Positions 1 through 64,000 of a stretch of DNA of 64,000 nucleotides are shown here, piece by piece. The position numbers were made by a program, and so were the translations under genes. How positions within the stretch are numbered: the stretch's first letter is position 1; every line of letters begins with the position of its first letter. Below the pieces are notes generated by a model. The model was not told where the DNA came from, did not search any database, and was given only the letters and a program-made list of their open reading frames with translations. The stretch spans positions 1-64,000 of the forward strand of contig CANRFZ010000010.1 of NCBI GenBank assembly GCA_947630025.1, in the 5' to 3' direction. This stretch comes from an uncultured Lachnospiraceae bacterium (lineage in GTDB: Bacteria; Bacillota; Clostridia; Lachnospirales; Lachnospiraceae).

Positions 1-19
1 AAACCACACACATACAAGG

Positions 20-47
20 AAATGGAGCCGAAAAAAGGGCTCCATTT
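20..47. terminator. Inverted repeat at the window edge
   Basis: Ten-base arms (AAATGGAGCC and its complement) enclose an A-rich 8-base loop. There is no clear T-run on either strand, so it may be a weak terminator or only a hairpin. The gene it would serve lies outside the window to the left. Confidence 0.4.
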
Positions 48-135
48 CGCATATACAAGTGGCAAACTCGGGTTATATCACATTAACATGACATTTTCAA
101 TGTTTAGACAGTCGTTCGCAGATTTTCATTTGAAA

Positions 136-173
136 CAAAAAAGGCCTTCTGAATCCTTCAGAAACCTTTTTTG
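136..173. terminator. Bidirectional terminator
   Basis: An inverted repeat with arms of about 17 bases and a 3-base loop has an A-run at its left end and a T-run at its right end. It can therefore terminate transcripts from both sides. It lies about 70 bp past the end of the PIN-like gene transcribed leftward and is the likely terminator of the XRE/ImmA-IrrE/PIN module. Confidence 0.7.
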
Positions 174-242
174 TTCTTTCATAATAGCATTATATAATTC
201 ACTGTCTACATTTATTTTTTGAGCAAAAATACCTCCACTCAA

Positions 243-932
243 TTATTCAGCACTCTCCGCATTTCCTCCGCAAACGCAAGTATGGTTTTCTCTCCATACT
301 TTCTTTATATCTGAAACAACATTTCGTTCTCGCATGGATTTTAAAATCGCTTCTATTTCCTTAACCGTCATTGTTGAATCTTTCTTTTTAGCGATTTCTT
401 CTATCAACTGAACACCATTAAATATTTTCAATGAATATTTTCCTAATTGCATTCTTCTTTCAGCTATATTACGCAACATCTCAATATCCGAATCTTCCGT
501 TAATAAAATGGGCATTTGTAAATAGGCGGCCATCAGAATCATATGAACGTCTCCCATGCTGCTGCCCTGCTTATGTGTATTGTATATCGTTTGGCCCTTT
601 TTCAAACACAATTTTCCTACTTGCTTCGGGCTATTCATTGCTTCCAACGTTTTCCTCATTTCTTCATATAATACATCATAATACGCTTCATAAGTTTGCT
701 TATCTGTAGCGTCTGTTTGAAACTCATTATAATCAATTACCCTTATGTATCCGCTATCAACTAAACGGACAAAATAGGAATGTAAAGACAATTCCTGCGC
801 ATAAATATATGGATGCACCACCGGGGTATATTCTAGTTCATCCAATACCTTTTTGATATTGTGTATTGCCTGACCTTCTGAAGATAATTTTTGAAGAAAA
901 CAGGTATCTACAATAACCTCAGTTTTCCCCAT
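243..932 (-). CDS. PIN-like nuclease, probable toxin or effector
   Basis: A 229-residue protein of apparent PIN-like (RNase H-like metal-dependent nuclease) fold. Visible features are Asp9 at the end of the first strand (IVDTC), Glu47, a GD pair at 127-128 opening a helix (GDVHMILMAA), and the acidic cluster TEDSD at 145-149 after a strand. This is the usual spacing of PIN metal ligands. The C-terminus carries a CVCGG motif that is not part of a PIN fold. The start has a GGAG ribosome site and lies 14 bp inside the end of the ImmA/IrrE-type gene, so the two are translationally coupled. PIN-like proteins beside ImmA/IrrE proteases and XRE regulators are known as toxin-antitoxin-like or stress modules; RNA cleavage here is inference. 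The exact family (for instance DUF4411) could not be confirmed. Confidence 0.7.
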   Translation of the reverse strand: MGKTEVIVDTCFLQKLSSEGQAIHNIKKVLDELEYTPVVHPYIYAQELSLHSYFVRLVDSGYIRVIDYNEFQTDATDKQTYEAYYDVLYEEMRKTLEAMNSPKQVGKLCLKKGQTIYNTHKQGSSMGDVHMILMAAYLQMPILLTEDSDIEMLRNIAERRMQLGKYSLKIFNGVQLIEEIAKKKDSTMTVKEIEAILKSMRERNVVSDIKKVWRENHTCVCGGNAESAE

Positions 933-1746
933 ACTTGTCTCCTTCTATAGAAATTACCACAATATCTTCCGTTTCACTTTCCTTTATATCATCAATATCA
1001 AAATCTCTTTTTATTTTATTAATTGTATAAATGCTCAATTCTCCGTTCTTTTCAGCTATTTCCAGCAAATTTCTTAGGCCGGGAATTGTTTTCTTTGCAG
1101 TCACTCTATCCAGTATTGTATTTTGATCTTTTGAAAAGGCACTAACCAGCGGTTCTATGGATTCTTTACTATTCAAAAGTACTTCGCCCAACTCCGGCGT
1201 AATTATTTTTGTTTCAACAGTTCTTCTTCTTACGGACTCATAGGGAACCATATAATCATTCATCTGTAATACCATGACTTGAATCAAATCAACAAGCCTC
1301 AGCCTATTGGTATCAAGACCCAACTTTTCTATATGGGCCAAAAAAGTCTTCCTAAATTCTTTTGTCGGCATCAACAACTCGGCTGCAAATCTATTAATTA
1401 TTTTTTCTTCTGTCTTGCTCTCTAGGGTACCTTGTTCTCCTGCCTGTTCCCATACTTGAACGGCAACCCGCCATATATGCCCCAGTTCGTGAGCGGCCGT
1501 AAATACTTGTTCTGAAACAGTTTTTGCTGTATTGATATACACAAAATCTTCTAGTTTATCTTTAACAAAACGTTTGGTATGAAAGCCACGATTCATTTCA
1601 TCCTCTATCGGATAATATATAACAGTACAATGCTTTTCCAAGATTCCAAATATATCATCCTTAATTATCTGGTTGTTCAAAATATAATCTGTTCTGATTT
1701 TCTCTATTACTGCCGGAATTTGCTCAACTAACTTTTCCCAATCCAT
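919..1746 (-). CDS. ImmA/IrrE-type metallo-endopeptidase
   Basis: A 275-residue zinc protease-like protein. HELGH at residues 86-90 supplies two histidine ligands and the catalytic Glu. A conserved NRFAAELLMP stretch around 118-127 supplies the third ligand (Glu123). This is the signature of COG2856 proteins, which include phage ImmA and Deinococcus IrrE and typically cleave or inactivate a cognate XRE repressor. The C-terminal half (about 150-275) is family-variable and may sense a signal or bind the partner. It starts with GAGGTG five bases before ATG, in the tail of the hairpin separating it from the XRE gene, and overlaps the PIN-like gene. Proposed role: relieve repression by the XRE protein and so release the PIN effector. 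Confidence 0.85.
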   Translation of the reverse strand: MDWEKLVEQIPAVIEKIRTDYILNNQIIKDDIFGILEKHCTVIYYPIEDEMNRGFHTKRFVKDKLEDFVYINTAKTVSEQVFTAAHELGHIWRVAVQVWEQAGEQGTLESKTEEKIINRFAAELLMPTKEFRKTFLAHIEKLGLDTNRLRLVDLIQVMVLQMNDYMVPYESVRRRTVETKIITPELGEVLLNSKESIEPLVSAFSKDQNTILDRVTAKKTIPGLRNLLEIAEKNGELSIYTINKIKRDFDIDDIKESETEDIVVISIEGDKYGEN

Positions 1747-1758
1747 TTTTCACCTCAA

Positions 1759-1784
1759 AAAAGCTATACTCTCGTATAGCTTTT
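1759..1784 (-). terminator. Hairpin with T-run between XRE and protease genes
   Basis: Perfect 11-base arms (AAAAGCTATAC and complement) with a 4-base loop are followed on the minus strand by six Ts. The GAGGTG ribosome site of the protease gene follows immediately. It looks like an intrinsic terminator or attenuator that would lower expression of the two downstream genes relative to the XRE gene. Confidence 0.65.
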
Positions 1785-1788
1785 CCTC

Positions 1789-2112
1789 TTACAAAACATC
1801 TCTCAGTTCCACATACTCATCCATCAAATCCAAAATTCTATCCAGATTGTCCGGATTGCTAAATTCTTTCCTGTACTGCAAATCAGGTATAGGACTATCC
1901 GATTCACGATTAAGCAATTCATTCTTTGTTATTTCGAAAAGATTTGCAATCTTCTCTAACTCAACCGGAGGAATGATAACCTTTCCTTCGATAACATTCC
2001 ACACATCTTTCATCGAATACCCCAAATACCTAGCAAAGCTATCAAGACTAATGCCAGCTTCCTGCATACATATTCTAATGTTGGCACCGAGCTTTCTTCC
2101 CACATTAGTCAT
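1789..2112 (-). CDS. XRE-family HTH regulator (antitoxin-like)
   Basis: A 107-residue protein whose N-terminal two thirds (about 8-68) is a Cro/C1-type helix-turn-helix: an ICMQEAGISLDSFARYLG helix pair, then VWNVIEGKVIIPP and an EKIANLFEITKNELL helix. The C-terminal 35 residues are acidic and probably contact the partner protein. AAGGAGG lies 8 bases before ATG. It is the first gene of the module and has a consensus promoter upstream with a palindrome over the -35 box, as expected for an autoregulated repressor. Family knowledge suggests it binds its own promoter and is the target of the downstream ImmA/IrrE-type protease; direct neutralisation of the PIN protein is possible but not shown. 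Confidence 0.85.
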   Translation of the reverse strand: MTNVGRKLGANIRICMQEAGISLDSFARYLGYSMKDVWNVIEGKVIIPPVELEKIANLFEITKNELLNRESDSPIPDLQYRKEFSNPDNLDRILDLMDEYVELRDVL

Positions 2113-2173
2113 ATTGCATCCTCCTTATTATCGGTATTTCCTAACTTACGACAAAATAATGTACAACGCGAAA

Positions 2174-2202
2174 ATTATATCATTCTGACGTTGACACGTC
2201 AA
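2174..2202 (-). promoter_or_regulatory. Sigma-A promoter with operator-like palindrome, XRE module
   Basis: On the minus strand TTGACG, 17 bases, then TATAAT. The 12-bp palindrome TTGACACGTCAA (2191-2202) covers the -35 box and is a good candidate binding site for the XRE protein. The rest of the 2113-2424 gap is AT-rich, with nothing else recognised apart from the tuf terminator. Confidence 0.8.
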
Positions 2203-2370
2203 TTGATTTTAACGTGCCTGTGTCTATTTTCCACACTTCTGTCGTTTATCACTTATATCTCCTATCTTTGATTATATTGTAACACATTTTTAAACTTTCA
2301 TGTATTTTTATTTTCTTAAGCCACCGGCTTTATATTTTTCCGTATCTCTTTTCAGCCGTTCCAAGACATT

Positions 2371-2402
2371 AAAAAGGGCTCCCCTATTCTTCGGAAAGCC
2401 CC
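2371..2402 (-). terminator. Terminator downstream of tuf
   Basis: On the minus strand a 9-bp stem (GGGCTTTCC with GGGGAGCCC, two G-U pairs), an 8-base loop and a TTTTT tail. It closes the str operon. Confidence 0.85.
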
Positions 2403-2424
2403 ATAAAATCTAGCTTTTTATTGA

Positions 2425-3612
2425 TTACTCAATTATAGTCGCAACCCTACCAGAACCAACCGTTCTACCACCCTCACGGATCGCGAACGTAAGGCCCTGC
2501 TCCATAGCGATCGGATGGATCAGCTCGATGGTCATCTCTACGTTATCGCCGGGCATACACATCTCCGTGCCTGCAGGCAGGTTGCACACGCCTGTGATAT
2601 CCGTTGTTCTGAAGTAGAACTGCGGTCTGTAGTTATTGAAGAAAGGTGTGTGGCGGCCGCCCTCGTCCTTGGTCAGGACGTATACCTGAGCGGTAAATTT
2701 CTTATGGCACGTTACTGTGCCGGGCTTTGCCAGAACCTGTCCTCTCTCGATATCTGTTCTCTGGATACCGCGGAGCAGTACACCGATGTTATCACCGGCC
2801 TGCGCCTCATCCAGCAGCTTACGGAACATCTCGATACCCGTAACAACGGATTTCTGTGTCTCCTCCTTAACGCCGATGATTTCTACTTCATCAGACATAT
2901 GGAGAACGCCGCGCTCTACTCTACCGGTAGCAACGGTACCACGGCCCGTGATGGAGAAGACGTCCTCGATAGGCATCAGGAACGGCTTATCCGTATCACG
3001 CTGAGGATCGGGGATATAGGAATCAACGGTATCCATCAGCTCCATGATCTTGTCGCCCCACTCGCCGCTGGGATCTTCCAGAGCCTTCAGAGCGGAACCC
3101 TTGATGATCGGGCAGTCTTTGAATTCATACTCCTCCAACTGCTCGGTGATCTCCATCTCAACCAGCTCCAGCAGCTCGGGATCGTCAACCATATCGCACT
3201 TGTTCATGAATACTACGATATAAGGTACGCCGACCTGACGGGACAGAAGGATGTGCTCCTTGGTCTGTGCCATAACGCCGTCGGTAGCTGCCACAACGAG
3301 GATCGCGCCGTCCATCTGAGCCGCGCCGGTGATCATGTTCTTTACATAGTCGGCATGGCCTGGGCAGTCAACGTGCGCATAGTGTCTCTTTTCCGTCTCA
3401 TACTCAACGTGAGCCGTAGAAATCGTGATACCTCTTTCTCTCTCCTCGGGAGCTTTGTCGATATTCTCGAAATCCGTTGCAACGTTTCCGGCAACTCTCT
3501 CAGCAAGCACCTTGGTGATCGCTGCGGTCAGTGTTGTTTTACCATGGTCAACGTGACCGATGGTACCGATATTACAATGGGGTTTGGTTCTTTCAAATTT
3601 CGCTTTAGCCAT
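2425..3612 (-). CDS. tuf: Translation elongation factor Tu
   Basis: A 395-residue EF-Tu, the GTPase that carries aminoacyl-tRNA to the ribosomal A site. G1 is GHVDHGKT at 19-26, the switch region has RGITI, G3 is DCPGH near residue 81 and G4 is NKCD near 136. Domains II and III follow at normal length and it ends VATIIE. ATG is preceded by AGGAGG. It is the last gene of rpsL-rpsG-fusA-tuf and has an additional promoter of its own in the fusA-tuf gap, consistent with EF-Tu being made in excess over EF-G. No unusual residues were seen. Confidence 0.99.
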
Positions 3613-3676
3613 TTCTAAAGTCCTCCTTACAATGATAGATAAATTTTAATAGTTTCTGTTTAATCAGCTACCTTTG

Positions 3677-3705
3677 ATTATATTAAAGATTGCCAAGTTT
3701 TTCAA
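3677..3705 (-). promoter_or_regulatory. Sigma-A promoter for tuf
   Basis: On the minus strand TTGAAA, 17 bases, TATAAT. The -35 box is within 10 bp of the fusA stop codon. It would give tuf independent transcription from within the str operon. Confidence 0.75.
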
Positions 3706-3708
3706 GCA

Positions 3709-5826
3709 TTATTTCATCTTTGCCGCCAAAACCTTTTCCTGCACGCTCTTAGGCACCTGCTCATACTTTTCAAAGAACATCGAGTAGTTGCCGCGGCCCT
3801 GTGTCTTGGAACGCAGGTCGGTGGAATAGCCGAACATTTCCGCCAGCGGTACGAAGCCTTTGACCATCTTGCCGCCGCCAATATCCTCCATGCCTTCGAT
3901 GCGTCCGCGTCTGGAATTGATATCGCCGATGACGTCGCCCATATATTCCTCGGGCATCGTCACTTCGACTTTCATGATCGGCTCCAGCAGCACGGGGTTC
4001 GCTTTCTTCATGGCCTCTTTGAAGCACATGGAGCCTGCGATATGGAAAGCCATCTCGGAGGAATCGACCTCATGGTAGGTGCCGTCGTATACGTCGGCGT
4101 GTACGCCCAGTACGGGGAATCCGCCCAGCACGCCCGCCTTGGCAGCCTCCTCGATACCTTCGCCCACCGCGGGGATATATTCCTTCGGAATCGCGCCGCC
4201 AACGACGGAGGACTCAAACTTAAACGTCTCCTCGCCGTTGGGGTCCATCGGCTCAAACTTAACTTTACAGTGGCCGTACTGTCCGCGGCCGCCGGACTGC
4301 TTCGCATATTTATATTCCTGATCGACAGGTTTGGTAAAGGTCTCCTTATAAGCAACCTGCGGCGCTCCGACGTTGGCCTCCACCTTATACTCACGCAGCA
4401 GACGGTCTACGATGATCTCCAGATGCAGCTCGCCCATACCGGCGATAATCGTCTGTCCCGTTTCGGGATCGGTATGCGCGCGGAAAGTAGGATCTTCCTC
4501 CGCCAGCTTTGCGAGAGCCTCGCCCATCTTGCCCTGTCCCGCTTTGGTCTTGGGCTCGATCGCCAGCTCGATAACCGGCTCGGGGAACTCCATGGACTCC
4601 AGAATTACCGGATGCTGCTCGTCGCAGATCGTATCGCCCGTGGTCGTCAGCTTGAAGCCGACTGCCGCGGCGATGTCGCCGGAGTACACTTTGTCCAGTT
4701 CCGCCCTCTTATTGGCGTGCATCTGCAGGATACGCCCCACACGCTCTTTTTTATCTTTGGTCGCATTCAGCACATAGGAACCGGCGTTGAGCGTGCCGGA
4801 ATACACACGGAAGAATGCCAGCTTGCCGACAAACGGATCGGCCATGATCTTAAACGCCAGCGCCGCAAAGGGTTCGTCGTCGGAAGAATGTCTCTCGACT
4901 TCGTTGCCTTCCGCATCCACGCCCTTGATGGCCGGGATGTCCGTAGGTGCGGGCATATACTCCAGAATCGCGTCCAGGAGCTTCTGCACGCCTTTGTTCC
5001 TGTAGGCGGACCCGCAGCATACGGGAACTGCCGTACATTCACAGGTCGCCTTGCGCAGCGCCTTCTTCATGTCTTCCACGGAAGGCTCCTCGCCCTCCAG
5101 ATACATCATGGTCAGATCGTCGTCCAGTTCGCAGACTTTCTCCACGAGCTCGTCATGGTACAACTTCGCGTCGTCAGCCATGTCAGCCGGGATGTCCGTC
5201 ACCGAGATGTCTTCGCCTTTTTCATCATTATAGATGTAGGCTTTCATCTCAAACAGATCGATGATTCCCTTGAAATCATCCTCCTTGCCGATCGGAAGCT
5301 GCAGTATGATCGCGTTTTTGCCCAGTCTGGTTCTGATCTGGTCTACCGCACCGTAGAAATTGGCGCCTAAGATATCCATCTTATTGATAAAAGCCATTCT
5401 CGGCACGTTGTAGGTATCAGCCTGCCTCCATACGTTCTCTGACTGCGGCTCCACGCCGCCCTTTGCACAGAATACGCCTACGGCGCCGTCCAGCACACGG
5501 AGCGAACGCTCCACTTCTACGGTAAAGTCAACGTGACCCGGTGTATCAATGATATTGATACGGTGCTCCAAAGCGCCCGGCTTGGGCTTGCAGTTCTCCT
5601 CCAGCGTCCAGTGGCACGTGGTAGCGGCTGATGTGATCGTGATACCTCTCTCCTGCTCCTGCTCCATCCAGTCCATGGTGGCAGTGCCTTCGTGCGTATC
5701 GCCGATCTTGTAGTTTACGCCAGTGTAGTACAGGATACGCTCCGTCAATGTGGTTTTACCCGCATCGATATGAGCCATAATACCTATATTTCTGGTTCTC
5801 TCTAACGGATATTCTCTTCCAGCCAA
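3709..5826 (-). CDS. fusA: Translation elongation factor G
   Basis: A 705-residue EF-G, the ribosomal translocase GTPase. The P-loop is AHIDAGKTT at 18-26, switch motifs RGITI and DTPGHVDF and G4 NKMD are present, and domains II-V follow. The C-terminus is [11 protein letters not shown]. The start codon is TTG: the minus strand reads AAAGGAGG, 8 bases, TTG GCT GGA, and the encoded N-terminus [16 protein letters not shown] is the family-typical start, with no ATG alternative. It lies 23 bp after rpsG in the str operon. The unusual start may moderate its level relative to tuf. Confidence 0.98.
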
Positions 5827-5849
5827 GGTCTTTTCCTCCTTTATTTACA

Positions 5850-6341
<492 letters not shown>

Positions 6342-6478
6342 CTAACATAATTCATCGGTACTCACATATGTCGCCTAATTCAATGTGTTCGTGCGGTTTC
6401 TATTTCCGAGAATACCAACACTAAATTAGTTCTGTTTGTGGTCCAAATTTTCAACCTAAAAATCCGGCGTAAGCGGGC

Positions 6479-6898
6479 TTATTTGCCTGCCTTCGGCCTC
6501 TTGGCGCCGTACTTGGAGCGAGCCTGCTTCCTGTTGGCAACACCCGCGGTATCCAGCGTGCCTCTGATGATGTGGTATCTTGTACCGGGCAGATCCTTTA
6601 CCCTGCCGCCACGGATCAGAACAACGCTGTGCTCCTGCAGATTGTGGCCTTCACCGGGGATATAGCTCGTCACTTCGATCCCGTTGGAAAGACGTACTCT
6701 GGCAATCTTTCTGAGCGCCGAGTTAGGTTTCTTAGGAGTCGCTGTCTTGACAGCGGTGCAGACACCGCGCTTCTGCGGAGAAGCGGTATCGATGGCGGTC
6801 TTGTGAAGGGAGTTGTACCCTTTCAGCAGAGCCGGCGCCGTAGACTTCTTGGCGGATGTCTGACGTCCCTTTCTGACTAACTGGTTAAATGTTGGCAT
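6479..6898 (-). CDS. rpsL: 30S ribosomal protein S12
   Basis: A 139-residue S12, part of the decoding centre. It starts [13 protein letters not shown], and the conserved loops [11 protein letters not shown] and [25 protein letters not shown], where streptomycin resistance mutations fall in other species, are intact with Lys at the usual position. An upstream in-frame GTG exists, but ATG at 6898 has AGGAGG at 8-base spacing and gives the standard N-terminus. It is the first gene of the str operon, directly behind the promoter nested in the rpoC terminator hairpin. Confidence 0.98.
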
Positions 6899-7000
6899 TC
6901 TTTTCACCTCCTGCGATTATAATGCGTGCCCGAAGGCACTTAACAAGCCGTGTCCGCGCCCTCAACGCCGCGTAAAAACGGATTCCGCGGGCGTATGCGT

Positions 7001-7052
7001 AAAAAAGCGCATTCACGTGCACACTAAGATAGTATAATTGCACGTGAATGCG
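7001..7052 (-). terminator. Long hairpin terminator after rpoC
   Basis: Perfect 14-base arms (7039-7052 and 7008-7021; CGCATTCACGTGCA and complement on the minus strand), a 17-base loop and six Ts at 7006-7001. It is 40 bp past the rpoC stop. The loop and left arm contain the rpsL promoter -10 box and spacer. Confidence 0.75.
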
Positions 7053-7059
7053 TTGTCAA
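7031..7059 (-). promoter_or_regulatory. Sigma-A promoter of rpsL-rpsG-fusA-tuf
   Basis: On the minus strand TTGACA (7059-7054), 17 bases, TATACT (7036-7031). The spacer contains the first arm of the terminator hairpin and the start site should fall in its loop. RNA made from this promoter would carry only the second arm and could not form the terminator. Confidence 0.75.
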
Positions 7060-7091
7060 TACATTTTTTTGCGAAAATAGTGATTTTTCGC

Positions 7092-10000
7092 TTATTCTAC
7101 GACTTCCAGCTCCGCCGCTTCTTCTTCTGCGGCAGCCTCGTCGTCCGCCTCGTCATCCGCTTCGTTATCCGCATCGGTTTCTGCGGCTGCCTCCTCGTCG
7201 GCGTCGGCGTCCTCGGCGGCTTCCTCATCTTCCATGCCGGCCAGCTTCTCGTCCAGTTCTTCCTCGTCGATATCCTCGTCGAAGTTCAGCTCGTCTTCCG
7301 CCGCCAGACGGCTCAGCAGATTTTCGTCAGTGCTGAGCTTCGTGTCGCGGTAGCGCTTCATGCCCGTTCCGGCAGGAATCAGCTTACCGATGATGACGTT
7401 CTCCTTCAGGCCGATCAGCGAATCGATCTTGCCCTTGATCGCGGCCTCGGTCAGAACCTTGGTCGTCTCCTGGAAGGATGCCGCCGACAGGAACGAATCC
7501 GTAGCCAGCGCCGCCTTGGTGATACCCAGCAGGATCTGCTTGCCTTCCGCGGGCTCTTTGCCCTCCCGTAGCAGCTCCTCGTTCAGATCCTCATAGTCCA
7601 GAACATCTACCAGCGTGCCGGGCAGGAAATCCGTGTCGCCGCTGTTCTCGATGCGCACTTTCTTCAACATCTGCCGGACGATCACCTCGATATGCTTGTC
7701 GGCGATGTCAACGCCCTGCAGACGGTATACGCGCTGCACCTCGCGCAGCATATAGTCCTGCACCGCGCGGATGCCCTTGATCTTCAGCAGATCATGGGGA
7801 TTGACGCTTCCTTCCGTCAGCTCGTCGCCCGCCTCCAGCACGGCGCCGTCCGAAATCTTAATCCGGGAGCCGTAGGAGATCAGGTACGTCTTGGACTCGC
7901 CCGTCTCGTCGTTGGTGACGACGACTTCCCGCTTCTTCTTGGTGTCCTTGATCGTCGCCGTGCCGCCGAACTCCGCGATAATCGCCAGTCCTTTGGGCTT
8001 ACGCGCCTCAAAAAGCTCCTCTACACGGGGAAGACCTTGCGTGATATCGTCGCCGGCCACGCCGCCCGCGTGGAAGGTACGCATCGTCAACTGCGTACCA
8101 GGCTCGCCGATGGACTGCGCGGCGATGATGCCGACCGCCTCGCCCACCTGAACCGCCTCGCCGGTGGCCATGTTCGCGCCGTAGCACTTCGCGCAGATAC
8201 CCACATGGGAGCGGCAGGTCAGGATCGTGCGGATCTTGACCGACTCGATGGGTTTTCCGTCCTCATCCACGCCCACGCTCAGAATCTTTTCCGCCCGGGC
8301 GGGGGTAATCATATGATTCCTCTTGACGATCATATTGCCGTTCTTATCCTTGATGTCCTCGCAGGAGAAACGGCCCATGATACGGTCTTTCAGACTCTCT
8401 ATCGTCTCCTTGCCGTCCATGAACGCCTTGACCACGATGCCGGGAATCTCGTCCTTGCCCTCGCAGCAGTCCGTCTCACGGATGATCAGCTCCTGAGATA
8501 CGTCAACCATACGTCTGGTCAGGTAGCCGGAGTCCGCCGTGCGGAGCGCCGTATCGGACAGACCTTTACGCGCGCCGTGCGCCGACAGGAAATATTCCAG
8601 TACGTCCAGACCTTCACGGAAGTTGGACTTGATCGGCAGCTCGATGGTACGGCCCGTCGTATCCGCCATCAGGCCGCGCATACCCGCAAGCTGCTTGATC
8701 TGCTGGTTGGAACCGCGGGCGCCGGAGTCGGCCATCATAAAGATGTTGTTGTACTTATCCAGCCCGGCCAGCAGCACATCCGTCAGCTCTCTATCGGTCT
8801 CGTTCCATGTCTCCACGACGGCGCGGTATCTCTCCTCCTCGGTGATCAGGCCGCGTCGGAAGTTCACCGCGATCCTGTCTACCGTCGCCTGCGCCGCTTC
8901 CAGCATCTCCGCTTTCTTGGCAGGCACGGTCATGTCCGAGATGGATACGGTCATAGCCGCCTTGGTGGAGTATTTATATCCCGTAGATTTGATCAGGTCG
9001 AGCACCTCTGCCGTCTTGACGGCGCCGTGGATGTTGATGACCTTCTCCAAAATCTGTTTTAACTGTTTCTTGCCCACATGGAAATCCACTTCCAGTTTCA
9101 GCAGGTCTTCCGGCTTGGTTCTCTCCACGAATCCCAGATCCTGCGGAAGAATCTCGTTGAAAAGGAGCCGGCCCAGTGTGGATTCCACGTTGCCCGTAAC
9201 CGTAGTGCCGTCGGGCGTCTCTTTGGTGACTCTGACGGTGATTCTGGAGTGCAGCGTGGAATAGCCGTTCTCGTAAGCCAGAATCGCCTCGTTCAGATTC
9301 TTATAGTGTTTGCCCTCTCCTGCCGCGCCGGGTCTCTCCTGTGTCAGATAGTAGATGCCCAGCACCATATCCTGCGAAGGAACCGCCACCGGCCCGCCGT
9401 CGGAGGGCTTCAGCAGATTGTTCGGGGAAAGCAGCAGGAACCGGCACTCCGCCTGCGCCTCTACGGATAGCGGCAGATGCACCGCCATCTGGTCTCCGTC
9501 GAAATCGGCGTTGAACGCGGTACATACGAGCGGATGCAGCTTGATCGCCTTGCCTTCCACCAGAATCGGCTCGAAAGCCTGAATGCCGAGTCTGTGCAGC
9601 GTAGGCGCACGGTTTAACATCACCGGATGCTCCGTGATGACTTCCTCCAGCACATCCCACACCTGCGTGTCCAGTCTCTCCACCAGCTTCTTGGCGTTCT
9701 TGATATTCTGCGAGATGCCTCTGGACACCAGCTCTTTCATGACGAAAGGCTTAAACAGTTCGATGGCCATCTCCTTGGGCAGACCGCACTGGTAGATCTT
9801 TAACTCCGGGCCTACCACGATAACGGAACGTCCCGAGTAGTCCACACGCTTGCCCAGCAGGTTCTGACGGAAACGTCCGGACTTACCTTTCAGCATATCG
9901 GACAGGGATTTTAACGCCCTGTTGCCGGGGCCCGTCACCGGACGGCCTCTCCTGCCGTTGTCGATCAGCGCGTCCACCGCCTCCTGCAGCATTCTCTTTT

Positions 10001-10871
10001 CGTTGCGCACGATGATGTCCGGCGCGCCCAGCTCCAGCAGCCGTTTCAGACGGTTGTTTCTGTTGATGATTCTCCGATACAGATCGTTTAAGTCGCTGGT
10101 GGCGAAACGTCCGCCGTCCAACTGCACCATAGGCCGCAGATCGGGCGGGATGACCGGGATCGCATCCATCACCATCCACTCGGGACGGTTGCCGGACTCC
10201 CGGAACGCCTCCACCACTTCCAGTCTCTTGATGATGCGGGCGCGCTTCTGTCCCATGGAATCGCGCAGCTCCGCCTTTAACTCCGCCGCCTCGGTCTCCA
10301 GATCGATGGCCTGCAGGAGCTCCTTGATCGCCTCGGCGCCCATGCCTACGCGGAATTTATTGCCCCATGTCTCTCTGGCATCCTGATACTCCTTCTCCGT
10401 GAGCACCTGTTTGTATTCCAGATCGCTCTCGCCGCCGTCCAGCACGATATAGGATGCAAAATACAACACCTTTTCCAGCACTCTGGGCGAAAGGTCGAGG
10501 ATCAGCCCCATACGGCTGGGGATTCCCTTGAAATACCAGATGTGGGAAACCGGCGCCGCCAGATCGATGTGGCCCATGCGCTCCCTGCGGACGCTGGCTT
10601 TGGTGACTTCCACACCGCAGCGGTCGCAGACCACGCCCTTGTATCTGATCTTTTTGTACTTACCGCAGTGGCATTCCCAGTCCTTGCTGGGGCCGAATAT
10701 CTTTTCGCAGAACAGGCCCTCTTTCTCGGGCTTCAACGTCCTGTAGTTGATCGTCTCCGGCTTGGTAACCTCGCCGCGGGACCACTCTCTTATTTTCTCA
10801 GGTGATGCCAATCCAATCTTGATCGCATCAAAGGTCATAGGCTGATAAGCGCCCTGTCTCATATCCGACAT
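7092..10871 (-). CDS. rpoC: DNA-directed RNA polymerase subunit beta prime
   Basis: A 1259-residue beta prime subunit. It has the N-terminal zinc-binding region ([20 protein letters not shown], about 67-86), the catalytic NADFDGDQM loop with three metal-binding Asp, the bridge helix/trigger loop region and a second Cys cluster around [13 protein letters not shown]. After the conserved core ends near the [15 protein letters not shown] segment, the last 60 or so residues are almost wholly Asp/Glu/Ala. The start ([15 protein letters not shown]) lies 30 bp after rpoB, with an AAGGAG site at 13 bases; a second ATG three codons on is possible. It is co-transcribed with rpoB and ends at the hairpin above. 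Confidence 0.98.
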
Positions 10872-10901
10872 CTTCTATCACATACTCCTTCCGGATTTTA
10901 T

Positions 10902-13900
10902 TTAGAACACATCCTGATCCTGTTCTTCAAAGTCAGCGTCCAGATCCAGATCCTCGTCGTCAACCTCGTCGCCGAAGTCGTCCTCGTCTTCCTCCTCGTC
11001 CTCGCTGTTTACCAGCTCACCGCTGTCCTCGTCGAACTCCTGTTTCTGGTATCCCATCGAGCCGAGCGAATCCTTCTCGTAATCGTAATTTCTGGAATCG
11101 CCCTCCAGCTCGTAACGGTAGTCCGTATCGGCGTAATCCACCGTCTCCATGATCTCCACTTCGGTGTGATCCTCGCGCAGCACCCGCACATCCAGTCCTA
11201 AGGACTGCAGCTCCTTTAAGAGAACCTTGAAGGATTCCGGAATGCCGGGCTCCGGTATATTGTCGCCCTTGATGATGGCCTCGTAGGTCTTCACACGCCC
11301 GATCACATCGTCGGATTTCACCGTCAGGATCTCCTGCAGCGTGTAGGCGGCCCCGTATGCCTCCAGCGCCCAGACCTCCATCTCGCCGAAACGCTGTCCG
11401 CCGAACTGGGCCTTGCCGCCCAGAGGCTGCTGCGTTACGAGCGAATAAGGGCCGGTGGCGCGGGCATGGATCTTATCGTCTACCAGATGGTGCAGCTTCA
11501 GATAGTGCATATGCCCGATCGTGACCGGCGAATCAAAATACTCGCCCGTGCGTCCGTCGCGCAGCTTCACCTTGCCGTCCCGGGAGATCTCCACGCCTTT
11601 CCACAGTTCGCGGTGGTCCCTGTTCTCGTACAGATATTCCATGATATCCGCCGGAAGTTCTTTTTTATGTTTTTTCTCAAACGCTTCCCACTCGAGGTTG
11701 ACATAATCGTTGGCCAGCTCCAGCGTGTCCATGATGTCGTCCTCTTTGGCGCCGTCGAATACCGGCGTCGCCACGTTGAAGCCCAGCGCCTTGGCCGCCA
11801 GAGACAGATGGATCTCCAGCACCTGCCCGATATTCATACGGGAAGGCACGCCCAGCGGGTTTAACACGATATCCAGCGGGCGTCCGTTGGGCAGATAAGG
11901 CATATCTTCCACCGGAAGCACGCGGGAGACAACGCCCTTGTTACCGTGGCGGCCTGCCATCTTGTCGCCCACGGAAATCTTTCTTTTCTGTGCAATATAG
12001 ATGCGCACCGCCTGATTGACGCCGGGAGACAATTCATCGCCGTTCTCCCTCGTAAATACCTTGGCGTCCACCACGATGCCGTATTCGCCGTGAGGCACTT
12101 TCAGCGAAGTGTCGCGCACCTCTCTGGCCTTCTCGCCGAAGATCGCGCGCAGCAGTCTCTCCTCCGCCGTCAGCTCCGTCTCGCCCTTGGGCGTTACCTT
12201 GCCCACCAGAATATCGCCGGCGCGCACCTCTGCGCCGATGCGTATGATGCCTCTGTCGTCCAAGTCTTTCAGCGCGTCGTCGCCCACGCCCGGAACGTCT
12301 CTGGTGATCTCCTCCGGCCCCAGCTTCGTATCGCGCGCCTCGGCTTCATATTCCTCAATGTGCACGGAGGTGTAGACATCCTCCTGCACCAGTCTCTCGC
12401 TCAGCAGTACCGCGTCCTCGTAGTTATAGCCTTCCCATGTCATAAAGCCGATCAGCGGGTTTTTGCCCAGCGCCAGCTCGCCGCCCGATGTGGAAGGGCC
12501 GTCCGCAATCACCTCGCCCTGCTCCACATGGTCGCCCTTGAATACGATGGGCTTCTGGTTGTAGCAGTTGGACTGGTTGCTGCGGGAAAACTTCGTCAGA
12601 TGGTACTCGTCCTTCTCTCCGTCGTCGCAGGTCATCCGGATCGTATCCGCGGATACATAGTCCACGGTTCCCGATTTTCTGGCCACAACGCAGACGCCGG
12701 AATCCACTGCCGCCTTGGGCTCCATGCCCGTACCTACCGTGGGCGCCTCCGTGAACAGAAGCGGCACGGCCTGTCTCTGCATATTGGAACCCATCAGCGC
12801 ACGGTTGGCGTCGTCGTTCTGCAGGAACGGAATCAGCGCCGTAGCGACGGAAAATACCATCTTCGGAGACACATCCATATAGTCGAACATCGTCTTGGGA
12901 TACTCCTGCGTCTCGTCCTTAAAACGGCCCGATATATTGTTCCGCATAAAATATCCCTTTTCATCTAACGGCGCGGACGCCTGCGCTACGTGGTAGTTGT
13001 CCTCCTCGTCCGCCGTCATGTAGACTACCTTGTCGGTAACACGCGGGTTCTCCGGATCGGACTTGTCGATCTCGCGGTAAGGCGCCTCGATAAATCCGTA
13101 CTCGTTGATCCGCGCATAGGACGCCAGCGAGTTGATCAGGCCGATGTTCGGGCCCTCAGGCGTCTCGATGGGGCACATTCTGCCGTAATGCGTGTAATGT
13201 ACGTCCCTGACCTCGAATCCGGCGCGGTCCCTGGACAGACCGCCGGGCCCCAGCGCGGACAGACGCCTCTTGTGCGTCAGCTCGCCCAGAGGGTTATTCT
13301 GATCCATGAACTGCGATAGCTGCGAGGAGCCGAAGAACTCCTTGACCGCCGCCTGCACGGGTTTGATATTGATCAATACCTGCGGGGAGATCTCCTCCGC
13401 GTCGTGGGTAGTCATCCTCTCGCGGACCACCCTCTCCAGTCTGGACAGGCCGATGCGGTACTGGTTCTGCAATAGCTCGCCCACCGCGCGGATACGTCTG
13501 TTGCCCAGATGGTCGATATCGTCGTCGCTGCCGATGCCGTACTCCAGATGGATATTATAGTTGATGGAGGCAAGGATATCCTCCTTTGTAATATGCTTGG
13601 GAATCAGTTCGTGCACGTTCTTCTGGATCGCCTCGGCCAGCATCTCGGGATCGTCGCTGTACTGCTCCAGAATCTGCTGCAGAACCGGAAAATATACCAG
13701 TTCCGTAATGCCCAGCTCGCGGGGATTGCACTCTACAAAATGCGTGATGTCCACCATCATATTGGAGAGAACCTTGACGTTCTTTTCCTCCGTCTGGATC
13801 AGGACATAGGGAATCGCGGCGTTCTGGATCACGTCCGCCATCTCCGCCGTCACCTTGTCCCCCGCCTTGGCCAGCACTTCCCCGGTCAGCGTATCCACCA

Positions 13901-14792
13901 CATCCTCCGCCAGAATATGATGTCTGATGCGGTTTCTGAACATTAACTTCTTATTAAATTTATATCTGCCGACTTTGGCCAAATCATATCGTCTGGGGTC
14001 AAAAAACATGGATGTAATCAGGCTCTCCGCGCTCTCCACGCTGAGCGGCTCGCCGGGACGGATCTTCTTATATAATTCCAGCAGGCCCTCCTGATAATTC
14101 TCCGCCGTATCCTTGGCAAAGCTCGCCTCGATCTTGGGCTCGTCGCCAAAAAGCGCACGGATCTCGTCGTTGGTGCCCACGCCGAGGGCGCGGATCAGCA
14201 CGGTGATCGGAACCTTTCTCGTCCTGTCAACGCGCACGTAGAAGACATCATTGGAATCCGTCTCGTATTCCAACCATGCCCCTCTGTTCGGGATGACGGT
14301 AGAAGAAAACAACCTCTTGCCGATCTTGTCATGACCGATCGCATAGTAGATGCCCGGAGAACGCACGAGCTGGCTGACGATAACACGCTCCGCGCCGTTG
14401 ATGATAAAAGTGCCGGTCTCTGTCATAAGCGGTAGATCGCCCATGAAAATCTCATGCTCGGTGATCTCGTCCTTCTCCTTATTGATCAGACGAACCTTTA
14501 CTTTTAAAGGGGCCGCGTAGTTCGCATCTCTCTCCTTGCACTTTTCGATCGAATACTTCACGTCGTCCCTGCACAACTCAAAATCCACAAATTCCAGACT
14601 CAGGTGTCCGCTATAGTCTGAAATAGGCGAGATGTCATCGAAAACCTCTTTCAAGCCTTCCTTCAGAAACCAATCGTAAGAATCCTTCTGGACTTCGATC
14701 AGATTGGGCATCTCCAGAACTTCTTTCTGTCGTGCATAAGTCATACGCATATTCCTGCCGGCGGCAGTTTTACGTATCCTGTTCTTTTCCAT
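10902..14792 (-). CDS. rpoB: DNA-directed RNA polymerase subunit beta
   Basis: A 1296-residue beta subunit. Recognisable are the rifampicin-pocket region ([30 protein letters not shown]), [14 protein letters not shown], and the C-terminal clamp with [27 protein letters not shown]. The C-terminus carries an acidic extension of about 35 residues rich in Glu and Asp, paralleling the beta prime tail. The start is ATG at 14792 with GGGGTG eight bases upstream; the TTG two codons earlier is less likely. It has its own strong promoter, so it is not solely dependent on rplJL read-through. Confidence 0.98.
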
Positions 14793-14882
14793 CGACAATT
14801 CACCCCGTTCTTTATGATTTGCGGCTTATCCGTCGTAAAAAAAGTCCAAATAAGCCTACCACACCACAATAGTGCATCATCC

Positions 14883-14911
14883 ATTATATTACAAGCAATT
14901 TGCGGAGTCAA
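14883..14911 (-). promoter_or_regulatory. Sigma-A promoter of rpoBC
   Basis: On the minus strand TTGACT, 17 bases, TATAAT, about 90 bp before the rpoB start. It lies between the hexapeptide acyltransferase gene and rpoB and makes rpoBC a separate transcription unit. Confidence 0.8.
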
Positions 14912-14966
14912 TCATTTTTTGACGCGCCTGCCGGAAAAATTTTGCCATGCCTGCCGGAAAAAAATT

Positions 14967-15563
14967 TCAGCGCTGGTCGTCGAAGGAAGAACCCTTGACC
15001 TTTTTGATGAACCGGGCGGGAACCCCGCCCCAGATTTCTCCCGCCGGCACGTCTCTGGTCACTACCGCGCCCGCGGCGATCACGGAATTGTCGCCTATCG
15101 TCACGTCGCCCACGATAATCGCGCCCGCGCAGATCCGCACGTGGCTGCCTATCACCGGCTGCCGGTCCTGCTCGTAGCCGATGGTGACCTGCTGGTTGAT
15201 CCAGCACTCCTCACCGATGGAGCGCGCGCCGATCAGCGTGGAGACGCCGTGCTGGATAAACAACTTCGGGCCGATCACCGTGCCGTCGCCGATCACAAGC
15301 GTACCTACCGGCGGGAACAACTTTTTCAGCAGAAACCGGTGCCTGCGGATGCGGAACTGAAAGAGATTGCGGAAACACTCGTGTTCCAGCAGCAGATGGC
15401 CCAAAAGAAGCAGGTCGCTATCGCACTGTATCCGCCTGCGCTCCTTCCAGAAATACATATCCTGCCGTATCACTTCCCTGTCGGGAGAGCGCTGCCACAT
15501 AAAATATGCGGGAATTACCCTGCACATTTTCACGTAAAACACCAATTTCTTTAGTCCGTTCAT
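14967..15563 (-). CDS. Hexapeptide-repeat acyltransferase, serine acetyltransferase-like
   Basis: A 198-residue protein. The C-terminal half (about 90-185) consists of left-handed beta-helix hexapeptide turns (IGDGTVIGPKLFIQHGVSTLIG, then VRICAGAIIVGDVTIGDNSVIAAGAVVTRDVPAGEIWGGVPARFI), ending in the GVPAR motif common to this superfamily. The N-terminal half is helical and basic, resembling serine O-acetyltransferase-type (CysE/EpsC/WcaB) enzymes, with a His in the FIQHG turn as expected for the catalytic residue. It may make O-acetylserine or acetylate a surface sugar; the sequence does not decide. No cysteine-synthesis gene is adjacent. It is inserted between rplL and rpoB, a position that is normally gene-free. 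AAGGAG precedes its ATG. Confidence 0.8.
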   Translation of the reverse strand: MNGLKKLVFYVKMCRVIPAYFMWQRSPDREVIRQDMYFWKERRRIQCDSDLLLLGHLLLEHECFRNLFQFRIRRHRFLLKKLFPPVGTLVIGDGTVIGPKLFIQHGVSTLIGARSIGEECWINQQVTIGYEQDRQPVIGSHVRICAGAIIVGDVTIGDNSVIAAGAVVTRDVPAGEIWGGVPARFIKKVKGSSFDDQR

Positions 15564-15583
15564 TTGTCATCTCCTTATCATTG

Positions 15584-15620
15584 GCAAAAGGGCAGGAACC
15601 ATGCGATATGGTACTGCCCT
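15584..15620 (-). terminator. Terminator after rplL
   Basis: On the minus strand GGGCAG pairs with CTGCCC and inner ACCAT with ATGGT, followed by TTTT. It lies about 35 bp past the rplL stop and separates rplJL from the acyltransferase gene. Confidence 0.8.
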
Positions 15621-15652
15621 TTCCGTTTTCATCCGATATGCGGTTCTGCCGA

Positions 15653-16036
15653 TTATTTCAGAGTAACCTTCGCGCCCTCTGCCTCCAGCTTAGCCTTGAT
15701 ATCGTCAGCTTCTTCCTTGGATGCAGCTTCCTTCAATACCTTCGGAGCCGCGTCAACCAGATCCTTGGCTTCCTTCAGGCCCAGACCGGTCGCCTCACGG
15801 ACAACCTTGATGACCTTAACCTTGTTCGGGCCTACTTCCGTCAGCTCTACGTCAAACTCGGTCTTCTCCTCGGCTGCGTCTGCGCCTGCGTCACCGCCTG
15901 CCGCCGCTGCAACGACTACGCCTGCCGCCGCGGATACGCCGAATTCTTCCTCACAGGCTTTTACCAGATCGTTTAATTCCAATACTGTCAGTTCTTTGAT
16001 TGCGTCAAGCAATTCCTGAGTAGATAATTTTGCCAT
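15653..16036 (-). CDS. rplL: 50S ribosomal protein L7/L12
   Basis: A 127-residue L7/L12, the multimeric stalk protein that recruits translation GTPases. It has the N-terminal dimerisation helices ([25 protein letters not shown]), an Ala/Gly-rich hinge at about 37-55 ([20 protein letters not shown]), and the globular C-terminal domain with KIKVIKxVR-like and [11 protein letters not shown] motifs. It follows rplJ by 73 bp and shares its promoter and leader. Nothing unusual was seen. Confidence 0.98.
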
Positions 16037-16109
16037 GATTGTTTCCCTCCGTTATTTTCTGTTCTTAAAAATGATAATTGGTTTTCCGTGTTACATCGAA
16101 GCGCTATGC

Positions 16110-16772
16110 TTATTCCGCCGGAGTCTCTGCCGCCGCTTCTGCGGGCGCTTCCTCTGCGGCTGCTTCTGCCGCGGGAGCCTCTGCTTTCTCCTCTGCGGGA
16201 GCTTCTGCTTTCTCCTCTACGGGCGCTTCTGCCGCCGCTTCCTCTGCGGGAGCTTCCTCAGCCTTGGGCGCGGATGCCTCTCCGGATGCGCCGCCTTTTT
16301 CCGCCAGTTGGTTCATGACGCGGGCAAAATTGGTGATCGGAGACTGCAGGCTGCCAAGCAGCTTGGACAACAGTTCTTCTCTGGACGGGATCTTCGAGAT
16401 GTTCTCGATCCCTTTTGCATCGTAGGCCACGCCTTCCACAACGCCGCCCTTGACTTCCAGAGCCGGTGCAGCCTTGGCGAACTTGCACAGGATTCTCGCC
16501 GGAGCCGTCGCGTCGTCCGTGGAGATCGCAACCGCGCTGGGGCCTTCCAGATAGGAAGTCAGAGACTCGAAATCCGTACCCTTGAATGCAAAGTTCATCA
16601 TGGTGTTCTTGTAAACCTTGTAGGCGATTCCCGCTTCGCGGAGCTGCTTACGGAGCTGCGTATCCTGCTCTACCGTAAGTCCGCGGTAGTCCACCAGGAC
16701 AACGGACTGCGCATCCTTCACGGCTGCCGAAATCTCATCTACGATAGGTTTTTTCAGTTCGACTTTTGCCAT
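16110..16772 (-). CDS. rplJ: 50S ribosomal protein L10 with long Ala/Glu/Pro tail
   Basis: A 220-residue L10, the base of the L7/L12 stalk. The conserved core is residues 1-160: MAKVELKKPIVDEI, VDYRGLTV, the L11-contact region and the L12-binding helix near 140-158 (LLSKLLGSLQSPITNFARVMNQLAEKG). Typical bacterial L10 is about 165-175 residues. Here residues 161-220 add a low-complexity tail of Ala, Glu, Pro and Lys with repeats such as EKAEAPA. The start is chosen at ATG 16772, which has AAGGAGG and gives the family N-terminus; longer in-frame readings run through the L10 leader. It is regulated by the leader and attenuator just upstream. Confidence 0.96.
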   Translation of the reverse strand: MAKVELKKPIVDEISAAVKDAQSVVLVDYRGLTVEQDTQLRKQLREAGIAYKVYKNTMMNFAFKGTDFESLTSYLEGPSAVAISTDDATAPARILCKFAKAAPALEVKGGVVEGVAYDAKGIENISKIPSREELLSKLLGSLQSPITNFARVMNQLAEKGGASGEASAPKAEEAPAEEAAAEAPVEEKAEAPAEEKAEAPAAEAAAEEAPAEAAAETPAE

Positions 16773-16799
16773 TACATTTACCTCCTTATAGATTTTCCG

Positions 16800-16942
16800 C
16801 CGAAAGGAGTCCTTTATAAAAAAATCCTCCCTGAAGACAGGAAGGATCTGTTCTGCAAAGCAACTCATCTCCTCGGCAGGCGCTGGTGCTTACGCCGTCA
16901 ATACGGCACCTGCTGTCTTCGGCACGGTCATAACGACCTTGA
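16800..16942 (-). promoter_or_regulatory. L10 leader with attenuator
   Basis: The minus-strand RNA contains the hallmark CCGAAGACAGCAGGTG followed by a CCTGCCGAGGA-type segment, as in Firmicute L10 leaders, where the L10-L12 complex represses its own mRNA. A terminator hairpin (stem 16824-16833 with 16838-16847) followed by seven Ts lies 45 bp before rplJ and would be the attenuator. The assignment is by motif recognition; a covariance search was not run. Confidence 0.8.
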
Positions 16943-16944
16943 CT

Positions 16945-16974
16945 AATATAGCACATATCAGTATAAATTGTCAA
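16945..16974 (-). promoter_or_regulatory. Sigma-A promoter of rplJL
   Basis: On the minus strand TTGACA, 18 bases, TATATT. The -35 box overlaps the stop codon region of the upstream unknown gene. Transcription would start at the head of the L10 leader. Confidence 0.8.
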
Positions 16975-17462
16975 CTGTATTTCTGCTTTTCCTGTTCTTC
17001 CTGTTCTCCTGCCGCCCGCTCTTTCTCCGCCTGCTCTTTCTCCGCTTTCTCCCGCATCGCCTTGATCTCCGCCCGCAGCGCTTCCTGAAGTTCCTCCTCT
17101 GCGTCGTCGATCTTCTCCAGCAGCTTCTTCCACTCCTCTTGGGTGTACTCCTGCGCGCCGATGCGGATCTTGGGCTGGATCGTGCCGTGCCGGACGCGGT
17201 CTGCCATCTCCTCCATATGTTCCAAAAGCTGCTGCCTGTAGTCCGTATCGCCCGCGGTTTCCTCCGACGTCTGCCTGTCCGCAGCCGTGGCCTCCCTGTC
17301 GGCCTGCTCCCGCGCAATCTGTTCCCGCGTCTGCCTGTCCGCAGCGCCTTGGGCTTCCAGCACATCGCCGAAATTCCCCTGCGCGTTCTTCGTCTGCCGT
17401 CCGCCGGTATAAGCCGCGGCGGTATGGGCCTCGGAACCTGAAATCTGCACATGATTTGTCAT
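16971..17462 (-). CDS. Unknown charged coiled-coil protein
   Basis: A 163-residue protein with no recognised family. It begins MTNHVQISGSEAHTAAAYTGG, has a Gln/Arg/Ala/Glu-rich low-complexity middle (about 30-75), a helical region around EEMADRVRHGTIQPKIRIG, a short conserved-looking IGAQEYTQEEWKKLLEKIDDAEEELQ stretch, and a strongly charged Glu/Lys coiled-coil tail. No signal peptide or membrane segment was seen. ATG at 17462 with AGGAGG upstream was preferred over a longer reading from 17537 that would run into the repeat region. It sits between the CapA-like gene and rplJ, both minus strand. Flagellar or envelope links are possible given similar short proteins near such genes, but nothing in the sequence proves this. 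Confidence 0.75.
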   Translation of the reverse strand: MTNHVQISGSEAHTAAAYTGGRQTKNAQGNFGDVLEAQGAADRQTREQIAREQADREATAADRQTSEETAGDTDYRQQLLEHMEEMADRVRHGTIQPKIRIGAQEYTQEEWKKLLEKIDDAEEELQEALRAEIKAMREKAEKEQAEKERAAGEQEEQEKQKYS

Positions 17463-17496
17463 AGCCAGTCTCCTCCTGCTTTTATCTATAATACGA

Positions 17497-17665
17497 ATCA
17501 CAGGCCCGAAAAGTTTCACCGGAGCCAATTTTATCAAAAAAATTTCACCGAAACAATTTCACCGGAATCAATTTTACCGAAACAAATTTCACCGGACCAT
17601 TTTTACAGGAATCAATTTTACCGAAACAAATTTCACCGGACCGTTTTTACAGGATCAATGTCACC
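17497..17665. repeat. Tandem repeat array, 43-44 bp units
   Basis: Two nearly identical units at 17567-17610 and 17611-17653 (starting ATCAATTTTACCG) differ at one base and by one base in length. They are preceded by more degenerate partial copies built from the words TTTCACCG and AATTTTA. The array fills most of the 200-bp gap between the CapA-like gene and the unknown coiled-coil gene and is strikingly AT-rich beside GC-rich genes. Confidence 0.8.
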
Positions 17666-18908
17666 GTGGCCACGTCACATAGCCGTCGCCGTCGATCGAC
17701 ACGCCGCCTGAGATATTCCGCAGGAACGCCAGCACCCTTTCCTTTTCCGCGCCGTCTAAAAGCGTCGTCCTGCAGCCGCTCTGCAGGCACGGGATAAACT
17801 GAAAGGCCGCCACCGCGTCGTCCCGAACCGTCACCCTGACCAACCCGGTGTCCAATGTCTTGGAGTTAAACCAGAAATTGCCCAGACTGAAAATCACCGG
17901 CACGCCGTCCACCACGCCGATCTGCTGCAGACAATGGGGATGATCGCCGATGATCAGGTCTGCGCCGGCCTCCGCCAGCTCTCCGGCCTGCTTCTCCTGC
18001 GCCCAGTCCAGTTCCGTCTGGTTCTCGGTGCCCCAGTGGATATAGACGATCACCAGATCGTTCTCCTCGTCGGCCCTGCGCACCGTGTCCAACAGATTGG
18101 CGCTGTCCCAGCACCGGAACACACCCGGCGACGTCTCCGACGCGCCCTTGGTGTCCGGATGATCCAGCCGCTCGATCTGTGTCGCCGACACGATGGCGAT
18201 CCGCATATCGTTCACGATATAGCAGACGGGCCGGGAGGCGTCTTCCAGATTCCGCCCGGCGCCCACATGGGCGATCCCCCTGTCGTCCAGCGTATCCAGC
18301 GTGTCCAGCAGGGCCGCCTCGCCGTAGTCGTAGGCGTGATTGTTGGCCAGAGACACGACATCCACGCCCAGCTCCTGCAGATAGTCCGCCGTGTCGGGCG
18401 CGGCGCGGAACGTAAACTGTTTCTCCGGCAGCGGCGTGCCGCCGTCCGAGTACGGAAATTCATTGTTGAGCATCATAATGTCGGCGTCCTGCATGATATC
18501 GACCACTTCCGGCGCGATGCCCACGGTGATATCGCCGCCCTGCTGCTTGACATAGGACATCACCGCGTAGCGGCTGTCAAAAAGAATATCCCCCGCAAAA
18601 ACCAGCGTCACTTCCTCCGGAGAAGCCGCTTCTTTCACATAGATTCCGCTCTGTTCCATAGAGGCGGCGTCGTCCAGCAGGCTGCCGTACCTGGTCTGGT
18701 CGGCTTCCGCCGCATCCGCGTCCGCATCTCCGCCCACGGGCCGCCCCACCGATTCCCGGTCTACCACGTGTCCCGGCGCGGCGTTTCCTTCCCAAACCCA
18801 CCGATAGGCAAAAAGCGCGAGAAGTCCCGCAGCCACCACAACCGTAAAGGTGATGGCAAAGGTCTTGAGGAAATGTGCGCTTTTTTTCCTGCCCTTTCTT
18901 CTGCCCAT
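17661..18908 (-). CDS. CapA-family (PGA_cap) membrane-anchored protein
   Basis: A 415-residue protein with an N-terminal basic patch and one membrane segment (about 15-36, TFAITFTVVVAAGLLALFAYRW) followed by a linker and a CapA/PGA-synthesis metallophosphatase-like domain. Motifs are LVFAGDILFDSR (about 105-116), MLNNEFPY, SLANNHAYDYG, VYIHWGTENQ and IGDHPHCLQ near 305-313, matching the metal-site pattern of this family. Family members act in poly-gamma-glutamate capsule synthesis or in wall or nucleotide turnover; the substrate here is unknown. The domain faces outside the cell. It lies downstream of rplKA in the same direction, separated by a terminator-like hairpin. Confidence 0.85.
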   Translation of the reverse strand: MGRRKGRKKSAHFLKTFAITFTVVVAAGLLALFAYRWVWEGNAAPGHVVDRESVGRPVGGDADADAAEADQTRYGSLLDDAASMEQSGIYVKEAASPEEVTLVFAGDILFDSRYAVMSYVKQQGGDITVGIAPEVVDIMQDADIMMLNNEFPYSDGGTPLPEKQFTFRAAPDTADYLQELGVDVVSLANNHAYDYGEAALLDTLDTLDDRGIAHVGAGRNLEDASRPVCYIVNDMRIAIVSATQIERLDHPDTKGASETSPGVFRCWDSANLLDTVRRADEENDLVIVYIHWGTENQTELDWAQEKQAGELAEAGADLIIGDHPHCLQQIGVVDGVPVIFSLGNFWFNSKTLDTGLVRVTVRDDAVAAFQFIPCLQSGCRTTLLDGAEKERVLAFLRNISGGVSIDGDGYVTWPR

Positions 18909-18931
18909 ACGCTCCGCCGCCGATAAAGCAA

Positions 18932-18964
18932 CAAGGATTCCCGCCGCACGGACAGGAATCCTTG
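18932..18964 (-). terminator. Hairpin after rplA
   Basis: Ten-base perfect arms (CAAGGATTCC and complement) with a 13-base loop lie a few bases past the rplA stop. The T-tract behind it is poor, so it may stabilise the 3' end or only partly terminate, with read-through into the CapA-like gene. Confidence 0.6.
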
Positions 18965-18971
18965 TGTGATT

Positions 18972-19661
18972 TTAGTATTTAGCCGTGCTCACTTTAATGC
19001 CCGGCCCCATCGTGGTGGTCAGCGTGATGCTTCTCAAATACTGACCTTTCAAAGACGCCGGTTTCGCTTTCTGGATCGCTTCCATCAGTGCGTCAAAGTT
19101 CTCCTGCAGCTTCGCCTCGTCAAAAGAGATCTTGCCGACCGGCACATGGATGATATTCGCCTTGTCCAGTCTGTACTCGATCTTACCTGCCTTGATATCG
19201 TTGACGGCCTTCGCAACGTCCATCGTTACCGTGCCCGCCTTCGGGTTCGGCATCAGTCCTTTCGGGCCGAGCACCTTACCGAGACGTCCCACAACGCCCA
19301 TCATGTCGGGTGTCGCCACTACGACGTCAAAGTCCAGCCATCCTTCGTTCTGGATCTTGGGGATCAGCTCCTCGCCGCCTACGTGCTCGGCGCCTGCCGC
19401 CTCAGCCTCAGCCAGCTTGTCGCCCTTGGCAAAAACCAGAACCCTTACGGTCTTACCCGTTCCGTTCGGCAGTACAACCGCGCCGCGAACCTGCTGCTCT
19501 GCGTGACGTCCGTCGCAGCCCGTTCTGATATGGACTTCCACAGTCTCGTCAAATTTTGCCGTCGCCGTCTTTTTCAACAGTGCGATCGCGTCGGGCGTAT
19601 CGTACTGTACCGTGCGGTCAACCAGTTTGGCCGCTTCCGTATACTTCTTACCATGTTTCAT
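18972..19661 (-). CDS. rplA: 50S ribosomal protein L1
   Basis: A 229-residue L1, the mobile L1-stalk protein involved in E-site tRNA release and, in many bacteria, translational repressor of rplKA. It starts [15 protein letters not shown]; motifs include [39 protein letters not shown] and [22 protein letters not shown] 19661 has GGAGGATTG upstream; the TTG two codons earlier is not needed. It lies 13 bp after rplK. Confidence 0.97.
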
Positions 19662-19674
19662 ATCCAATCCTCCA

Positions 19675-20100
19675 TTATTCTTCCACTGTGATGCCCATAC
19701 TTCTCGCGGTTCCGGCGATCATGCTCATGGCCGCCTCCAGACTTGCGGCGTTCAAATCCGGCATTTTGGTCTCTGCGATCTCCTGCAGCTTCGCCTTGGA
19801 GATGGTAGCCACCTTCGCCTTGTTCGGCGTAGCGGAACCGGATTTCACGTTGCACGCTTTCTTTAACAGAACCGCAGCAGGGGGAGTTTTGGTTACGAAA
19901 CTGAAACTTCTGTCTGCATAAACGGTGATGACAACCGGAATAATCAGGTCTCCCTGATCGGCTGTCTTGGCGTTGAACTGCTTCGTAAATTCAACGATGT
20001 TGACGCCGTGCTGCCCCAGCGCAGGGCCTACCGGCGGCGCCGGCGTAGCTTTGCCGGCAGGAATCTGTAACTTGATGTAGCCTTCTACTTTCTTTGCCAT
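19675..20100 (-). CDS. rplK: 50S ribosomal protein L11
   Basis: A 141-residue L11, part of the GTPase-associated centre. It starts [43 protein letters not shown], including the proline-rich [12 protein letters not shown]-terminal domain, and ends with SMGITVEE after [10 protein letters not shown]. Start chosen at ATG 20100 with AGGAGG upstream; the longer reading lacks similarity. Linked to rplA. Confidence 0.98.
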
Positions 20101-20232
20101 ATGGCACCTCCTGATATAATGTGGTACGGGCGTGCGGATCTGTATCCACACTCCCACAGTATATTTAACATACGCACCGCCGCGGACACACCGCCGAGCG
20201 GACGCGCACGTAAATACCGATGAACTGATAAC

Positions 20233-20748
20233 TTACAGTCTCCGCACTTCCGCGAAGCTGATTTCCACGGGCGTCTCCCTGCCGAACAGTTCCACGTTGA
20301 TCGTGGCCGTCTGCTTGCCGAAGTCGATCTTTTGCACAACGCCGATCGTGTCTTTCCACACGCCGGCCACTACCGCGATCGTGTCGCCCTCCGCGAAATC
20401 GACCGTCATATTTTCCATCTTGATGCCGAGCGGCTTCATCTCCGCTTCGGTCAGCGGCACCGGTTTGCTGCCCGGCCCGACGAATCCCGTCACGCCTCTG
20501 GTGTTCCGCACGACATACCACGTGTCGTCGTTCATCACCATGTTGATCAGGACATAGCCGGGGAACATCTTTTTCTGGACGGTTCTGCGGGCGCCGTTCT
20601 TCATCTCCAGAACGTCCTGCATCGGAACCCTGACTTCCAGAATCTCCTCCTCCAGATGCCTGTTCTCAATCGTCTTCTCTATATTGGCCTTCACCTTGTT
20701 CTCATACCCGGAATAGGTATGCACAACGTACCAATTTGCTTCCGCCAT
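20233..20748 (-). CDS. nusG: Transcription termination/antitermination factor NusG
   Basis: A 171-residue NusG. The NGN domain begins AEANWYVVHTYSGYENKVKANIEK and includes FPGYVLINMVMNDDTWYVVRNTRGVTGFVG. The KOW domain at the C-terminus has VDFAEGDTIAVVAGVWKDTIGVVQKI. It binds RNA polymerase beta prime clamp helices and modulates pausing, and can link to S10 or Rho. It follows secE by 38 bp, as in most bacteria. Its ribosome site is weak. Confidence 0.97.
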   Translation of the reverse strand: MAEANWYVVHTYSGYENKVKANIEKTIENRHLEEEILEVRVPMQDVLEMKNGARRTVQKKMFPGYVLINMVMNDDTWYVVRNTRGVTGFVGPGSKPVPLTEAEMKPLGIKMENMTVDFAEGDTIAVVAGVWKDTIGVVQKIDFGKQTATINVELFGRETPVEISFAEVRRL

Positions 20749-20786
20749 ACCAATACCATGCCTTTCCCTGTTATTGCCCGGAATTT

Positions 20787-21005
20787 CTAAAATGTGAGCT
20801 TTGTAATAAAATCAACGCCGTACTGCAGACCGAAGTCCAGCACCGTGATGATGGCTCCCACCACAACGGAAATAACGACAACCGCAATCGACTGTTTTAC
20901 AAGGGAATCTTTGTTCGGCCAAGTGATCTTCTTAAATTCGGCTTTTACGCCGTTCCAGAATCCGGAAATTTTGGACGGCCCGCCCGTTTTTACAGAATCT
21001 CCCAT
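20787..21005 (-). CDS. secE: Preprotein translocase subunit SecE
   Basis: A 72-residue SecE of the short Gram-positive type. It has a conserved amphipathic segment (FWNGVKAEFKKITWPNKDSLVKQS) followed by a single transmembrane helix (about 42-62, IAVVVISVVVGAIITVLDFGL). It clamps SecY in the translocon. The length is typical. It lies between rpmG and nusG. Confidence 0.95.
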   Translation of the reverse strand: MGDSVKTGGPSKISGFWNGVKAEFKKITWPNKDSLVKQSIAVVVISVVVGAIITVLDFGLQYGVDFITKLTF

Positions 21006-21035
21006 GTCATACTCCTTTCGCCAGACGGCAGACGA

Positions 21036-21185
21036 TTATTTCGTCTCTTTGTGCAAAGTATGTCTCCTGCAGAATCTACAATACTTCCTGATCTCCATTC
21101 TGTCGGGATGAGTTTTCTTGTCCTTCATGGTATTGTAGTTACGCTGTTTGCACTCTGTGCAAGCTAAAGTGATCTTTGTACGCAT
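21036..21185 (-). CDS. rpmG: 50S ribosomal protein L33
   Basis: A short 49-residue L33. Translation gives [19 protein letters not shown], then [27 protein letters not shown]. It keeps both zinc-binding CxxC pairs (CTEC and CRFC), so it is the C+ form. It is first in the secE-nusG transcription unit, with a GGAGG site before ATG and a consensus promoter about 100 bp upstream. A tRNA-Trp gene is sometimes found beside it in related bacteria; none was seen here. Confidence 0.95.
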
Positions 21186-21286
21186 TGTAATACCTCCGCA
21201 TATGTTTGTGTTCAGTGTATCCCATGATCATCTCAGTCATTATTTTTGAGCATAAAAAAAAGACCTGAAACCTATCTTGTTCCAAC

Positions 21287-21315
21287 AATATATCATACGC
21301 CGCCCGTGAAGTCAA
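21287..21315 (-). promoter_or_regulatory. Sigma-A promoter of rpmG-secE-nusG-rplKA
   Basis: On the minus strand TTGACT, 17 bases, TATATT, giving an untranslated leader of about 95 bases before rpmG. It is divergent from the plus-strand promoter of the NlpC/P60 gene. Confidence 0.8.
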
Positions 21316-21356
21316 CTGTTTTTCAAAAAAACATTTCCTCTTTTCCCGATTCGTGA

Positions 21357-21362
21357 TATACT
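21357..21362 (+). promoter_or_regulatory. Probable -10 box before the NlpC/P60 gene leader
   Basis: TATACT lies 14 bases before the 5' arm of the structured leader. The -35 region 17 bases upstream (TTTCCT) is weak, so the promoter call rests mainly on position. Confidence 0.45.
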
Positions 21363-21375
21363 ATCCGCGAATACA

Positions 21376-21501
21376 ATAAGCCGTGCGAAGACAGCGGACG
21401 GAGAAACGGCTGCTGGCAGACGATTTCTCCGGAAGATGGATTCATAGGGCGAATGCCCGCGACCGAGAGGACACGGAGTGTCCGCGAGGAGCACGGCTTA
21501 T
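21376..21501 (+). promoter_or_regulatory. Structured 5' leader, candidate c-di-AMP (ydaO/yuaA-type) riboswitch
   Basis: An 11-bp perfect closing stem joins 21376-21386 (ATAAGCCGTGC) to 21491-21501. Inside are GGAGAAA (21400-21406) pairing with TTTCTCC (21424-21430), a GGGC-GAAT-GCCC hairpin (21448-21459) and a GGACAC-GGA-GTGTCC hairpin (21469-21483). The words ACGGAGAAACGG, ATAGGGCGA and CCCGCGACCGA resemble segments remembered from c-di-AMP riboswitches, which often precede SH3/NlpC wall hydrolases. A terminator hairpin follows before the start codon. The class assignment is tentative; the presence of a structured cis-element is much firmer. Confidence 0.55.
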
Positions 21502-21537
21502 CAGAGATATAAGATACTTATCCGCGAATGCGCGAGC

Positions 21538-21555
21538 AGGCGCAGGCGCCTTTTT
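21538..21555 (+). terminator. Expression-platform terminator before the NlpC/P60 gene
   Basis: GGCG (21539-21542) pairs with CGCC (21547-21550), extendable by an outer A-T pair and flanking GC pairs, and is followed by TTTTT. It lies 16 bp before the start codon, where a riboswitch-controlled terminator is expected. Confidence 0.6.
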
Positions 21556-21570
21556 ACGGGGAATTTTGGG

Positions 21571-23004
21571 ATGAACAGGTTATTGGCAAAGTACGGAAAG
21601 ATAAATCTATTGTGCGCGGCCGCCGCCCTTTTCGGCGCGGCCAGCATCATTGTAAGCGCTGCAGGCGGCACGGACACACAGACTGCCTCTGCGGACTCTC
21701 CGGCATCCGGCGCGGGCAGCAGCGCCGCCGTCTCGCAGGTCGAGGCCGCGACGGACACTTCTGTTCCGGCAGGCGGTACGGACACACAGGCCGGTACAAC
21801 GGCGTCTGCAGAGGACGATGCAGCGGAGGCTTCTGAGGCTGAAGCTGAGGCTGAGGCCGACTCCCTCTCCGCATTCCTGCACGGTGCGGGCGCGGGTTAT
21901 CCGCTGGCGCTGGGCGAAGACGACGACTCCGCCCTCTCCGACACGGCATCCGCCGACGATGGCGCGGCAGACGGCAGCAGCGAAACGGCGCAGGCTGACG
22001 GCAGCAGCGAGAACGGCGATGCGGCGCAGGAGGGCGACGATAGCAGCGAAGACGAGGACGAATACGCAGATCTCGCCATCGCCGACGTCCGCGGTTATGT
22101 CAATGTCCGTACCGAGCCCAACACCGACAGCGAGATCGTAGGAAAGTTGTATGACGGCTCCGTGGCGCATATTCTGTCGGTGGCCGGCGACGAGAACGAC
22201 TGGTTTCAGATCGTGTCCGGCAACGTGGAAGGCTATATTAAATCGGAATATTTTCTGTACGGCGACGCCGCCACCGAGGTCATCGACCAGTATGTGACTC
22301 TCTATGCCGTCGTCGCGGTGGACAGGCTGAATGTCCGCAAGGAGCCCGACATCGAATCCAAGCGCATCGGCTATATCGACCGCGGGGAACGCGCACAGAT
22401 CGTAGAAGACTGCGGCGACTGGCTCAAAGTGCAGTACGCCGGCAACGGGCAGGGCTACGTGTCCGCTCAGTATGTGACCGAAGAAGAAGAATTTATCTAC
22501 GCGAAATCCATTGAGGAGGAAGAAGCGGAGCGCAAGGCGCAGGAGGAGCTTCTGGCCAGAGCCGAAGTCTCCGAAGAACAGGCCGCGGAAAATACGACGG
22601 TGGAAACCGCCGCGCCGGACACTTCCTACGCCGACACCTCGGAGCTGCGCAGCAATATCGTCCAGTACGCCATGCAGTATCTGGGCAACAGATATGTCCA
22701 CGGCGGCCAGACGCTTGCTGGCGGTACGGACTGCTCAGGCTTCACCTGCCTGATCTACAGAGACTTTGGCTATTCCATCTCCCGGACGCCGTCGGGCCAG
22801 TTGTCCGGCGCAGGCACAAGCATCGACTATAGCCAGGCCCAGCCCGGCGACATCATCTGCTACGGCTCCGGCGGCAACTGCACCCATGTGGCGCTCTATA
22901 TCGGCGGCGGCCAGATCATCCATGCGGCCAACTCCCGCAAGGGCGTCATCATCTCCAATGCCACTTATGATACGATCATCGGCGTCAAAAACGTGATTGG
23001 GTGA
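21571..23004 (+). CDS. Secreted SH3 / NlpC-P60 cell-wall hydrolase
   Basis: A 477-residue exported endopeptidase. An N-terminal hydrophobic signal segment (INLLCAAAALFGAASIIVSAAGG, about 11-33) is followed by a long Ala/Ser/Asp/Glu-rich disordered region (about 35-165), two SH3b domains (about 168-228 with VRGYVNVRTEPNTDSEIVG; 248-306 with VDRLNVRKEPDIESKRIG), a charged linker, and a C-terminal NlpC/P60 domain (about 370-477). Catalytic residues are Cys in GGTDCSGF, His in THVALYIGGG and His in IIHAAN. Such enzymes cleave gamma-D-Glu-diamino acid stem-peptide bonds. ATG 21571 was chosen because it follows the leader terminator and directly precedes the signal peptide; upstream in-frame starts fall inside the structured RNA. 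The 3' end overlaps the convergent CapA-like gene by 20 bp. Confidence 0.92.
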   Translation: MNRLLAKYGKINLLCAAAALFGAASIIVSAAGGTDTQTASADSPASGAGSSAAVSQVEAATDTSVPAGGTDTQAGTTASAEDDAAEASEAEAEAEADSLSAFLHGAGAGYPLALGEDDDSALSDTASADDGAADGSSETAQADGSSENGDAAQEGDDSSEDEDEYADLAIADVRGYVNVRTEPNTDSEIVGKLYDGSVAHILSVAGDENDWFQIVSGNVEGYIKSEYFLYGDAATEVIDQYVTLYAVVAVDRLNVRKEPDIESKRIGYIDRGERAQIVEDCGDWLKVQYAGNGQGYVSAQYVTEEEEFIYAKSIEEEEAERKAQEELLARAEVSEEQAAENTTVETAAPDTSYADTSELRSNIVQYAMQYLGNRYVHGGQTLAGGTDCSGFTCLIYRDFGYSISRTPSGQLSGAGTSIDYSQAQPGDIICYGSGGNCTHVALYIGGGQIIHAANSRKGVIISNATYDTIIGVKNVIG

Positions 23005-24478
23005 CGTCCCGGTCTAGGATATCCTGCTTGGGCAGCGCCATATCCCCGAAGATCTCCCCGCTTTTTTCCTGCAGATAGTCCAGATGCAGCGCTACGCCGC
23101 CATAGTTCCAGATGCCGTGGCGCTGCGCCAGTTCCTCCGTATAGTCTTCCAACGCATAGACGTTGCCGAAGCGGACGGGGCCGCTGGTGTAATGGCATAC
23201 CAGAGGCAGCACGCCGGAATCCTCCCGCGTAAGCGTCACGCCTTCCTCATCCACATGAAAGACAACCCACGCCATCCCTTCCAGCATACTGAGGGCCTGT
23301 TTCTGCGTGGACACATAATTTCCCAGAGAATAATAACAGAGCGTTTCCGAGCCGTCGGCGGCGGTGATCCACTCCACCGGCTGCGGCACATGGGGATGGG
23401 TGCCGATAATCACATCCGCGCCGGCATCCGCCATCTGCTGCGCGAAATCTCTCTGATAAGAGGACGGCTCGGCGACATATTCCGTGCCCCAGTGCGGGCA
23501 GACCACGACGATATCCGCCACCTCGCGGGCCGCGCGGATGTCCTCCGGCACCTGCGGGTTCAGCGTGGTAAAGTCGATGGCGCCGGACTGCTCGTTGTAG
23601 GCGCAGAGCATATTCAGATGCCCTCTGAGCGAGGAGGGAAGCGTTTCCATATTGGGGCCGTAGGTATAGTTCAGGACGGCGAAAGTCACGCCCTCCACCG
23701 TCAGACAGGGAATGCCGTCGATCTCCGCAACACCGTCCTCCCGGACTTCTTCCATATCCTCGTCGGCAGCGGCGGTGCCTGTGTCTGTGTCAGCGTCCGT
23801 CTCTGCGGCTTCGGCGTCTGCATCCTCCGCCGTTTCTTCCTCCGCGTTGATGCCTACCATCAGGATTTCCGGATACTTCTGCCAGAACGCGCAGCAGTTT
23901 TCGATGCCCCGCATCTGCTGGTCGAAAGCATGATTGGTAGCGTGGAGCACCACATTAAAGCCCGCCGCCGCGATCGCATCACCCACCTCGGTGGGCGAAT
24001 TGAACGCCGGAAAGCCCGAGAACCCCAGCTCGTTGCCGCCCAGAATCGTCTCCTGATTGATGATCTTGACGTCCGCGCGGTCCAGATACTTCTGCATATT
24101 TTCAAACAGAAAGTTGTATTCGTAGCTGCCGTCGTCCCGCCGCCCGGTATTGACGATTCCCATGTGCATCAGGTTGTCGCCGAACGCCAGCAGCGTGACG
24201 TCGTATTCCTCGAAGACTTCTTCCTCCTCCGGCTCGGTCTCGACGGTCTCCCCTTCCACCACTGTCTGCGCATCGGGCAGCGCCCCGCTGTCCGCGCCTG
24301 TGCCCGCCGTTTCCGTTCCGGCAGCGGCGCCGTCCGTTCCCGCACCCGAAGCCCCGCCATCCGCAACCGCCGTATCCGACAGGTTTCCGGCAGGCAGCGC
24401 CCCGCCGGAGGAGCAGCCGGTCGCCGCAAGGAGCGCCGCGCACAACAGTACCGCACATATCTTTTGTAATTTTTTCAT
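22985..24478 (-). CDS. CapA-family (PGA_cap) lipoprotein
   Basis: A 497-residue lipoprotein. The signal peptide MKKLQKICAVLLCAALLAATGC ends in a lipobox with Cys22 as the lipidated residue. A low-complexity Ala/Gly/Thr/Glu linker (about 23-85) precedes a CapA/PGA-synthesis domain with VTLLAFGDNLMHMGIV, IINQETILGG, HATNHAFDQQ, VVCPHWGTEYV and IIGTHPHVPQ, the expected metal-site motifs. An extra acidic Glu/Asp/Ala/Thr insertion lies around 215-245. It is a second CapA-like protein besides the one at 17.7-18.9 kb, and both have similar motif order. ATG 24478 has GGGGAG upstream and gives a clean signal peptide; the longer reading does not. Role in capsule or wall-polymer handling is inference. 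Confidence 0.87.
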   Translation of the reverse strand: MKKLQKICAVLLCAALLAATGCSSGGALPAGNLSDTAVADGGASGAGTDGAAAGTETAGTGADSGALPDAQTVVEGETVETEPEEEEVFEEYDVTLLAFGDNLMHMGIVNTGRRDDGSYEYNFLFENMQKYLDRADVKIINQETILGGNELGFSGFPAFNSPTEVGDAIAAAGFNVVLHATNHAFDQQMRGIENCCAFWQKYPEILMVGINAEEETAEDADAEAAETDADTDTGTAAADEDMEEVREDGVAEIDGIPCLTVEGVTFAVLNYTYGPNMETLPSSLRGHLNMLCAYNEQSGAIDFTTLNPQVPEDIRAAREVADIVVVCPHWGTEYVAEPSSYQRDFAQQMADAGADVIIGTHPHVPQPVEWITAADGSETLCYYSLGNYVSTQKQALSMLEGMAWVVFHVDEEGVTLTREDSGVLPLVCHYTSGPVRFGNVYALEDYTEELAQRHGIWNYGGVALHLDYLQEKSGEIFGDMALPKQDILDRDVTQSRF

Positions 24479-24724
24479 GTTTTTTCTCCCCGTTTCCACG
24501 CCGTTTTCAGACAAAAAACAAAAAAAACGGCATTTATCCCTCAACTTTTTTGTTTTTCATACGATAATAACAATATAGGACATTTGCGGCCTTTTTTCCA
24601 CAAAAAAATTTTTTTCGACTTGATTGATTCGGAGATAGGAAGACAAAGCAGACCATTTTGACATTTTGCATAAAAAAATTTTTTAACTTTTTCATATAAT
24701 AATATAATAATAAGGAATAAGGGC

Positions 24725-24754
24725 TTGCATTTTATACCGGGATGGTGCTACAAT
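24725..24754 (+). promoter_or_regulatory. Sigma-A-like promoter before the FliD-like gene
   Basis: TTGCAT, 18 bases, TACAAT. No sigma-28 motif was found in the 24479-24847 gap, which otherwise holds A- and T-runs (24601-24720) of the kind that bend DNA and nothing else recognised. Confidence 0.6.
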
Positions 24755-24847
24755 TAGCTTAACTAATTATGCGCGGCCATGGATGGCCTGCAGGCCTATA
24801 GCCTTAGGAGCATATTCCGGGGACATCAAGGAGGAAAGGAGGGGCCT

Positions 24848-26161
24848 ATGGCATACAATAGTATTCAAAATCTGACAAATGTATACAATTTCTATATGAC
24901 GACTTATGCGCCCAAGTCCAGCACGCCTTATGATTCCCATAAGAAAAGCGAACTACGCGGCGTATACAATTCCATTGTCAAGCTGAACAAAGAATCCCCT
25001 CTGTATATTCTTGATACCAGCAGGGACTCCCGCGAGTTTGCGGTTAATGTCAAGGAGAATGCCCGCGAGCTGCGCAATACGATCGCGTCTCTAGGCGGTC
25101 TGGACGAGGACACTCTGTTAAACAAGAAAGTGGCCTACTCCAGCAATCCGAACATCGCGACGGCGGATTTTATCGGCACGCTGCCGGAGGAAGGCGAGCT
25201 TCCTTCCTATGAGATCGAGGTAAACCGTCTGGCCACTTCGCAGGTAAATTCCGGCAGATATCTGCCCGACGACGAGCCTGTGGGACTTCCCGCGGACACC
25301 TACTCTTTTGATGTGGGCATCGACGGCCTGAATTATGAATTTCAGTTCAGCATCAAGCCGAACGACACCAACCGGGATGTGGAGGAACGTCTCAGCCGCC
25401 TGATCGCCAATGCGGGCGTGGGACTGAAAGCGCAGGTCGTGTCCGGCGACGACGGCACTTCCTATTTGAGAATAGAATCCAACAGTACGGGGTTAAAGGG
25501 CAGCGAGCCCTATATCTACAGAGTTTCCGACAGCCGAACCAGTAAGTCTTCCGGAACGGTAGACTATTTCGGGTTGGATCACGTCAGCACGAAGCCGGGA
25601 AATGCGTCTTACGTGGTAAACGGCGAGGAATACACTTCCGCTTCCAACCGCGTCACGCTGGGCAAATCCTACGAGGTGACATTAAACGGCGTCGGCAGCG
25701 AGGAAGGCGAAAAAGTTTCCATCGGCCTGAAAACGGATGTGGATTCGCTGACCGAGAATGTCAGCACGCTGGTGCGCGGCTTCAACTCTTTCCTGTCGGC
25801 GGTGGCGGAATATACCGGCAACCAGCCTAAGAGCGGGCGGCTTTTCAATGAGATGAGCGGCGTTGCGCGGGTATTTGCGCGGGATCTGACGTCGATCGGA
25901 CTGAATCTGAATCTGGACGGCACGCTGGAAGTAGACAACGAGACGCTGCGCCAGACCGCCATGAGCGAGGATGCGGCGGAGGCTTTCGCGCCGCTCAAGA
26001 GTTTCACCAACGCGGTGCTGCGCAAGTCCAATCAGGTATCGTTAAACCCGATGAACTACGTCAACAACATTATCGTGGCCTACAAAAATCCGGGCAAAAA
26101 CTTTGCCAGCCCGTATATTACCAGCGCCTATAGCGGCATGATGTTCAACAGTTATTGCTGA
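24848..26161 (+). CDS. FliD-like flagellar protein
   Basis: A 437-residue protein resembling the filament cap or hook-associated protein 2. It has a flagellin/FliD-style middle (IEVNRLATSQVNSGRYLP; FDVGIDGLNYEFQFSIKPNDTNRDVEERLSRLIANAGVGLKAQVV) and a FliD C-terminal-like region (VSTLVRGFNSFLSAVAEYT, RVFARDLTSIGLNLNLDGTLEVDNETLRQTA). The first 90 residues are unlike the usual FliD N-terminus and lack the MxIRITGMYSGLDT motif of the true fliD at 42-44 kb. ATG 24848 was chosen for its AGGAGG site. It stands alone between CapA and glf genes, away from the flagellar operons. It may be a specialised filament or adhesin-like component; the function is inferred from similarity only. Confidence 0.7.
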   Translation: MAYNSIQNLTNVYNFYMTTYAPKSSTPYDSHKKSELRGVYNSIVKLNKESPLYILDTSRDSREFAVNVKENARELRNTIASLGGLDEDTLLNKKVAYSSNPNIATADFIGTLPEEGELPSYEIEVNRLATSQVNSGRYLPDDEPVGLPADTYSFDVGIDGLNYEFQFSIKPNDTNRDVEERLSRLIANAGVGLKAQVVSGDDGTSYLRIESNSTGLKGSEPYIYRVSDSRTSKSSGTVDYFGLDHVSTKPGNASYVVNGEEYTSASNRVTLGKSYEVTLNGVGSEEGEKVSIGLKTDVDSLTENVSTLVRGFNSFLSAVAEYTGNQPKSGRLFNEMSGVARVFARDLTSIGLNLNLDGTLEVDNETLRQTAMSEDAAEAFAPLKSFTNAVLRKSNQVSLNPMNYVNNIIVAYKNPGKNFASPYITSAYSGMMFNSYC

Positions 26162-26206
26162 CGATATGGTTTTTACTACGGTTTTACCACAGTTTTTAGT
26201 ACGGTT

Positions 26207-27343
26207 TTAGCATTCCTTTGCCGCGGCCTGCAGCGCTGCGGCAATTACTTTGTCCATATCATAATACCGGTACTGCCCCAGCCGTCCGCCGAAGATCACA
26301 TGGGGCGTCTCCTCGGCCAGCTTCCGGTATTCCGCGCAGAGCGCGTCGTTGCGGTCGTCGTTGACCGGATAATAGGGTTCGTCGCCCTGCCGCCATTCGG
26401 CGGGATATTCCCTGGTAATGACAGTTCCCTTCTGGGTGCCGAAATTAAAATGCTTGTGCTCGATGATGCGGGTGTAGGGCACTTCCCTCTCCGTGTAGTT
26501 GACCACCGCGTTGCCCTGATAATTGTCGCAGTCCGGCATTTCTTCCGTCTCAAACCGCAGGGAGCGGTATTCCAGATGCCCCAGCCTGTAATCAAAATAC
26601 TCGTCCAGCATTCCGGTGTAGACCACTTTCCGGTAACGGTTGCCCTGCCGGTCGACGATCTCCGTGCCGTCCTCTGTCCTGCGCTCGTCGGCAAACTCGC
26701 GGTACGACACGCCGGTGCGGATTTCCACGCCCGCTAGCATCTTGGACACCATGGCGGTATACCCGTCCACGGGGATTCCCTGATATCTGTCGTTAAAATA
26801 ATTGTTGTCGTAGACAAACCGCAGCGGCAGCCGCTTGATGATAAACGCGGGGAGCTCTCTGCAGTCGCGGCCCCACTGCTTCTCGGTGTAGCCCTTGACC
26901 AGCTTTTGGTAAACGTCCGGGCCCACGAGGGACAATGCCTGCTCCTCCAGATTCCGCGGCTTAACGATACCCAGCCCGGCGATCTGCTCCGCGATCCGCG
27001 CCTTGGCCTGTTCGGGCGTCACGACGCCCCACATTTTATGAAATGTATTCATATTAAAAGGGAGATTAAATACCTCTCCCTTATAATATGCGACCGGTGA
27101 ATTGATATAGTGGTTAAACTCCGCGAACCTGTTGACATAGTTCCATATGTCCCTGTCGGACGTATGGAAAATATGCGCGCCGTATTCATGCACTTGGATA
27201 TCCATCACGGAACGGGTGTAAATATTGCCCGCGATGTGATCCCTCCTGTCGATGACCAGCACCTTACGGCCCTGATCGGTCATCTCTCTTGCAAATACCG
27301 CGCCGAACAGTCCGGCGCCCACTATCAGATAATCGTACTGCAT
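26207..27343 (-). CDS. glf: UDP-galactopyranose mutase
   Basis: A 378-residue flavoenzyme interconverting UDP-galactopyranose and UDP-galactofuranose, the donor for galactofuranose-containing surface glycans. The N-terminal FAD-binding motif is YLIVGAGLFGAVFAREM followed by VIDRRDHIAGN. Conserved GLF segments include EYGAHIFHTSD, KGYTEKQWG, VVNYTEREVPYTRIIEHKHF and the C-terminal GRLGQYRYYDMDKVI. The length is typical. The start overlaps the stop of the small HTH gene by one base, so the two are coupled. It lies next to a glycosyltransferase island and may supply Galf for it. Confidence 0.97.
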   Translation of the reverse strand: MQYDYLIVGAGLFGAVFAREMTDQGRKVLVIDRRDHIAGNIYTRSVMDIQVHEYGAHIFHTSDRDIWNYVNRFAEFNHYINSPVAYYKGEVFNLPFNMNTFHKMWGVVTPEQAKARIAEQIAGLGIVKPRNLEEQALSLVGPDVYQKLVKGYTEKQWGRDCRELPAFIIKRLPLRFVYDNNYFNDRYQGIPVDGYTAMVSKMLAGVEIRTGVSYREFADERRTEDGTEIVDRQGNRYRKVVYTGMLDEYFDYRLGHLEYRSLRFETEEMPDCDNYQGNAVVNYTEREVPYTRIIEHKHFNFGTQKGTVITREYPAEWRQGDEPYYPVNDDRNDALCAEYRKLAEETPHVIFGGRLGQYRYYDMDKVIAAALQAAAKEC

Positions 27344-27687
27344 CAGTTTTCCTCAACCGCCTTGTACTTGTCGAGCTGCGCGTAATCCTCCATCAGCTCC
27401 AACGCTTTTCTGCGCCCGGTTTTATTCAGTTTCACATAATACTGCATAACCCGGTTCTCCATGATTCTGCCGCCCAGAATGCTTTTCTGGTTCAGCGGCG
27501 TGAAATCAACCGGGTTTAAATACAGTCTGTCACACATTTTGATCACGGTGCCATATGCCATTCCCTCGATGCCTCTGTCTAAAGCGGTGACTAAGGTCGA
27601 ATATGGAATCTCCATCTCGATCGCAAACTGTCTGACACTTTTATACTGTTTCAGTATCTCTGCTTTAAGAATTTCTGCCTTTGTCAT
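27343..27687 (-). CDS. Small HTH-type DNA-binding protein
   Basis: A 114-residue protein with a probable helix-turn-helix of the XRE type: ILKQYKSVRQFAIEMEIPYSTLVTALDRG, then TVIKMCDRLYLNPVDFTPL. The C-terminal part (about 70-114) is helical (YYVKLNKTGRRKALELMEDYAQLDKYKA). AGGAGGG precedes ATG. It is co-transcribed with glf and may autoregulate: two direct ACGAAAAAG words about 24 bp apart lie 40-75 bp upstream. Its target is unknown. Confidence 0.7.
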   Translation of the reverse strand: MTKAEILKAEILKQYKSVRQFAIEMEIPYSTLVTALDRGIEGMAYGTVIKMCDRLYLNPVDFTPLNQKSILGGRIMENRVMQYYVKLNKTGRRKALELMEDYAQLDKYKAVEEN

Positions 27688-28061
27688 ATAAGCCCTCCTG
27701 TTGTGTCATACATCATTCTGTTTTCAAGTGTCACGAAAAAGTATATCACATTTTTTACGAAAAAGGAACCACTAAAAGTCTAATTTGAACGGAATGTCGT
27801 TAATATTGTTAATTTATTCCTATTTTCCGGACTTTTTTTGGTAAAAAAGTCTAGTACTTTAGTATGACTTCATAGAAAAAAGCGCCGAAAGACCTGCTGA
27901 GGCATAGACAACCTGTGCAGGGGCGGCACCGGCAGGACTGCGGTGTATCGGGGAAAAGGCTGCCGCGCCGCGAAAGATTGTATTGTCGTACCCTGCAGAA
28001 AATGTTAATATAGATAGTAGGCGGAAACGATGCCGCGACTGACGTAAAGTGAGGGACAAAA
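27688..28061 (+). promoter_or_regulatory. Divergent intergenic region with structured leader before the glycosyltransferase island
   Basis: The left part is AT-rich and probably contains the promoters of both directions. A TATACT on the minus strand near 27740 and a weak TTGGTA-N16-TAGTAT around 27838-27865 are the best candidates. A perfect 9-bp AT-rich hairpin lies at 27830-27851. From about 27878 to 28005 the sequence turns GC-rich and can fold: CCTGC pairs with GCAGG (27892-27920), and CGGCAG with CTGCCG (27929-27964). No known riboswitch class was recognised. Confidence 0.45.
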
Positions 28062-29117
28062 ATGCTTCCGATTTCGGTCTGCATGATTGCAAAAAACGAG
28101 GACAACCATATCGAAGAATGCCTAAAGCGGCTGAGGCCGTGCCGTTTTGAGGTGATCGTGGTGGACACGGGCTCCGTGGACAGGACGGTGGAGATCGCAC
28201 AGCGCTACGCCGACAAGGTATTCCACTTCGCTTGGTGCAACGACTTCTCCGCGGCCAGAAACTTTTCCATCCGGCAGGCTTCCAACGACTGGGTGCTGAT
28301 TATCGACTGTGACGAGTATCTGGAAAACGTCAATCTGGCGGATCTGGAGGACGCGCTGGAGCAGAACAGCCGCTCCGTAGGCATGATCGTCCGCAACAAC
28401 CCTTATAGCATTCAGGGCGTGCGCTCGATTATGTCGGAGCGCATCGGCAGGCTTTTTAACCGGCGCTACTGCCATTTCGAGGGTATCATCCACGAACAGG
28501 TGTGCACGCTGGACGGCAGGGAGCCGGCTTCGTTCCAGATTCCGCTCACCTTTTATCACGAAGGCTACGTGTCCGAATCCGGCAAGCGTATGCGCGCCAC
28601 CCGCAATCTGGAGCTGCTGCTGCAGGACTTGGAGCGCAAGGGCCCCAGCCCGTACACCTATTTCCGGCTCGGGCAGAACTACGTCTCCCTGAACGATCTG
28701 GACAAGGCCGCCCACTATTACCAGAAGGGGCTGGAACTGGACGTGGACACCGGCTCCGCCTTTGTGCAGAGCATGGTGGAGACATACGGTTACTGCCTGA
28801 TCGAGCTGGCCAGATACGACGCGGCGATGGAACTGTGCAGGCGGTACGGCGTCCTGTCCCAGCGCGCGGACTTCGTCTATCTGCAGGGCATGATTTATAT
28901 GAAAAAGGGGCTTTACGACCGCGCCATCGCCGAGTTTGAAAAGGCTACCGGCTTTGCGACCTGTTCCCGCAAGGGCATCAACAGTTACCAGTCCTACTAC
29001 AACATCGCGTCCATCTACGAGACCACGGGGGAACTGGACAAGGCGCGTTCCTATTATAAGAAGTGCGGCGATTACGCGCCGGCGGTGAGACGCCTGAAAG
29101 AGATCGCGCCGCGGTAA
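28062..29117 (+). CDS. GT2 glycosyltransferase with TPR tail
   Basis: A 351-residue cytoplasmic glycosyltransferase. The N-terminal GT-A domain (about 1-200) begins ISVCMIAKNEDNHIEECLKRL, has VDTGSVDRTVEIAQRYAD, FSAARNFSI and the metal-binding DCDEY motif near residue 87, and IIHEQV, which in this class is the catalytic-base region. The C-terminal part (about 205-345) contains TPR-like helices ending in a KKCGDYAPAVRRLKE signature shared by its paralogues here. Proteins of this architecture are common beside flagellin genes of Clostridia, and TPRs may bind the acceptor protein. The donor sugar and acceptor are not evident. It is the first gene of the island, with a GAGGGA site. Confidence 0.88.
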   Translation: MLPISVCMIAKNEDNHIEECLKRLRPCRFEVIVVDTGSVDRTVEIAQRYADKVFHFAWCNDFSAARNFSIRQASNDWVLIIDCDEYLENVNLADLEDALEQNSRSVGMIVRNNPYSIQGVRSIMSERIGRLFNRRYCHFEGIIHEQVCTLDGREPASFQIPLTFYHEGYVSESGKRMRATRNLELLLQDLERKGPSPYTYFRLGQNYVSLNDLDKAAHYYQKGLELDVDTGSAFVQSMVETYGYCLIELARYDAAMELCRRYGVLSQRADFVYLQGMIYMKKGLYDRAIAEFEKATGFATCSRKGINSYQSYYNIASIYETTGELDKARSYYKKCGDYAPAVRRLKEIAPR

Positions 29118-29226
29118 TACGGCGCGGCCAAGCCAAGGAAAACGCCACAGTGCGGCGGCGCGGCGGCGCGGACAGGGAAACCGCCCGCGACGGACAGGCC
29201 GCGCGCATATAGGAGGTAGCCGGAGC

Positions 29227-30411
29227 GTGGAACCGATATCCGTCTGTATCATAGCCAAAAACGAGGAAGAACATATCGAGGAATGCTGCAGGAGGCTCGC
29301 CCCCTACGGATTCGAGATCGTGGTGGCGGACACCGGCTCCACGGATCGCACCGTGGAGATCGCCGGGCGCTACACCGACCGCATCTGCCGCTTTGACTGG
29401 TGCGACGACTTCGCCGCCGCTAAGAATTTTGCGATGGAGAAAGCCTCCCACGACTGGATACTTTCCCTCGACTGTGACGAATATATAGAGTCTGTTGACA
29501 TGAATGCGCTGGCCGCCTGCATGAAGCGGCACCCGCGGGATGCGGGCAGAATCCTGATCCGCAATACGTTCACGGAGAACGGGCAGACTTCCTGCGAGCA
29601 GGTGCGCGTCAGCCGCTTCGTCAACAGGCGGTACTATCGGTTCGAGGGCGTTGTCCACGAGCAGCTCGTCCCGATCCGGGCGGGCGGCGCGGCGCAGGCG
29701 GACGGTACGAACGCGACAGACGGCACGGACGCGGCAGACGGCGCAGGCACGGACACGGCAGGCAACACACCACAGGCGGGCGGTGCAGACACGGACGCGG
29801 CAGGCGGCGCAGCGCCTCCGGCCAAGTATGTATATGACGCGCCTGTCACCGTTCTTCATGTGGGGTATGACCTGACGCCGGAGCAGATGCAGGCCAAGTC
29901 CCGGCGCAATATCGATCTGCTGAAGCGGGAGCTGGAACGGCAGGGCCCCGATCCGTATCTCTATTTTCAGCTCGGACAGAGCTGCCGCAGACTGCACGAC
30001 TACGAAAGCGCCCTCTCCTATTTCGATCTGGGGCTTGCCATGGACGTAGACCCGGCGCTGGACTACGTGCAGACGATGGTGGAATCCTACGGCTACACGC
30101 TGCTGGATCTGAAACGGTACGCGGAGGCGCTGAATCTGCTGGGCGTGTACGACGTTTTTTCCAAGCGGGCGGATTTTGTGTTCCTGATGGGGCTGATCTA
30201 CATGAACAACGGAATGCTCGACCAGTCCATCAAAGAGTTTGAGAAAGCTGCCACTATAGCAGAGTTTGCCGTAGACGGCGTGAACAGTTATAAAGCCTTT
30301 TACAATATCGGCGTGATCTATGAATGCAGCGGCCATATCGAGGAGGCGAAACGCGCCTACCGCAGATGCGGCGGCTACGAACCGGCAAGGAAGCGACTGG
30401 AAGTATTATAA
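29227..30411 (+). CDS. GT2 glycosyltransferase with TPR tail and low-complexity insertion
   Basis: A 394-residue paralogue of the upstream enzyme, with ISVCIIAKNEEEHIEECCRRL, VADTGSTDRTVEIAGRYTD, FAAAKNFAM, DCDEYIE and VVHEQL. An Ala/Gly/Thr/Asp-rich insertion of about 50 residues (around 150-199, encoded at 29676-29823) interrupts the GT domain just after VVHEQL. TPR-like helices follow and it ends RRCGGYEPARKRLEVL. The start is GTG with AGGAGG ten bases upstream. The 109-bp gap before it is GC-rich with no feature recognised. Probably in one operon with its neighbours. Confidence 0.87.
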   Translation: MEPISVCIIAKNEEEHIEECCRRLAPYGFEIVVADTGSTDRTVEIAGRYTDRICRFDWCDDFAAAKNFAMEKASHDWILSLDCDEYIESVDMNALAACMKRHPRDAGRILIRNTFTENGQTSCEQVRVSRFVNRRYYRFEGVVHEQLVPIRAGGAAQADGTNATDGTDAADGAGTDTAGNTPQAGGADTDAAGGAAPPAKYVYDAPVTVLHVGYDLTPEQMQAKSRRNIDLLKRELERQGPDPYLYFQLGQSCRRLHDYESALSYFDLGLAMDVDPALDYVQTMVESYGYTLLDLKRYAEALNLLGVYDVFSKRADFVFLMGLIYMNNGMLDQSIKEFEKAATIAEFAVDGVNSYKAFYNIGVIYECSGHIEEAKRAYRRCGGYEPARKRLEVL

Positions 30412-30424
30412 AAAGAATGAGGAT

Positions 30425-30442
30425 AGTGTGAAAAATCACACT
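30425..30442 (+). promoter_or_regulatory. Palindrome before the DtxR-family gene
   Basis: Perfect 7-base arms AGTGTGA and TCACACT flank four As, between the preceding glycosyltransferase stop and the regulator start. It could be an operator for the regulator or a small mRNA hairpin. Confidence 0.45.
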
Positions 30443-30482
30443 GATGTGCTGATTGTTTCGCAGAAAGAAGATGGGGATTCTT

Positions 30483-30863
30483 ATGGAAATACGTGAATCG
30501 GCAGAAGACTATCTGGAAACGATACTGATCTTAAAGGAGCGGATCGGGCAGGTGCGCTCGATCGACATCGCCACGGAGATGAACTACAGCAAGCCCAGCA
30601 TCAGCGTCGCCATGAAGAAGCTGCGGCAGAACGGCTATATCGAGATGGACGGCGACGGCTTTATCACGCTGACGGACAAGGGGTTCGGCGTGGCCTCCAA
30701 TATTTACGACCGCCACCGCGTCCTGACGGATTTCTTCGTGTCGCTGGGCGTAGACCAGACGGTGGCAGCCGAGGACGCCTGCAAGATCGAGCACGACCTG
30801 AGCGAAGAAACCTTTGAAAAAATCCGCGAACACGCGCGCGACGCGGCGCAGCAGAGAGTATGA
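30483..30863 (+). CDS. DtxR/MntR-family metal-dependent regulator
   Basis: A 126-residue regulator. The N-terminal winged HTH has MEIRESAEDYLETILIL, with Asp and Glu at MntR-like metal ligand positions, and SKPSISVAMKKLRQNGYIEMD as recognition helix and wing. The dimerisation/metal domain has YDRHRVLTDFF and EDACKIEHDLS, keeping the Glu, Cys and His ligands seen in related members. No SH3-like third domain, so it is the short MntR-like form. ATG 30483 was preferred; ATG 30471 is possible. Its stop overlaps the start of the next glycosyltransferase by four bases, so it is translated with the island. Its presence suggests iron or manganese control of surface glycosylation, which is inference. 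Confidence 0.85.
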   Translation: MEIRESAEDYLETILILKERIGQVRSIDIATEMNYSKPSISVAMKKLRQNGYIEMDGDGFITLTDKGFGVASNIYDRHRVLTDFFVSLGVDQTVAAEDACKIEHDLSEETFEKIREHARDAAQQRV

Positions 30864-31999
30864 AACTATTTTTTATCGAATGGAAAAGTTTCGGCAACGA
30901 CGATATCAAGGCGGCGTTCCGGGCGGAGGGCCACGAAGTCGTCTGCTATCCGTTTGACAACAAGGACGGGCGGCGTGACAACGTGCTGGAACAGGATCTG
31001 GCCGCGGCCCTGCGGCGCAGCGTTCCGGACGTTGTCTTTTCGTTTAACTATTTTCCCGTGATATCCAATGTCTGCAAAAGGGAAGACATCCGCTACATCT
31101 CATGGATCTACGACAGTCCTTACGTGATGCTCTACTCCTATACCGTCGTCAATCCGTGCAATACCATCTATATTTTTGACCGGGCTCTGTATCAGGAATT
31201 TCACGACGCCGGCATACAGACCGTGCGGTATCTGCCGATGGCGGCGAACACGGACAGACTGGACCGCCTGACCGCCGGAGCGGACTCCTGCGAATACAAT
31301 GTGTCGTTCGTAGGCTCGCTCTACACCGAGGAGCACAACTTCTTTGAGCGCATGACCGGCCTGTCGCCGTATAGCAGAGGCTATCTGGACGCGCTTATGT
31401 CCGCCCAGATGAAAATACAGGGGTACAACTTTGTGCAGGAGTCATTGTCTCCCATAATGGAAGATTTGTACCGGGCGCTGCCGATGGACCCCAATCCGGA
31501 CGGCGTGGAGTCCAGAGAATATCTCTACGCACAGTATGTAATCAACCGCAAGATCACCGGGCTGGAGCGGGCGGATCTGATCGGCGCCGTAGCTGGGCAG
31601 TTTCCTTTCGACCTGTTTACGCAGAACCGCGAATTTACCGTGGACAATCTGCGCAATCACGGCACGGTTGACTACTATACGCAGATGCCGCTTGTCTTCC
31701 GCCGCAGCAGGATCAATCTGAATATCTCGCTGCGCAGCATCAAGAGCGGCATACCGCTGCGCGCCTTCGACATCATGGGAAGCGGCGGTTTCCTGCTCAG
31801 CAACTATCAGGCGGATTATCTGGAGCATTTCGTTCCCGGAGAGGATTTCGTCTACTATGAGAGCCGGGAGGATCTGCTGGACAAGATCGGCTACTATCTG
31901 GAGCACGAGGACGAACGCCGGGCCATAGCCGCATCCGGTCACGACAAGGTGGCAGCCGCCCATACGTTCCGCCACCGCGTCCGCGAAATGCTGGCATAA
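30860..31999 (+). CDS. CgeB-like glycosyltransferase
   Basis: A 379-residue GT-B-type protein of the CgeB/DUF3880 kind, cytoplasmic. The N-terminal Rossmann-like half has MKLFFIEWKSFGNDDIKAAFRAEGHEV, FSFNYFPVISNVCKREDIRYISWIYDSP and LPMAANTDRLDRL. The C-terminal half has SFVGSLYTEEHNFFERM, RINLNISLRSIKSGIPLRAFDIMGSGGFLLSNYQADYLEHFVPGEDFVYYES, the CgeB-type nucleotide-sugar region. Coupled to the DtxR-type gene by an ATGA overlap. A close paralogue lies at 45.0-46.2 kb. Substrates are unknown; context points to flagellin or cell-surface glycan. Confidence 0.87.
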   Translation: MKLFFIEWKSFGNDDIKAAFRAEGHEVVCYPFDNKDGRRDNVLEQDLAAALRRSVPDVVFSFNYFPVISNVCKREDIRYISWIYDSPYVMLYSYTVVNPCNTIYIFDRALYQEFHDAGIQTVRYLPMAANTDRLDRLTAGADSCEYNVSFVGSLYTEEHNFFERMTGLSPYSRGYLDALMSAQMKIQGYNFVQESLSPIMEDLYRALPMDPNPDGVESREYLYAQYVINRKITGLERADLIGAVAGQFPFDLFTQNREFTVDNLRNHGTVDYYTQMPLVFRRSRINLNISLRSIKSGIPLRAFDIMGSGGFLLSNYQADYLEHFVPGEDFVYYESREDLLDKIGYYLEHEDERRAIAASGHDKVAAAHTFRHRVREMLA

Positions 32000-32027
32000 A
32001 AAAGGCGGCAAGCAAAAACCAAGTTAT

Positions 32028-32110
32028 GTTATAAGTAATACTAAAAAATGCTAACAGTTATCGCTACAAGTAATGCTATAAGTAATGTTACAAGTAACGC
32101 TATAAGGAAT
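32028..32110. repeat. 12-bp tandem repeats
   Basis: Four in-phase 12-bp units run from 32063 to 32110 (GCTACAAGTAAT, GCTATAAGTAAT, GTTACAAGTAAC, GCTATAAGGAAT), with an isolated unit at 32028-32039. They fill the gap before the fusion glycosyltransferase gene and end about 45 bp before its start. They are AT-rich in a GC-rich neighbourhood. Confidence 0.85.
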
Positions 32111-32155
32111 TACATAAATAATGCTATCAGTATTTTATGATAAAGGAAAGACTTT

Positions 32156-34507
32156 ATGCTGCCGATATCCGTATGTATAATCGCCAAAAACGAAGAACAG
32201 AGAATCGAAAAATGTCTGGCCTCCGTCAAGCCCTACGGCTTTGAGATCGTGGTGGTGGATACGGGTTCCACCGACCGGACGAAGGAGATCGCCGCCCGCT
32301 ACGCCGACAAAGTGCTGGATTTTGTCTGGTGCGACGACTTCTCCGCCGCGCGCAACTACTCGCTGCGGGAAGCCTCCAACAACTGGATCTTTATGCTGGA
32401 CTGCGACGAGTGGATCAAGCAGATCGATGTGGAGGAGCTGAATTATTTCCGCAAGAAATACCCCGATAGCGTAGGCGCCGTCTCCCGCGAAAATCTCGTG
32501 ACCGAGAACGGGCAGCTCGTTCTCAACAATACCGACAACACGGAGCGCTTTTTTAACAAAAAGCTCTACCGCTACAAGGGCACGATCCACGAGCAGCTCG
32601 TGCCTGTCCACGGCACGGACTTTCCCTGTCTGCTGCTGCACACGGTCATCGAGCACACCGGCTACGACATGACACCGGAGCAGCGCATGGCCAAGGGCAG
32701 GCGGAACCTGACGCTGCTGCACAAGCAGTTGGAGCAGGAGCCGGACAACCCTTACGTGTACTACCAGCTCGGCAAAGGCTATGAGATCGTGGAGGACTAC
32801 CCCGCCGCCTGCGGCTATTACGCCAAAGGACTGTCCTACGATCTGGACCCGACGCTGGCCTACGTGCAGGCCATGGTAGTCTCCTACGGCAATATGCTGC
32901 TGCTCACCGGGCGGCCCGGGGAGGCGCTGGGCTATGAGCAGATCTATGACAACTTTGACGACACGGCGGATTTCGTCTATCTGATGGGCCGCATCTACGC
33001 CGCCAACGGGATGTACCCGCAGGCGATCGAGCAGTTCCACAAGGCGACGGGGCTGACAATCTGCCGACGGAACGGCGCCAACAGTTTTCTGTGCTACTAC
33101 GAAATCGGCCTGATCTGCGAACAGTCGGGCGACACGGACAATGCGCTGGCCTTTTACCGCCAGTGCGGAGACTTCCCGCCCGCCCGGAAGCGCACGGAGG
33201 AACTGCTGCACCGCCTACAGACGCCCGCTGCGCCGGACACACCTGAGACACCGAAGGCATCCGATACGCCCGCTGCATCAGACACATCCGAGGCATCCGA
33301 TGCGCCCGCTGCGCCGGACACATCCGAAACGACTAAGGCCCCTGCTGCCGCGCGGGGCGCAAAACGCCTTGTCCTGTTTGGCAGCGACATCTTTATCCTG
33401 CAGTATATTATGGAGCAGTACCGGCGCGCCTTCGAGGAGATGGGCTATGAGACGCACGTATTTCCGCCCGCGTCTTCCGCGGAAGCATTTCAGGCCGCCG
33501 CCGAGCAGCTTTTCCTGTTCCATGAAAAAGGCATCGACGCCGTTATCACATTTAACAACCGGGGCTTCTGTATGCCTATGTCGGGACAAGGCTCTCTCTG
33601 GGATCTCTGGGACGTCCCCTGCTACAATGTGCTGGTGGATCATCCGATGTACTACTTCGACACGCTGGACCAGAGTCCGGCCCGTGGCGTCGTCGTCTGC
33701 GCCGACCGCTGCCATGTCAAATACACGCAGCGTTTCTACCCCGCCGTGCGCCGGGCGGTTTTTGTGCCTGCCGGCGGCGAGGAGCTGCATCCGGGCGCGC
33801 CCGCCAAGCCTGTCGCTAAGCGCGGCATCGACGTACTGATGATCGGCAGCTACAAATATCATCAGGACTATGTTTATGACGGTGCGGACGAGGAAATCAT
33901 GGACGATCTGATCCTCCACCCGGACAAGACGCTGGAACAGGCCGTGGAGGAATACACAGTCCGCAGCGGACAGCGGATGACGGACGCCGCGCTGAAAGAC
34001 CTGATCCAGCGGCACCGCTTCGTGGAGACGAATCTCTGCGCCATGTACCGTCTGGAGCTGCTCCGTGCGCTGGCGGACGCCGGAATCACCGTGACCGTGT
34101 ACGGCGACGGCTGGGAACAGACCGACTTGGCGCAGCATTCCTGCTGCAGCCTGCATCCACGGACTGCCTTCCGCGACGCGCTGGCGCTGATGGGAGATAG
34201 CCGGATCGTCCTCAACCAGATGGCATGGTTTAAGGACGGCGGCAGCGAGCGCGTCTTTAACGCTATGCTGCAGGGAGCGGTCTGCGTGACAGACACAAGC
34301 GGCTATCTGCAGGAGCATTTCCGGGACGGCGAGGACATCGTATTCTACTCGCTGGCGGCGCCGGACGGCCTCCCCGGTCTGGTGCGGGAGCTGCTGCAGG
34401 ACGAGGCGCGGATGCAGCGGATCGCCGACAACGGCTGCAGACGGGCAAAGGCGGCGCACACATGGGCGCACAGGGCCGCTGAACTGGAGGCGCTATGGAC
34501 AAACTGA
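32156..34507 (+). CDS. Fusion glycosyltransferase: GT2-TPR plus CgeB-like
   Basis: A 783-residue bifunctional protein. Residues 1-230 are a GT2 domain (ISVCIIAKNEEQRIEKCLASV, VDTGSTDRTKEIAARYAD, FSAARNYSL, DCDEWIK, TIHEQL), about 200-350 TPR-like helices ending RQCGDFPPARKRTEELL, about 356-400 a Pro/Ala/Thr/Ser/Asp-rich linker, and 400-783 a CgeB-like GT-B domain (LVLFGSDIFILQYIMEQYRRAFEEMGYE, ITFNNRG, NVLVDHPMYYFD, VYGDGWEQ, RIVLNQMAWFKDGGSERVFNAMLQGAVCVTDTSGYLQEHF). It combines the two enzyme types that occur as separate proteins elsewhere in the island and probably adds two successive sugars. Its end overlaps the next gene by 13 bp. Confidence 0.9.
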   Translation: MLPISVCIIAKNEEQRIEKCLASVKPYGFEIVVVDTGSTDRTKEIAARYADKVLDFVWCDDFSAARNYSLREASNNWIFMLDCDEWIKQIDVEELNYFRKKYPDSVGAVSRENLVTENGQLVLNNTDNTERFFNKKLYRYKGTIHEQLVPVHGTDFPCLLLHTVIEHTGYDMTPEQRMAKGRRNLTLLHKQLEQEPDNPYVYYQLGKGYEIVEDYPAACGYYAKGLSYDLDPTLAYVQAMVVSYGNMLLLTGRPGEALGYEQIYDNFDDTADFVYLMGRIYAANGMYPQAIEQFHKATGLTICRRNGANSFLCYYEIGLICEQSGDTDNALAFYRQCGDFPPARKRTEELLHRLQTPAAPDTPETPKASDTPAASDTSEASDAPAAPDTSETTKAPAAARGAKRLVLFGSDIFILQYIMEQYRRAFEEMGYETHVFPPASSAEAFQAAAEQLFLFHEKGIDAVITFNNRGFCMPMSGQGSLWDLWDVPCYNVLVDHPMYYFDTLDQSPARGVVVCADRCHVKYTQRFYPAVRRAVFVPAGGEELHPGAPAKPVAKRGIDVLMIGSYKYHQDYVYDGADEEIMDDLILHPDKTLEQAVEEYTVRSGQRMTDAALKDLIQRHRFVETNLCAMYRLELLRALADAGITVTVYGDGWEQTDLAQHSCCSLHPRTAFRDALALMGDSRIVLNQMAWFKDGGSERVFNAMLQGAVCVTDTSGYLQEHFRDGEDIVFYSLAAPDGLPGLVRELLQDEARMQRIADNGCRRAKAAHTWAHRAAELEALWTN

Positions 34508-36480
34508 TCAGCATTATCGTGCCATGCTATAATGTGGAAAAATACATAGACCGCTGCTTCGCATCCCTGCTGGCGCAGACCGTCGGCTTTGAGCGCCTAG
34601 AAGTCATCTTCGTGGACGACTGCTCCACCGACGGCACATGGACGCGGCTGACGGCTCTGGAAAGTGCCTATCCCGACTCCGTTCTGATCATCCACTGCGA
34701 CGAGAACGGGCGGGCAGGCGGCGCGCGCAACGTCGGCCTGCAGTACGCCACGGCGCCCTATGTCGGCTATGTGGACGCGGACGACCGGATCGAGCCGAAT
34801 ATGTATGAGAAACTATATGACAGGCTGCTCCGTTACGACTGCGACATCGCCATGTGCCGGATGTCGCGCGACTATGCCTGGGAGGAGCGCCGCCCCGCCG
34901 CGCCGGAGGCGGAAGGGGCGCAGAGCAGGCTGCTGGTGATCGATACGGAGGAAAAGCGCCGCACGTTTCTGACCTGCGGTTCCATCGGCTACTGTATCGT
35001 GGATAAACTGTATTCCCGCGATTTCCTGCTCAGGAACCGTCTGTTCTTCCCGGAGAAGCTGGCCTATGAGGATCACTTTTTTATGACGCTGCTCTATCTG
35101 TACGCGGAGCGCGTCTATCTGCTGGAAGAAACTCTGTACCACTACTTCGTCAACCCCGGCTCCACCGTGCTGACGCCGGATGCGTCCTATCACTTCGACA
35201 TACTGACCGTGAACAGGCTTTTGTGGGACGAATGCGCGAACCGCGGTTTCCTCGGACAGTACCGGGCGGAGATGGAATACCAGTTCCTCACCCTGTGCTA
35301 TCTGACCGCCATGAAGATGATCAGCCTGCGGATGTCGCACGCGCCCTATGACTTTTTTGTGACATTAAAAGAGGAAACGCTGCGGCGCGTACCGGACTAT
35401 CACGCCAATCCCTATGTGGAGGAATATGTGACCGAGCTGAACCGGATGCTGCTGCGGCTGCTGGAACTGCCGATCGGCGAGGCGGATCTGGATGCCGTCT
35501 GCGGCGCGGTGGCGGCCCACTACGGCAAAGGGATTCTCCAGATCTACGTCTGCACCCACGTGCCTTTCCGGGTGCCGGAGGACCCGATCTACCGGCCCCT
35601 GCAGGTGGGGCGCGCCCTGCGGCCCGACTTGGGATATCTGCGGGACGACACCGGAGACAACATTTCCCGGCTCAACTTCCTCTATTCCGAGCTGACCGGC
35701 CTGTACTGGATCTGGAAAAACGTGCGCGGCGCGGAGTATGTGGGCCTGTGCCATTACCGCAGATACTTTCTGACGGCAGAGGGACACATCATGTCCCGGG
35801 CGGATTTCCTGCCGCTGCTCTCCCGCTATGACGTCATCATCTCGCAGCCCGTCGCTTCCGACATGAGCTACCGGGAAGTCTACGCGCAGGCCCACAACGC
35901 CGGAGATCTGGAAGCCGTCCGGGAGGCGGCGGCCGCGCTCTATCCCGGCTGCGCGCCTATCTTAGAGGAAGTGCTGGCGGGACACCGGCTATACTGCGGC
36001 AATCTGTTCGTCACCTCCAAGCGGTTGTTTGACGAATACGCCGCGTGGCTCTTTGCCGTTTTCCACGAAGCCGAGCCGAAAATCCACACGGAGGGCTACG
36101 ACGACTACCACCGGCGCGTCTACGGTTTTCTCTCGGAGCAGCTCGTCTATGTGTGGATTCGCTACCGGGGGCTCAGCCACTATGAGGCGCCCATCGGTTT
36201 TACACAGGAAAAAGCGGAGACGGTGGAACTGAAAGAGCGGCTGGCCGCCCTGTTTCGCGAGCGCAGGATTCGGCAGGCCGGAGAGCTCTTTGACGAGACG
36301 ATGCGCTCCCGTCCGGATCTGACGCTGCCGGGATCGGACTTCGACCGGGAGCTGACGACGATCTCCCGCATCCTGCGGGATTGTCTGGAGGCGGAAAAAA
36401 CCGGCGGCCCGTCGCCGTTAAACCATAGCACCGACTTAAACGAGCTGATCCGCCGGTACAGAGAGCAGCCGGAAACGTGA
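34495..36480 (+). CDS. Fusion glycosyltransferase: GT2 plus DUF4422
   Basis: A 661-residue protein. Residues 1-330 are a GT2 domain (LISIIVPCYNVEKYIDRCFASLLAQT, VDDCSTDGT, GRAGGARNVGLQYATAPYVGYVDADDRIEPNMYE), followed by a helical region. From about 347 a DUF4422 domain begins (LQIYVCTHVPFRVPED, LRDDTGDNISRLNFLYSELTGLYWIWKN, EYVGLCHYRRYF, GNLFVTSKRLFDEYAAWLF), a domain typical of capsule and LPS glycosyltransferases. No TPR tail or membrane segment was seen. The last codons and stop lie in a 44-bp unit that is triplicated immediately downstream. Coupled to the preceding gene by overlap. Confidence 0.88.
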   Translation: MDKLISIIVPCYNVEKYIDRCFASLLAQTVGFERLEVIFVDDCSTDGTWTRLTALESAYPDSVLIIHCDENGRAGGARNVGLQYATAPYVGYVDADDRIEPNMYEKLYDRLLRYDCDIAMCRMSRDYAWEERRPAAPEAEGAQSRLLVIDTEEKRRTFLTCGSIGYCIVDKLYSRDFLLRNRLFFPEKLAYEDHFFMTLLYLYAERVYLLEETLYHYFVNPGSTVLTPDASYHFDILTVNRLLWDECANRGFLGQYRAEMEYQFLTLCYLTAMKMISLRMSHAPYDFFVTLKEETLRRVPDYHANPYVEEYVTELNRMLLRLLELPIGEADLDAVCGAVAAHYGKGILQIYVCTHVPFRVPEDPIYRPLQVGRALRPDLGYLRDDTGDNISRLNFLYSELTGLYWIWKNVRGAEYVGLCHYRRYFLTAEGHIMSRADFLPLLSRYDVIISQPVASDMSYREVYAQAHNAGDLEAVREAAAALYPGCAPILEEVLAGHRLYCGNLFVTSKRLFDEYAAWLFAVFHEAEPKIHTEGYDDYHRRVYGFLSEQLVYVWIRYRGLSHYEAPIGFTQEKAETVELKERLAALFRERRIRQAGELFDETMRSRPDLTLPGSDFDRELTTISRILRDCLEAEKTGGPSPLNHSTDLNELIRRYREQPET

Positions 36481-36567
36481 AAACGAGTTGATCCGCTATT
36501 ACAGAGAGCAGCCGGAAACGTGAAAACGAGCTGATCCGCTATTACAGAGAACAGGCCGAAACGTGAA
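36437..36567 (+). repeat. Three tandem copies of a 43-44 bp unit at a gene end
   Basis: Copy 1 (36437-36480) is the last coding part of the GT2-DUF4422 gene including TGA. Copies 2 and 3 follow directly, each again ending GAAACGTGA, with a few substitutions (such as CCGCCGGTAC becoming CCGCTATTAC). The extra copies are non-coding because the first stop is intact. Confidence 0.9.
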
Positions 36568-36591
36568 AATACATGGAGGGAATGAGATACC

Positions 36592-37782
36592 ATGCGATTT
36601 ATTCTTTTTTATGAGTCAACCGAATCTTTCAACTATTTTACCGACGAGATCGCCAAGGAGCTGCAGCGGCGGGGACATGACACCTTTATTCTGGATCTGC
36701 TGGACTTTGGCCGTCCGTCGCACTCGATGGCGGAGCTGATGACCTACTGCGAACAGAAGGCGGACGCCGTGATCTGCTTTAACCGCGCCGGCATCCACAA
36801 CGATACTTTTATCAGTCTGTGGAACACCATGGGCGCCTGCACGCTCCATATCCTCATGGATCACCCGCTGCGCCTGCACCCCACGATGGAACACCATCCC
36901 GACCGGTATATCCAGTTCTGCCCCGACGAGGAGCACGTGGCCTACGTCAAGCGGTATTTTCCGAACGTGGAGCACGTGGAATTTCTGGCCCACGCGGGAA
37001 CGCCGGACGACCAGCCGCCTATCCCCTTCCGGGACAAAAAATACGACATCCTCTTTTCCGCCACTTACTATGTGCCGGAAAGTATGCTGCACAATCTGGA
37101 AGAATTATTTCCAAAGGACTCTCCGATGTACGGCCTTTTTATGCAGATCGGCGACGACCTGATCCGCCACACGGACAAGCCGCTGATCCGCGCCGTGACG
37201 GACGTCCTGGAGGAAAACCATATGCCGTTAAGCGACGGCTCGGTCAAGACGATCATGCGGAACATGACGCCCATCGACTGGATGGTGCGGATGCACTACC
37301 GCGGCGAAGCCGTCCGCAGACTGGTGGAGGCGGGGCTGGACGTACACGTGCTGGGGCGCGGCTGGGAGGATCACCCCTGCGCCGGCGCGGACAATCTGCA
37401 CATCCTGAGCGACCGCATCGGCCTGTACGACACCTTTTCCTATATGCGCGACGCGCGGATCAATCTGAACGTCATGCCGTGGTTTAAGGCGGGAACCCAC
37501 GACCGGATCTTTAATACGATGCTGCGGCATTCCGTGTGCCTGACAGACTCCAGCACATGGATCGACGCGCACTACCGGGACGGCGAGGACATCGCGCTCT
37601 ATCATCTGGAGCATCTGGACAGGCTGCCGTCCATCGCGGAATACTGGCTGACGCACCCCGACGAGTCGGAGGCGCTTCTGGAGAAAGCCTGCGCCAAGAC
37701 CGCGGCGCACTACACATGGGCCAACTGCGTGGACTCCCTGCTGGATGCGCTGGAGCGCTGCTATGGAGGAAACGGCATATGA
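36592..37782 (+). CDS. CgeB-like glycosyltransferase
   Basis: A 396-residue GT-B-type protein of the same kind as the second half of the fusion enzyme. Motifs are MRFILFYESTESFNYFTDEIAKELQRRGHD, VICFNRAGIHNDTFISLWNTMGACTLHILMDHPLRLH, VLGRGWEDHPCAGADNL, ARINLNVMPWFKAGTHDRIFNTMLRHSVCLTDSSTWIDAHYRDGEDI and a C-terminal AAHYTWANCVDSLL. GGAGGGA precedes ATG. The stop overlaps the start of the next gene. Donor and acceptor unknown. Shared motifs with the fusion protein suggest duplication and fusion within the island. Confidence 0.87.
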   Translation: MRFILFYESTESFNYFTDEIAKELQRRGHDTFILDLLDFGRPSHSMAELMTYCEQKADAVICFNRAGIHNDTFISLWNTMGACTLHILMDHPLRLHPTMEHHPDRYIQFCPDEEHVAYVKRYFPNVEHVEFLAHAGTPDDQPPIPFRDKKYDILFSATYYVPESMLHNLEELFPKDSPMYGLFMQIGDDLIRHTDKPLIRAVTDVLEENHMPLSDGSVKTIMRNMTPIDWMVRMHYRGEAVRRLVEAGLDVHVLGRGWEDHPCAGADNLHILSDRIGLYDTFSYMRDARINLNVMPWFKAGTHDRIFNTMLRHSVCLTDSSTWIDAHYRDGEDIALYHLEHLDRLPSIAEYWLTHPDESEALLEKACAKTAAHYTWANCVDSLLDALERCYGGNGI

Positions 37783-38843
37783 TACCCATATCCGTCTGTC
37801 TGATTGCCAAAAACGAAGAAAAGAATATCGCGCGCTGCCTAGAGGCGCTGCGGGCATACGACTGGGAAATCCTCGTCGTGGACACGGGCTCCGACGACCG
37901 CACGAAGGAGATCGCGGGACAGTACGCCGACCGGGTGCTGGATTTCGTCTGGTGCGACGATTTCTCCGCCGCCCGCAATTTTTCCATCGGGCAGGCCGCT
38001 CATGACAGGATTCTGGTGGTGGACTGCGACGAGTATCTGACGGAAATCGACGTGGAGGCGCTGCTGCGTCTGGGCGAGGCGCACCCGACGGCGGTGGGAT
38101 GTGTCGAGCGGCGCAACCACTACCCGATGAACGGCGCCGACAGCGTCTATACCGACCGGGTGGAGCGCTTCTTCTCCCGCAGATATTACCGCTACGAGGG
38201 AATCATCCACGAACAGGTGCGCCCGCTGGAACCGGGGCGGCATCCCTACCGGACTTACCCTGCGCCGCTGACTCTGGAACATTCCGGTTATGACGGAAGC
38301 GCGGAGGCGCTGCAGCGGAAGGCGCAGCGCAATCTGGAGCTTCTGTTCCGCGATCTGAACAAAGAGCCGGACAACCCCTACACCTGTTTCCAGATCGCAC
38401 AGTGCTACAATATGATCCACGACGACGAAAATGCGCTGCGGTATTATAGCAGGGGGCTCTCCCACGACGTCGATCCCGCCGCCGAATACGTGCAGATGAT
38501 GGTCATCGGCTACGGCTACGCGCTGCTCCATCTGGGCCGGGCCGAGGAAGCGCTGGGACTGTGCGGCGTCTATGACGACTTCGCGGGGAGCGCGGATTTC
38601 CTGTCGCTGATGGGGCTGATCTATCTGCGCAACGGCCAGTACATGAAAGCGCTGATGGAGTTTGTCAAAGCGCTGTCCTGCGAGACCGCCCATGTGGAGG
38701 GCGCCAACAGTTTCATCCCCTCCTACAATATCGGCCTGATCAACGAGATGATGGGAAACCGGGAAGCCGCCCTCACCCACTACCGCAACTGCGGCGATTT
38801 CCCGATGGCGCTGGAAAAAATCCGAGAACTGACACAATCCTAG
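37779..38843 (+). CDS. GT2 glycosyltransferase with TPR tail
   Basis: A 354-residue paralogue of the other GT2-TPR enzymes: IPISVCLIAKNEEKNIARCLEALR, VDTGSDDRTKEIAGQYAD, FSAARNFSI, DCDEYLTE, IIHEQV, and a TPR tail ending YRNCGDFPMALEKIRELT. The start ATG at 37779 overlaps the previous stop (ATGA) and follows GGAGG; longer readings run through the previous gene in another frame. It is the last gene of the island and faces flagellin across a shared terminator. Confidence 0.88.
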   Translation: MIPISVCLIAKNEEKNIARCLEALRAYDWEILVVDTGSDDRTKEIAGQYADRVLDFVWCDDFSAARNFSIGQAAHDRILVVDCDEYLTEIDVEALLRLGEAHPTAVGCVERRNHYPMNGADSVYTDRVERFFSRRYYRYEGIIHEQVRPLEPGRHPYRTYPAPLTLEHSGYDGSAEALQRKAQRNLELLFRDLNKEPDNPYTCFQIAQCYNMIHDDENALRYYSRGLSHDVDPAAEYVQMMVIGYGYALLHLGRAEEALGLCGVYDDFAGSADFLSLMGLIYLRNGQYMKALMEFVKALSCETAHVEGANSFIPSYNIGLINEMMGNREAALTHYRNCGDFPMALEKIRELTQS

Positions 38844-38847
38844 AAAA

Positions 38848-38874
38848 AGGGCCACCCGAAAATCGGATGGCCCT
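38848..38874. terminator. Bidirectional terminator between island and flagellin
   Basis: Twelve-base arms with one mismatch (AGGGCCACCCGA against TCGGATGGCCCT) and a 3-base loop. The minus-strand side has a TTTTT tail, giving a good terminator for flagellin; the plus side has only a short T-rich tail. Confidence 0.8.
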
Positions 38875-38918
38875 TCTGGTAGTTTACTCTGCGATTTTTC
38901 TCAATCCCAGCCCGTTCA

Positions 38919-39845
38919 TTAGCCAAGTAAGGACAGTGCCAACTGGTTGGTCTGGTTCGCCTGAGACAACATCGAGGTGCCTGCCTGCTGCAGAATGTTG
39001 TTGTTCGCATACTTAACCATCTCTGTTGCGATGTCCGTATCACGAATCTCTGCCTCTGCAGATGTGGTGTTCTCTACGATGTTATCAAGGTTCTTGATCG
39101 TGTGATCCAGTCTGTTCTGAACTGCACCGAGGTCATTACGCTGTTTGGATACTTCCAGCAGTGCGTACTTAACAACCGAGTTCAGGCTTGCGAAGTCGCT
39201 CTCTACTGCATAGGTGTCAAAGTCATCCTTGTCAAAGTTCGTGTAGAACTTATCATAAACCTTCTGCGTAGCACCGGAAATCTCAGTGGTTGCACCGCCG
39301 CCGCCGTAGGTCTTGTCGCCGTAGTTCGTCTTTACGCGGTCGAACAGAGCCTCAACGGACATACTTGCGATAGAGATCTCGATATGCTGACCGGATTCTG
39401 CGCCGACCTGCAGAGCCTTACCGGAGAACTCACCTGTCAACAGGTTCTGCTCGTTGAATGTGGTCGTGCTCTGTACGCGGTCGATCTCGCTCATCAGCTG
39501 CTGTACTTCCATCTGGATGTAGGAACGATCCGTGGAGGTCAGTGTAGCGGTCTCACCCTTAACTGCCAGCTCGTTGATACGCTGTAACATATCGTGTACT
39601 TCATTCAGCGCACCTTCTGCCGTCTGTACGCAGGAGATACCGTCCTGAGCGTTTGCGGATGCCTGTGTAAGTCCTCTGATCTGTCTTCTCATCTTCTCGG
39701 AGATCGCCAGCCCTGCTGCGTCATCCGCTGCACGGTTGATCTTGTAACCGGAAGATAACTTCTCGGTGGCCTTTGCCTGAGAGCTAGTCGTCAGACCAAG
39801 CATTCTGTTAGAGTTCATCGCTGTAATGTTGTGTTGTACTACCAT
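38919..39845 (-). CDS. hag: Flagellin
   Basis: A 308-residue flagellin, the filament subunit. The conserved N-terminal D0/D1 (MVVQHNITAMNSNRMLGLTTSSQAKATEKLSSGYKINRAADDAAGLAISEKMR) and C-terminal D1/D0 (LDHTIKNLDNIVENTTSAEAEIRDTDIATEMVKYANNNILQQAGTSMLSQANQTNQLALSLLG) surround a short variable part (about 150-215). The D1 segment MLQRINELAVK is of the TLR5-recognised type. It has a strong ribosome site (AAGGAGG), a sigma-28 promoter and a GGA-rich leader of about 130 bases. Surface Ser and Thr in the centre could be glycosylated by the adjacent island. Filament assembly needs FliS (41.6-42.0 kb) and FliD. Confidence 0.97.
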   Translation of the reverse strand: MVVQHNITAMNSNRMLGLTTSSQAKATEKLSSGYKINRAADDAAGLAISEKMRRQIRGLTQASANAQDGISCVQTAEGALNEVHDMLQRINELAVKGETATLTSTDRSYIQMEVQQLMSEIDRVQSTTTFNEQNLLTGEFSGKALQVGAESGQHIEISIASMSVEALFDRVKTNYGDKTYGGGGATTEISGATQKVYDKFYTNFDKDDFDTYAVESDFASLNSVVKYALLEVSKQRNDLGAVQNRLDHTIKNLDNIVENTTSAEAEIRDTDIATEMVKYANNNILQQAGTSMLSQANQTNQLALSLLG

Positions 39846-39972
39846 AATATATTCCTCCTTGAATTTAATGTGGCTTCCCTGCCACTATGATTTTTTTGGA
39901 ATGGCACCTCCGGCTCGTACGCTGCCTTCAGTTCCATTTCCGGTTCCGTAAGTAAATGTTCTTTACTTTACT
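39846..39972 (-). promoter_or_regulatory. Flagellin mRNA leader with candidate CsrA sites
   Basis: The leader carries five GGA motifs, among them CCGGAGG and the ribosome-site AAGGAGGA. It can form an AAGTAAA/TTTACTT hairpin at its 5' end and a GTGGC/GCCAC hairpin near 39872. CsrA binds GGA in loops and over the ribosome site of hag mRNA in Bacillus; csrA and fliW are present here. Confidence 0.5.
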
Positions 39973-39980
39973 TGTAATAT

Positions 39981-40007
39981 ATATCGGATGACTTTCCATT
40001 TACTTTA
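39981..40007 (-). promoter_or_regulatory. Sigma-28 promoter of flagellin
   Basis: On the minus strand TAAA, 15 bases, TCCGATAT, matching the Gram-positive sigma-D/sigma-28 consensus. It starts 28 bp past the stop of the Rpn-like gene. Confidence 0.85.
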
Positions 40008-40034
40008 GGGCTTTTTAAAAATTTTTTTTATTTT

Positions 40035-40850
40035 TTAATTCTGCCAGGCCATCTGCACGCTCTGGCTTTCCAATTCCTTCACCATAGCAAGCGGCAGTTC
40101 GGTATAATCGGCTATATCTTCCAAAGGCATTTTCCTTGCCTGAATCATGCGGATTGCCGTTCGCTTGGCCTTATTCAGCTCCGCCTCATTTCTCATATCT
40201 TCCAACATCTTGCACATCGACCTCACTCCTTCCTCGTCCTGCTTGAAATATCTCGCTCTTTCCGCAAGTGCGTCATAGTTCATATCATCGGGATCGGTAC
40301 AGGAAAAATCGTGCATCAGCCTGCCGATTTCATCATCACCGCGATATTTCCCATTCACATATAGGATATGCGAACCGTCGCCAAACAATACTTTTTTCCC
40401 TCTGACCGTTGCATACCGCTCTACAGGATAAATCGGCTCTCCGCCCTCCATCACATCATTTTCTGTAATAAAGATAACATAGCTGTCGGGAATGTCCTCC
40501 GTATCCTCGCCGGGCTTTAAAATATGAGCATCCAGCAGGCTGCTGTTGTGCCTTGCACGCTTGGCGCCTGCCCCGGCATCGGAACGTTGTATTTCTATGT
40601 CCATTTCCTTGTTGTTACTGCCTATCGCGTGGACATCCAGCACTGCCGATCTCCCCTGCAGATTTTTCAAAGATTCCTGCGTGCGGACAAATTTAATTTT
40701 TATGTCTTGTCCTAAGACAATCCTGAGAATCAGTTCCACCGCTTCCACATTATCCGCGAGGCAGACTGTAAAAAAATCATCATCCATGTATCGGAGTGCC
40801 CGGAGACGTTCCAAATCCTTCCGGTGCATCTGTTCCGCCGTATTCAACAA
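40035..40850 (-). CDS. Rpn-family (PD-(D/E)XK) nuclease-like protein
   Basis: A 271-residue protein of the recombination-promoting nuclease/putative transposase family. It begins with the RALRYMDDDFFTVCLADNVEAVELILRIVLGQ region. The nuclease core includes GRSAVLDVHAIGSNNKEMDIEIQRS (Asp and the E-x-Q motif of PD-(D/E)XK enzymes) and SYVIFITENDVMEGGEPIYPVER. A helical C-terminus follows. The first codon at 40850 is TTG with AGGTG upstream; ATG at 40829 is an alternative start. It sits between flagellin and the fliD operon without functional link. Such genes are numerous in Lachnospiraceae and spread by duplication. Confidence 0.82.
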   Translation of the reverse strand: MLNTAEQMHRKDLERLRALRYMDDDFFTVCLADNVEAVELILRIVLGQDIKIKFVRTQESLKNLQGRSAVLDVHAIGSNNKEMDIEIQRSDAGAGAKRARHNSSLLDAHILKPGEDTEDIPDSYVIFITENDVMEGGEPIYPVERYATVRGKKVLFGDGSHILYVNGKYRGDDEIGRLMHDFSCTDPDDMNYDALAERARYFKQDEEGVRSMCKMLEDMRNEAELNKAKRTAIRMIQARKMPLEDIADYTELPLAMVKELESQSVQMAWQN

Positions 40851-40990
40851 ATATCACCTGCTTTCGCTTTTATTATATTTTTTATTCCAATAAAAATCAA
40901 ATGAAATTTTTCTCAGCAAATCAAAGGTTTTTCTGACAAAACAAATATCATCCCACATTTTCTAACAAAGCAGATGTACTATATAACAAA

Positions 40991-41012
40991 GGCAGCACTT
41001 TACCGTGCTGCC
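40991..41012. terminator. Terminator after the fliD operon
   Basis: Perfect 8-base arms GGCAGCAC and GTGCTGCC with a 6-base loop and a T-rich tail on the minus strand. It lies about 120 bp past the last gene of flaG-fliD-fliS-chaperone. Confidence 0.75.
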
Positions 41013-41130
41013 TTGCGTGAAACTATAATTCTATCTGTAACTGTAATTCCGCCTGTACGATCACTCTGCAATCCTGTGCCGGCCCATAACTGCGATTCCG
41101 CGTCTGCCTGCGTCTGCTATCACCCGCATT

Positions 41131-41607
41131 CTACTTCTTATTATCGTAGAACTGCGGCCCTACGTAGTTTAGGTTGTTCATACTGTTATAGTAATTGCGG
41201 GCGACTCTGTTCTTTGAGACGCCCTCGCCGATGGCCTGCCGCCTCTTTTGGAACTGCTTCTCCGCCAGCGTCTTGTTGCGCATATTGCCCGCGTTGATCG
41301 TAACGATCTTGTCCGTGATCTGCTGGATCTGCTCCTGCATCCGGGCGATCTCGTCACGGTAGCGCTCACGGTTGCCGATCAGCTCCTCCCGCACCCTGTC
41401 GTATACCGCCTCAAATCCCCGGTCGATCCGGTCGAGCTGCTCCACATAAGCGCCCTGTGCATCCAGCGCCTTGTCAAAAGCCTCCATGTCAAAATCGTCG
41501 CTTTTCAGAATCTTCTCCTGCGCGTCGATCTGTCCGATCAGTCTGTCCAGAATCCGGTTTTTCTTTTCAAGGCTCTCCAATAGTATCTGCGCACCGCTCT
41601 GCTCCAT
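41131..41607 (-). CDS. Putative flagellar export chaperone (FliT/FlgN-like)
   Basis: A 158-residue, largely helical protein. Two long coiled-coil stretches are seen (about 8-60, LESLEKKNRILDRLIGQIDAQEKILK; 60-115, RGFEAVYDRVREELIGNRERYRDEIARMQEQIQQI) and a C-terminal NYYNSMNNLNYVGPQFYDNKK tail reminiscent of the short motif ending FlgN-like proteins. Immediately downstream of fliS, the position held by fliT in many genomes. The start at 41607 has GAAAGGAT upstream; the longer reading overlaps fliS. A chaperone for FliD or another late substrate is the best guess from position and fold, not from direct motif match. Confidence 0.65.
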   Translation of the reverse strand: MEQSGAQILLESLEKKNRILDRLIGQIDAQEKILKSDDFDMEAFDKALDAQGAYVEQLDRIDRGFEAVYDRVREELIGNRERYRDEIARMQEQIQQITDKIVTINAGNMRNKTLAEKQFQKRRQAIGEGVSKNRVARNYYNSMNNLNYVGPQFYDNKK

Positions 41608-41627
41608 ACGATATCCTTTCCAAACAA

Positions 41628-42005
41628 CTATGCTTTGTTGCAGCGTTTCATGACTTCCTTCCACGTATCCCGCAGGCTTCTGAGGTGGGTGTTCACTTCC
41701 TCCAGAATGTCCTTGTCCTTATTGACATTGGCCTCAAAAAGCCGCCGCAGCACGTAGACGTAGATCTTGTCAAATTCTTCCGCCACCGGATATTTCCGAT
41801 CCAGCGTATTACGAAATTCTTCTATAATACGCTGCGTCTTCATAATATTGATGTGCGCTTTCTCTATCTCCTTCTGCTCGATCGCCATAATCGCGATATT
41901 GCAGAATTTGATGGCTCCCTCGTACAACATCAGCGTCAGCTCTGCGGGCGAAGCCGTGAGTATTTTGTTTCTCTGATATTGTTCATAAGGATTCTGTACC
42001 GGCAT
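41628..42005 (-). CDS. fliS: Flagellar export chaperone FliS
   Basis: A 125-residue FliS, the cytoplasmic chaperone that binds the flagellin C-terminus and delivers it to the export gate. It starts MPVQNPYEQYQRNKILTASPAELTLMLYEGAIKFCNIA, the diagnostic FliS segment with the YxQ..V/I..A..P.ELT.MLY.G pattern, followed by helices of the four-helix bundle. Ribosome site GGGAGGAG. It lies after fliD in the flaG-fliD-fliS operon. Confidence 0.96.
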   Translation of the reverse strand: MPVQNPYEQYQRNKILTASPAELTLMLYEGAIKFCNIAIMAIEQKEIEKAHINIMKTQRIIEEFRNTLDRKYPVAEEFDKIYVYVLRRLFEANVNKDKDILEEVNTHLRSLRDTWKEVMKRCNKA

Positions 42006-42062
42006 AAGTCTGCTCCTCCCTGACCGTACTTATACTTATCGTACCGACGCGCGGCCGCCCGA

Positions 42063-44084
42063 TCAGCCGCCGCCGAGCAGACTGCCGAGGCCGCTGCTCT
42101 TGGACTGCAGCTTCGCCATCGCCGTCTCCATCTGGGAGAACTTGTCGTACCATTTGTCCATCAGCGCGTTCAGCCGATCTTCTTCCTCGCTGATCTTCGT
42201 CGTATACTCTTTGTATTCCTTCTGCATCGACAGGTCGTTGTAGACCGTGAACATACTGCTGGTATCCTTGATGTTCTTCATCTTATCCGTCAGCGTGTCG
42301 TACAGGTTGTTCGCCAGCGATGTAAAGAAATTCATCACCGTATCGGGATCGGATGAGATCATGGAGCGCAGCTTATCGTCCTCGCTCTTGACCGAAGCGT
42401 CGTCAGGATCGCCGTCGATATGGTAGGCGTTCCGCTCGTTGTCCTCCGCCTTGAAGTAGCCCAGCGTGTTGATGCCGAAATCGGACAGATACATCGTCTT
42501 GCCGTTCACCGTCGCGCCCTGCAGCAGCACGGTCGTCATCGCGTCGCTGACGTCGCCCAGCGTACTGTCGCGCCGCAGCAGCGAATCCTTGATCTTCTTT
42601 TCCCACTCCTCGATCTCGGAGTCCGCCAGCTCCGCCTTCTCCTCGGAGAGCAGCGGCTCGTATCCCTTGGCGGAATCCGCGTTATACAGCGCGTTCATCT
42701 CGTTGATCAGGCTATTGTACTCCTTGAAGAAGTCCTTAATCATATTGTAAATGCCGTCCACGTCGTCCGTTGTGGTGACGGTGACGTCATCCTGCGTCAC
42801 GTCGTAAGCCGTGATCGTCATGCCGTTGATCGTGAACTCGTTGCTGCCGGAAGTAAACTCCACGCCGTCCAGCGTGATAACCGCATCCTGTCCCACCGTC
42901 CTGTTGGCAAACTGCAGGCCGGGCACGCTGCCGGCATAGCTGCCGTCCACTACCGACTGCGCCAGTTCAACCTTTTCCTTCAGGTCGTCCGTCACGTCGC
43001 TCACCAGATCCGCCGAAGCCTCTATCGTCTGTAAGCCGTCGTCGCCTTCCTTCACGGTGTAATACTTACTGTTATCCGCGATCTTGCCGTTATTGGATGT
43101 GATCTGGCCTTCCTTCTCCTGAATGGTCTTATCCAGCGCCTCGATCTGCTTCTCGATCGCGGCCCTGTCGTCGTCGGTCAGCGTCTCGTTATCTTTCTGT
43201 GCTTCCAGAGCCGCCTTCTTGCCGTAGAGACTGTCCTCTGCGGGCACATCCTTATTGCCGTCCTTGCCGTAGAGCTCCTCGTTCAGCGCGTCGTTCTTCT
43301 TCTCCAGCGCGTCGTTGGCCGCTTTGTAAGAAGCGGCGCGTCTGGCTGCCTCGGCGTCGATGGCCTGCTTAAAAGCGCCCGTCGGGTTGCCGTCCATGTC
43401 CTTGTCGCTGGCATAAGCCGCCCACGTCGCATACTCGCCGTTCTTGAGATCCGACTCGGTCAGGATGCCCAGCGCGCTGAGAGCCTGCAGGCTGGCGCTG
43501 TCGTCCGCCGTGAGCTGGAAGTCCGCCGCCGCGCCCGTTGTGGCAGCGCTGATAAAGAATCTGTGGTTGGCATCGTCAAAGCTGGCCTTGACACCCGCGT
43601 TGTTCAGCTTGCTCACCACGTCGCTGATCTTCATGTCGCCGGACAGTTCGATCTTCGTCGTCTTGCCGCCCACCGTCACGTCAAAGCTGGCGTTACCGCT
43701 AATGCCCAGATCTTTGAGTTTGGTGGAGCCGGTAGCGTCGCCCAGATCCAAGCCCGTCAGCTTACCGCCTCTGGCGAGCTGCTTCACGCCGACGCTCTGC
43801 ACGCCGTTGACCGCACTGTTGCTGGCCACCACGCTGACCGCGTTGGGATTGGACACCTTCGTCGCTTTCTTGAGGAACGAAGCCTGCCACCGCATATTAT
43901 CCAATGAATTAGTATAGAAATTGTAAATCTTCGTATTCAGAGACTTCCACGCATCCATCTTCCAGCTCAGCTTCGTCTGCGCCTTGACGTAACTGTTCTT
44001 CTTTGCGCTCTGCGCGGACACCAGCTCGCTGATGATGGATTCCGTATCCAGTCCCGAATACATACCCGTGATCCTGATTGCCAT
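42063..44084 (-). CDS. fliD: Flagellar filament cap protein FliD (hook-associated protein 2)
   Basis: A 673-residue FliD, forming the filament cap that folds incoming flagellin. The N-terminal domain begins MAIRITGMYSGLDTESIISELVSAQSAKKNSYVKAQTKLSWKMDAWKSLNTKIYNF; the C-terminal domain has YNMIKDFFKEYNSLINEMNALYNADSAKGYEPLLSEEKAELADSEIEEWEKKIKDSLLRRDSTL and ends LSMQKEYKEYTTKISEEEDRLNALMDKWYDKFSQMETAMAKLQS. Residues about 225-345 form a charged coiled-coil insertion, making it longer than the usual 450-600 residues. AGGAGG precedes ATG. Second in the flaG-fliD-fliS operon. Confidence 0.95.
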   Translation of the reverse strand: MAIRITGMYSGLDTESIISELVSAQSAKKNSYVKAQTKLSWKMDAWKSLNTKIYNFYTNSLDNMRWQASFLKKATKVSNPNAVSVVASNSAVNGVQSVGVKQLARGGKLTGLDLGDATGSTKLKDLGISGNASFDVTVGGKTTKIELSGDMKISDVVSKLNNAGVKASFDDANHRFFISAATTGAAADFQLTADDSASLQALSALGILTESDLKNGEYATWAAYASDKDMDGNPTGAFKQAIDAEAARRAASYKAANDALEKKNDALNEELYGKDGNKDVPAEDSLYGKKAALEAQKDNETLTDDDRAAIEKQIEALDKTIQEKEGQITSNNGKIADNSKYYTVKEGDDGLQTIEASADLVSDVTDDLKEKVELAQSVVDGSYAGSVPGLQFANRTVGQDAVITLDGVEFTSGSNEFTINGMTITAYDVTQDDVTVTTTDDVDGIYNMIKDFFKEYNSLINEMNALYNADSAKGYEPLLSEEKAELADSEIEEWEKKIKDSLLRRDSTLGDVSDAMTTVLLQGATVNGKTMYLSDFGINTLGYFKAEDNERNAYHIDGDPDDASVKSEDDKLRSMISSDPDTVMNFFTSLANNLYDTLTDKMKNIKDTSSMFTVYNDLSMQKEYKEYTTKISEEEDRLNALMDKWYDKFSQMETAMAKLQSKSSGLGSLLGGG

Positions 44085-44120
44085 TTTCTACCTCCTGACG
44101 CGCGTACCGTGCGCCGTCTT

Positions 44121-44567
44121 CTATCTCTTTTCGTCTACAAGAATGCCTGCCATCTCCCAGAGCTTCGCAATCATGTCCAGCGTCTTCTCCGGCGGGAACT
44201 CCTTAATGACTTCCTTGGTGTCCTTATCCATGATCTTGATCGTGATCCTGTTGGTCTCCTCATGGATGCCGAACATCGCCACCTCGTTGCTGTTGTTGAT
44301 CTTCTTGTTCAATTCCTCGATCTTCTTCTTCAACTGGTCGGGAGTCGCCTGCGCATTCTTGGCTGCCTGCTGCTGTTGACTCGTGCTGCTGTCGCTGCCG
44401 CTCTTTTCATCCTGTGCCTGCGGCTGCGATACGGCTGCCGTCGTCTCGTCAACGTTTACTGTCTGACCATTCTCGGGAACTTCCGTGTTCACTGGTGTTA
44501 CTGTCTGCGGTTTTGCAACCGTCTGTGCCTGATAAGTCATGGCACTGCTTAATGGTTCGATTGTCAT
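44121..44567 (-). CDS. flaG: FlaG-family flagellar protein
   Basis: A 148-residue protein. The N-terminal half is disordered (Thr, Gln, Pro, Ser-rich, with a QQQQ run). The C-terminal half (about 72-148) is the FlaG domain: DQLKKKIEELNKKINNSNEVAMFGIHEETNRITIKIMDKDTKEVIKEFPPEKTLDMIAKLWEMAGILVDEKR. FlaG influences filament length in other bacteria. First gene of the flaG-fliD-fliS operon, behind a sigma-28 promoter and a GC-rich leader; GGAGG ribosome site. Confidence 0.93.
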   Translation of the reverse strand: MTIEPLSSAMTYQAQTVAKPQTVTPVNTEVPENGQTVNVDETTAAVSQPQAQDEKSGSDSSTSQQQQAAKNAQATPDQLKKKIEELNKKINNSNEVAMFGIHEETNRITIKIMDKDTKEVIKEFPPEKTLDMIAKLWEMAGILVDEKR

Positions 44568-44695
44568 CGTCGATCACCTCCGTGTGATATTTTGGTATTT
44601 ACAGAATCGTCCTTCGACACGCATCCAACCCGGTACGCGCCGCCGCATCCGCTGCGGTATAGGCGCAATAATAGAGAGTCTTCGCGTAATCTTTG
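44568..44695 (-). promoter_or_regulatory. flaG mRNA leader with hairpin and GGA motifs
   Basis: The leader RNA has four GGA words. One lies in the loop of a CCGCA-GCGGA-TGCGG hairpin (near 44648-44662), itself enclosed by GCGCC/GGCGC pairing, and one lies in the ribosome site CGGAGG. This resembles CsrA-binding leaders. Confidence 0.4.
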
Positions 44696-44701
44696 CTATA
44701 T

Positions 44702-44728
44702 ATATCGGAACAATTTTGAATTTGTTTA
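44702..44728 (-). promoter_or_regulatory. Sigma-28 promoter of flaG-fliD-fliS
   Basis: On the minus strand TAAA, 15 bases, TCCGATAT, the same spacing and -10 as the flagellin promoter. It gives a leader of about 130 bases. Confidence 0.85.
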
Positions 44729-44849
44729 GAGGCCGTGCGCACAAAATCTCAATTTTTTGCGCCGCCGCGCCGCCGTGCATTTTTATGCCTTTACTTCCCC
44801 TCCGCTTTCCATTATACTGGATGCAGGCACAGAAAACCAGAACAAATTA

Positions 44850-45010
44850 CGTGCCCTGCGGCGGTGCCTTAGCATAGCGCCTCGACGGACAATATCGCAA
44901 GCAGGGCATTTAGGAGCCGCCGGCACTTAGCGAGGTTCTTCCGAGCTTAGTGCCGCTGCGTGCGGATAATAGCGCAAGCGTGCCCTGCGGCGATTTGTCC
45001 GGAGAGGCGC
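44850..45010 (+). repeat. Long palindromic element, candidate structured RNA or miniature repeat
   Basis: Nested arms pair across about 130 bases: GCGCCTC (44877) with GAGGCGC (45004), GGACAA plus ATCGC (44887-44898) with GCGATTTGTCC (44990-45000), GCAGGGCA (44901) with TGCCCTGC (44981), and an inner CGGCACT/AGTGCCG. The 14-base word CGTGCCCTGCGGCG occurs twice, at 44850 and 44979, so two strands compete for GCAGGGCA. It ends 26 bp before the CgeB-like gene start. The adjacent 44740-44849 stretch between the flaG promoter and this element has nothing recognised. Confidence 0.65.
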
Positions 45011-45036
45011 GATAACTTATGAACTGCGGAGATTTT

Positions 45037-46248
45037 ATGGAAATCCTTTTTTACCGCTACAACAACATATGCGAGCCCGACATCATTCAAGTATTCCGCG
45101 ACTTCGGCGTCACGGTGCACACCGAGGAGGCCGAGATGACGGATAAGTCCGTCACGCCCAGACAGTGCGCGGAGAAAATCACCTCCTGGATCGTCTCCCG
45201 CCCGCTGGCCTTTGTGTTCAGCATCAACTTCTACCCGGCGATCTCCTACACCTGCAACCGCTTCCGCGTACCCTACGTCTGCTGGAGCGTGGATTCTCCG
45301 GTGCCGGAGCTCTTTTCCAACGCGCTGCGCTGCGAGTGGAACCGCATCTTCCTGTTCGACCGGGCACAGTACGAATATTTCCGCCCCCAAAACCCGGAGC
45401 GGATCTTCTATCTGCCGTTAGCCGCCAACGTAAAGCGCTGGGAGGACGTCGTCCTGAACATGACGGAGGAGGATTTCGCCCGATACGGCGCGGACGTCAG
45501 CTTCGTCGGCTCCCTCTACACGGAAAAAAGCCGCTACGACGCGCTGCTCGCCTCGCCGGACTGCGGGATCTCGGAATATACGAAAGGGTTTGTGGACGGC
45601 CTGATCGAAGCGCAGCTCCACGTATACGGTTATAATTTTATCGAGGAAAATCTGACGGACCGGGTGGTCGATGAGATTGCCGGAGCCGATCCCGGCTTTT
45701 ATCAGGGCAGCGACACCTACGCGGACACGAGACGCTACCTGACGGCGCACCAGTATATCGGTGTCCGGCTGGCGGCGGTGGAACGCAAAAGGACGCTGGA
45801 GCGTCTGGCCCGGCGGTTCCCGGTGACGCTCTACACCGCCAGCGACGCCTCCGCACTGCAGGGCGTGGACTGCCGCGGCAGCATCGGTACGCTGACCGGG
45901 ATGCCGAAGGTGTTCCACGCCAGCAGGATCAACTTAAACATCACCATGCGCCCCATCGAGACGGGGCTGTCGCTGCGCGTCTGGGACGTGCTGGGATGCG
46001 GCGGCTTCCTGATGACCAACTATCAGGCGGAGATCCCCGACTTCTTCGAGATCGGCAGGGATCTGGAAGCCTATGAATCGCTGGACGAACTGGAGCAGAA
46101 AGTGCAGTACTATCTGACTCATGATGAGGAACGGACGCAGATCGCCCTGAACGGCTACGAAAAAGCAGCGCGGTTCCACACCTACCATGCCCGGATCGCG
46201 GAGATGATACGCATCCTCGACGGGCAGGCGCCGGCATTATCCCAGTAA
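45037..46248 (+). CDS. CgeB-like glycosyltransferase
   Basis: A 403-residue GT-B-type protein, paralogous to the one at 30.9-32.0 kb: MEILFYRYNNICEPDIIQVFRDFG, FSINFYPAISYTCNRFRVPYVCWSVDSPVPELFS, LPLAANVKRWEDV, SFVGSLYTEKSRYDALL, and RINLNITMRPIETGLSLRVWDVLGCGGFLMTNYQAEIPDFFEIGRDLEAYES. ATG at 45037 has GGAG seven bases upstream and gives the family-like start; an ATG six codons earlier is possible. It is isolated among flagellar genes and its 3' end overlaps the convergent csrA by 12 bp. A role in filament glycosylation fits the position. Confidence 0.87.
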   Translation: MEILFYRYNNICEPDIIQVFRDFGVTVHTEEAEMTDKSVTPRQCAEKITSWIVSRPLAFVFSINFYPAISYTCNRFRVPYVCWSVDSPVPELFSNALRCEWNRIFLFDRAQYEYFRPQNPERIFYLPLAANVKRWEDVVLNMTEEDFARYGADVSFVGSLYTEKSRYDALLASPDCGISEYTKGFVDGLIEAQLHVYGYNFIEENLTDRVVDEIAGADPGFYQGSDTYADTRRYLTAHQYIGVRLAAVERKRTLERLARRFPVTLYTASDASALQGVDCRGSIGTLTGMPKVFHASRINLNITMRPIETGLSLRVWDVLGCGGFLMTNYQAEIPDFFEIGRDLEAYESLDELEQKVQYYLTHDEERTQIALNGYEKAARFHTYHARIAEMIRILDGQAPALSQ

Positions 46249-46455
46249 GTTCTTTAATGCCTCCATGCCGTCCACATTGACGGATTCCTTGTTGGAATCC
46301 TGTATCTGCACGTACACTTCCTTGCGGTATACCGGCACTTCACGCGGTGCGCTGATGCCCAGCTTTACCTGTTCGCCTTTGATGTCCAGCACCGTAATCT
46401 CTATGTTGTTGTTAATCACAAGGGCTTCATTCTTTTTTCTGGATAAAGCTAACAT
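46237..46455 (-). CDS. csrA: Carbon storage/translation regulator CsrA
   Basis: A 72-residue CsrA, the dimeric RNA-binding repressor that in Bacillus and Clostridia controls flagellin translation. It has MLALSRKKNEALVINNNIEITVLDIKGEQVKLGISAPREVPVYRKEVYVQI, with the GIxAP-x-EVxVxRxEV RNA-contact segment conserved. The C-terminus is a little longer than the E. coli protein, as in FliW-associated CsrA. Its ATG directly follows the fliW stop with no gap, so translation is coupled. Last gene of the flgM operon. Confidence 0.96.
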   Translation of the reverse strand: MLALSRKKNEALVINNNIEITVLDIKGEQVKLGISAPREVPVYRKEVYVQIQDSNKESVNVDGMEALKNLLG

Positions 46456-46911
46456 CTACTCACCTGCTTTCTTCTGATTTAAAATATCGTAGATCGGGAA
46501 TTTGACCTTATACTCGTCGCCTTCCACGATGATCTGGATCGCTTTCTTTTCGGCTGCGTTGATGACGATGGGGCCTTTGAGGTTTACGGTCATCTTCGTC
46601 AGGTCGCTGGGAACCGTCACCGTCACCAGCACCAGCAGCTCGTCGGGCTTGATCTCCCCGATCGCATCCAGCAGCTCGTCGTCCGCCTCCGGGTTATAGT
46701 CCGGGCAGACGATCAGCGGGTCCATCACGGGCATGGCAAACGCCGGCTCCTGCAGCGACTGCAGCCAGTGGATAGAATCCGTCCCTTTCTCCTCGTCATG
46801 CACAAGCGTAAATTCCGTCAGATCCGGAAAGCCGATGATTCCCTTGGGAAAGTGGATGATCTTCTCGTCGTCGATTTCAATCTCGCCAAAAACTTTTGTC
46901 AGTATCCGCAT
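46456..46911 (-). CDS. fliW: Flagellar assembly factor FliW
   Basis: A 151-residue FliW, which binds either flagellin or CsrA: when flagellin accumulates in the cytoplasm it frees CsrA to repress flagellin mRNA. Motifs are MRILTKVFGEIEIDDEKIIHFPKGIIGFPDLTEFTLV, FHWLQSL-like IHWLQSLQEPAFAMPVMDP and VTVTVPSDLTKMTVNLKGPIVINAAEKKAIQI. Normal length. Abuts csrA exactly. Confidence 0.96.
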   Translation of the reverse strand: MRILTKVFGEIEIDDEKIIHFPKGIIGFPDLTEFTLVHDEEKGTDSIHWLQSLQEPAFAMPVMDPLIVCPDYNPEADDELLDAIGEIKPDELLVLVTVTVPSDLTKMTVNLKGPIVINAAEKKAIQIIVEGDEYKVKFPIYDILNQKKAGE

Positions 46912-46990
46912 ATTGTTACCGCCTTTCTTCTTTTTCCTTCCGCCGCCTTACTCCGGATGCCGTCAGCCGCCGCCCGCGCCCAAGCGGAGT

Positions 46991-48535
46991 TTAAATATAG
47001 TTCATCAGATTGGTCTGCATGATCTTGCCGGTGGCCATCAGCGCCGCCTGATAGGTCAGCTCCGCGCTGGACATCTCCACCGCCACCTGTGTGACGTCGA
47101 TGCTCTCGTTGTCGGTCTGCAGATCCTTGAACGTCGTCTTCTGGTTCATCAGGCGGGTGGTGATCAGCGCCAGACGCTGCCCTCTCGCCGCGCTGTCGGT
47201 GTTGGCGACATTGGCGTCGTTCATGTACTGCTGGTATCTGGTGATCTGGTTTTCAAACTGTGTCTGCAGATCCTCGCGGATGTAGGTCGCGGCTTTCTCC
47301 GCCGCCTCTTTCTTCTTGCTCAGGTTCTTGTACTCGTCGCTGTCCGTCGGGTACTGCGCCATCTCTTTTTCGATATCGCTCAGTTCCGTCTCGATGCCGC
47401 GCAGCTGCGTCAGGTTGCGCTGGAAGTCGTCCAGATCGCGGCGCACGTCGAGGTTAAACACCTCGGTCGCCAGCGTGTTGACCTGAATCTGCTGGTTAAA
47501 TCCCACATCATAGAAGATATCCTGCGGCTGCGTCGTGGGATCGGTATTGTAGGCGATGGTCTTCGTCTCGCCGTTGCCGATATCCCTCGTCTCGGTACAT
47601 TCAAAATAGTGTACCGGGTTGACGTCGCCCTTGCTCCACTCTGACTTCTCGTAAGTCACGCTGAACTGGTTGCCTTCTTTGAAATTGTCGTTGTAATAGC
47701 TTTCGCTGAACACCATCTCGCCGGTGGACGGAATGTAGGCGATGCCCGTCTCCGTGCCGTTGGCGATGGCCTTGTATGCTTCCTCGGCGTCCGCGTACTC
47801 GGTGATCTGGCCCGCCGCGATATCCCGGCCCAGATTGTCCTTAAAGCTCAGCTTCATATCGCCGCCGTCCGCGGCGTCCAGATTGTTGTAGGAAAGGCGC
47901 AGACGGTACATCGTGTTGTTGGTGACGTCCTGCTCGTAGCTGCTGCCGTCGCCCCGGATGCCGTCGCCCCCTATGTCGGTGGACAGGGTGCTGTAGTCCG
48001 TATACTTAAACGAGCTGATATCCTCGAAACCCAGCTTCTCCGTGATCTCATAGGTGGAGGGATGTCTCTCCATCTCGGCGATGTCCTCCGCGGAGAACGT
48101 GATAGCCGTGTCCGTGCGGAAGCCGGAGAACACGTAACGCCCCGCATAGTCCACGTTGCCGCTGGCGTAGAACTCGTCGGTCAGCGCCTTCATCTGGGTG
48201 ATATAGATGTCCAGATCGCCGGAGGTCAGATACTTGTTGGCGGAGCCGGTGGTCTTGTTATACAGATCTTTGAGGATGTCGCCGATCGTCGCCATCGCGT
48301 CGCCGGTGACGTTCAGCCACTGATCCGCGTCCTTTGCATTGTTATCGTAATACTGCGACACATAGGTGACGTTGCTGCGCAGACGCAGCGCCCGGATCGC
48401 CACTACCGGATTGTCGGAAGGTCTGGCGATCTTGCTCTGGTTCGTCATCTGGTTGGTCAGCCTGTCTTCCAGAAGTTTGTTCTGGTTCAGGTTATACAGC
48501 GAATTGTTCCGCATGATTTTATTGGTGATTCTCAT
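46991..48535 (-). CDS. flgL: Flagellar hook-associated protein 3 FlgL
   Basis: A 514-residue FlgL, the junction protein between hook and filament. The N-terminal flagellin-like coil is MRITNKIMRNNSLYNLNQNKLLEDRLTNQMTNQSKIARPSDNPVVAIRALRLRSNVT; the C-terminal one is ESIDVTQVAVEMSSAELTYQAALMATGKIMQTNLMNYI. It is longer than the usual 300 residues because of a large central domain (about 150-390). ATG 48535 has AAAGGA upstream; a GTG three codons earlier is unlikely. It follows the two flgK genes. Confidence 0.93.
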   Translation of the reverse strand: MRITNKIMRNNSLYNLNQNKLLEDRLTNQMTNQSKIARPSDNPVVAIRALRLRSNVTYVSQYYDNNAKDADQWLNVTGDAMATIGDILKDLYNKTTGSANKYLTSGDLDIYITQMKALTDEFYASGNVDYAGRYVFSGFRTDTAITFSAEDIAEMERHPSTYEITEKLGFEDISSFKYTDYSTLSTDIGGDGIRGDGSSYEQDVTNNTMYRLRLSYNNLDAADGGDMKLSFKDNLGRDIAAGQITEYADAEEAYKAIANGTETGIAYIPSTGEMVFSESYYNDNFKEGNQFSVTYEKSEWSKGDVNPVHYFECTETRDIGNGETKTIAYNTDPTTQPQDIFYDVGFNQQIQVNTLATEVFNLDVRRDLDDFQRNLTQLRGIETELSDIEKEMAQYPTDSDEYKNLSKKKEAAEKAATYIREDLQTQFENQITRYQQYMNDANVANTDSAARGQRLALITTRLMNQKTTFKDLQTDNESIDVTQVAVEMSSAELTYQAALMATGKIMQTNLMNYI

Positions 48536-48583
48536 ATGCCGCACCTATCCTTTCTTTTTTAAACGACTAAACGCCCGTTCAAC

Positions 48584-50440
48584 TTAAACGCCCGTCTCCA
48601 GAATCAGTCTGTCGTAGACTTCCGTCAGCACGGAAATCATCTTGGACGCCAGTGTGTAGGAATTTTCATATTTAATCAGGCTGATCGCCTCCTCGTCCTC
48701 GTCCACGCCGGAGATCGATATCCGCTGGTTGTCGATGTTGCTCTCCAGACTGTAGTAGGTCGCGTAAAACGTGTTCGCGTTGCTGGAATTGAGCATGGAA
48801 TCCGACAGTACGCACTCCAGGAACCCGCCCGCGTCCCTGCCGCGGAAGCTGAACTGGTTCTTGTCGGTCAAGAGCGAGATCAGCTTTCTGACCTGATTGC
48901 TCTGCTCCACGCCGTCCTGCTCCACGCCGTTGTCAGCGTCCTCGTCGGAGACGTTCTCCCTCGTACCTAACAGGCTGCCGTCTTTTAACAGTTCATCCAT
49001 CACCGTCACGTTGCCGGCGGTCAGATAGTAATATCTCTTGCCGTCGTGCCGGAAATCGTTCAGCTCATCCTCCCGGTACTCGCCGGTCTTGTCGGGATAG
49101 ACGCCGGTAAACAGGATGCCCGCGTCGGCGTCGTCCTCGGTGAGGCCCTCGGTGAAGATCTCGTTGACCTTTTGGGTGAACTCGCGAATCCACTGGTTCA
49201 TCTGCGCCATATAGTAGGGAACGCCCTGATAGTCCACTTCGCTGCCTATCGCCGCCTCCCTGCCGTTCTTGACCGCGGTGAGCGGCTGGTCGCTGGCCTT
49301 ATTGTCGATGGTAAACGTGTATTTGCCGTCGCCCTCGTAAGTCCAGTCGGTGAAATAATAGAGCTGGTCGCCGATATTGATGACGCCGCCGGTATCGGAC
49401 AACGTACACTGGCTCATCTGCTGCAGATAAGCAGCCGTGGCGGTGATCGTCACCTTGCTGGTGTCGCCGCCGTAGACGACGTCCGACGCCGTACCGTGAA
49501 AATACTCGCCGTTATTGCCGTCCCGCAGCTGGATCAGCCCTTTCAGCTCGCCGCCCATGGACTCGTTATACAGGCCGAAATCGGTGCCGTTGGTCCAGTA
49601 AATATTGTAGAGGCCGTCCACATCCGTCTGGTTGACTTTTTCGTCGGAGGTGCGCGCCTTGCAGACTAACTGGTTATAATCGTTCATATCCACCAGCACC
49701 TGCCCGCCCGCGATGCGGACGATACATCTGGTGGCGCCGGTGTCGTTGCCGAACTGGTCGTAGATCGGAGACTCCTCCACATCCACGTCCACGATCGCGG
49801 ACAACTCATCGATCAGCATATCCCGCTTGTCGCGCAGCTCGTTGGGGGTGCTCCCCGTCATCTCGATCGTGTTGATCTGCTTGTTGATCGTCGCGATATC
49901 CTGTGCGATGGAATTGATGTGATCCACCCGGATCTTGATCTCGTCGTTGACGTCCGTCTGCAGATTCTGCAGATTGCCGTACATCGTATTGAAATAATCC
50001 GTCAGCGATTTGGCCGTGGAGATAAAATTGTCCTTAAACGAGGTGACGCTGGCATTCTTGGAGAGCTCCTGCAGCGACACGGAGAACTGGTCGAAGACCG
50101 ATTTGAATCCGGTCGTGCCGTCGTCTTTCAGATATTCCTCTACCATCTTGCAGTAGTACGCCTTCACGTCGAACTCGCCCAGCTTCGTCTCGTTCTGGCG
50201 GAACTTCGTGTCGTAGAACTGGTCGCGGATACGCTCGATGGCAAGCGTATTGACGCCGGCTCCGGCGCAGCCGTATGTGGCGAATACCCGCAGGGGATTC
50301 ATCGCCTCCTGCTTCACTTCCTGCCGGCTGTAGCCTTCCGTATTCGTATTGCTGATATTGTTCGCCGTGGTGTTGAGCGAGGCGTTGGATGCCCGCAGCC
50401 CCGATGACGCGATTTCCAGTCCAAAAAATGTAGATGGCAT
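48584..50440 (-). CDS. flgK: Flagellar hook-associated protein 1 FlgK (second copy)
   Basis: A 618-residue FlgK. The N-terminus MPSTFFGLEIASSGLRASNASLNTTANNISNTNTEGYSRQEV has the rod/hook-protein signature and the C-terminus ISLIKYENSYTLASKMISVLTEVYDRLILETG the partner helix. ATG 50440 with AAGGAG nine bases upstream was chosen over the GTG three codons earlier. It is a diverged tandem paralogue of the next-upstream flgK and lies before flgL. Confidence 0.93.
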   Translation of the reverse strand: MPSTFFGLEIASSGLRASNASLNTTANNISNTNTEGYSRQEVKQEAMNPLRVFATYGCAGAGVNTLAIERIRDQFYDTKFRQNETKLGEFDVKAYYCKMVEEYLKDDGTTGFKSVFDQFSVSLQELSKNASVTSFKDNFISTAKSLTDYFNTMYGNLQNLQTDVNDEIKIRVDHINSIAQDIATINKQINTIEMTGSTPNELRDKRDMLIDELSAIVDVDVEESPIYDQFGNDTGATRCIVRIAGGQVLVDMNDYNQLVCKARTSDEKVNQTDVDGLYNIYWTNGTDFGLYNESMGGELKGLIQLRDGNNGEYFHGTASDVVYGGDTSKVTITATAAYLQQMSQCTLSDTGGVINIGDQLYYFTDWTYEGDGKYTFTIDNKASDQPLTAVKNGREAAIGSEVDYQGVPYYMAQMNQWIREFTQKVNEIFTEGLTEDDADAGILFTGVYPDKTGEYREDELNDFRHDGKRYYYLTAGNVTVMDELLKDGSLLGTRENVSDEDADNGVEQDGVEQSNQVRKLISLLTDKNQFSFRGRDAGGFLECVLSDSMLNSSNANTFYATYYSLESNIDNQRISISGVDEDEEAISLIKYENSYTLASKMISVLTEVYDRLILETGV

Positions 50441-50513
50441 ATACTTCACTCCTTCGTCTGATCGGCCCGATACCGTCTGTTCCGTTATGAAACCCTATCG
50501 TCCCCGCCCGGTC

Positions 50514-52163
50514 TTACCGGCCCAGCGTAGTCAGAATGTGCTCCAGCATATCATCGACTACGTTGATATACCGGCTGGACGCATTGTATGCGTTCTGAAA
50601 TTTAATCATATTGGTCAGCTCCTCGTCGGAGGACACGCCTACGACCTGCTCTCTCGCGTTCAGCAGCGAGTCGGTGGCGTTGGTCTGCGTCACCTGCACG
50701 CCCCGCATGACCGAACCGCTGTTGGCCACCTGTGACATCAGGCCGACGTAGTAATCCTTGAATGCGAAAGGCGTCTGCACATTGGGATTCAGCGTGTAGA
50801 TCCTCTCCTCGAAAGCCGCTTTCAGCGCTTCCATGATCGGGATGTCCTCCGAATGGTCATCCCTGCGGAATGTCAACAGCGCCGGATTCTGGCGGAGCTT
50901 CTGGTTGATCGTGATATTGGAAACCGTCCAGTCCTGCGTCTCGTTTAACAGGACGAAAAGCTGGAACGGCTCGCCGTCCTCGTCCCGCAGATATCCCTGC
51001 GATCCGTCCGGATCAGCGCGCAGCGCCTCGTCGTGCAGGATATCGTTGATCTTGGTCACGACGGAATGCACGAGCTGGTCAAACTCCGCCTCCACGTTCA
51101 TGATGACCGACTGCGAGATATTGCGGTCATACCAGCCTGCCTCGTACTCGCCGTCCTTATTGTAGTCTTTCAGCTCCCGGTAGGTGGCCCTGTGGTCGCC
51201 TCTGGCTAACAGCATACTCTTTAACGAACCGATGTCCGTATTCAGGTCGGAGGAAACGGTTCTCGTCAGGTCGAAGACCTGTGCGTTCCGGATGCCCTCC
51301 TCCGTGGCCACCGGATTGCCGTCCTCGTCGTACGTGTAATCGGCCAGCATCTTCCAGTAGGGGGTGTAAAAGCCCGTGGTGGGATCGGTATACATACAGA
51401 CTTCGTTGACCAGTCCGCCCTTGACCAGATCCACGCCCTCGAACCTGACGCTCACATAGCCCATGTAATCTTCCGAGTACGTGATATTGCCCAGCCCCGC
51501 CAGCTGATCCAGCAGATAGTTCCGGCGGTCGCGCAGATCGTTGGCGTGCTCGTTGCCCGCCTCCACCGCGACGATCTTTCTGTTCAGCGCTTCGATCTCC
51601 TGCGCGTAACTGTTTAAGTTGTTTACTTTGCCGACGATGCTCTGGTTCAGGTTATCCTGATATTCTCCCAGACTCTTGTATACCGCCGCCGCTTTATTGA
51701 TAAATTCATAGGAACGTGTCACAAACAGATTCTGGTTGACCGAACTGGTGGGGTCCTTGCTCAGCTCCTGAATGGATGTCCACAGATTGCCGATGGACTC
51801 CGAAAATTCAGTGCCTTCGATGGAGCCGCCGCCGTTGACCTCTCCCAGAATATACTCTATCTCCTCCAGCGCCGATGCGGAAACGTCATAAAAAGCGCTG
51901 CGCCCCGACTCCCGGCGATAGTTCTTGTCCAAAAAAGCATCTCTTTCCTGTCTTGTGAGGGAATAATTAACGCCGCGGCCGATCTGCTGCCAATTCGGTC
52001 TGCCTTTGTAGACCGTTGTGTAGCCGCGTGTCGATAAGGATACCTGTTGTCTCGTATATCCCGTGGTATCCAGATTAGACATATTGTGCGCCGTTGTATT
52101 CAGCGCGTTGTTTGAACTCTGCAGGCCCGAAACGCCTACCCAAAAGCTCCCCATTAACGACAT
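50514..52163 (-). CDS. flgK: Flagellar hook-associated protein 1 FlgK (first copy)
   Basis: A 549-residue FlgK. The N-terminus MSLMGSFWVGVSGLQSSNNALNTTAHNMSNLDTTGYTRQQV and C-terminus LTNMIKFQNAYNASSRYINVVDDMLEHILTTLGR are classical; the INxAAAxY and LNDLRDRRNxLLDQL segments are present. It follows flgN, as expected for the principal flgK. The two FlgK proteins differ in length and central domains, so both may be used at the hook-filament junction. Confidence 0.94.
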   Translation of the reverse strand: MSLMGSFWVGVSGLQSSNNALNTTAHNMSNLDTTGYTRQQVSLSTRGYTTVYKGRPNWQQIGRGVNYSLTRQERDAFLDKNYRRESGRSAFYDVSASALEEIEYILGEVNGGGSIEGTEFSESIGNLWTSIQELSKDPTSSVNQNLFVTRSYEFINKAAAVYKSLGEYQDNLNQSIVGKVNNLNSYAQEIEALNRKIVAVEAGNEHANDLRDRRNYLLDQLAGLGNITYSEDYMGYVSVRFEGVDLVKGGLVNEVCMYTDPTTGFYTPYWKMLADYTYDEDGNPVATEEGIRNAQVFDLTRTVSSDLNTDIGSLKSMLLARGDHRATYRELKDYNKDGEYEAGWYDRNISQSVIMNVEAEFDQLVHSVVTKINDILHDEALRADPDGSQGYLRDEDGEPFQLFVLLNETQDWTVSNITINQKLRQNPALLTFRRDDHSEDIPIMEALKAAFEERIYTLNPNVQTPFAFKDYYVGLMSQVANSGSVMRGVQVTQTNATDSLLNAREQVVGVSSDEELTNMIKFQNAYNASSRYINVVDDMLEHILTTLGR

Positions 52164-52183
52164 AACGCTACCGTCCTCAACAA

Positions 52184-52702
52184 TTACTGTTTGGCGTCAA
52201 AATTCATGTTGCTCATGCCGATCACATCGCCCGTGTTGTACGCGCCCCGGTTGTAATTCGCCGTCTCGGGGGCTTTGTTCGCCGCCTGAAGAACCGTCAT
52301 GTTAAAATGTACCAGTTCTAACGCCTGCTCGATCAACTCGCGGTTCTGCTCGTTGGTGCGCTTTACGTGGTGCACGTTCTCCTTCAGCCGGTCATACACG
52401 GAAGCCAGTTTCGCCTGTTCTTCCGGCCTTGCCGCCAACATTTTGACCAAATCTACTATTTTCAGCTTTTCAACATCCTTGTTGAGTACATTCGCAATAT
52501 CAAGGAAGGCTTCCGTCCTCTGGGCGTCCAGATGGTTGATCCTGCCTACGATGATCTGCTCCTCATCCGTGATCTTTGCCAGTTGCTCCAGATCTTCAGA
52601 CACAATGACCGGAGTCTTCTTTAACGTCAGGGCAAGCAGCTGTTCATACGCCTGATTTTCTTTCTCCAAAACGTCGATCAACGTTTCCATCAAACTTGCC
52701 AC
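52184..52702 (-). CDS. flgN: Flagellar export chaperone FlgN
   Basis: A 172-residue FlgN, the chaperone for FlgK and FlgL. It is helical throughout (LMETLIDVLEKENQAYEQLLALTLKKTPVIV, LAKITDEEQIIVGRINHLDAQR) with the C-terminal NYNRGAYNTGDVIGMSNMNFDAKQ tail seen in Gram-positive FlgN. The GTG start at 52702 has GGAGAG nine bases upstream; the internal ATG four codons on has no ribosome site. Between flgM and flgK. Confidence 0.92.
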   Translation of the reverse strand: MASLMETLIDVLEKENQAYEQLLALTLKKTPVIVSEDLEQLAKITDEEQIIVGRINHLDAQRTEAFLDIANVLNKDVEKLKIVDLVKMLAARPEEQAKLASVYDRLKENVHHVKRTNEQNRELIEQALELVHFNMTVLQAANKAPETANYNRGAYNTGDVIGMSNMNFDAKQ

Positions 52703-52732
52703 GTCAGAATCTCTCCTTCACTGCCACTGTGT

Positions 52733-53014
52733 CTAAAGGTTCCGGATTTCCTCATACTTCTCCATCAGCTTCTCCGCAAAGCTCTCTCCGCTCACCTGAT
52801 AGGTGCCGCTCGCGACAGCCGCCTTGATAGGAGCCGTCAGTTCCTCTCTGATATCGGGCGCCGACGCAACCGCGCTCTTGGCGGTCTGGATATCCTTGCC
52901 GATACTGGAGATCTGAATCTGGTCAGCAGCGGACGCTTTGGCCTTTTCCTGTGTCTTGGTGACCTTCTTCGCATTATAAAGCTGCTGTACCTGCGTGTAA
53001 GCCTCTATACGCAT
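52733..53014 (-). CDS. flgM: Anti-sigma-28 factor FlgM
   Basis: A 93-residue FlgM that binds sigma-28 until exported. The C-terminal half has the conserved pattern (QIQISSIGKDIQTAKSAVASAPDIREELTAPIKAAVASGTYQVSGESFAEKLMEKY). The N-terminal half is disordered and basic. AAGGAGAG precedes ATG. First gene of the operon and itself behind a sigma-28 promoter, giving negative feedback. Confidence 0.95.
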   Translation of the reverse strand: MRIEAYTQVQQLYNAKKVTKTQEKAKASAADQIQISSIGKDIQTAKSAVASAPDIREELTAPIKAAVASGTYQVSGESFAEKLMEKYEEIRNL

Positions 53015-53050
53015 AATGACTCTCCTTTCATCAGAATCTTTACAGTAATA

Positions 53051-53077
53051 GTATCGGATGATTTGGCAAAGACTTTA
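53051..53077 (-). promoter_or_regulatory. Sigma-28 promoter of flgM-flgN-flgK-flgK-flgL-fliW-csrA
   Basis: On the minus strand TAAA, 15 bases, TCCGATAC, about 37 bp before flgM. Same spacing as the flagellin and flaG promoters. Confidence 0.83.
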
Positions 53078-53095
53078 GAGATGAAAGTAAAATTT

Positions 53096-53998
53096 TCAAA
53101 TTTTCGTGCCGTTCTCCCCTTTCTCCGGCCCGGCCGCCTTCCTGCGCGCCAGCTCTAAGCAGCCCAGAATGCCCTGCCTGCCCTCCAGCGCGGAGGGCAC
53201 GATATAGTCCTCCATGTGCCGCAGCGCCTCCGCCTGCAGATAGCCGCCGAGCATCCGCGCCACGTTGTCCCGGATCAGCGGAAAAAGCTGCCGCTGCTGC
53301 ATCACGCCGCCGCCCAGAACGATTACTTGGGGCGACAGTGTCAGGATATAGCCCGTCAGCGCCTGCGCGATGTAGTCCGCCTCCAGCTCCCACACCTCGG
53401 GCCTGTCCGCCAGCCGCGCCGCCGGACAGCCCCATCTCTCCTCGATGGCAGGCCCCGACGCCATCCCTTCCAGACAGCAGTCGTGCCATGGGCACCCGCC
53501 GCGGTAGGTATCGCCGCTTCTCCTGCGCACCGGCACGTGCCCCGCCTCCGGGTGCATCATGCCGTGGAGCAGGCCGCCGTTGACATAGATACCGGCGCCT
53601 ATGCCGGTGCCGACGGTCAGATAGACGGCACATTCCATGCCCCGCGCGCGCCCGAAAGTCACTTCTCCCAGCACCGCCGCGTTTACGTCGGTGTCAAAGC
53701 CCACGAGACAGTGCAGCGCCCGCGCGAAAGTCTCCGCCATGGGATAATTCTGCCACGCCGTCTTCGGGGTGGAAGTGATCGTGCCGTAGTGCGGGGATGC
53801 CTCGTCCAGCTCCACCGGGCCGAAGCACCCGATTCCCAGAGCGTCTATGTCCCTGTCCCGGAAATACGAGATCATCTCCGGCACGGTCTGTTCCGGCGTC
53901 CGCGTGGGAAATGCGGTCTGTTCATAAACGGTTCCGTTTTCATCGCCGACGGCGCACACCATCTTGGTGCCGCCGGCCTCCAAAGCGCCCAGTTGCAT
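53096..53998 (-). CDS. ROK-family sugar kinase, fructokinase-like
   Basis: A 300-residue ROK kinase. It begins MQLGALEAGGTKMVCAVGDENG (ATP-binding DxGGTK variant), and has GIGCFGPVELD, GFDTDVNAAVLGEVTFG, LTVGTGIGAGIYVNG and the zinc-binding H-x-C-x-C-type segment GHVPVRRRSGDTYRGGCPWHDCCLEGMASGPAI. The EAGGTK start and GxC-HxxCLEG pattern resemble fructokinases of the ScrK/GmuE type. It starts 4 bp after the alpha-galactosidase stop; released galactose or fructose may be its substrate. ATG 53998 was chosen for its AAGGAATG site and family-like start. Confidence 0.88.
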   Translation of the reverse strand: MQLGALEAGGTKMVCAVGDENGTVYEQTAFPTRTPEQTVPEMISYFRDRDIDALGIGCFGPVELDEASPHYGTITSTPKTAWQNYPMAETFARALHCLVGFDTDVNAAVLGEVTFGRARGMECAVYLTVGTGIGAGIYVNGGLLHGMMHPEAGHVPVRRRSGDTYRGGCPWHDCCLEGMASGPAIEERWGCPAARLADRPEVWELEADYIAQALTGYILTLSPQVIVLGGGVMQQRQLFPLIRDNVARMLGGYLQAEALRHMEDYIVPSALEGRQGILGCLELARRKAAGPEKGENGTKI

Positions 53999-54002
53999 TT
54001 TT

Positions 54003-56390
54003 TCATTCCTTTTCCATAAAGTACAGCCGCGATGCGAAGTCGGGGAAGTGCCGCACCTCGCTATTGTAACCCGTGGCGGCAAAACCCTGCTTAAGCCGCA
54101 CGCCGCCGTACATCAGCGTGTCGCCCCCGGCATGGCAGTCCTCCGTCTCGCCGTCCATCTTGACGAATCGGGCCACCGTCCGGTAGGCCAGCGAATCCTG
54201 TTTGAGATGGATGGGCGAAACGGTGTTGACCAGATCGCCGAACTCGCGCACATTATATTGTAACGCCCTGTTATAGAAATGATACCGGCTTCCCTCGTCC
54301 AGCCCTTTGGCGTGATACCACTCGAACTGCATATTGGGAGACGCCAGCCGGTGCATCAGAAAGCCCACCGCCAGAGAGCGGTCGGGTGACACGCAGGTCC
54401 ACTCCGTCACGTTGCCGTCACAGTAGCCCAGACTGCTGCCCGCGCCGCCGCCCGCGGCAAACGTCCTGCCCCGGTAGAACGTGCCGTTCTGCAGCACATC
54501 CCGCCACTTCTTATAGAGGGCGACCTGTTCCCTGACCGCCCGCAGATCCTCCCCGGACATATCGCACAGGTTGCACTCATAGCCGAAGATGCCGAAGCAC
54601 GCCACCTGAAATCTCGTCTCCAGCGGCGTATTCCGCAGCGTCTGGTGGTTCGGGCAGGCGGACACATGGGCGCTCACCACCGACATCGGATATCCGTAAC
54701 TGTACCCGGTCTGGATCTCCGCCCGGCACAGTGCGTCCGTGTTGTCGCTGGCCCAGATCTGCGGGAAATAACACAGGATGCCGGGATCGAAGCGGTTGCC
54801 GCCCGCCGAGCAGCCCTCGAACAGAATATGCGGGAACCGCCGCGTCAGCTCGCCCATGCAGCGGTACAGGCCCAGCACGCAGCGGTGCGCCGTCTCGCCC
54901 TGTCTGTCCGGCGGCAGCGCAGCCGAATAGCAGTCGGTAAACGTGCGGTTCATATCCCATTTGACATAGGAGACGCCCGGCACGCCGAACACCCTGCTCA
55001 TCGCTTCGATCAGATACTCCTGCACATCCTCTCTGGTGAGATCGAGAATCCGCTGGTTCCTGCCCTCGGAGTGGGGCTTATCCGGTATCTGCAGCACCCA
55101 GTCGGGGTGTTTCCGGTAGAGATTGCTGTTGACATTGACCATCTCCGGCTCCACCCACAGGCCGAAATCCAGTCCCAGCGCCCGCACCTTGCGCGCCAGC
55201 CCTTCCAGTCCGCCGGGGAGTTTCCTGCGGTTGACTTCCCAGTCGCCCAGCGACTGCGTATCGTCGTCCCGCGTGCCGAACCATCCGTCGTCCATGACAA
55301 AAAGCTCCGCGCCCACGCTCTTGGCCGCTTTTGCAAGTTGCAGCAGCTTGTGTTCGTTGATGTCGAAATACGCCGCCTCCCAACTGTTCAGCAGCACGGG
55401 CCGCGCCTTGTGCTTCCACTCGCCCCGCACGATATGTTCCCGAATGAAATCGTGCATATGGCGGCTCATGCCGTTAAAGCCGTCCGGCGAATAGGTCATC
55501 GCCGCCTCCGGCGCCTCAAATGTCTCCCCCGGCGGCAGGGCGTACGCAAACGACCGGGGATTGATGCCGGTGATAAGCCTCGTCTTGCCGTAACCGTTCA
55601 CCTCCGCCGCCTCGTAGTGGTTGCCGCTGTATAACAGATGGAAGCCGTAGCAGTCGCCCGCGTCCTCCGTCGTCTTTTCCCGGCTCAGCATGACGAACGG
55701 ATTGGCGCGGCTGGACGACGTGCCGGTGTAGGATTCGTTCACGTGCCGTCCGGATATGACACGTGTGTCATGTCTTTTCATCTCTCTGGCCCACGTGCCG
55801 TTAAACGTCGTGAAGACATATTCCGGCGTGTCAAAGTCGAGCTGCAGGCTCATCAGACGCCGCAGGCTGATCTGCTCGTCGCTGTCGTTGACCAGCACGG
55901 CGCTCCTGCTGATCACGTCACAGTCTTCGTAGACATCATAGTACAGTCGCAACGTCAGGCTGTACTGCCTGTCCCGCAGCGTCACACACAGGCGCTGCAC
56001 GTTCCCGGTTTCGTCGTAGGACGAGGGCAGCGTCTTCACGGGCTCTTTGCCCTGCGTGATCTCGGCGTCCTCAAACAGAAAATCCGAGGTGAAGCTGCCG
56101 TCCGCGTGGACGATCTCCACGAAGGGATCGCGGATGTCGCCTTTGCCGTAAGAGGACATCTCCAGCCGGATATCCTCCAGCGAAAAGTGCGTGTTGTCCT
56201 GATCGTAGGCGTTGGTGTTGCCCGGCATAAAAACGTGCTTTTCCGCCAGCGCCTCGACGTCCTGCTCCGCCGTGACGGTGATCCGCCTGCCGTAGTGCAG
56301 GTGCTCCAGATGCCCGCTGGGGAGCGCCCGGAAACAGTATGTGGTATGTGCCGTGTCCAGCACAAAGCATCGGTTGAATTGTCTGATCAT
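54003..56390 (-). CDS. Alpha-galactosidase, GH36
   Basis: A 795-residue cytoplasmic alpha-galactosidase hydrolysing terminal alpha-1,6-galactose from raffinose-type sugars or melibiose. The N-terminal beta-supersandwich (1-310) is followed by the TIM barrel: ELFVMDDGWFGTRDDDTQSLGDWEVN, FGLWVEPEMVN, YVKWDMNRTFTD with the nucleophile Asp, HILFEGCSAGGNRFDPG and WASDNTDALCR with the acid/base Asp. C-terminal beta domain. It is slightly longer than the 720-750 typical for the family. No signal peptide, consistent with uptake by the neighbouring transporter, which starts upstream with 6 bp spacing. Confidence 0.95.
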   Translation of the reverse strand: MIRQFNRCFVLDTAHTTYCFRALPSGHLEHLHYGRRITVTAEQDVEALAEKHVFMPGNTNAYDQDNTHFSLEDIRLEMSSYGKGDIRDPFVEIVHADGSFTSDFLFEDAEITQGKEPVKTLPSSYDETGNVQRLCVTLRDRQYSLTLRLYYDVYEDCDVISRSAVLVNDSDEQISLRRLMSLQLDFDTPEYVFTTFNGTWAREMKRHDTRVISGRHVNESYTGTSSSRANPFVMLSREKTTEDAGDCYGFHLLYSGNHYEAAEVNGYGKTRLITGINPRSFAYALPPGETFEAPEAAMTYSPDGFNGMSRHMHDFIREHIVRGEWKHKARPVLLNSWEAAYFDINEHKLLQLAKAAKSVGAELFVMDDGWFGTRDDDTQSLGDWEVNRRKLPGGLEGLARKVRALGLDFGLWVEPEMVNVNSNLYRKHPDWVLQIPDKPHSEGRNQRILDLTREDVQEYLIEAMSRVFGVPGVSYVKWDMNRTFTDCYSAALPPDRQGETAHRCVLGLYRCMGELTRRFPHILFEGCSAGGNRFDPGILCYFPQIWASDNTDALCRAEIQTGYSYGYPMSVVSAHVSACPNHQTLRNTPLETRFQVACFGIFGYECNLCDMSGEDLRAVREQVALYKKWRDVLQNGTFYRGRTFAAGGGAGSSLGYCDGNVTEWTCVSPDRSLAVGFLMHRLASPNMQFEWYHAKGLDEGSRYHFYNRALQYNVREFGDLVNTVSPIHLKQDSLAYRTVARFVKMDGETEDCHAGGDTLMYGGVRLKQGFAATGYNSEVRHFPDFASRLYFMEKE

Positions 56391-56396
56391 ATCCTT

Positions 56397-57779
56397 TTAC
56401 TCCTGTTGCCTCCGTTTTGCGCGGATCTCGCCCGCGATCTCCTCCACCTTCTGCTCGGTGAGGATATATTTTCTGTGGAAAAGGTATACCGCCGTCAGCA
56501 GTCCCACGATGGGGAGCACCGTCATCGTCATCCGCAGCACGAAGATCGACGAGCCCGACGCCTCCACGGAAACCGCCGCAGCCGTGTCGTTGCTCAGCTT
56601 GCAGATCGAAAGACAGATGGAGACAATCAGCACCGCCACGCCGGAGGCCAGCTTTACCACAAAGGTCTGCATGGAGAAGATCACGCTCTCGTCTCTCCTG
56701 TTGTTTTTCAGCTCGCCGTAATCTACCGTGTTCGCCAGAAAGACCGTGGTCAGCACCGTCAGCATACCGAACGCCGTAAACACGAAGAACGCCGGAACGA
56801 ACAGGACGAATACATTCGTCATGCCCAGACACATCAGGAGAAACAGTACCGCATAGCCCGTGATCGCCATCGCGAAACTCACATAGAAGACCTGCAGCGA
56901 GTTGATGAACTTGCGCAGCAGCGGGTAGAACAACATCATCGACAAAATCTGGATGCCGCCGCCGAACATATTAAACAACGTATAGCCGTTCTCCCACGCT
57001 TCGCCGCCCACGTCATATTTAAAGAAATAAATGAGCAGATTGGAGGTGATATATAACGAGCAGTTGATCAGCACAATCGCGATCACGACGATCATCGTCT
57101 GGTCGTTCTGCACCAGCGCGCGGAACATCTGGCCCACCGAAGGCGCCTCCACGTTGACGGTGGATTTTTCTTTAATATTAAAACAGGTGATTGCGATAAA
57201 GACCACGAACAGTACCGCGATAATCAGCGCAAACCGCTGGAAACCGATGCGCTCGTCGCCGCCGCCCAGATTCTTGACGCAGATCATCGTAATGATCGTG
57301 ATCAGCGCGGAGCCCACGCCCGCACAGGAACGCGCCAGCGTGCTCAGGCCCTCGCGCTCCTTGCCGCCCTCTGTAAAAGCCGGGATCATCGACCAGTAGG
57401 GAATGTCCATCATCGTGTAGGTGACGCCCCATACGACATAGGTAGCCGCCGCGTATGCCACAAGGCCACTGCCGTTGAGCGCCGGCGGCGCGGAGAACAT
57501 CACGAACAGGATGATTGCATTCAGGATGGTGCCGACCAGCAGCCACGGGCGGAACTTGCCCCATCTGGTTCTCGTCTTGGCCACCAGCACGCCCATCACC
57601 GGATCGTTAAAGGCGTCGAACACGCGGGCCGCCATCAGGATAATGCCCATCGCCCACGCGCTCACACCGAGAATATCCTGATAATAGTACAGAATATAGC
57701 TGGCAGAGAGCATATAGACCATGTCTTTTCCCACCGCGCCCAAGCCGTAGGATATTTTTTCCTTTACTGTCAGTTTCAT
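56397..57779 (-). CDS. GPH-family glycoside:cation symporter
   Basis: A 460-residue, 12-transmembrane MelB-type sugar transporter. It begins MKLTVKEKISYGLGAVGKDMVYMLSASYILYYYQDILG and has the diagnostic VFDAFNDPVMGVLVAKTRTRWGKFRPWLLVG loop and DIPYWSMIPAFT. The C-terminal helices and basic tail are normal. Imports galactosides with H+ or Na+. AGGAGG before ATG. First in the transport-hydrolysis-kinase run after the GT-B-like gene. Confidence 0.93.
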   Translation of the reverse strand: MKLTVKEKISYGLGAVGKDMVYMLSASYILYYYQDILGVSAWAMGIILMAARVFDAFNDPVMGVLVAKTRTRWGKFRPWLLVGTILNAIILFVMFSAPPALNGSGLVAYAAATYVVWGVTYTMMDIPYWSMIPAFTEGGKEREGLSTLARSCAGVGSALITIITMICVKNLGGGDERIGFQRFALIIAVLFVVFIAITCFNIKEKSTVNVEAPSVGQMFRALVQNDQTMIVVIAIVLINCSLYITSNLLIYFFKYDVGGEAWENGYTLFNMFGGGIQILSMMLFYPLLRKFINSLQVFYVSFAMAITGYAVLFLLMCLGMTNVFVLFVPAFFVFTAFGMLTVLTTVFLANTVDYGELKNNRRDESVIFSMQTFVVKLASGVAVLIVSICLSICKLSNDTAAAVSVEASGSSIFVLRMTMTVLPIVGLLTAVYLFHRKYILTEQKVEEIAGEIRAKRRQQE

Positions 57780-57806
57780 ACCGTAACCTCCTCGTTTTTT
57801 TCATTC

Positions 57807-57848
57807 TTCACTTTCTATTTTTCACTTTCTATTTTTCACTTTCTTTTT
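57807..57848. repeat. Three 14-bp tandem repeats
   Basis: Units TTCACTTTCTATTT at 57807 and 57821, with a near copy at 57835, lie between the GPH transporter start and the GT-B-like gene end. The tract is polypyrimidine on the plus strand. Confidence 0.85.
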
Positions 57849-57862
57849 TATTTTCTATAAAA

Positions 57863-59368
57863 TCATTTCTGTTTCTTCGCCCCATTTTTCAGGCCCATCG
57901 CCAGCTCCACTACGCGGTACGCGCCGTCGTAGACGCCGGCTGCCTTGTTCTTCACGATATTGCCGCACATATCCGCCAGCAGGCTGCGATCCGTCACAAA
58001 AAGCCGGATCATCTGCAGCGTGTGGGGAATATCCCGGCACTCCAGCGTGCCGTCGCCGATCTCCGCCGAATGGATCGCGCCCCACTGCTCATGGCCGCCC
58101 ACGCGCTTGATAAACAGCTTAGGCACCGGATAGAAAGCCAGCTCGCTGGGCTTCGTCACCAGCACGTCGCAGCTTCGGATCAGCAGATTCGTGCAGTATA
58201 CCGCCTCAAATATATTTTCATGCCAGAAGGCGTGTACGCCGCGCACATCGCCGGTCAGCGCGTCTGCGGCGAACCGCTCCGTCTCGCTCCACTGATTGAA
58301 ATGCTCCGTGGACACGCCGCCCAGCTCCGGGATCTCGCGCAGCAGCTCCTCCCAGACGTTGCGGTAGTCGCCCACGTTCACATAGAGCGCCGCCTTGTCC
58401 TTGCGGATCAGCGGGAGCAGATATTTGATGATCGCCGCGAAGATCTCCTTCTGCGCGCCGGCCCCGCCGATCGTCAGCAGGAACCGGAACGGCCTGCCCT
58501 CCTGCTGCCGCTTCGTTCTGGCGGCGCAGTCCGCTTCGATATTGCTCACCATCTCGTGATCGATATAGTGTCCCGTATAAATCAAGTCCGTATCCGGCAT
58601 CGGCTGCAGCACATCCCTGCCCTGCATTCCGTTCAGGATGCGGTAGCCCTGATAGGCGAAATGCGTCTGTACCGTGTGCAGGCTGCCCTCGGACAGATGG
58701 AGCGCCATCGGCCAGTTGTCGGGAATGGCGTTGACCACGTTCTTCATGCCCGCGTGAACCGCCGCCTGCGCGGGCCACACATGAGTCGCCACCACCGGCA
58801 TCTCCTTGGGCACGTTCCGATAGACCGCCGCCATCAGCTCCGCGTTCTTCTGGTCGGAGGCGTTGTAGCTCAGCTTGCGGAAGCCCTCATAGTTCATCGG
58901 CTCCCACACCAGCCTGTTAAAAAGCCTGCTCTTGCCAGACAGTCTCGATCCCAGCGAATACAGATCGTTCTGGGCGCTGATGACCTTGGTGCAGGTGGTG
59001 TGGCGGTAGGAATTGAGATCCATCCAGTAGGGCACGTACCCCATGGATTTGGCCGCGGAAGCGATGGCCATCGAGATTCTGTAATGACCGAAGCCCATGC
59101 GGATATTGCCTACGATAATGCCCCGCTCCGTGTCAAAGGACGCATCGGAGCCGGGCGCGCCGCCGTCCTCGCCCAGCAGCACATCCATGACGCCCAGCGA
59201 ATCGCCGATGTGGGCGTTCTTTGCGACGGTAACGGGATAATCCGCCGCCGAGTCGTCGCCGAATTTCTTCGCATACTTCTGCTTGGACTTTACCGCCTTG
59301 CGGTACACCGATGCCGGCATCGGATTGCCGAAGATCACTTTGGATTTTTCTGTCGCTTTCTCACTCAT
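57863..59368 (-). CDS. Unknown GT-B-like protein
   Basis: A 501-residue cytoplasmic protein. The segment GIIVGNIRMGFGHYRISMAIASAAKSMGY (about 83-111) resembles the N-terminal loop of MurG/diacylglycerol-glucosyltransferase-type GT-B enzymes (GxGH). FRFLLTIGGAGAQKEIFAAIIKYLLPLI (about 300) and CDVLVTKPSELAFYPVPKLFIKRVGGHEQWGAIHSAE (about 420) resemble the C-terminal nucleotide-sugar site with TKPxE in place of TKPGG. The N-terminal 80 residues are not recognised. It could be a glycosyltransferase or epimerase-like enzyme; no function is assigned. Same strand as the alpha-galactosidase module, so possibly co-regulated. Confidence 0.7.
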   Translation of the reverse strand: MSEKATEKSKVIFGNPMPASVYRKAVKSKQKYAKKFGDDSAADYPVTVAKNAHIGDSLGVMDVLLGEDGGAPGSDASFDTERGIIVGNIRMGFGHYRISMAIASAAKSMGYVPYWMDLNSYRHTTCTKVISAQNDLYSLGSRLSGKSRLFNRLVWEPMNYEGFRKLSYNASDQKNAELMAAVYRNVPKEMPVVATHVWPAQAAVHAGMKNVVNAIPDNWPMALHLSEGSLHTVQTHFAYQGYRILNGMQGRDVLQPMPDTDLIYTGHYIDHEMVSNIEADCAARTKRQQEGRPFRFLLTIGGAGAQKEIFAAIIKYLLPLIRKDKAALYVNVGDYRNVWEELLREIPELGGVSTEHFNQWSETERFAADALTGDVRGVHAFWHENIFEAVYCTNLLIRSCDVLVTKPSELAFYPVPKLFIKRVGGHEQWGAIHSAEIGDGTLECRDIPHTLQMIRLFVTDRSLLADMCGNIVKNKAAGVYDGAYRVVELAMGLKNGAKKQK

Positions 59369-59495
59369 TTCTGCCTCTCCCTTTCTGATTCTCAGTTTGT
59401 TACTTTCTTTTTTATGATTATGCAGCTATTCTTTCGTTCCTGTCTTTTGTTCCGCGGTTCGGTTATGCCGCTGCCCTGATCTGTCGGATATTTTC

Positions 59496-60071
59496 CTAAT
59501 GCACCCGAATGCCTTCCATCAGGATACTGACCACTTCGTCCAGCGCCGCCTGATAGGACATACCGTTGCGGATCAGGATGTCCCTCTGGAAAAACTGCTC
59601 CAGCGACGCCTCCAGCATCATCTTCAAAATCGGGATGCTGACGGGCTTGATGCAGCCCTCATCGATCCCCTGCCGGATCAGCTCTATCGTCGTCTCCCAG
59701 CCCGTCTCCAGCCGCAGCTCGACCTGTTTGTATATTCTGGGATATTTGTCTTTCAGCAGATAGAGCTGGTGAAGATTGACGTCTCTGTAGCCCTCCGGCA
59801 GCACGCCCAATATCCGGTGGACTTTCTCCACGGTTCCCAGCGCGTCGTCCTCCACCACACGCTGCTCGCTCTGCTTGATGGAGTCAAATATGTAGTCCAC
59901 CGTCGCCAGAAACAGCGCCTCCTTGTCGTCGAACACTTTATATAAGGTCTTTTTGCTGATCTGCATCCGCTCGGCGATGTCGTTCATCGTAAATTTCAGC
60001 CCTTTGTCGTTAAAGACCTGTATCGTCGCTTTCAGAATTTCTTCTCTTAATGCCGCTGTCTTTTCGTCCAT
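59496..60071 (-). CDS. TetR-family transcriptional regulator
   Basis: A 191-residue regulator. The N-terminal HTH is KTAALREEILKATIQVFNDKGLKFTMNDIAERMQISKKTLYKVFDDKEALFLATVDYIFDSI, with the usual TLYKVFDDKE turn. The helical C-terminal ligand domain (60-191) is family-variable. The start at ATG 60071 was chosen; a GTG two codons earlier is possible. Two related palindromes lie in the gap upstream. First of the minus-strand run with the galactoside genes; its ligand is unknown. Confidence 0.9.
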   Translation of the reverse strand: MDEKTAALREEILKATIQVFNDKGLKFTMNDIAERMQISKKTLYKVFDDKEALFLATVDYIFDSIKQSEQRVVEDDALGTVEKVHRILGVLPEGYRDVNLHQLYLLKDKYPRIYKQVELRLETGWETTIELIRQGIDEGCIKPVSIPILKMMLEASLEQFFQRDILIRNGMSYQAALDEVVSILMEGIRVH

Positions 60072-60205
60072 ATGCACCGTGCCCTCTGTCTCCGTTTTCG
60101 TTCCTGCTCCCGCTTCCTATTGCCACCATATCCTGCCGCCATGCGCGCCGGCCCGCGGGACTGCTCCTTTTGTGCCGTTCTTTCTTTTTGCGGTTCGGCT
60201 CTGGC

Positions 60206-60291
60206 GGAAACTCATTTTTATTTTTGAGTTTCCTTTATTGTATCACCTTGCTCCGTGTATCACAAGAAACTATTTTCACAAAAAGAGTTTC
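60206..60291. promoter_or_regulatory. Two related palindromes, candidate TetR operators
   Basis: GGAAACTCA-N10-TGAGTTTCC (60206-60233) is perfect. GAAACT-N14-AGTTTC (60266-60291) shares the half-site. They lie in the divergent gap between the TetR gene and the zinc-ribbon gene. Nothing else was recognised in 60072-60470 apart from AT-rich stretches that may hold the promoters. Confidence 0.55.
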
Positions 60292-60470
60292 CTGTTTTTG
60301 GGAATATTGACGAGGGAATGCCGACAATGCCTGAATCCCCATCGGCAGCCCTGCCTCACCCACATCCCCCCCCCATTTTCATAATGACTTCCCTTTTTTC
60401 CCGCCGTGTGCTATAGTTATTTTGTTGACAAAATTCGCAGAAAAGCATCATATACGAGGGGAGAGATATT

Positions 60471-62402
60471 ATGTTTTGCAGTGAATGTGGAGCACCGCTG
60501 GATGACAATGCGGTCTTCTGTAACGTATGCGGCGCCATGGTGACGCCGGAAGCGGCGCAGCAGAGCCCGGGGCAGCAGGGCCCGGAGCAGCAGATTCCAA
60601 TGCAGCAGGGCCCGGAGCAGCAGATTTCGACAGGGCAGATGCCGCCGCAGATACTACCGTCCGTTCTGCCGGACTTTCGTTACGCCGGAGACGGGCCTGC
60701 CATTGAGCAGCCCAGGCAGAAGCACGGCGCAGTGATCGCGTTAAGTATCGCCATCGCCGTTATGCTGGCCGGCATCTTCTTTACCGCCACCGTCGTATTC
60801 GGCGGCGTGGACGGCATCAAGAGCGCACACCTGTGCAGTCTGGGCAGCCGCTACCTGTCGGAGCTGGAGTACGAGGAAGCGGTGGCTGCCTATGAGGATG
60901 CGATCGCCATTGAACCCAAACTGGAAAAAGCCTATGTCGGTCTGGCGGACGCTTACGTCGGGATGGAAGATTACGCTTCCGCGATCGAAGCATTGGAACG
61001 CGGTATCGACGAGACCGGTTCCGAGAGCCTGCAGGACTACCGCGACGAGATCCAGGGCGAGTGGGACGACCGCGAAAGACGGCTCTGCGGCACGGTCTAC
61101 GCCGTGGACACGGATCTGGACGATTCCAACAATGCCGGACTCGCGGGACTGACCGTAACGCTGACCGACGACAACGGCGACAGTGAGATCTACGTGACGG
61201 ACGACGACGGCAGCTACGAGACCGATCTGCTGGAAAAAGGCACTTACTCCGTTTATTTCTATCTGGACGGCTTTGTGGACTATGAATGTGAGATGGAGCT
61301 GACCGGCGGCAGAGAGGAACTGGACGTCTATCTGGAGCCTGACGCCACCGCCACGCTGTTTGGCAGCATCCACATCGCGGACGCGGATATGGACTATACC
61401 AACAACACGCCGCTGGAAGGCGCCCACGTCAGTCTGGAAAAACTGACGGGCAGCAATTCCTACGAGACGGAGATTTCCTCGGACAATAACGGACAGTATG
61501 AAATCGACGGCCTGTGGATGGGCGTATACAAGCTGGTCATCACCAAGGACGGCTACATCACCGCCGAGGAAAACGTCACCATCTACGAGGGGCAGAGCGT
61601 AAGCTACAATACGATCGTGGAAATGATCGACACCGAATGGGACGGTATGGGAACGGCTTCCGGCAAAGTGTACGACGCGCTGACAGGCAGCGGCGTGCCC
61701 GGCCTGACGCTGACCGTGCGGGAGGGCATCAGCACCCGCGAGGGCAGCGCCGTGGAAGTGCTGGAGACAGACGGCGAGGGCCGTTATCAGACGTCCTCCT
61801 TAGACTGCGGCAACTACTGTATCGAGATCACGGACGAGCGGGACGACGTGGCCGAGGAGGAGCGCTACGGCAGCTCCCTGATCAACATCAAGATTCTGGG
61901 CAGTATGGATATCGACAATCAGGACGGCACCGTCAGCAACACCATTATGACCGGACAGGTACGCATCGTGCTGACATGGGGCGAGCTGCCTTATGATCTG
62001 GATTCGCATCTGCAGTGCGATCTGAATAGCGGCGACCGGTATCATATTTTCTACATGGAGCCCACATTTACCTTAAACGGCGTGCGGATCGCGGATCTGG
62101 ATCTGGACGACACGACCAGCTACGGCCCGGAGACGACGACGATCTATGTCTCCGATCCGGGAGAGTACACTTTCGGCGTATACAATTACTCGCACAACAA
62201 TAGCGACGAGCTGGCGTCCTCCGGCGCCTGCGTACAGGTGTATGTGGAGAATAGCCAAGTGCCTGCCTACGTATTCTACGTGCCCCGCGAGAGCGGCTAT
62301 TATTGGGAAGTCTTCCAGTACAACAGCGTGACCGGCGTACTGACGCCTACCAACGTGATGCAGGAAGAATACGCTTACGGCTACAATTACGGATACTATT
62401 AA
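60471..62402 (+). CDS. Zinc-ribbon, TPR and beta-repeat membrane protein
   Basis: A 643-residue protein. An N-terminal zinc ribbon (C3, C6, C17, C20; CSEC and CNVC) is followed by a Gln/Pro linker with QQGPEQQ repeats, one membrane segment (about 86-108), a short TPR-like region (118-185, YEEAVAAYEDAIAIEPKLEKAYVGLADAYVGMEDYASAIEALERG), then three carboxypeptidase-regulatory/Cna-B-like beta modules (about 200-285, 288-380, 388-475; each with a SGxV/GxVY...LxGxxV...T..DGxYxxxLxxGxY pattern). A C-terminal beta domain (about 490-643) has VRIVLTWGELPYDLDSHL, similar to YfaP-like domains. The zinc ribbon should be cytoplasmic and the beta modules outside. It is followed 20 bp later by a Ser/Thr kinase gene, suggesting a signalling pair. 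Confidence 0.8.
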   Translation: MFCSECGAPLDDNAVFCNVCGAMVTPEAAQQSPGQQGPEQQIPMQQGPEQQISTGQMPPQILPSVLPDFRYAGDGPAIEQPRQKHGAVIALSIAIAVMLAGIFFTATVVFGGVDGIKSAHLCSLGSRYLSELEYEEAVAAYEDAIAIEPKLEKAYVGLADAYVGMEDYASAIEALERGIDETGSESLQDYRDEIQGEWDDRERRLCGTVYAVDTDLDDSNNAGLAGLTVTLTDDNGDSEIYVTDDDGSYETDLLEKGTYSVYFYLDGFVDYECEMELTGGREELDVYLEPDATATLFGSIHIADADMDYTNNTPLEGAHVSLEKLTGSNSYETEISSDNNGQYEIDGLWMGVYKLVITKDGYITAEENVTIYEGQSVSYNTIVEMIDTEWDGMGTASGKVYDALTGSGVPGLTLTVREGISTREGSAVEVLETDGEGRYQTSSLDCGNYCIEITDERDDVAEEERYGSSLINIKILGSMDIDNQDGTVSNTIMTGQVRIVLTWGELPYDLDSHLQCDLNSGDRYHIFYMEPTFTLNGVRIADLDLDDTTSYGPETTTIYVSDPGEYTFGVYNYSHNNSDELASSGACVQVYVENSQVPAYVFYVPRESGYYWEVFQYNSVTGVLTPTNVMQEEYAYGYNYGYY

Positions 62403-62422
62403 GAAACGGACGGACAGACGCT

Positions 62423-64000
62423 ATGGATCTGCAGAATACCTACACAGACATGGTTGAAATCGGCTCGGGCGGCGGCGGCACGATCTTCCGCGCCTACCAT
62501 GTGCGTATGCAGAAATATGTGGTCTTAAAAAAGATACACGACAGGCTGCAGGGCAACGTGGACATCCGGGCCGAGCTGGATATTTTAAAAAATCTGCGCC
62601 ACTCTTTCCTGCCTACGGTGCTGGATTTTATCGAAGATACCAACGGTTCCATCTACACCGTTATGGACTATATCCCCGGAGAATCCTTTGAAAGTATGCT
62701 GCTAAGAGGCGTGCGGTTTCGTCAGGCGCAGGTGGTCAAATACGCGCGGCAGCTCGGCGAAGTGCTTTCGTATCTGCACAGTCGGAAACCCGCCGTCATC
62801 CACGGCGATATCAAACCCGCCAACATCATGCTGACGCCGCAGGACGACATCTGCCTGATCGACTTTAACATCTCGCAGGTGCAGAACGGCAGCCACACTC
62901 CCAATCTCGGCTATTCCGCCGGATATGCCGCGCCGGAGCAAGTGGCCGTGGTGGAAAACTTTAAACGCCAACTGGCTGCAGGCATCAGCCTCAACGCCCT
63001 GTCCATGCCATCCGACATCCCGGATGAGCGGTCGGACATCTACAGCGTGGGCGCCACACTCTACGCCATGCTCTTTGGCGCGGCCCCCGGCTACGCGGGC
63101 GGCGGACAGACGCTATCCCCGGACAGTGTGGAACTGTCGGAGGGCTTGGTCTCTCTGATCAACCGGTGCCTCGAAGCCGATCCGGGCGACCGTTTCCGCA
63201 GCGCGGAAGCCTATCTGAAAGCCGTGGCCAATATCACCAAGGTGGACATCCGGTACAGGCGTCTCGTGTTCCGGCAGAACATTTCGCTGGTGATCTGCAT
63301 CGTAGGCATGGCGATCTGCATCATCGCCGCCGCCATCGGCCGCGAGCAGATGGGGCAGGAACAGGTGATGGCCTACAACGCTCTGGTGGAGCAGATGGAC
63401 GACGCGCGGACGGACGGCAGCGCCCCGGACGAGCTGGATGACCTTTTTGCGCAGGCGGTGGAAATGTTCCCCGAATACGCCGGCGCCTACTATCAGAAAG
63501 CATTGTTCCTCTACCAGTCGGGGCAGTATGAAGAAACCATCGATTTTATTTCGGACGAAGTCCTGACGAAGAACGACGCCTTCAGCGGCGCGGAGACCGG
63601 CGATATCTATTTCCTGCTGGCCAATGCCTATCTGGAAAGCGGCGATGCCGACACCGCCCTCACCTACTACCGCACGGCGGTAAAGTACAGTCCCGGCGAA
63701 AGCATCTATTACGCCGACTACGCGATCGCGCTGGCCCACTCCGGCGATCTGTCCAAAGCGGAAAAAATGCTGGAGAAGGCGGTCACGGTGGAAGGCGCGG
63801 ACGACCGCGTCCTGCTGGCGCAGGGTGAGATCCACGGCATTCAGGGCGATACGGACGATGCCATATCCTGTTTTCAGGAATGTCTGGACATCACCGAGGA
63901 CGAATATATCCGCCTGCGGGCTTATATCATGTGGAGCAGGCTATATGACGATACGACGGACGCCGACCAGCTCTCCCGCCGGGCTTCCATTCTGGAGGAG
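62423..64000 (+). CDS. Membrane Ser/Thr protein kinase with TPRs (3' end beyond window)
   Basis: An open frame of 526 codons with no stop before the window end. Residues 1-260 form a Hanks-type kinase: glycine loop IGSGGGGTIFRA, VAIK-equivalent YVVLKKIH, catalytic loop VIHGDIKPANIM (HGD in place of HRD), metal loop LIDFNIS (DFN in place of DFG), GYAAPEQ, and DIYSVGATLYAML. A membrane segment follows (about 285-305, ISLVICIVGMAICIIAAAIG), then an outside TPR-rich part starting near residue 320. No PASTA repeats, unlike PrkC. Substitution of Gly by Asn in DFG and Arg by Gly in HRD is notable but the catalytic Lys and Asp residues appear intact. It starts 20 bp after the zinc-ribbon gene. Confidence 0.85.
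   Translation, partial: MDLQNTYTDMVEIGSGGGGTIFRAYHVRMQKYVVLKKIHDRLQGNVDIRAELDILKNLRHSFLPTVLDFIEDTNGSIYTVMDYIPGESFESMLLRGVRFRQAQVVKYARQLGEVLSYLHSRKPAVIHGDIKPANIMLTPQDDICLIDFNISQVQNGSHTPNLGYSAGYAAPEQVAVVENFKRQLAAGISLNALSMPSDIPDERSDIYSVGATLYAMLFGAAPGYAGGGQTLSPDSVELSEGLVSLINRCLEADPGDRFRSAEAYLKAVANITKVDIRYRRLVFRQNISLVICIVGMAICIIAAAIGREQMGQEQVMAYNALVEQMDDARTDGSAPDELDDLFAQAVEMFPEYAGAYYQKALFLYQSGQYEETIDFISDEVLTKNDAFSGAETGDIYFLLANAYLESGDADTALTYYRTAVKYSPGESIYYADYAIALAHSGDLSKAEKMLEKAVTVEGADDRVLLAQGEIHGIQGDTDDAISCFQECLDITEDEYIRLRAYIMWSRLYDDTTDADQLSRRASILEE

Follow-up and report, generated by a model that had tools for sequence, protein, structure and literature searches.

A glycosyltransferase island beside flagellin in an uncultured Lachnospiraceae bacterium that very probably serves flagellin glycosylation without Maf

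Analysis of a 64,000-nucleotide stretch of contig CANRFZ010000010.1 (the window) from an uncultured Lachnospiraceae bacterium showed that positions 28062-38843 contained eight genes, seven coding for glycosyltransferases and one for a DtxR/MntR-like regulator (Pfam, window ORFs), and that this cluster lay beside flagellin and filament genes. The cluster is very probably a flagellin glycosylation island that works without Maf. Cytoplasmic O-glycosylation of flagellin is well supported, by inference from homology to GmaR, co-occurrence with flagellin (199 genera) and adjacency to flagellin in many genera, and on these grounds the preference of the sequence-only reading for cytoplasmic protein O-glycosylation over export was retained. 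The island is a composite of a core (FliD paralogue, glf and GT2-TPR genes) and a variable cassette.

All eight genes were on the plus strand. The first two, g1 (28062..29117) and g2 (29227..30411), encoded GT2-TPR glycosyltransferases (PF00535 and TPR in Pfam) that belong to the genus-conserved core, and were followed by a DtxR/MntR-family metal-dependent regulator (30453..30863; PF01325 and PF02742, with the MntR models of NCBIfam below cut-off). The g4 gene (30860..31999) encoded a CgeB-like DUF3880-PF13524 GT-B enzyme (PF13524 2.6e-30, PF12996 1.2e-21), g5 (32156..34507) a GT2-TPR part (about residues 1-358) fused to a CgeB-like GT-B part (PF13524, about 402-783; Pfam), and g6 (34495..36480) a GT2 domain fused to a GT111-like DUF4422 domain (PF14393 2.7e-70, PF00535 2.7e-33). 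The g7 gene (36592..37782) encoded a CgeB-like enzyme (PF13524 1.6e-15) in which DUF3880 was not matched, and g8 (37779..38843), adjoining flagellin, a GT2-TPR glycosyltransferase (PF00535 6.8e-21, TPR; 45% identity to g1); the ORF list gives 37536 as the start of g8, and the ATG at 37779 overlaps the stop of the preceding gene. Pfam thus confirmed every enzyme named from the letters (three GT2-TPR, two CgeB-like, the fusion and GT2-DUF4422) and the metal regulator. The earlier count of seven consecutive genes was right for the enzymes, while the genes number eight with the regulator, and the description of them as mostly overlapping was too strong because only 3 of the 7 junctions overlap (gaps from g1 to g8: 109, 41, -4, 156, -13, 111 and -4). 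As had been read, the island ended at flagellin, converging with 75 bases between on a minus-strand gene of 308 aa (38919..39845; PF00669, Flagellin_N, and PF00700, Flagellin_C) whose product is the presumed acceptor, and a further CgeB-like DUF3880-PF13524 enzyme (45019..46248, plus strand; PF13524 6.6e-28) lay among late flagellar genes, between flaG and fliW.

The best solved relative of g1 was GmaR, the flagellin O-GlcNAc transferase of Listeria (E 9.1e-32, g1 residues 4-192), and the motifs D-x-D-E and IHEQ were common to both. According to the available text of its report, GmaR has 637 residues and carries linker and antirepressor domains besides its GT2 and TPR parts (PMC9638930). The g1, g2 and g8 products had the same order of a GT2 domain with an acidic motif and then TPR (Pfam, alignment to GmaR), but stopped after the TPR at 351 to 394 aa, and a GmaR-type C-terminal antirepressor domain was absent from all three as judged by Pfam and these lengths. 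The GT2-TPR partners in relatives were CgeB GT-B, DUF4422/GT111, GT8, kinase-like and methyltransferase domains.

The predicted structure of g5 combined a SunS-like GT-A-TPR with a GT4-like GT-B; the best fold matches to its N part were SunS and ThuS, and GmaR was not among the fold matches listed. SunS and ThuS are peptide S-glycosyltransferases that act on bacteriocin peptides, and a reading of the island enzymes as SunS-type, making a glycocin-like peptide, would draw on these fold matches and on the TIGR04195 (SunS family, NCBIfam) scores of 53 to 85 bits for g1, g2, g5 and g8. All of these scores were far under the curated cut-off of 350 bits, which sets the island enzymes apart from SunS and ThuS (PDB 7msp, 7msn, 7msk), and co-occurrence was with flagellin, so this reading is highly improbable.

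Co-occurrence was counted in 200 family genomes from 199 genera, which are not independent samples; genomes counted as flagellin-positive if PF00700 matched at E 0.001, a result that FlgL-type hook-associated proteins might also give, and the genome rows for the co-occurrence and adjacency counts were compiled by hand from match listings. Flagellin_C was matched in 106 of the 200 genomes. GT2-TPR homologues (E 1e-30) were found in 34 of the 200, all flagellin-positive (34/34, Fisher p 3e-11; 32/32 with the own genus excluded), and in 0 of the 94 genomes without a Flagellin_C match. Strong PF13524 matches (best E at most 1e-20) occurred in 55 genomes, of which 51 were flagellin-positive and four flagellin-negative, against 30/92 for the control of weak-only PF13524 with the strong ones left out. 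For DUF4422, 40 of 55 genomes were flagellin-positive overall, 30 of 32 with long frames (open frame of at least 340 aa; 11/13 in genomes without GT2-TPR) and 9 of 22 in the short-only control (at most 315 aa; p 0.26), with genome G137 in neither class; the link to flagellin is looser for DUF4422 taken together than for its long frames. GT2-TPR, strong CgeB-type or strong Maf, singly or together, was present in 80 of the 106 flagellin-positive versus 4 of the 94 flagellin-negative genomes. The sequence-only reading had proposed this comparison of island enzymes with flagellin across genomes, and the GT2-TPR, strong PF13524 and long DUF4422 counts bear its expectation out; islands of this kind were not common in non-flagellated relatives.

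These counts also bear on whether the cluster instead makes a cell-surface polysaccharide or a wall glycan and lies beside flagellar genes by chance, which is very unlikely. The two PGA_cap capsule-type genes upstream of the island, the four flagellin-negative genomes with strong PF13524 and the occurrence of GT2 and DUF4422 domains in polysaccharide enzymes such as WbbM speak for such a locus, against which stand the GT2-TPR homologues, never found without flagellin in the 200 genomes, and a Pfam scan of 40 window ORFs (the set omitted the ORFs at 14.8-15.6 kb and at 19-21.2 kb as well as rpoB and rpoC) that matched no flippase, ABC exporter, polymerase or lipid-carrier transferase. The sole transporter match in the scan was an MFS sugar carrier encoded next to a melibiase gene (56.4-57.8 kb), and with this exception the earlier statement that no transporter, polymerase or lipid-carrier enzyme is present agreed with the scan.

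No match to PF01973 (Maf) was found at E 0.001 in the own genome (81.6% complete) or in the genus-mate G115 (100% complete); absences in the own genome are weak because of its incompleteness. Strong Maf matches (E 1e-30 or better, a cut set after the match list had been seen) were in flagellin-positive genomes in 41/41 cases, and the Maf comparison rests on these because weaker matches also turn up in flagellin-negative genomes (12 of 65 at E 0.001).

In other genera, flagellin was within the locus around the best GT2-TPR match in at least 13 of 32 loci. Within the same genus, flagellin was near a GT2-TPR gene in at least 13 of 24 genomes (at least 52 of 107 matches, leaving out own-genome, other-order, split and weak matches, the last being worse than about 2e-59), and 11 of the 24 had no GT2-TPR within 10 kb of flagellin among the flagellins listed. 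Long-DUF4422 matches lay near flagellin in at least 4 of 36 cases among the flagellins listed; the DUF4422/PF13524 count left out the own genome, genomes without a listed flagellin (for example G115) and PF13524 matches weaker than about 6e-21. A second flagellin in the genome was very similar to the island-side one, and no glycosyltransferase was matched around it within the stretch read. The 11 genomes, the low DUF4422 count and this second flagellin weigh against the flagellin reading.

Upstream of g1 lay the other members of the core. The FliD paralogue (24848..26161, plus strand; 437 aa from this ATG, with the ORF opening at 24779) scored just over cut-off for FliD_C and under it for FliD_N, FliD models in NCBIfam were weak, some relatives are named 'flagellar capping protein', and its structure model was poor (mean pLDDT 51.6). 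It was followed by glf (26207..27343, minus strand; PF03275 8.4e-82), coding for a UDP-galactopyranose mutase and thus a possible supply of Galf donor, and by a gene divergent from the island for a small protein (27343..27687, minus strand) that is HTH-like by eye and had no Pfam family at 0.01. A near-palindrome, TCTAGTACTTTAGTA (27850..27864, plus strand), is a possible operator of the divergent gene; it was recognisable, though varied, in 11 of the 13 upstream regions aligned, and a shorter pattern of it had a single exact match in the genome.

In a survey of the loci of the best 80 of 101 relatives (44 of the 80 loci at least 20 kb long; two relatives carry strain names, 0.1xD8-71 and 1xD42-87, and are presumably isolates), a relative of the small protein was beside g1 in 71, and the FliD paralogue, glf, the small divergent gene and GT2-TPR stood together in 62. 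A second GT2-TPR gene followed g1 in many of the relatives' loci, a relative of the DtxR/MntR-family regulator was present in 24 of these 80, and flagellin was in reach of g1/g2 relatives in only 10. The earlier picture of a flagellin-linked island was amended in that g1 and g2 belong to a separately conserved core. The GT2-TPR genes, glf and the FliD paralogue are kept across the genus and the rest of the cassette varies; the glycan is therefore likely to vary from one species to another.

The same survey favours the idea that the target is another flagellar protein, such as the FliD paralogue, FliD or the hook-associated proteins, since the FliD paralogue kept company with GT2-TPR far more often than flagellin did (62/80 versus 10/80 loci) and 76 of the 77 genomes with it had flagellin. 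Among flagellin-positive genomes, however, the FliD paralogue was not tied to GT2-TPR (26/34 with GT2-TPR versus 50/72 without, p 0.5), many GT2-TPR genes adjoin flagellin, and the best solved relative, GmaR, acts on flagellin; another target is accordingly unlikely, and flagellin is kept as the presumed acceptor.

A sigma28-like TAAA-N15-TCCGATAT starting at 40007 on the minus strand preceded flagellin, and another preceded flaG-fliD. The sigma28 scan of the window gave 58 rows, and five plain base shuffles gave 21 to 35, which leaves a single row with little meaning; one of 12/12 with a 16-base spacer was at 32141 on the plus strand, with its -10 part inside g5, past the ATG at 32156. Sigma28 control of g1 was rejected, as its upstream region had no match of at least 10/12, and matches of exactly 10/12 were seen in 9 of 40 related upstream regions, at differing places; the lack of such a site before g1 speaks against the flagellin reading. 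A sigma-A-like promoter of g1 was read by eye from the upstream alignment, and a sigma70 scan at 9/12 returned nothing for the window sequence upstream of g1. The idea that the long leader of g1 holds a known riboswitch was also rejected: apart from an L10 leader at another place, Rfam gave a single match, with E 0.83.

With 237 bits for PF14393 against a cut-off of 25, g6 belonged to GT111/DUF4422, and its DUF4422 part matched WbbM in two stretches (E 5.3e-24); for the CgeB-like g4, the sequence search gave no solved relative. In the available text of PMC12269835, DUF4422 is the GT111 family and its member WbbM is called a UDP-Galf transferase, from which a Galf-bearing glycan follows as a specific, unproven prediction. 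The N-terminal GT111 of WbbM (PDB 6u4b) has the DUF4422 domain in common with g6, whereas WbbM is an O-antigen polymerase in which it is paired with GT8, and the partner in g6 is GT2 in a flagellar setting (PMC12269835). Pfam matched no donor-sugar pathway other than glf near the island in the 40 window ORFs, a further point against the flagellin reading, and glf was the only copy in the genome assembly among the matches listed. The presence of glf was rejected as evidence because a match in 185 of the 200 family genomes makes it nearly universal; of the earlier suggestion that it supplies Galf, the argument from presence was dropped, and the Galf idea itself gained from the DUF4422/GT111 domain and from glf lying at most 10 kb from the FliD paralogue in at least 16 of the 77 genomes with that gene. 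A fuller scheme, in which GT2-TPR holds flagellin and adds the initial sugar, exchangeable fused second enzymes follow and UDP-Galf comes from a mutase kept beside the FliD paralogue, yielding a Galf-bearing flagellin glycan from two-step platform enzymes, is tentative and rather doubtful as a whole.

In the proposed mechanism, the TPR tail of the GT2-TPR enzymes would bind free flagellin in the cytoplasm, and their GT-A domain would attach an initial sugar to Ser or Thr in the manner of GmaR. Lengthening of the glycan would fall to the CgeB-type GT-B enzymes together with GT2-DUF4422, the g5 fusion would carry out two consecutive steps on one chain, and UDP-Galf from the neighbouring mutase might, more speculatively, feed the DUF4422/GT111 step. 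Decorated flagellin would then be taken by FliS and exported, by analogy with Aeromonas. The alternative acceptor in the earlier reading, FliS-flagellin, is less likely because Maf-dependent glycosylation precedes chaperone binding in Aeromonas caviae, according to the available text of PMC4065374.

Comparison with known systems was made from the available text of each report. The Clostridium islands are likewise variable and sit among flagellin genes, and GT2 enzymes with TPR repeats have already been proposed there as flagellin glycosyltransferases; they differ in their Maf, nonulosonic acid or dTDP-sugar genes, none of which was matched here, and CgeB and DUF4422 enzymes are not described in that text (PMC13317340). 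The Geobacillus island also sits between the flagellin gene and flaG with GT2 and GT4 enzymes, in some cases with glf, but has sugar pathway and maf genes, and CgeB, TPR and DUF4422 are unmentioned in the main text (PMC5109656). In the C. difficile type B locus, GT2-family (PF00535) enzymes beside flagellin act successively and one of them carries a second catalytic domain as a fusion; the partner domains are other ones, and the sugars are GlcNAc, rhamnose and a sulfonated moiety (PMC5207246). Caulobacter FlmG binds flagellin by a TPR domain separate from its GT domain, but its TPR is N-terminal, its GT domain is GT-B and its sugar is pseudaminic acid (PMC7591256).

Such islands are already known, and what is new here lies in the enzymes of CgeB type and the fused ones; a flagellar role was not found for CgeB-type enzymes among the best-ranked literature matches listed, nor for DUF4422 or DUF3880 in the searches for them. 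Glycosylated flagellin has reportedly been described in a Butyrivibrio, also of the Lachnospiraceae. If the reading of the cluster as a flagellin glycosylation island is true, CgeB-type and DUF4422 enzymes would gain a flagellar role. Flagellins of gut Lachnospiraceae have been studied as innate and antibody targets, as far as the available texts of these reports go (PMC3720852, PMC11285207, PMC13353774), and if many such flagellins carry these glycans, unmodified recombinant flagellin may misrepresent the native antigen.

The assembly holding the window (2.64 Mb, 30 contigs) was 81.6% complete, and its closest named records were mostly titled Lachnospiraceae, many of them, by title, gut metagenome assemblies. 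The island (28062-38843) is flanked by the UDP-galactopyranose mutase gene (glf, 26207-27343, minus strand) and the flagellin gene, and all of its genes run rightward, toward the convergent flagellin. Pfam bore out the enzymes named by the sequence-only reading, namely three GT2-TPR, two CgeB-like (PF13524), one GT2-TPR-PF13524 fusion (g5, 32156-34507) and one GT2-DUF4422 fusion (g6, 34495-36480), together with its metal regulator, which is DtxR/MntR-like. The genes had been called mostly overlapping, and overlap was found at 3 of the 7 junctions. The additional CgeB-like gene reported amid the late flagellar genes sits between flaG and fliW, and, as had also been claimed, Pfam assigned none of the 40 window ORFs scanned to an exporter, polymerase or lipid-carrier family. 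The regulator (30453-30863, DtxR/MntR size) has a 4-base overlap with a CgeB-type gene; at what we take to be the MntR Glu ligand position it has an apparent Cys, which would suit iron.

Upstream of the island lie an NlpC/P60 gene and two capsule-type PGA_cap genes contained in one 7-kb stretch (17661-18908 and 22985-24544), the second directly followed by a FliD paralogue (24848-26161). A weak PDDEXK_2 nuclease match, barely below the cut-off, lies at 40035-40850 between flagellin and a gene for a FlgN-like protein (FlgN match, 41131-41664), which is beside fliS, the two ORFs overlapping.

The best 80 of 101 relatives of g1 (28062-29117, a GT2-TPR core enzyme) were compared as loci. The glf gene, a small divergent gene (27343-27687, minus strand) and GT2-TPR occurred together in 70 of the 80, with the FliD paralogue as well in 62, and flagellin was in reach in just 10. 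Past the second core enzyme, g2 (29227-30411), content varied: the regulator was present in 24 loci and CgeB-type genes in 36, while the GT2-TPR-CgeB fusion was found 6 times and GT2-DUF4422 4 times. The island is thus composite, a fixed core being met in the window by a variable cassette on the flagellin side. FlgN-like relatives occurred in 8 of these 80 loci and also adjoined flagellin in several other genera.

Upstream of g1, a conserved sigma-A-like promoter (TTGTCG-N17-TAATAT in the window) was recognised by eye. A near-palindrome at 27850-27864 is a possible local operator; it could be made out in 11 of the 13 loci aligned, and the own genome holds no other exact match to its pattern. 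A sigma28-like 12/12 match with a 16-base spacer was seen at 32141-32168 (plus strand), its -10 part inside the start of g5.

An even draw of 200 family genomes (199 genera, completeness 80% or more) contained 106 with a Flagellin_C (PF00700) match at E 0.001. Homologues of g1 at E 1e-30 were present in 34 genomes, all flagellin-positive (Fisher p 3e-11; this and the other p-values are too small, genera being related by descent). Strong PF13524 matches (best E at most 1e-20) occurred in 55 genomes, 51 of them flagellin-positive (59/63 at 1e-15), and long-frame DUF4422 (at least 340 aa) was seen in 32, with flagellin in 30 of them (11/13 with GT2-TPR genomes excluded). As negative controls, genomes with short-frame DUF4422 only (9/22, p 0.26) and those with weak PF13524 only, strong ones being excluded (30/92), were examined for flagellin, and glf was found in 185 of the 200 genomes. 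The direction of the enzyme-flagellin association is clear despite the shared ancestry of the genera. Strong CgeB-type matches without flagellin were found in G082, G174, G175 and G193 (loci L144-L147), with a glf match in three of these four stretches, and some CgeB-type enzymes therefore probably serve other glycans.

Maf (PF01973) was used as a positive control. At E 1e-30 or better it was present in 41 genomes, all 41 flagellin-positive, so GT2-TPR is comparable to strong Maf matches, the flagellin pattern being the same; at E 0.001, 12 of 65 genomes were flagellin-negative. GT2-TPR and Maf were found together in nine flagellin-positive genomes, a mild, non-significant avoidance (p 0.09), and neither the own genome (81.6% complete) nor G115, a genus-mate with a complete genome, gave a Maf match.

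Within the own genus, a GT2-TPR gene lay no more than 10 kb from a listed flagellin in at least 13 of 24 genomes (at least 52 of 107 matches). For other genera, at least 39 of 96 strong PF13524 and at least 17 of 39 GT2-TPR matches were no more than 15 kb from a listed flagellin, where chance would give about 2%; for DUF4422 the figures among the flagellins listed were at least 4 of 36 for long frames and, for short ones, 0 of 15. When the best g1 match in each of 32 other genera was read for up to about 10 kb per side, 13 loci had flagellin, and 20 had at least one of three features: flagellin, some other flagellar gene, or the FliD paralogue. None of the three was seen in 12, some of which lay on short contigs. 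The own genome has a second flagellin (contig C16, L151:15293-16306), a near-match to that of the window with a differing short central part, and a long flagellin with a large central domain (contig C10, L149:11455-13281); no glycosyltransferase was matched in the stretches read around these two.

The FliD paralogue differs at its ends, by eye, from the window's own FliD, and its structure model was poor. It was present in 77 of the 200 genomes, 76 of them flagellin-positive, and lay no more than 10 kb from glf in at least 16 genomes, including 9 without GT2-TPR; this proximity could be due in part to gene order that members of the family have in common. A Galf-bearing flagellin glycan is a specific prediction drawn from three features: the core has the genome's single glf next to it, g6 contains a GT111-type domain, and in other genera too glf adjoins a FliD paralogue. 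The near-universal occurrence of glf weakens this prediction, and we consider it rather doubtful.

As far as the available parts of the sources go, islands for flagellin glycosylation are already known or proposed, and so are flagellin transferases of GT2-TPR type (PMC13317340, PMC5109656, GmaR). A flagellar role was not found described for CgeB-type enzymes or the GT2-TPR-CgeB fusion in the literature search, nor for DUF4422 in one part of that search; within the literature searched, the apparently new part is the flagellar setting of these three enzyme types.

In the mechanism judged most likely, the TPR tail would grip free flagellin, the GT-A domain would add the first sugar, and the CgeB-type and GT2-DUF4422 enzymes would extend the glycan, g5 joining two steps. 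There are precedents: in the portions available, FlmG is described as binding flagellin through its TPR part and not its GT part alone (PMC7591256), the same TPR use is reported for Maf-1 (as cited in PMC13317340), and the C. difficile type B flagellin pathway is stepwise (PMC5207246). The sequence-only reading had allowed flagellin or FliS-flagellin as the acceptor at the TPR tail; free flagellin appears likelier and FliS-flagellin less so, because in Aeromonas caviae the chaperone is described, in the part of the source available, as binding only after glycosylation (PMC4065374).

Among relatives of g5, GT2-TPR was fused to DUF4422, GT8, a choline-kinase-like domain or another GT2-TPR, and a GT2-methyltransferase-GT2-TPR protein and a CgeB-DUF4422 protein were also found. 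This variety of partner domains suggests that the TPR module acts as a platform on which the second steps are exchangeable.
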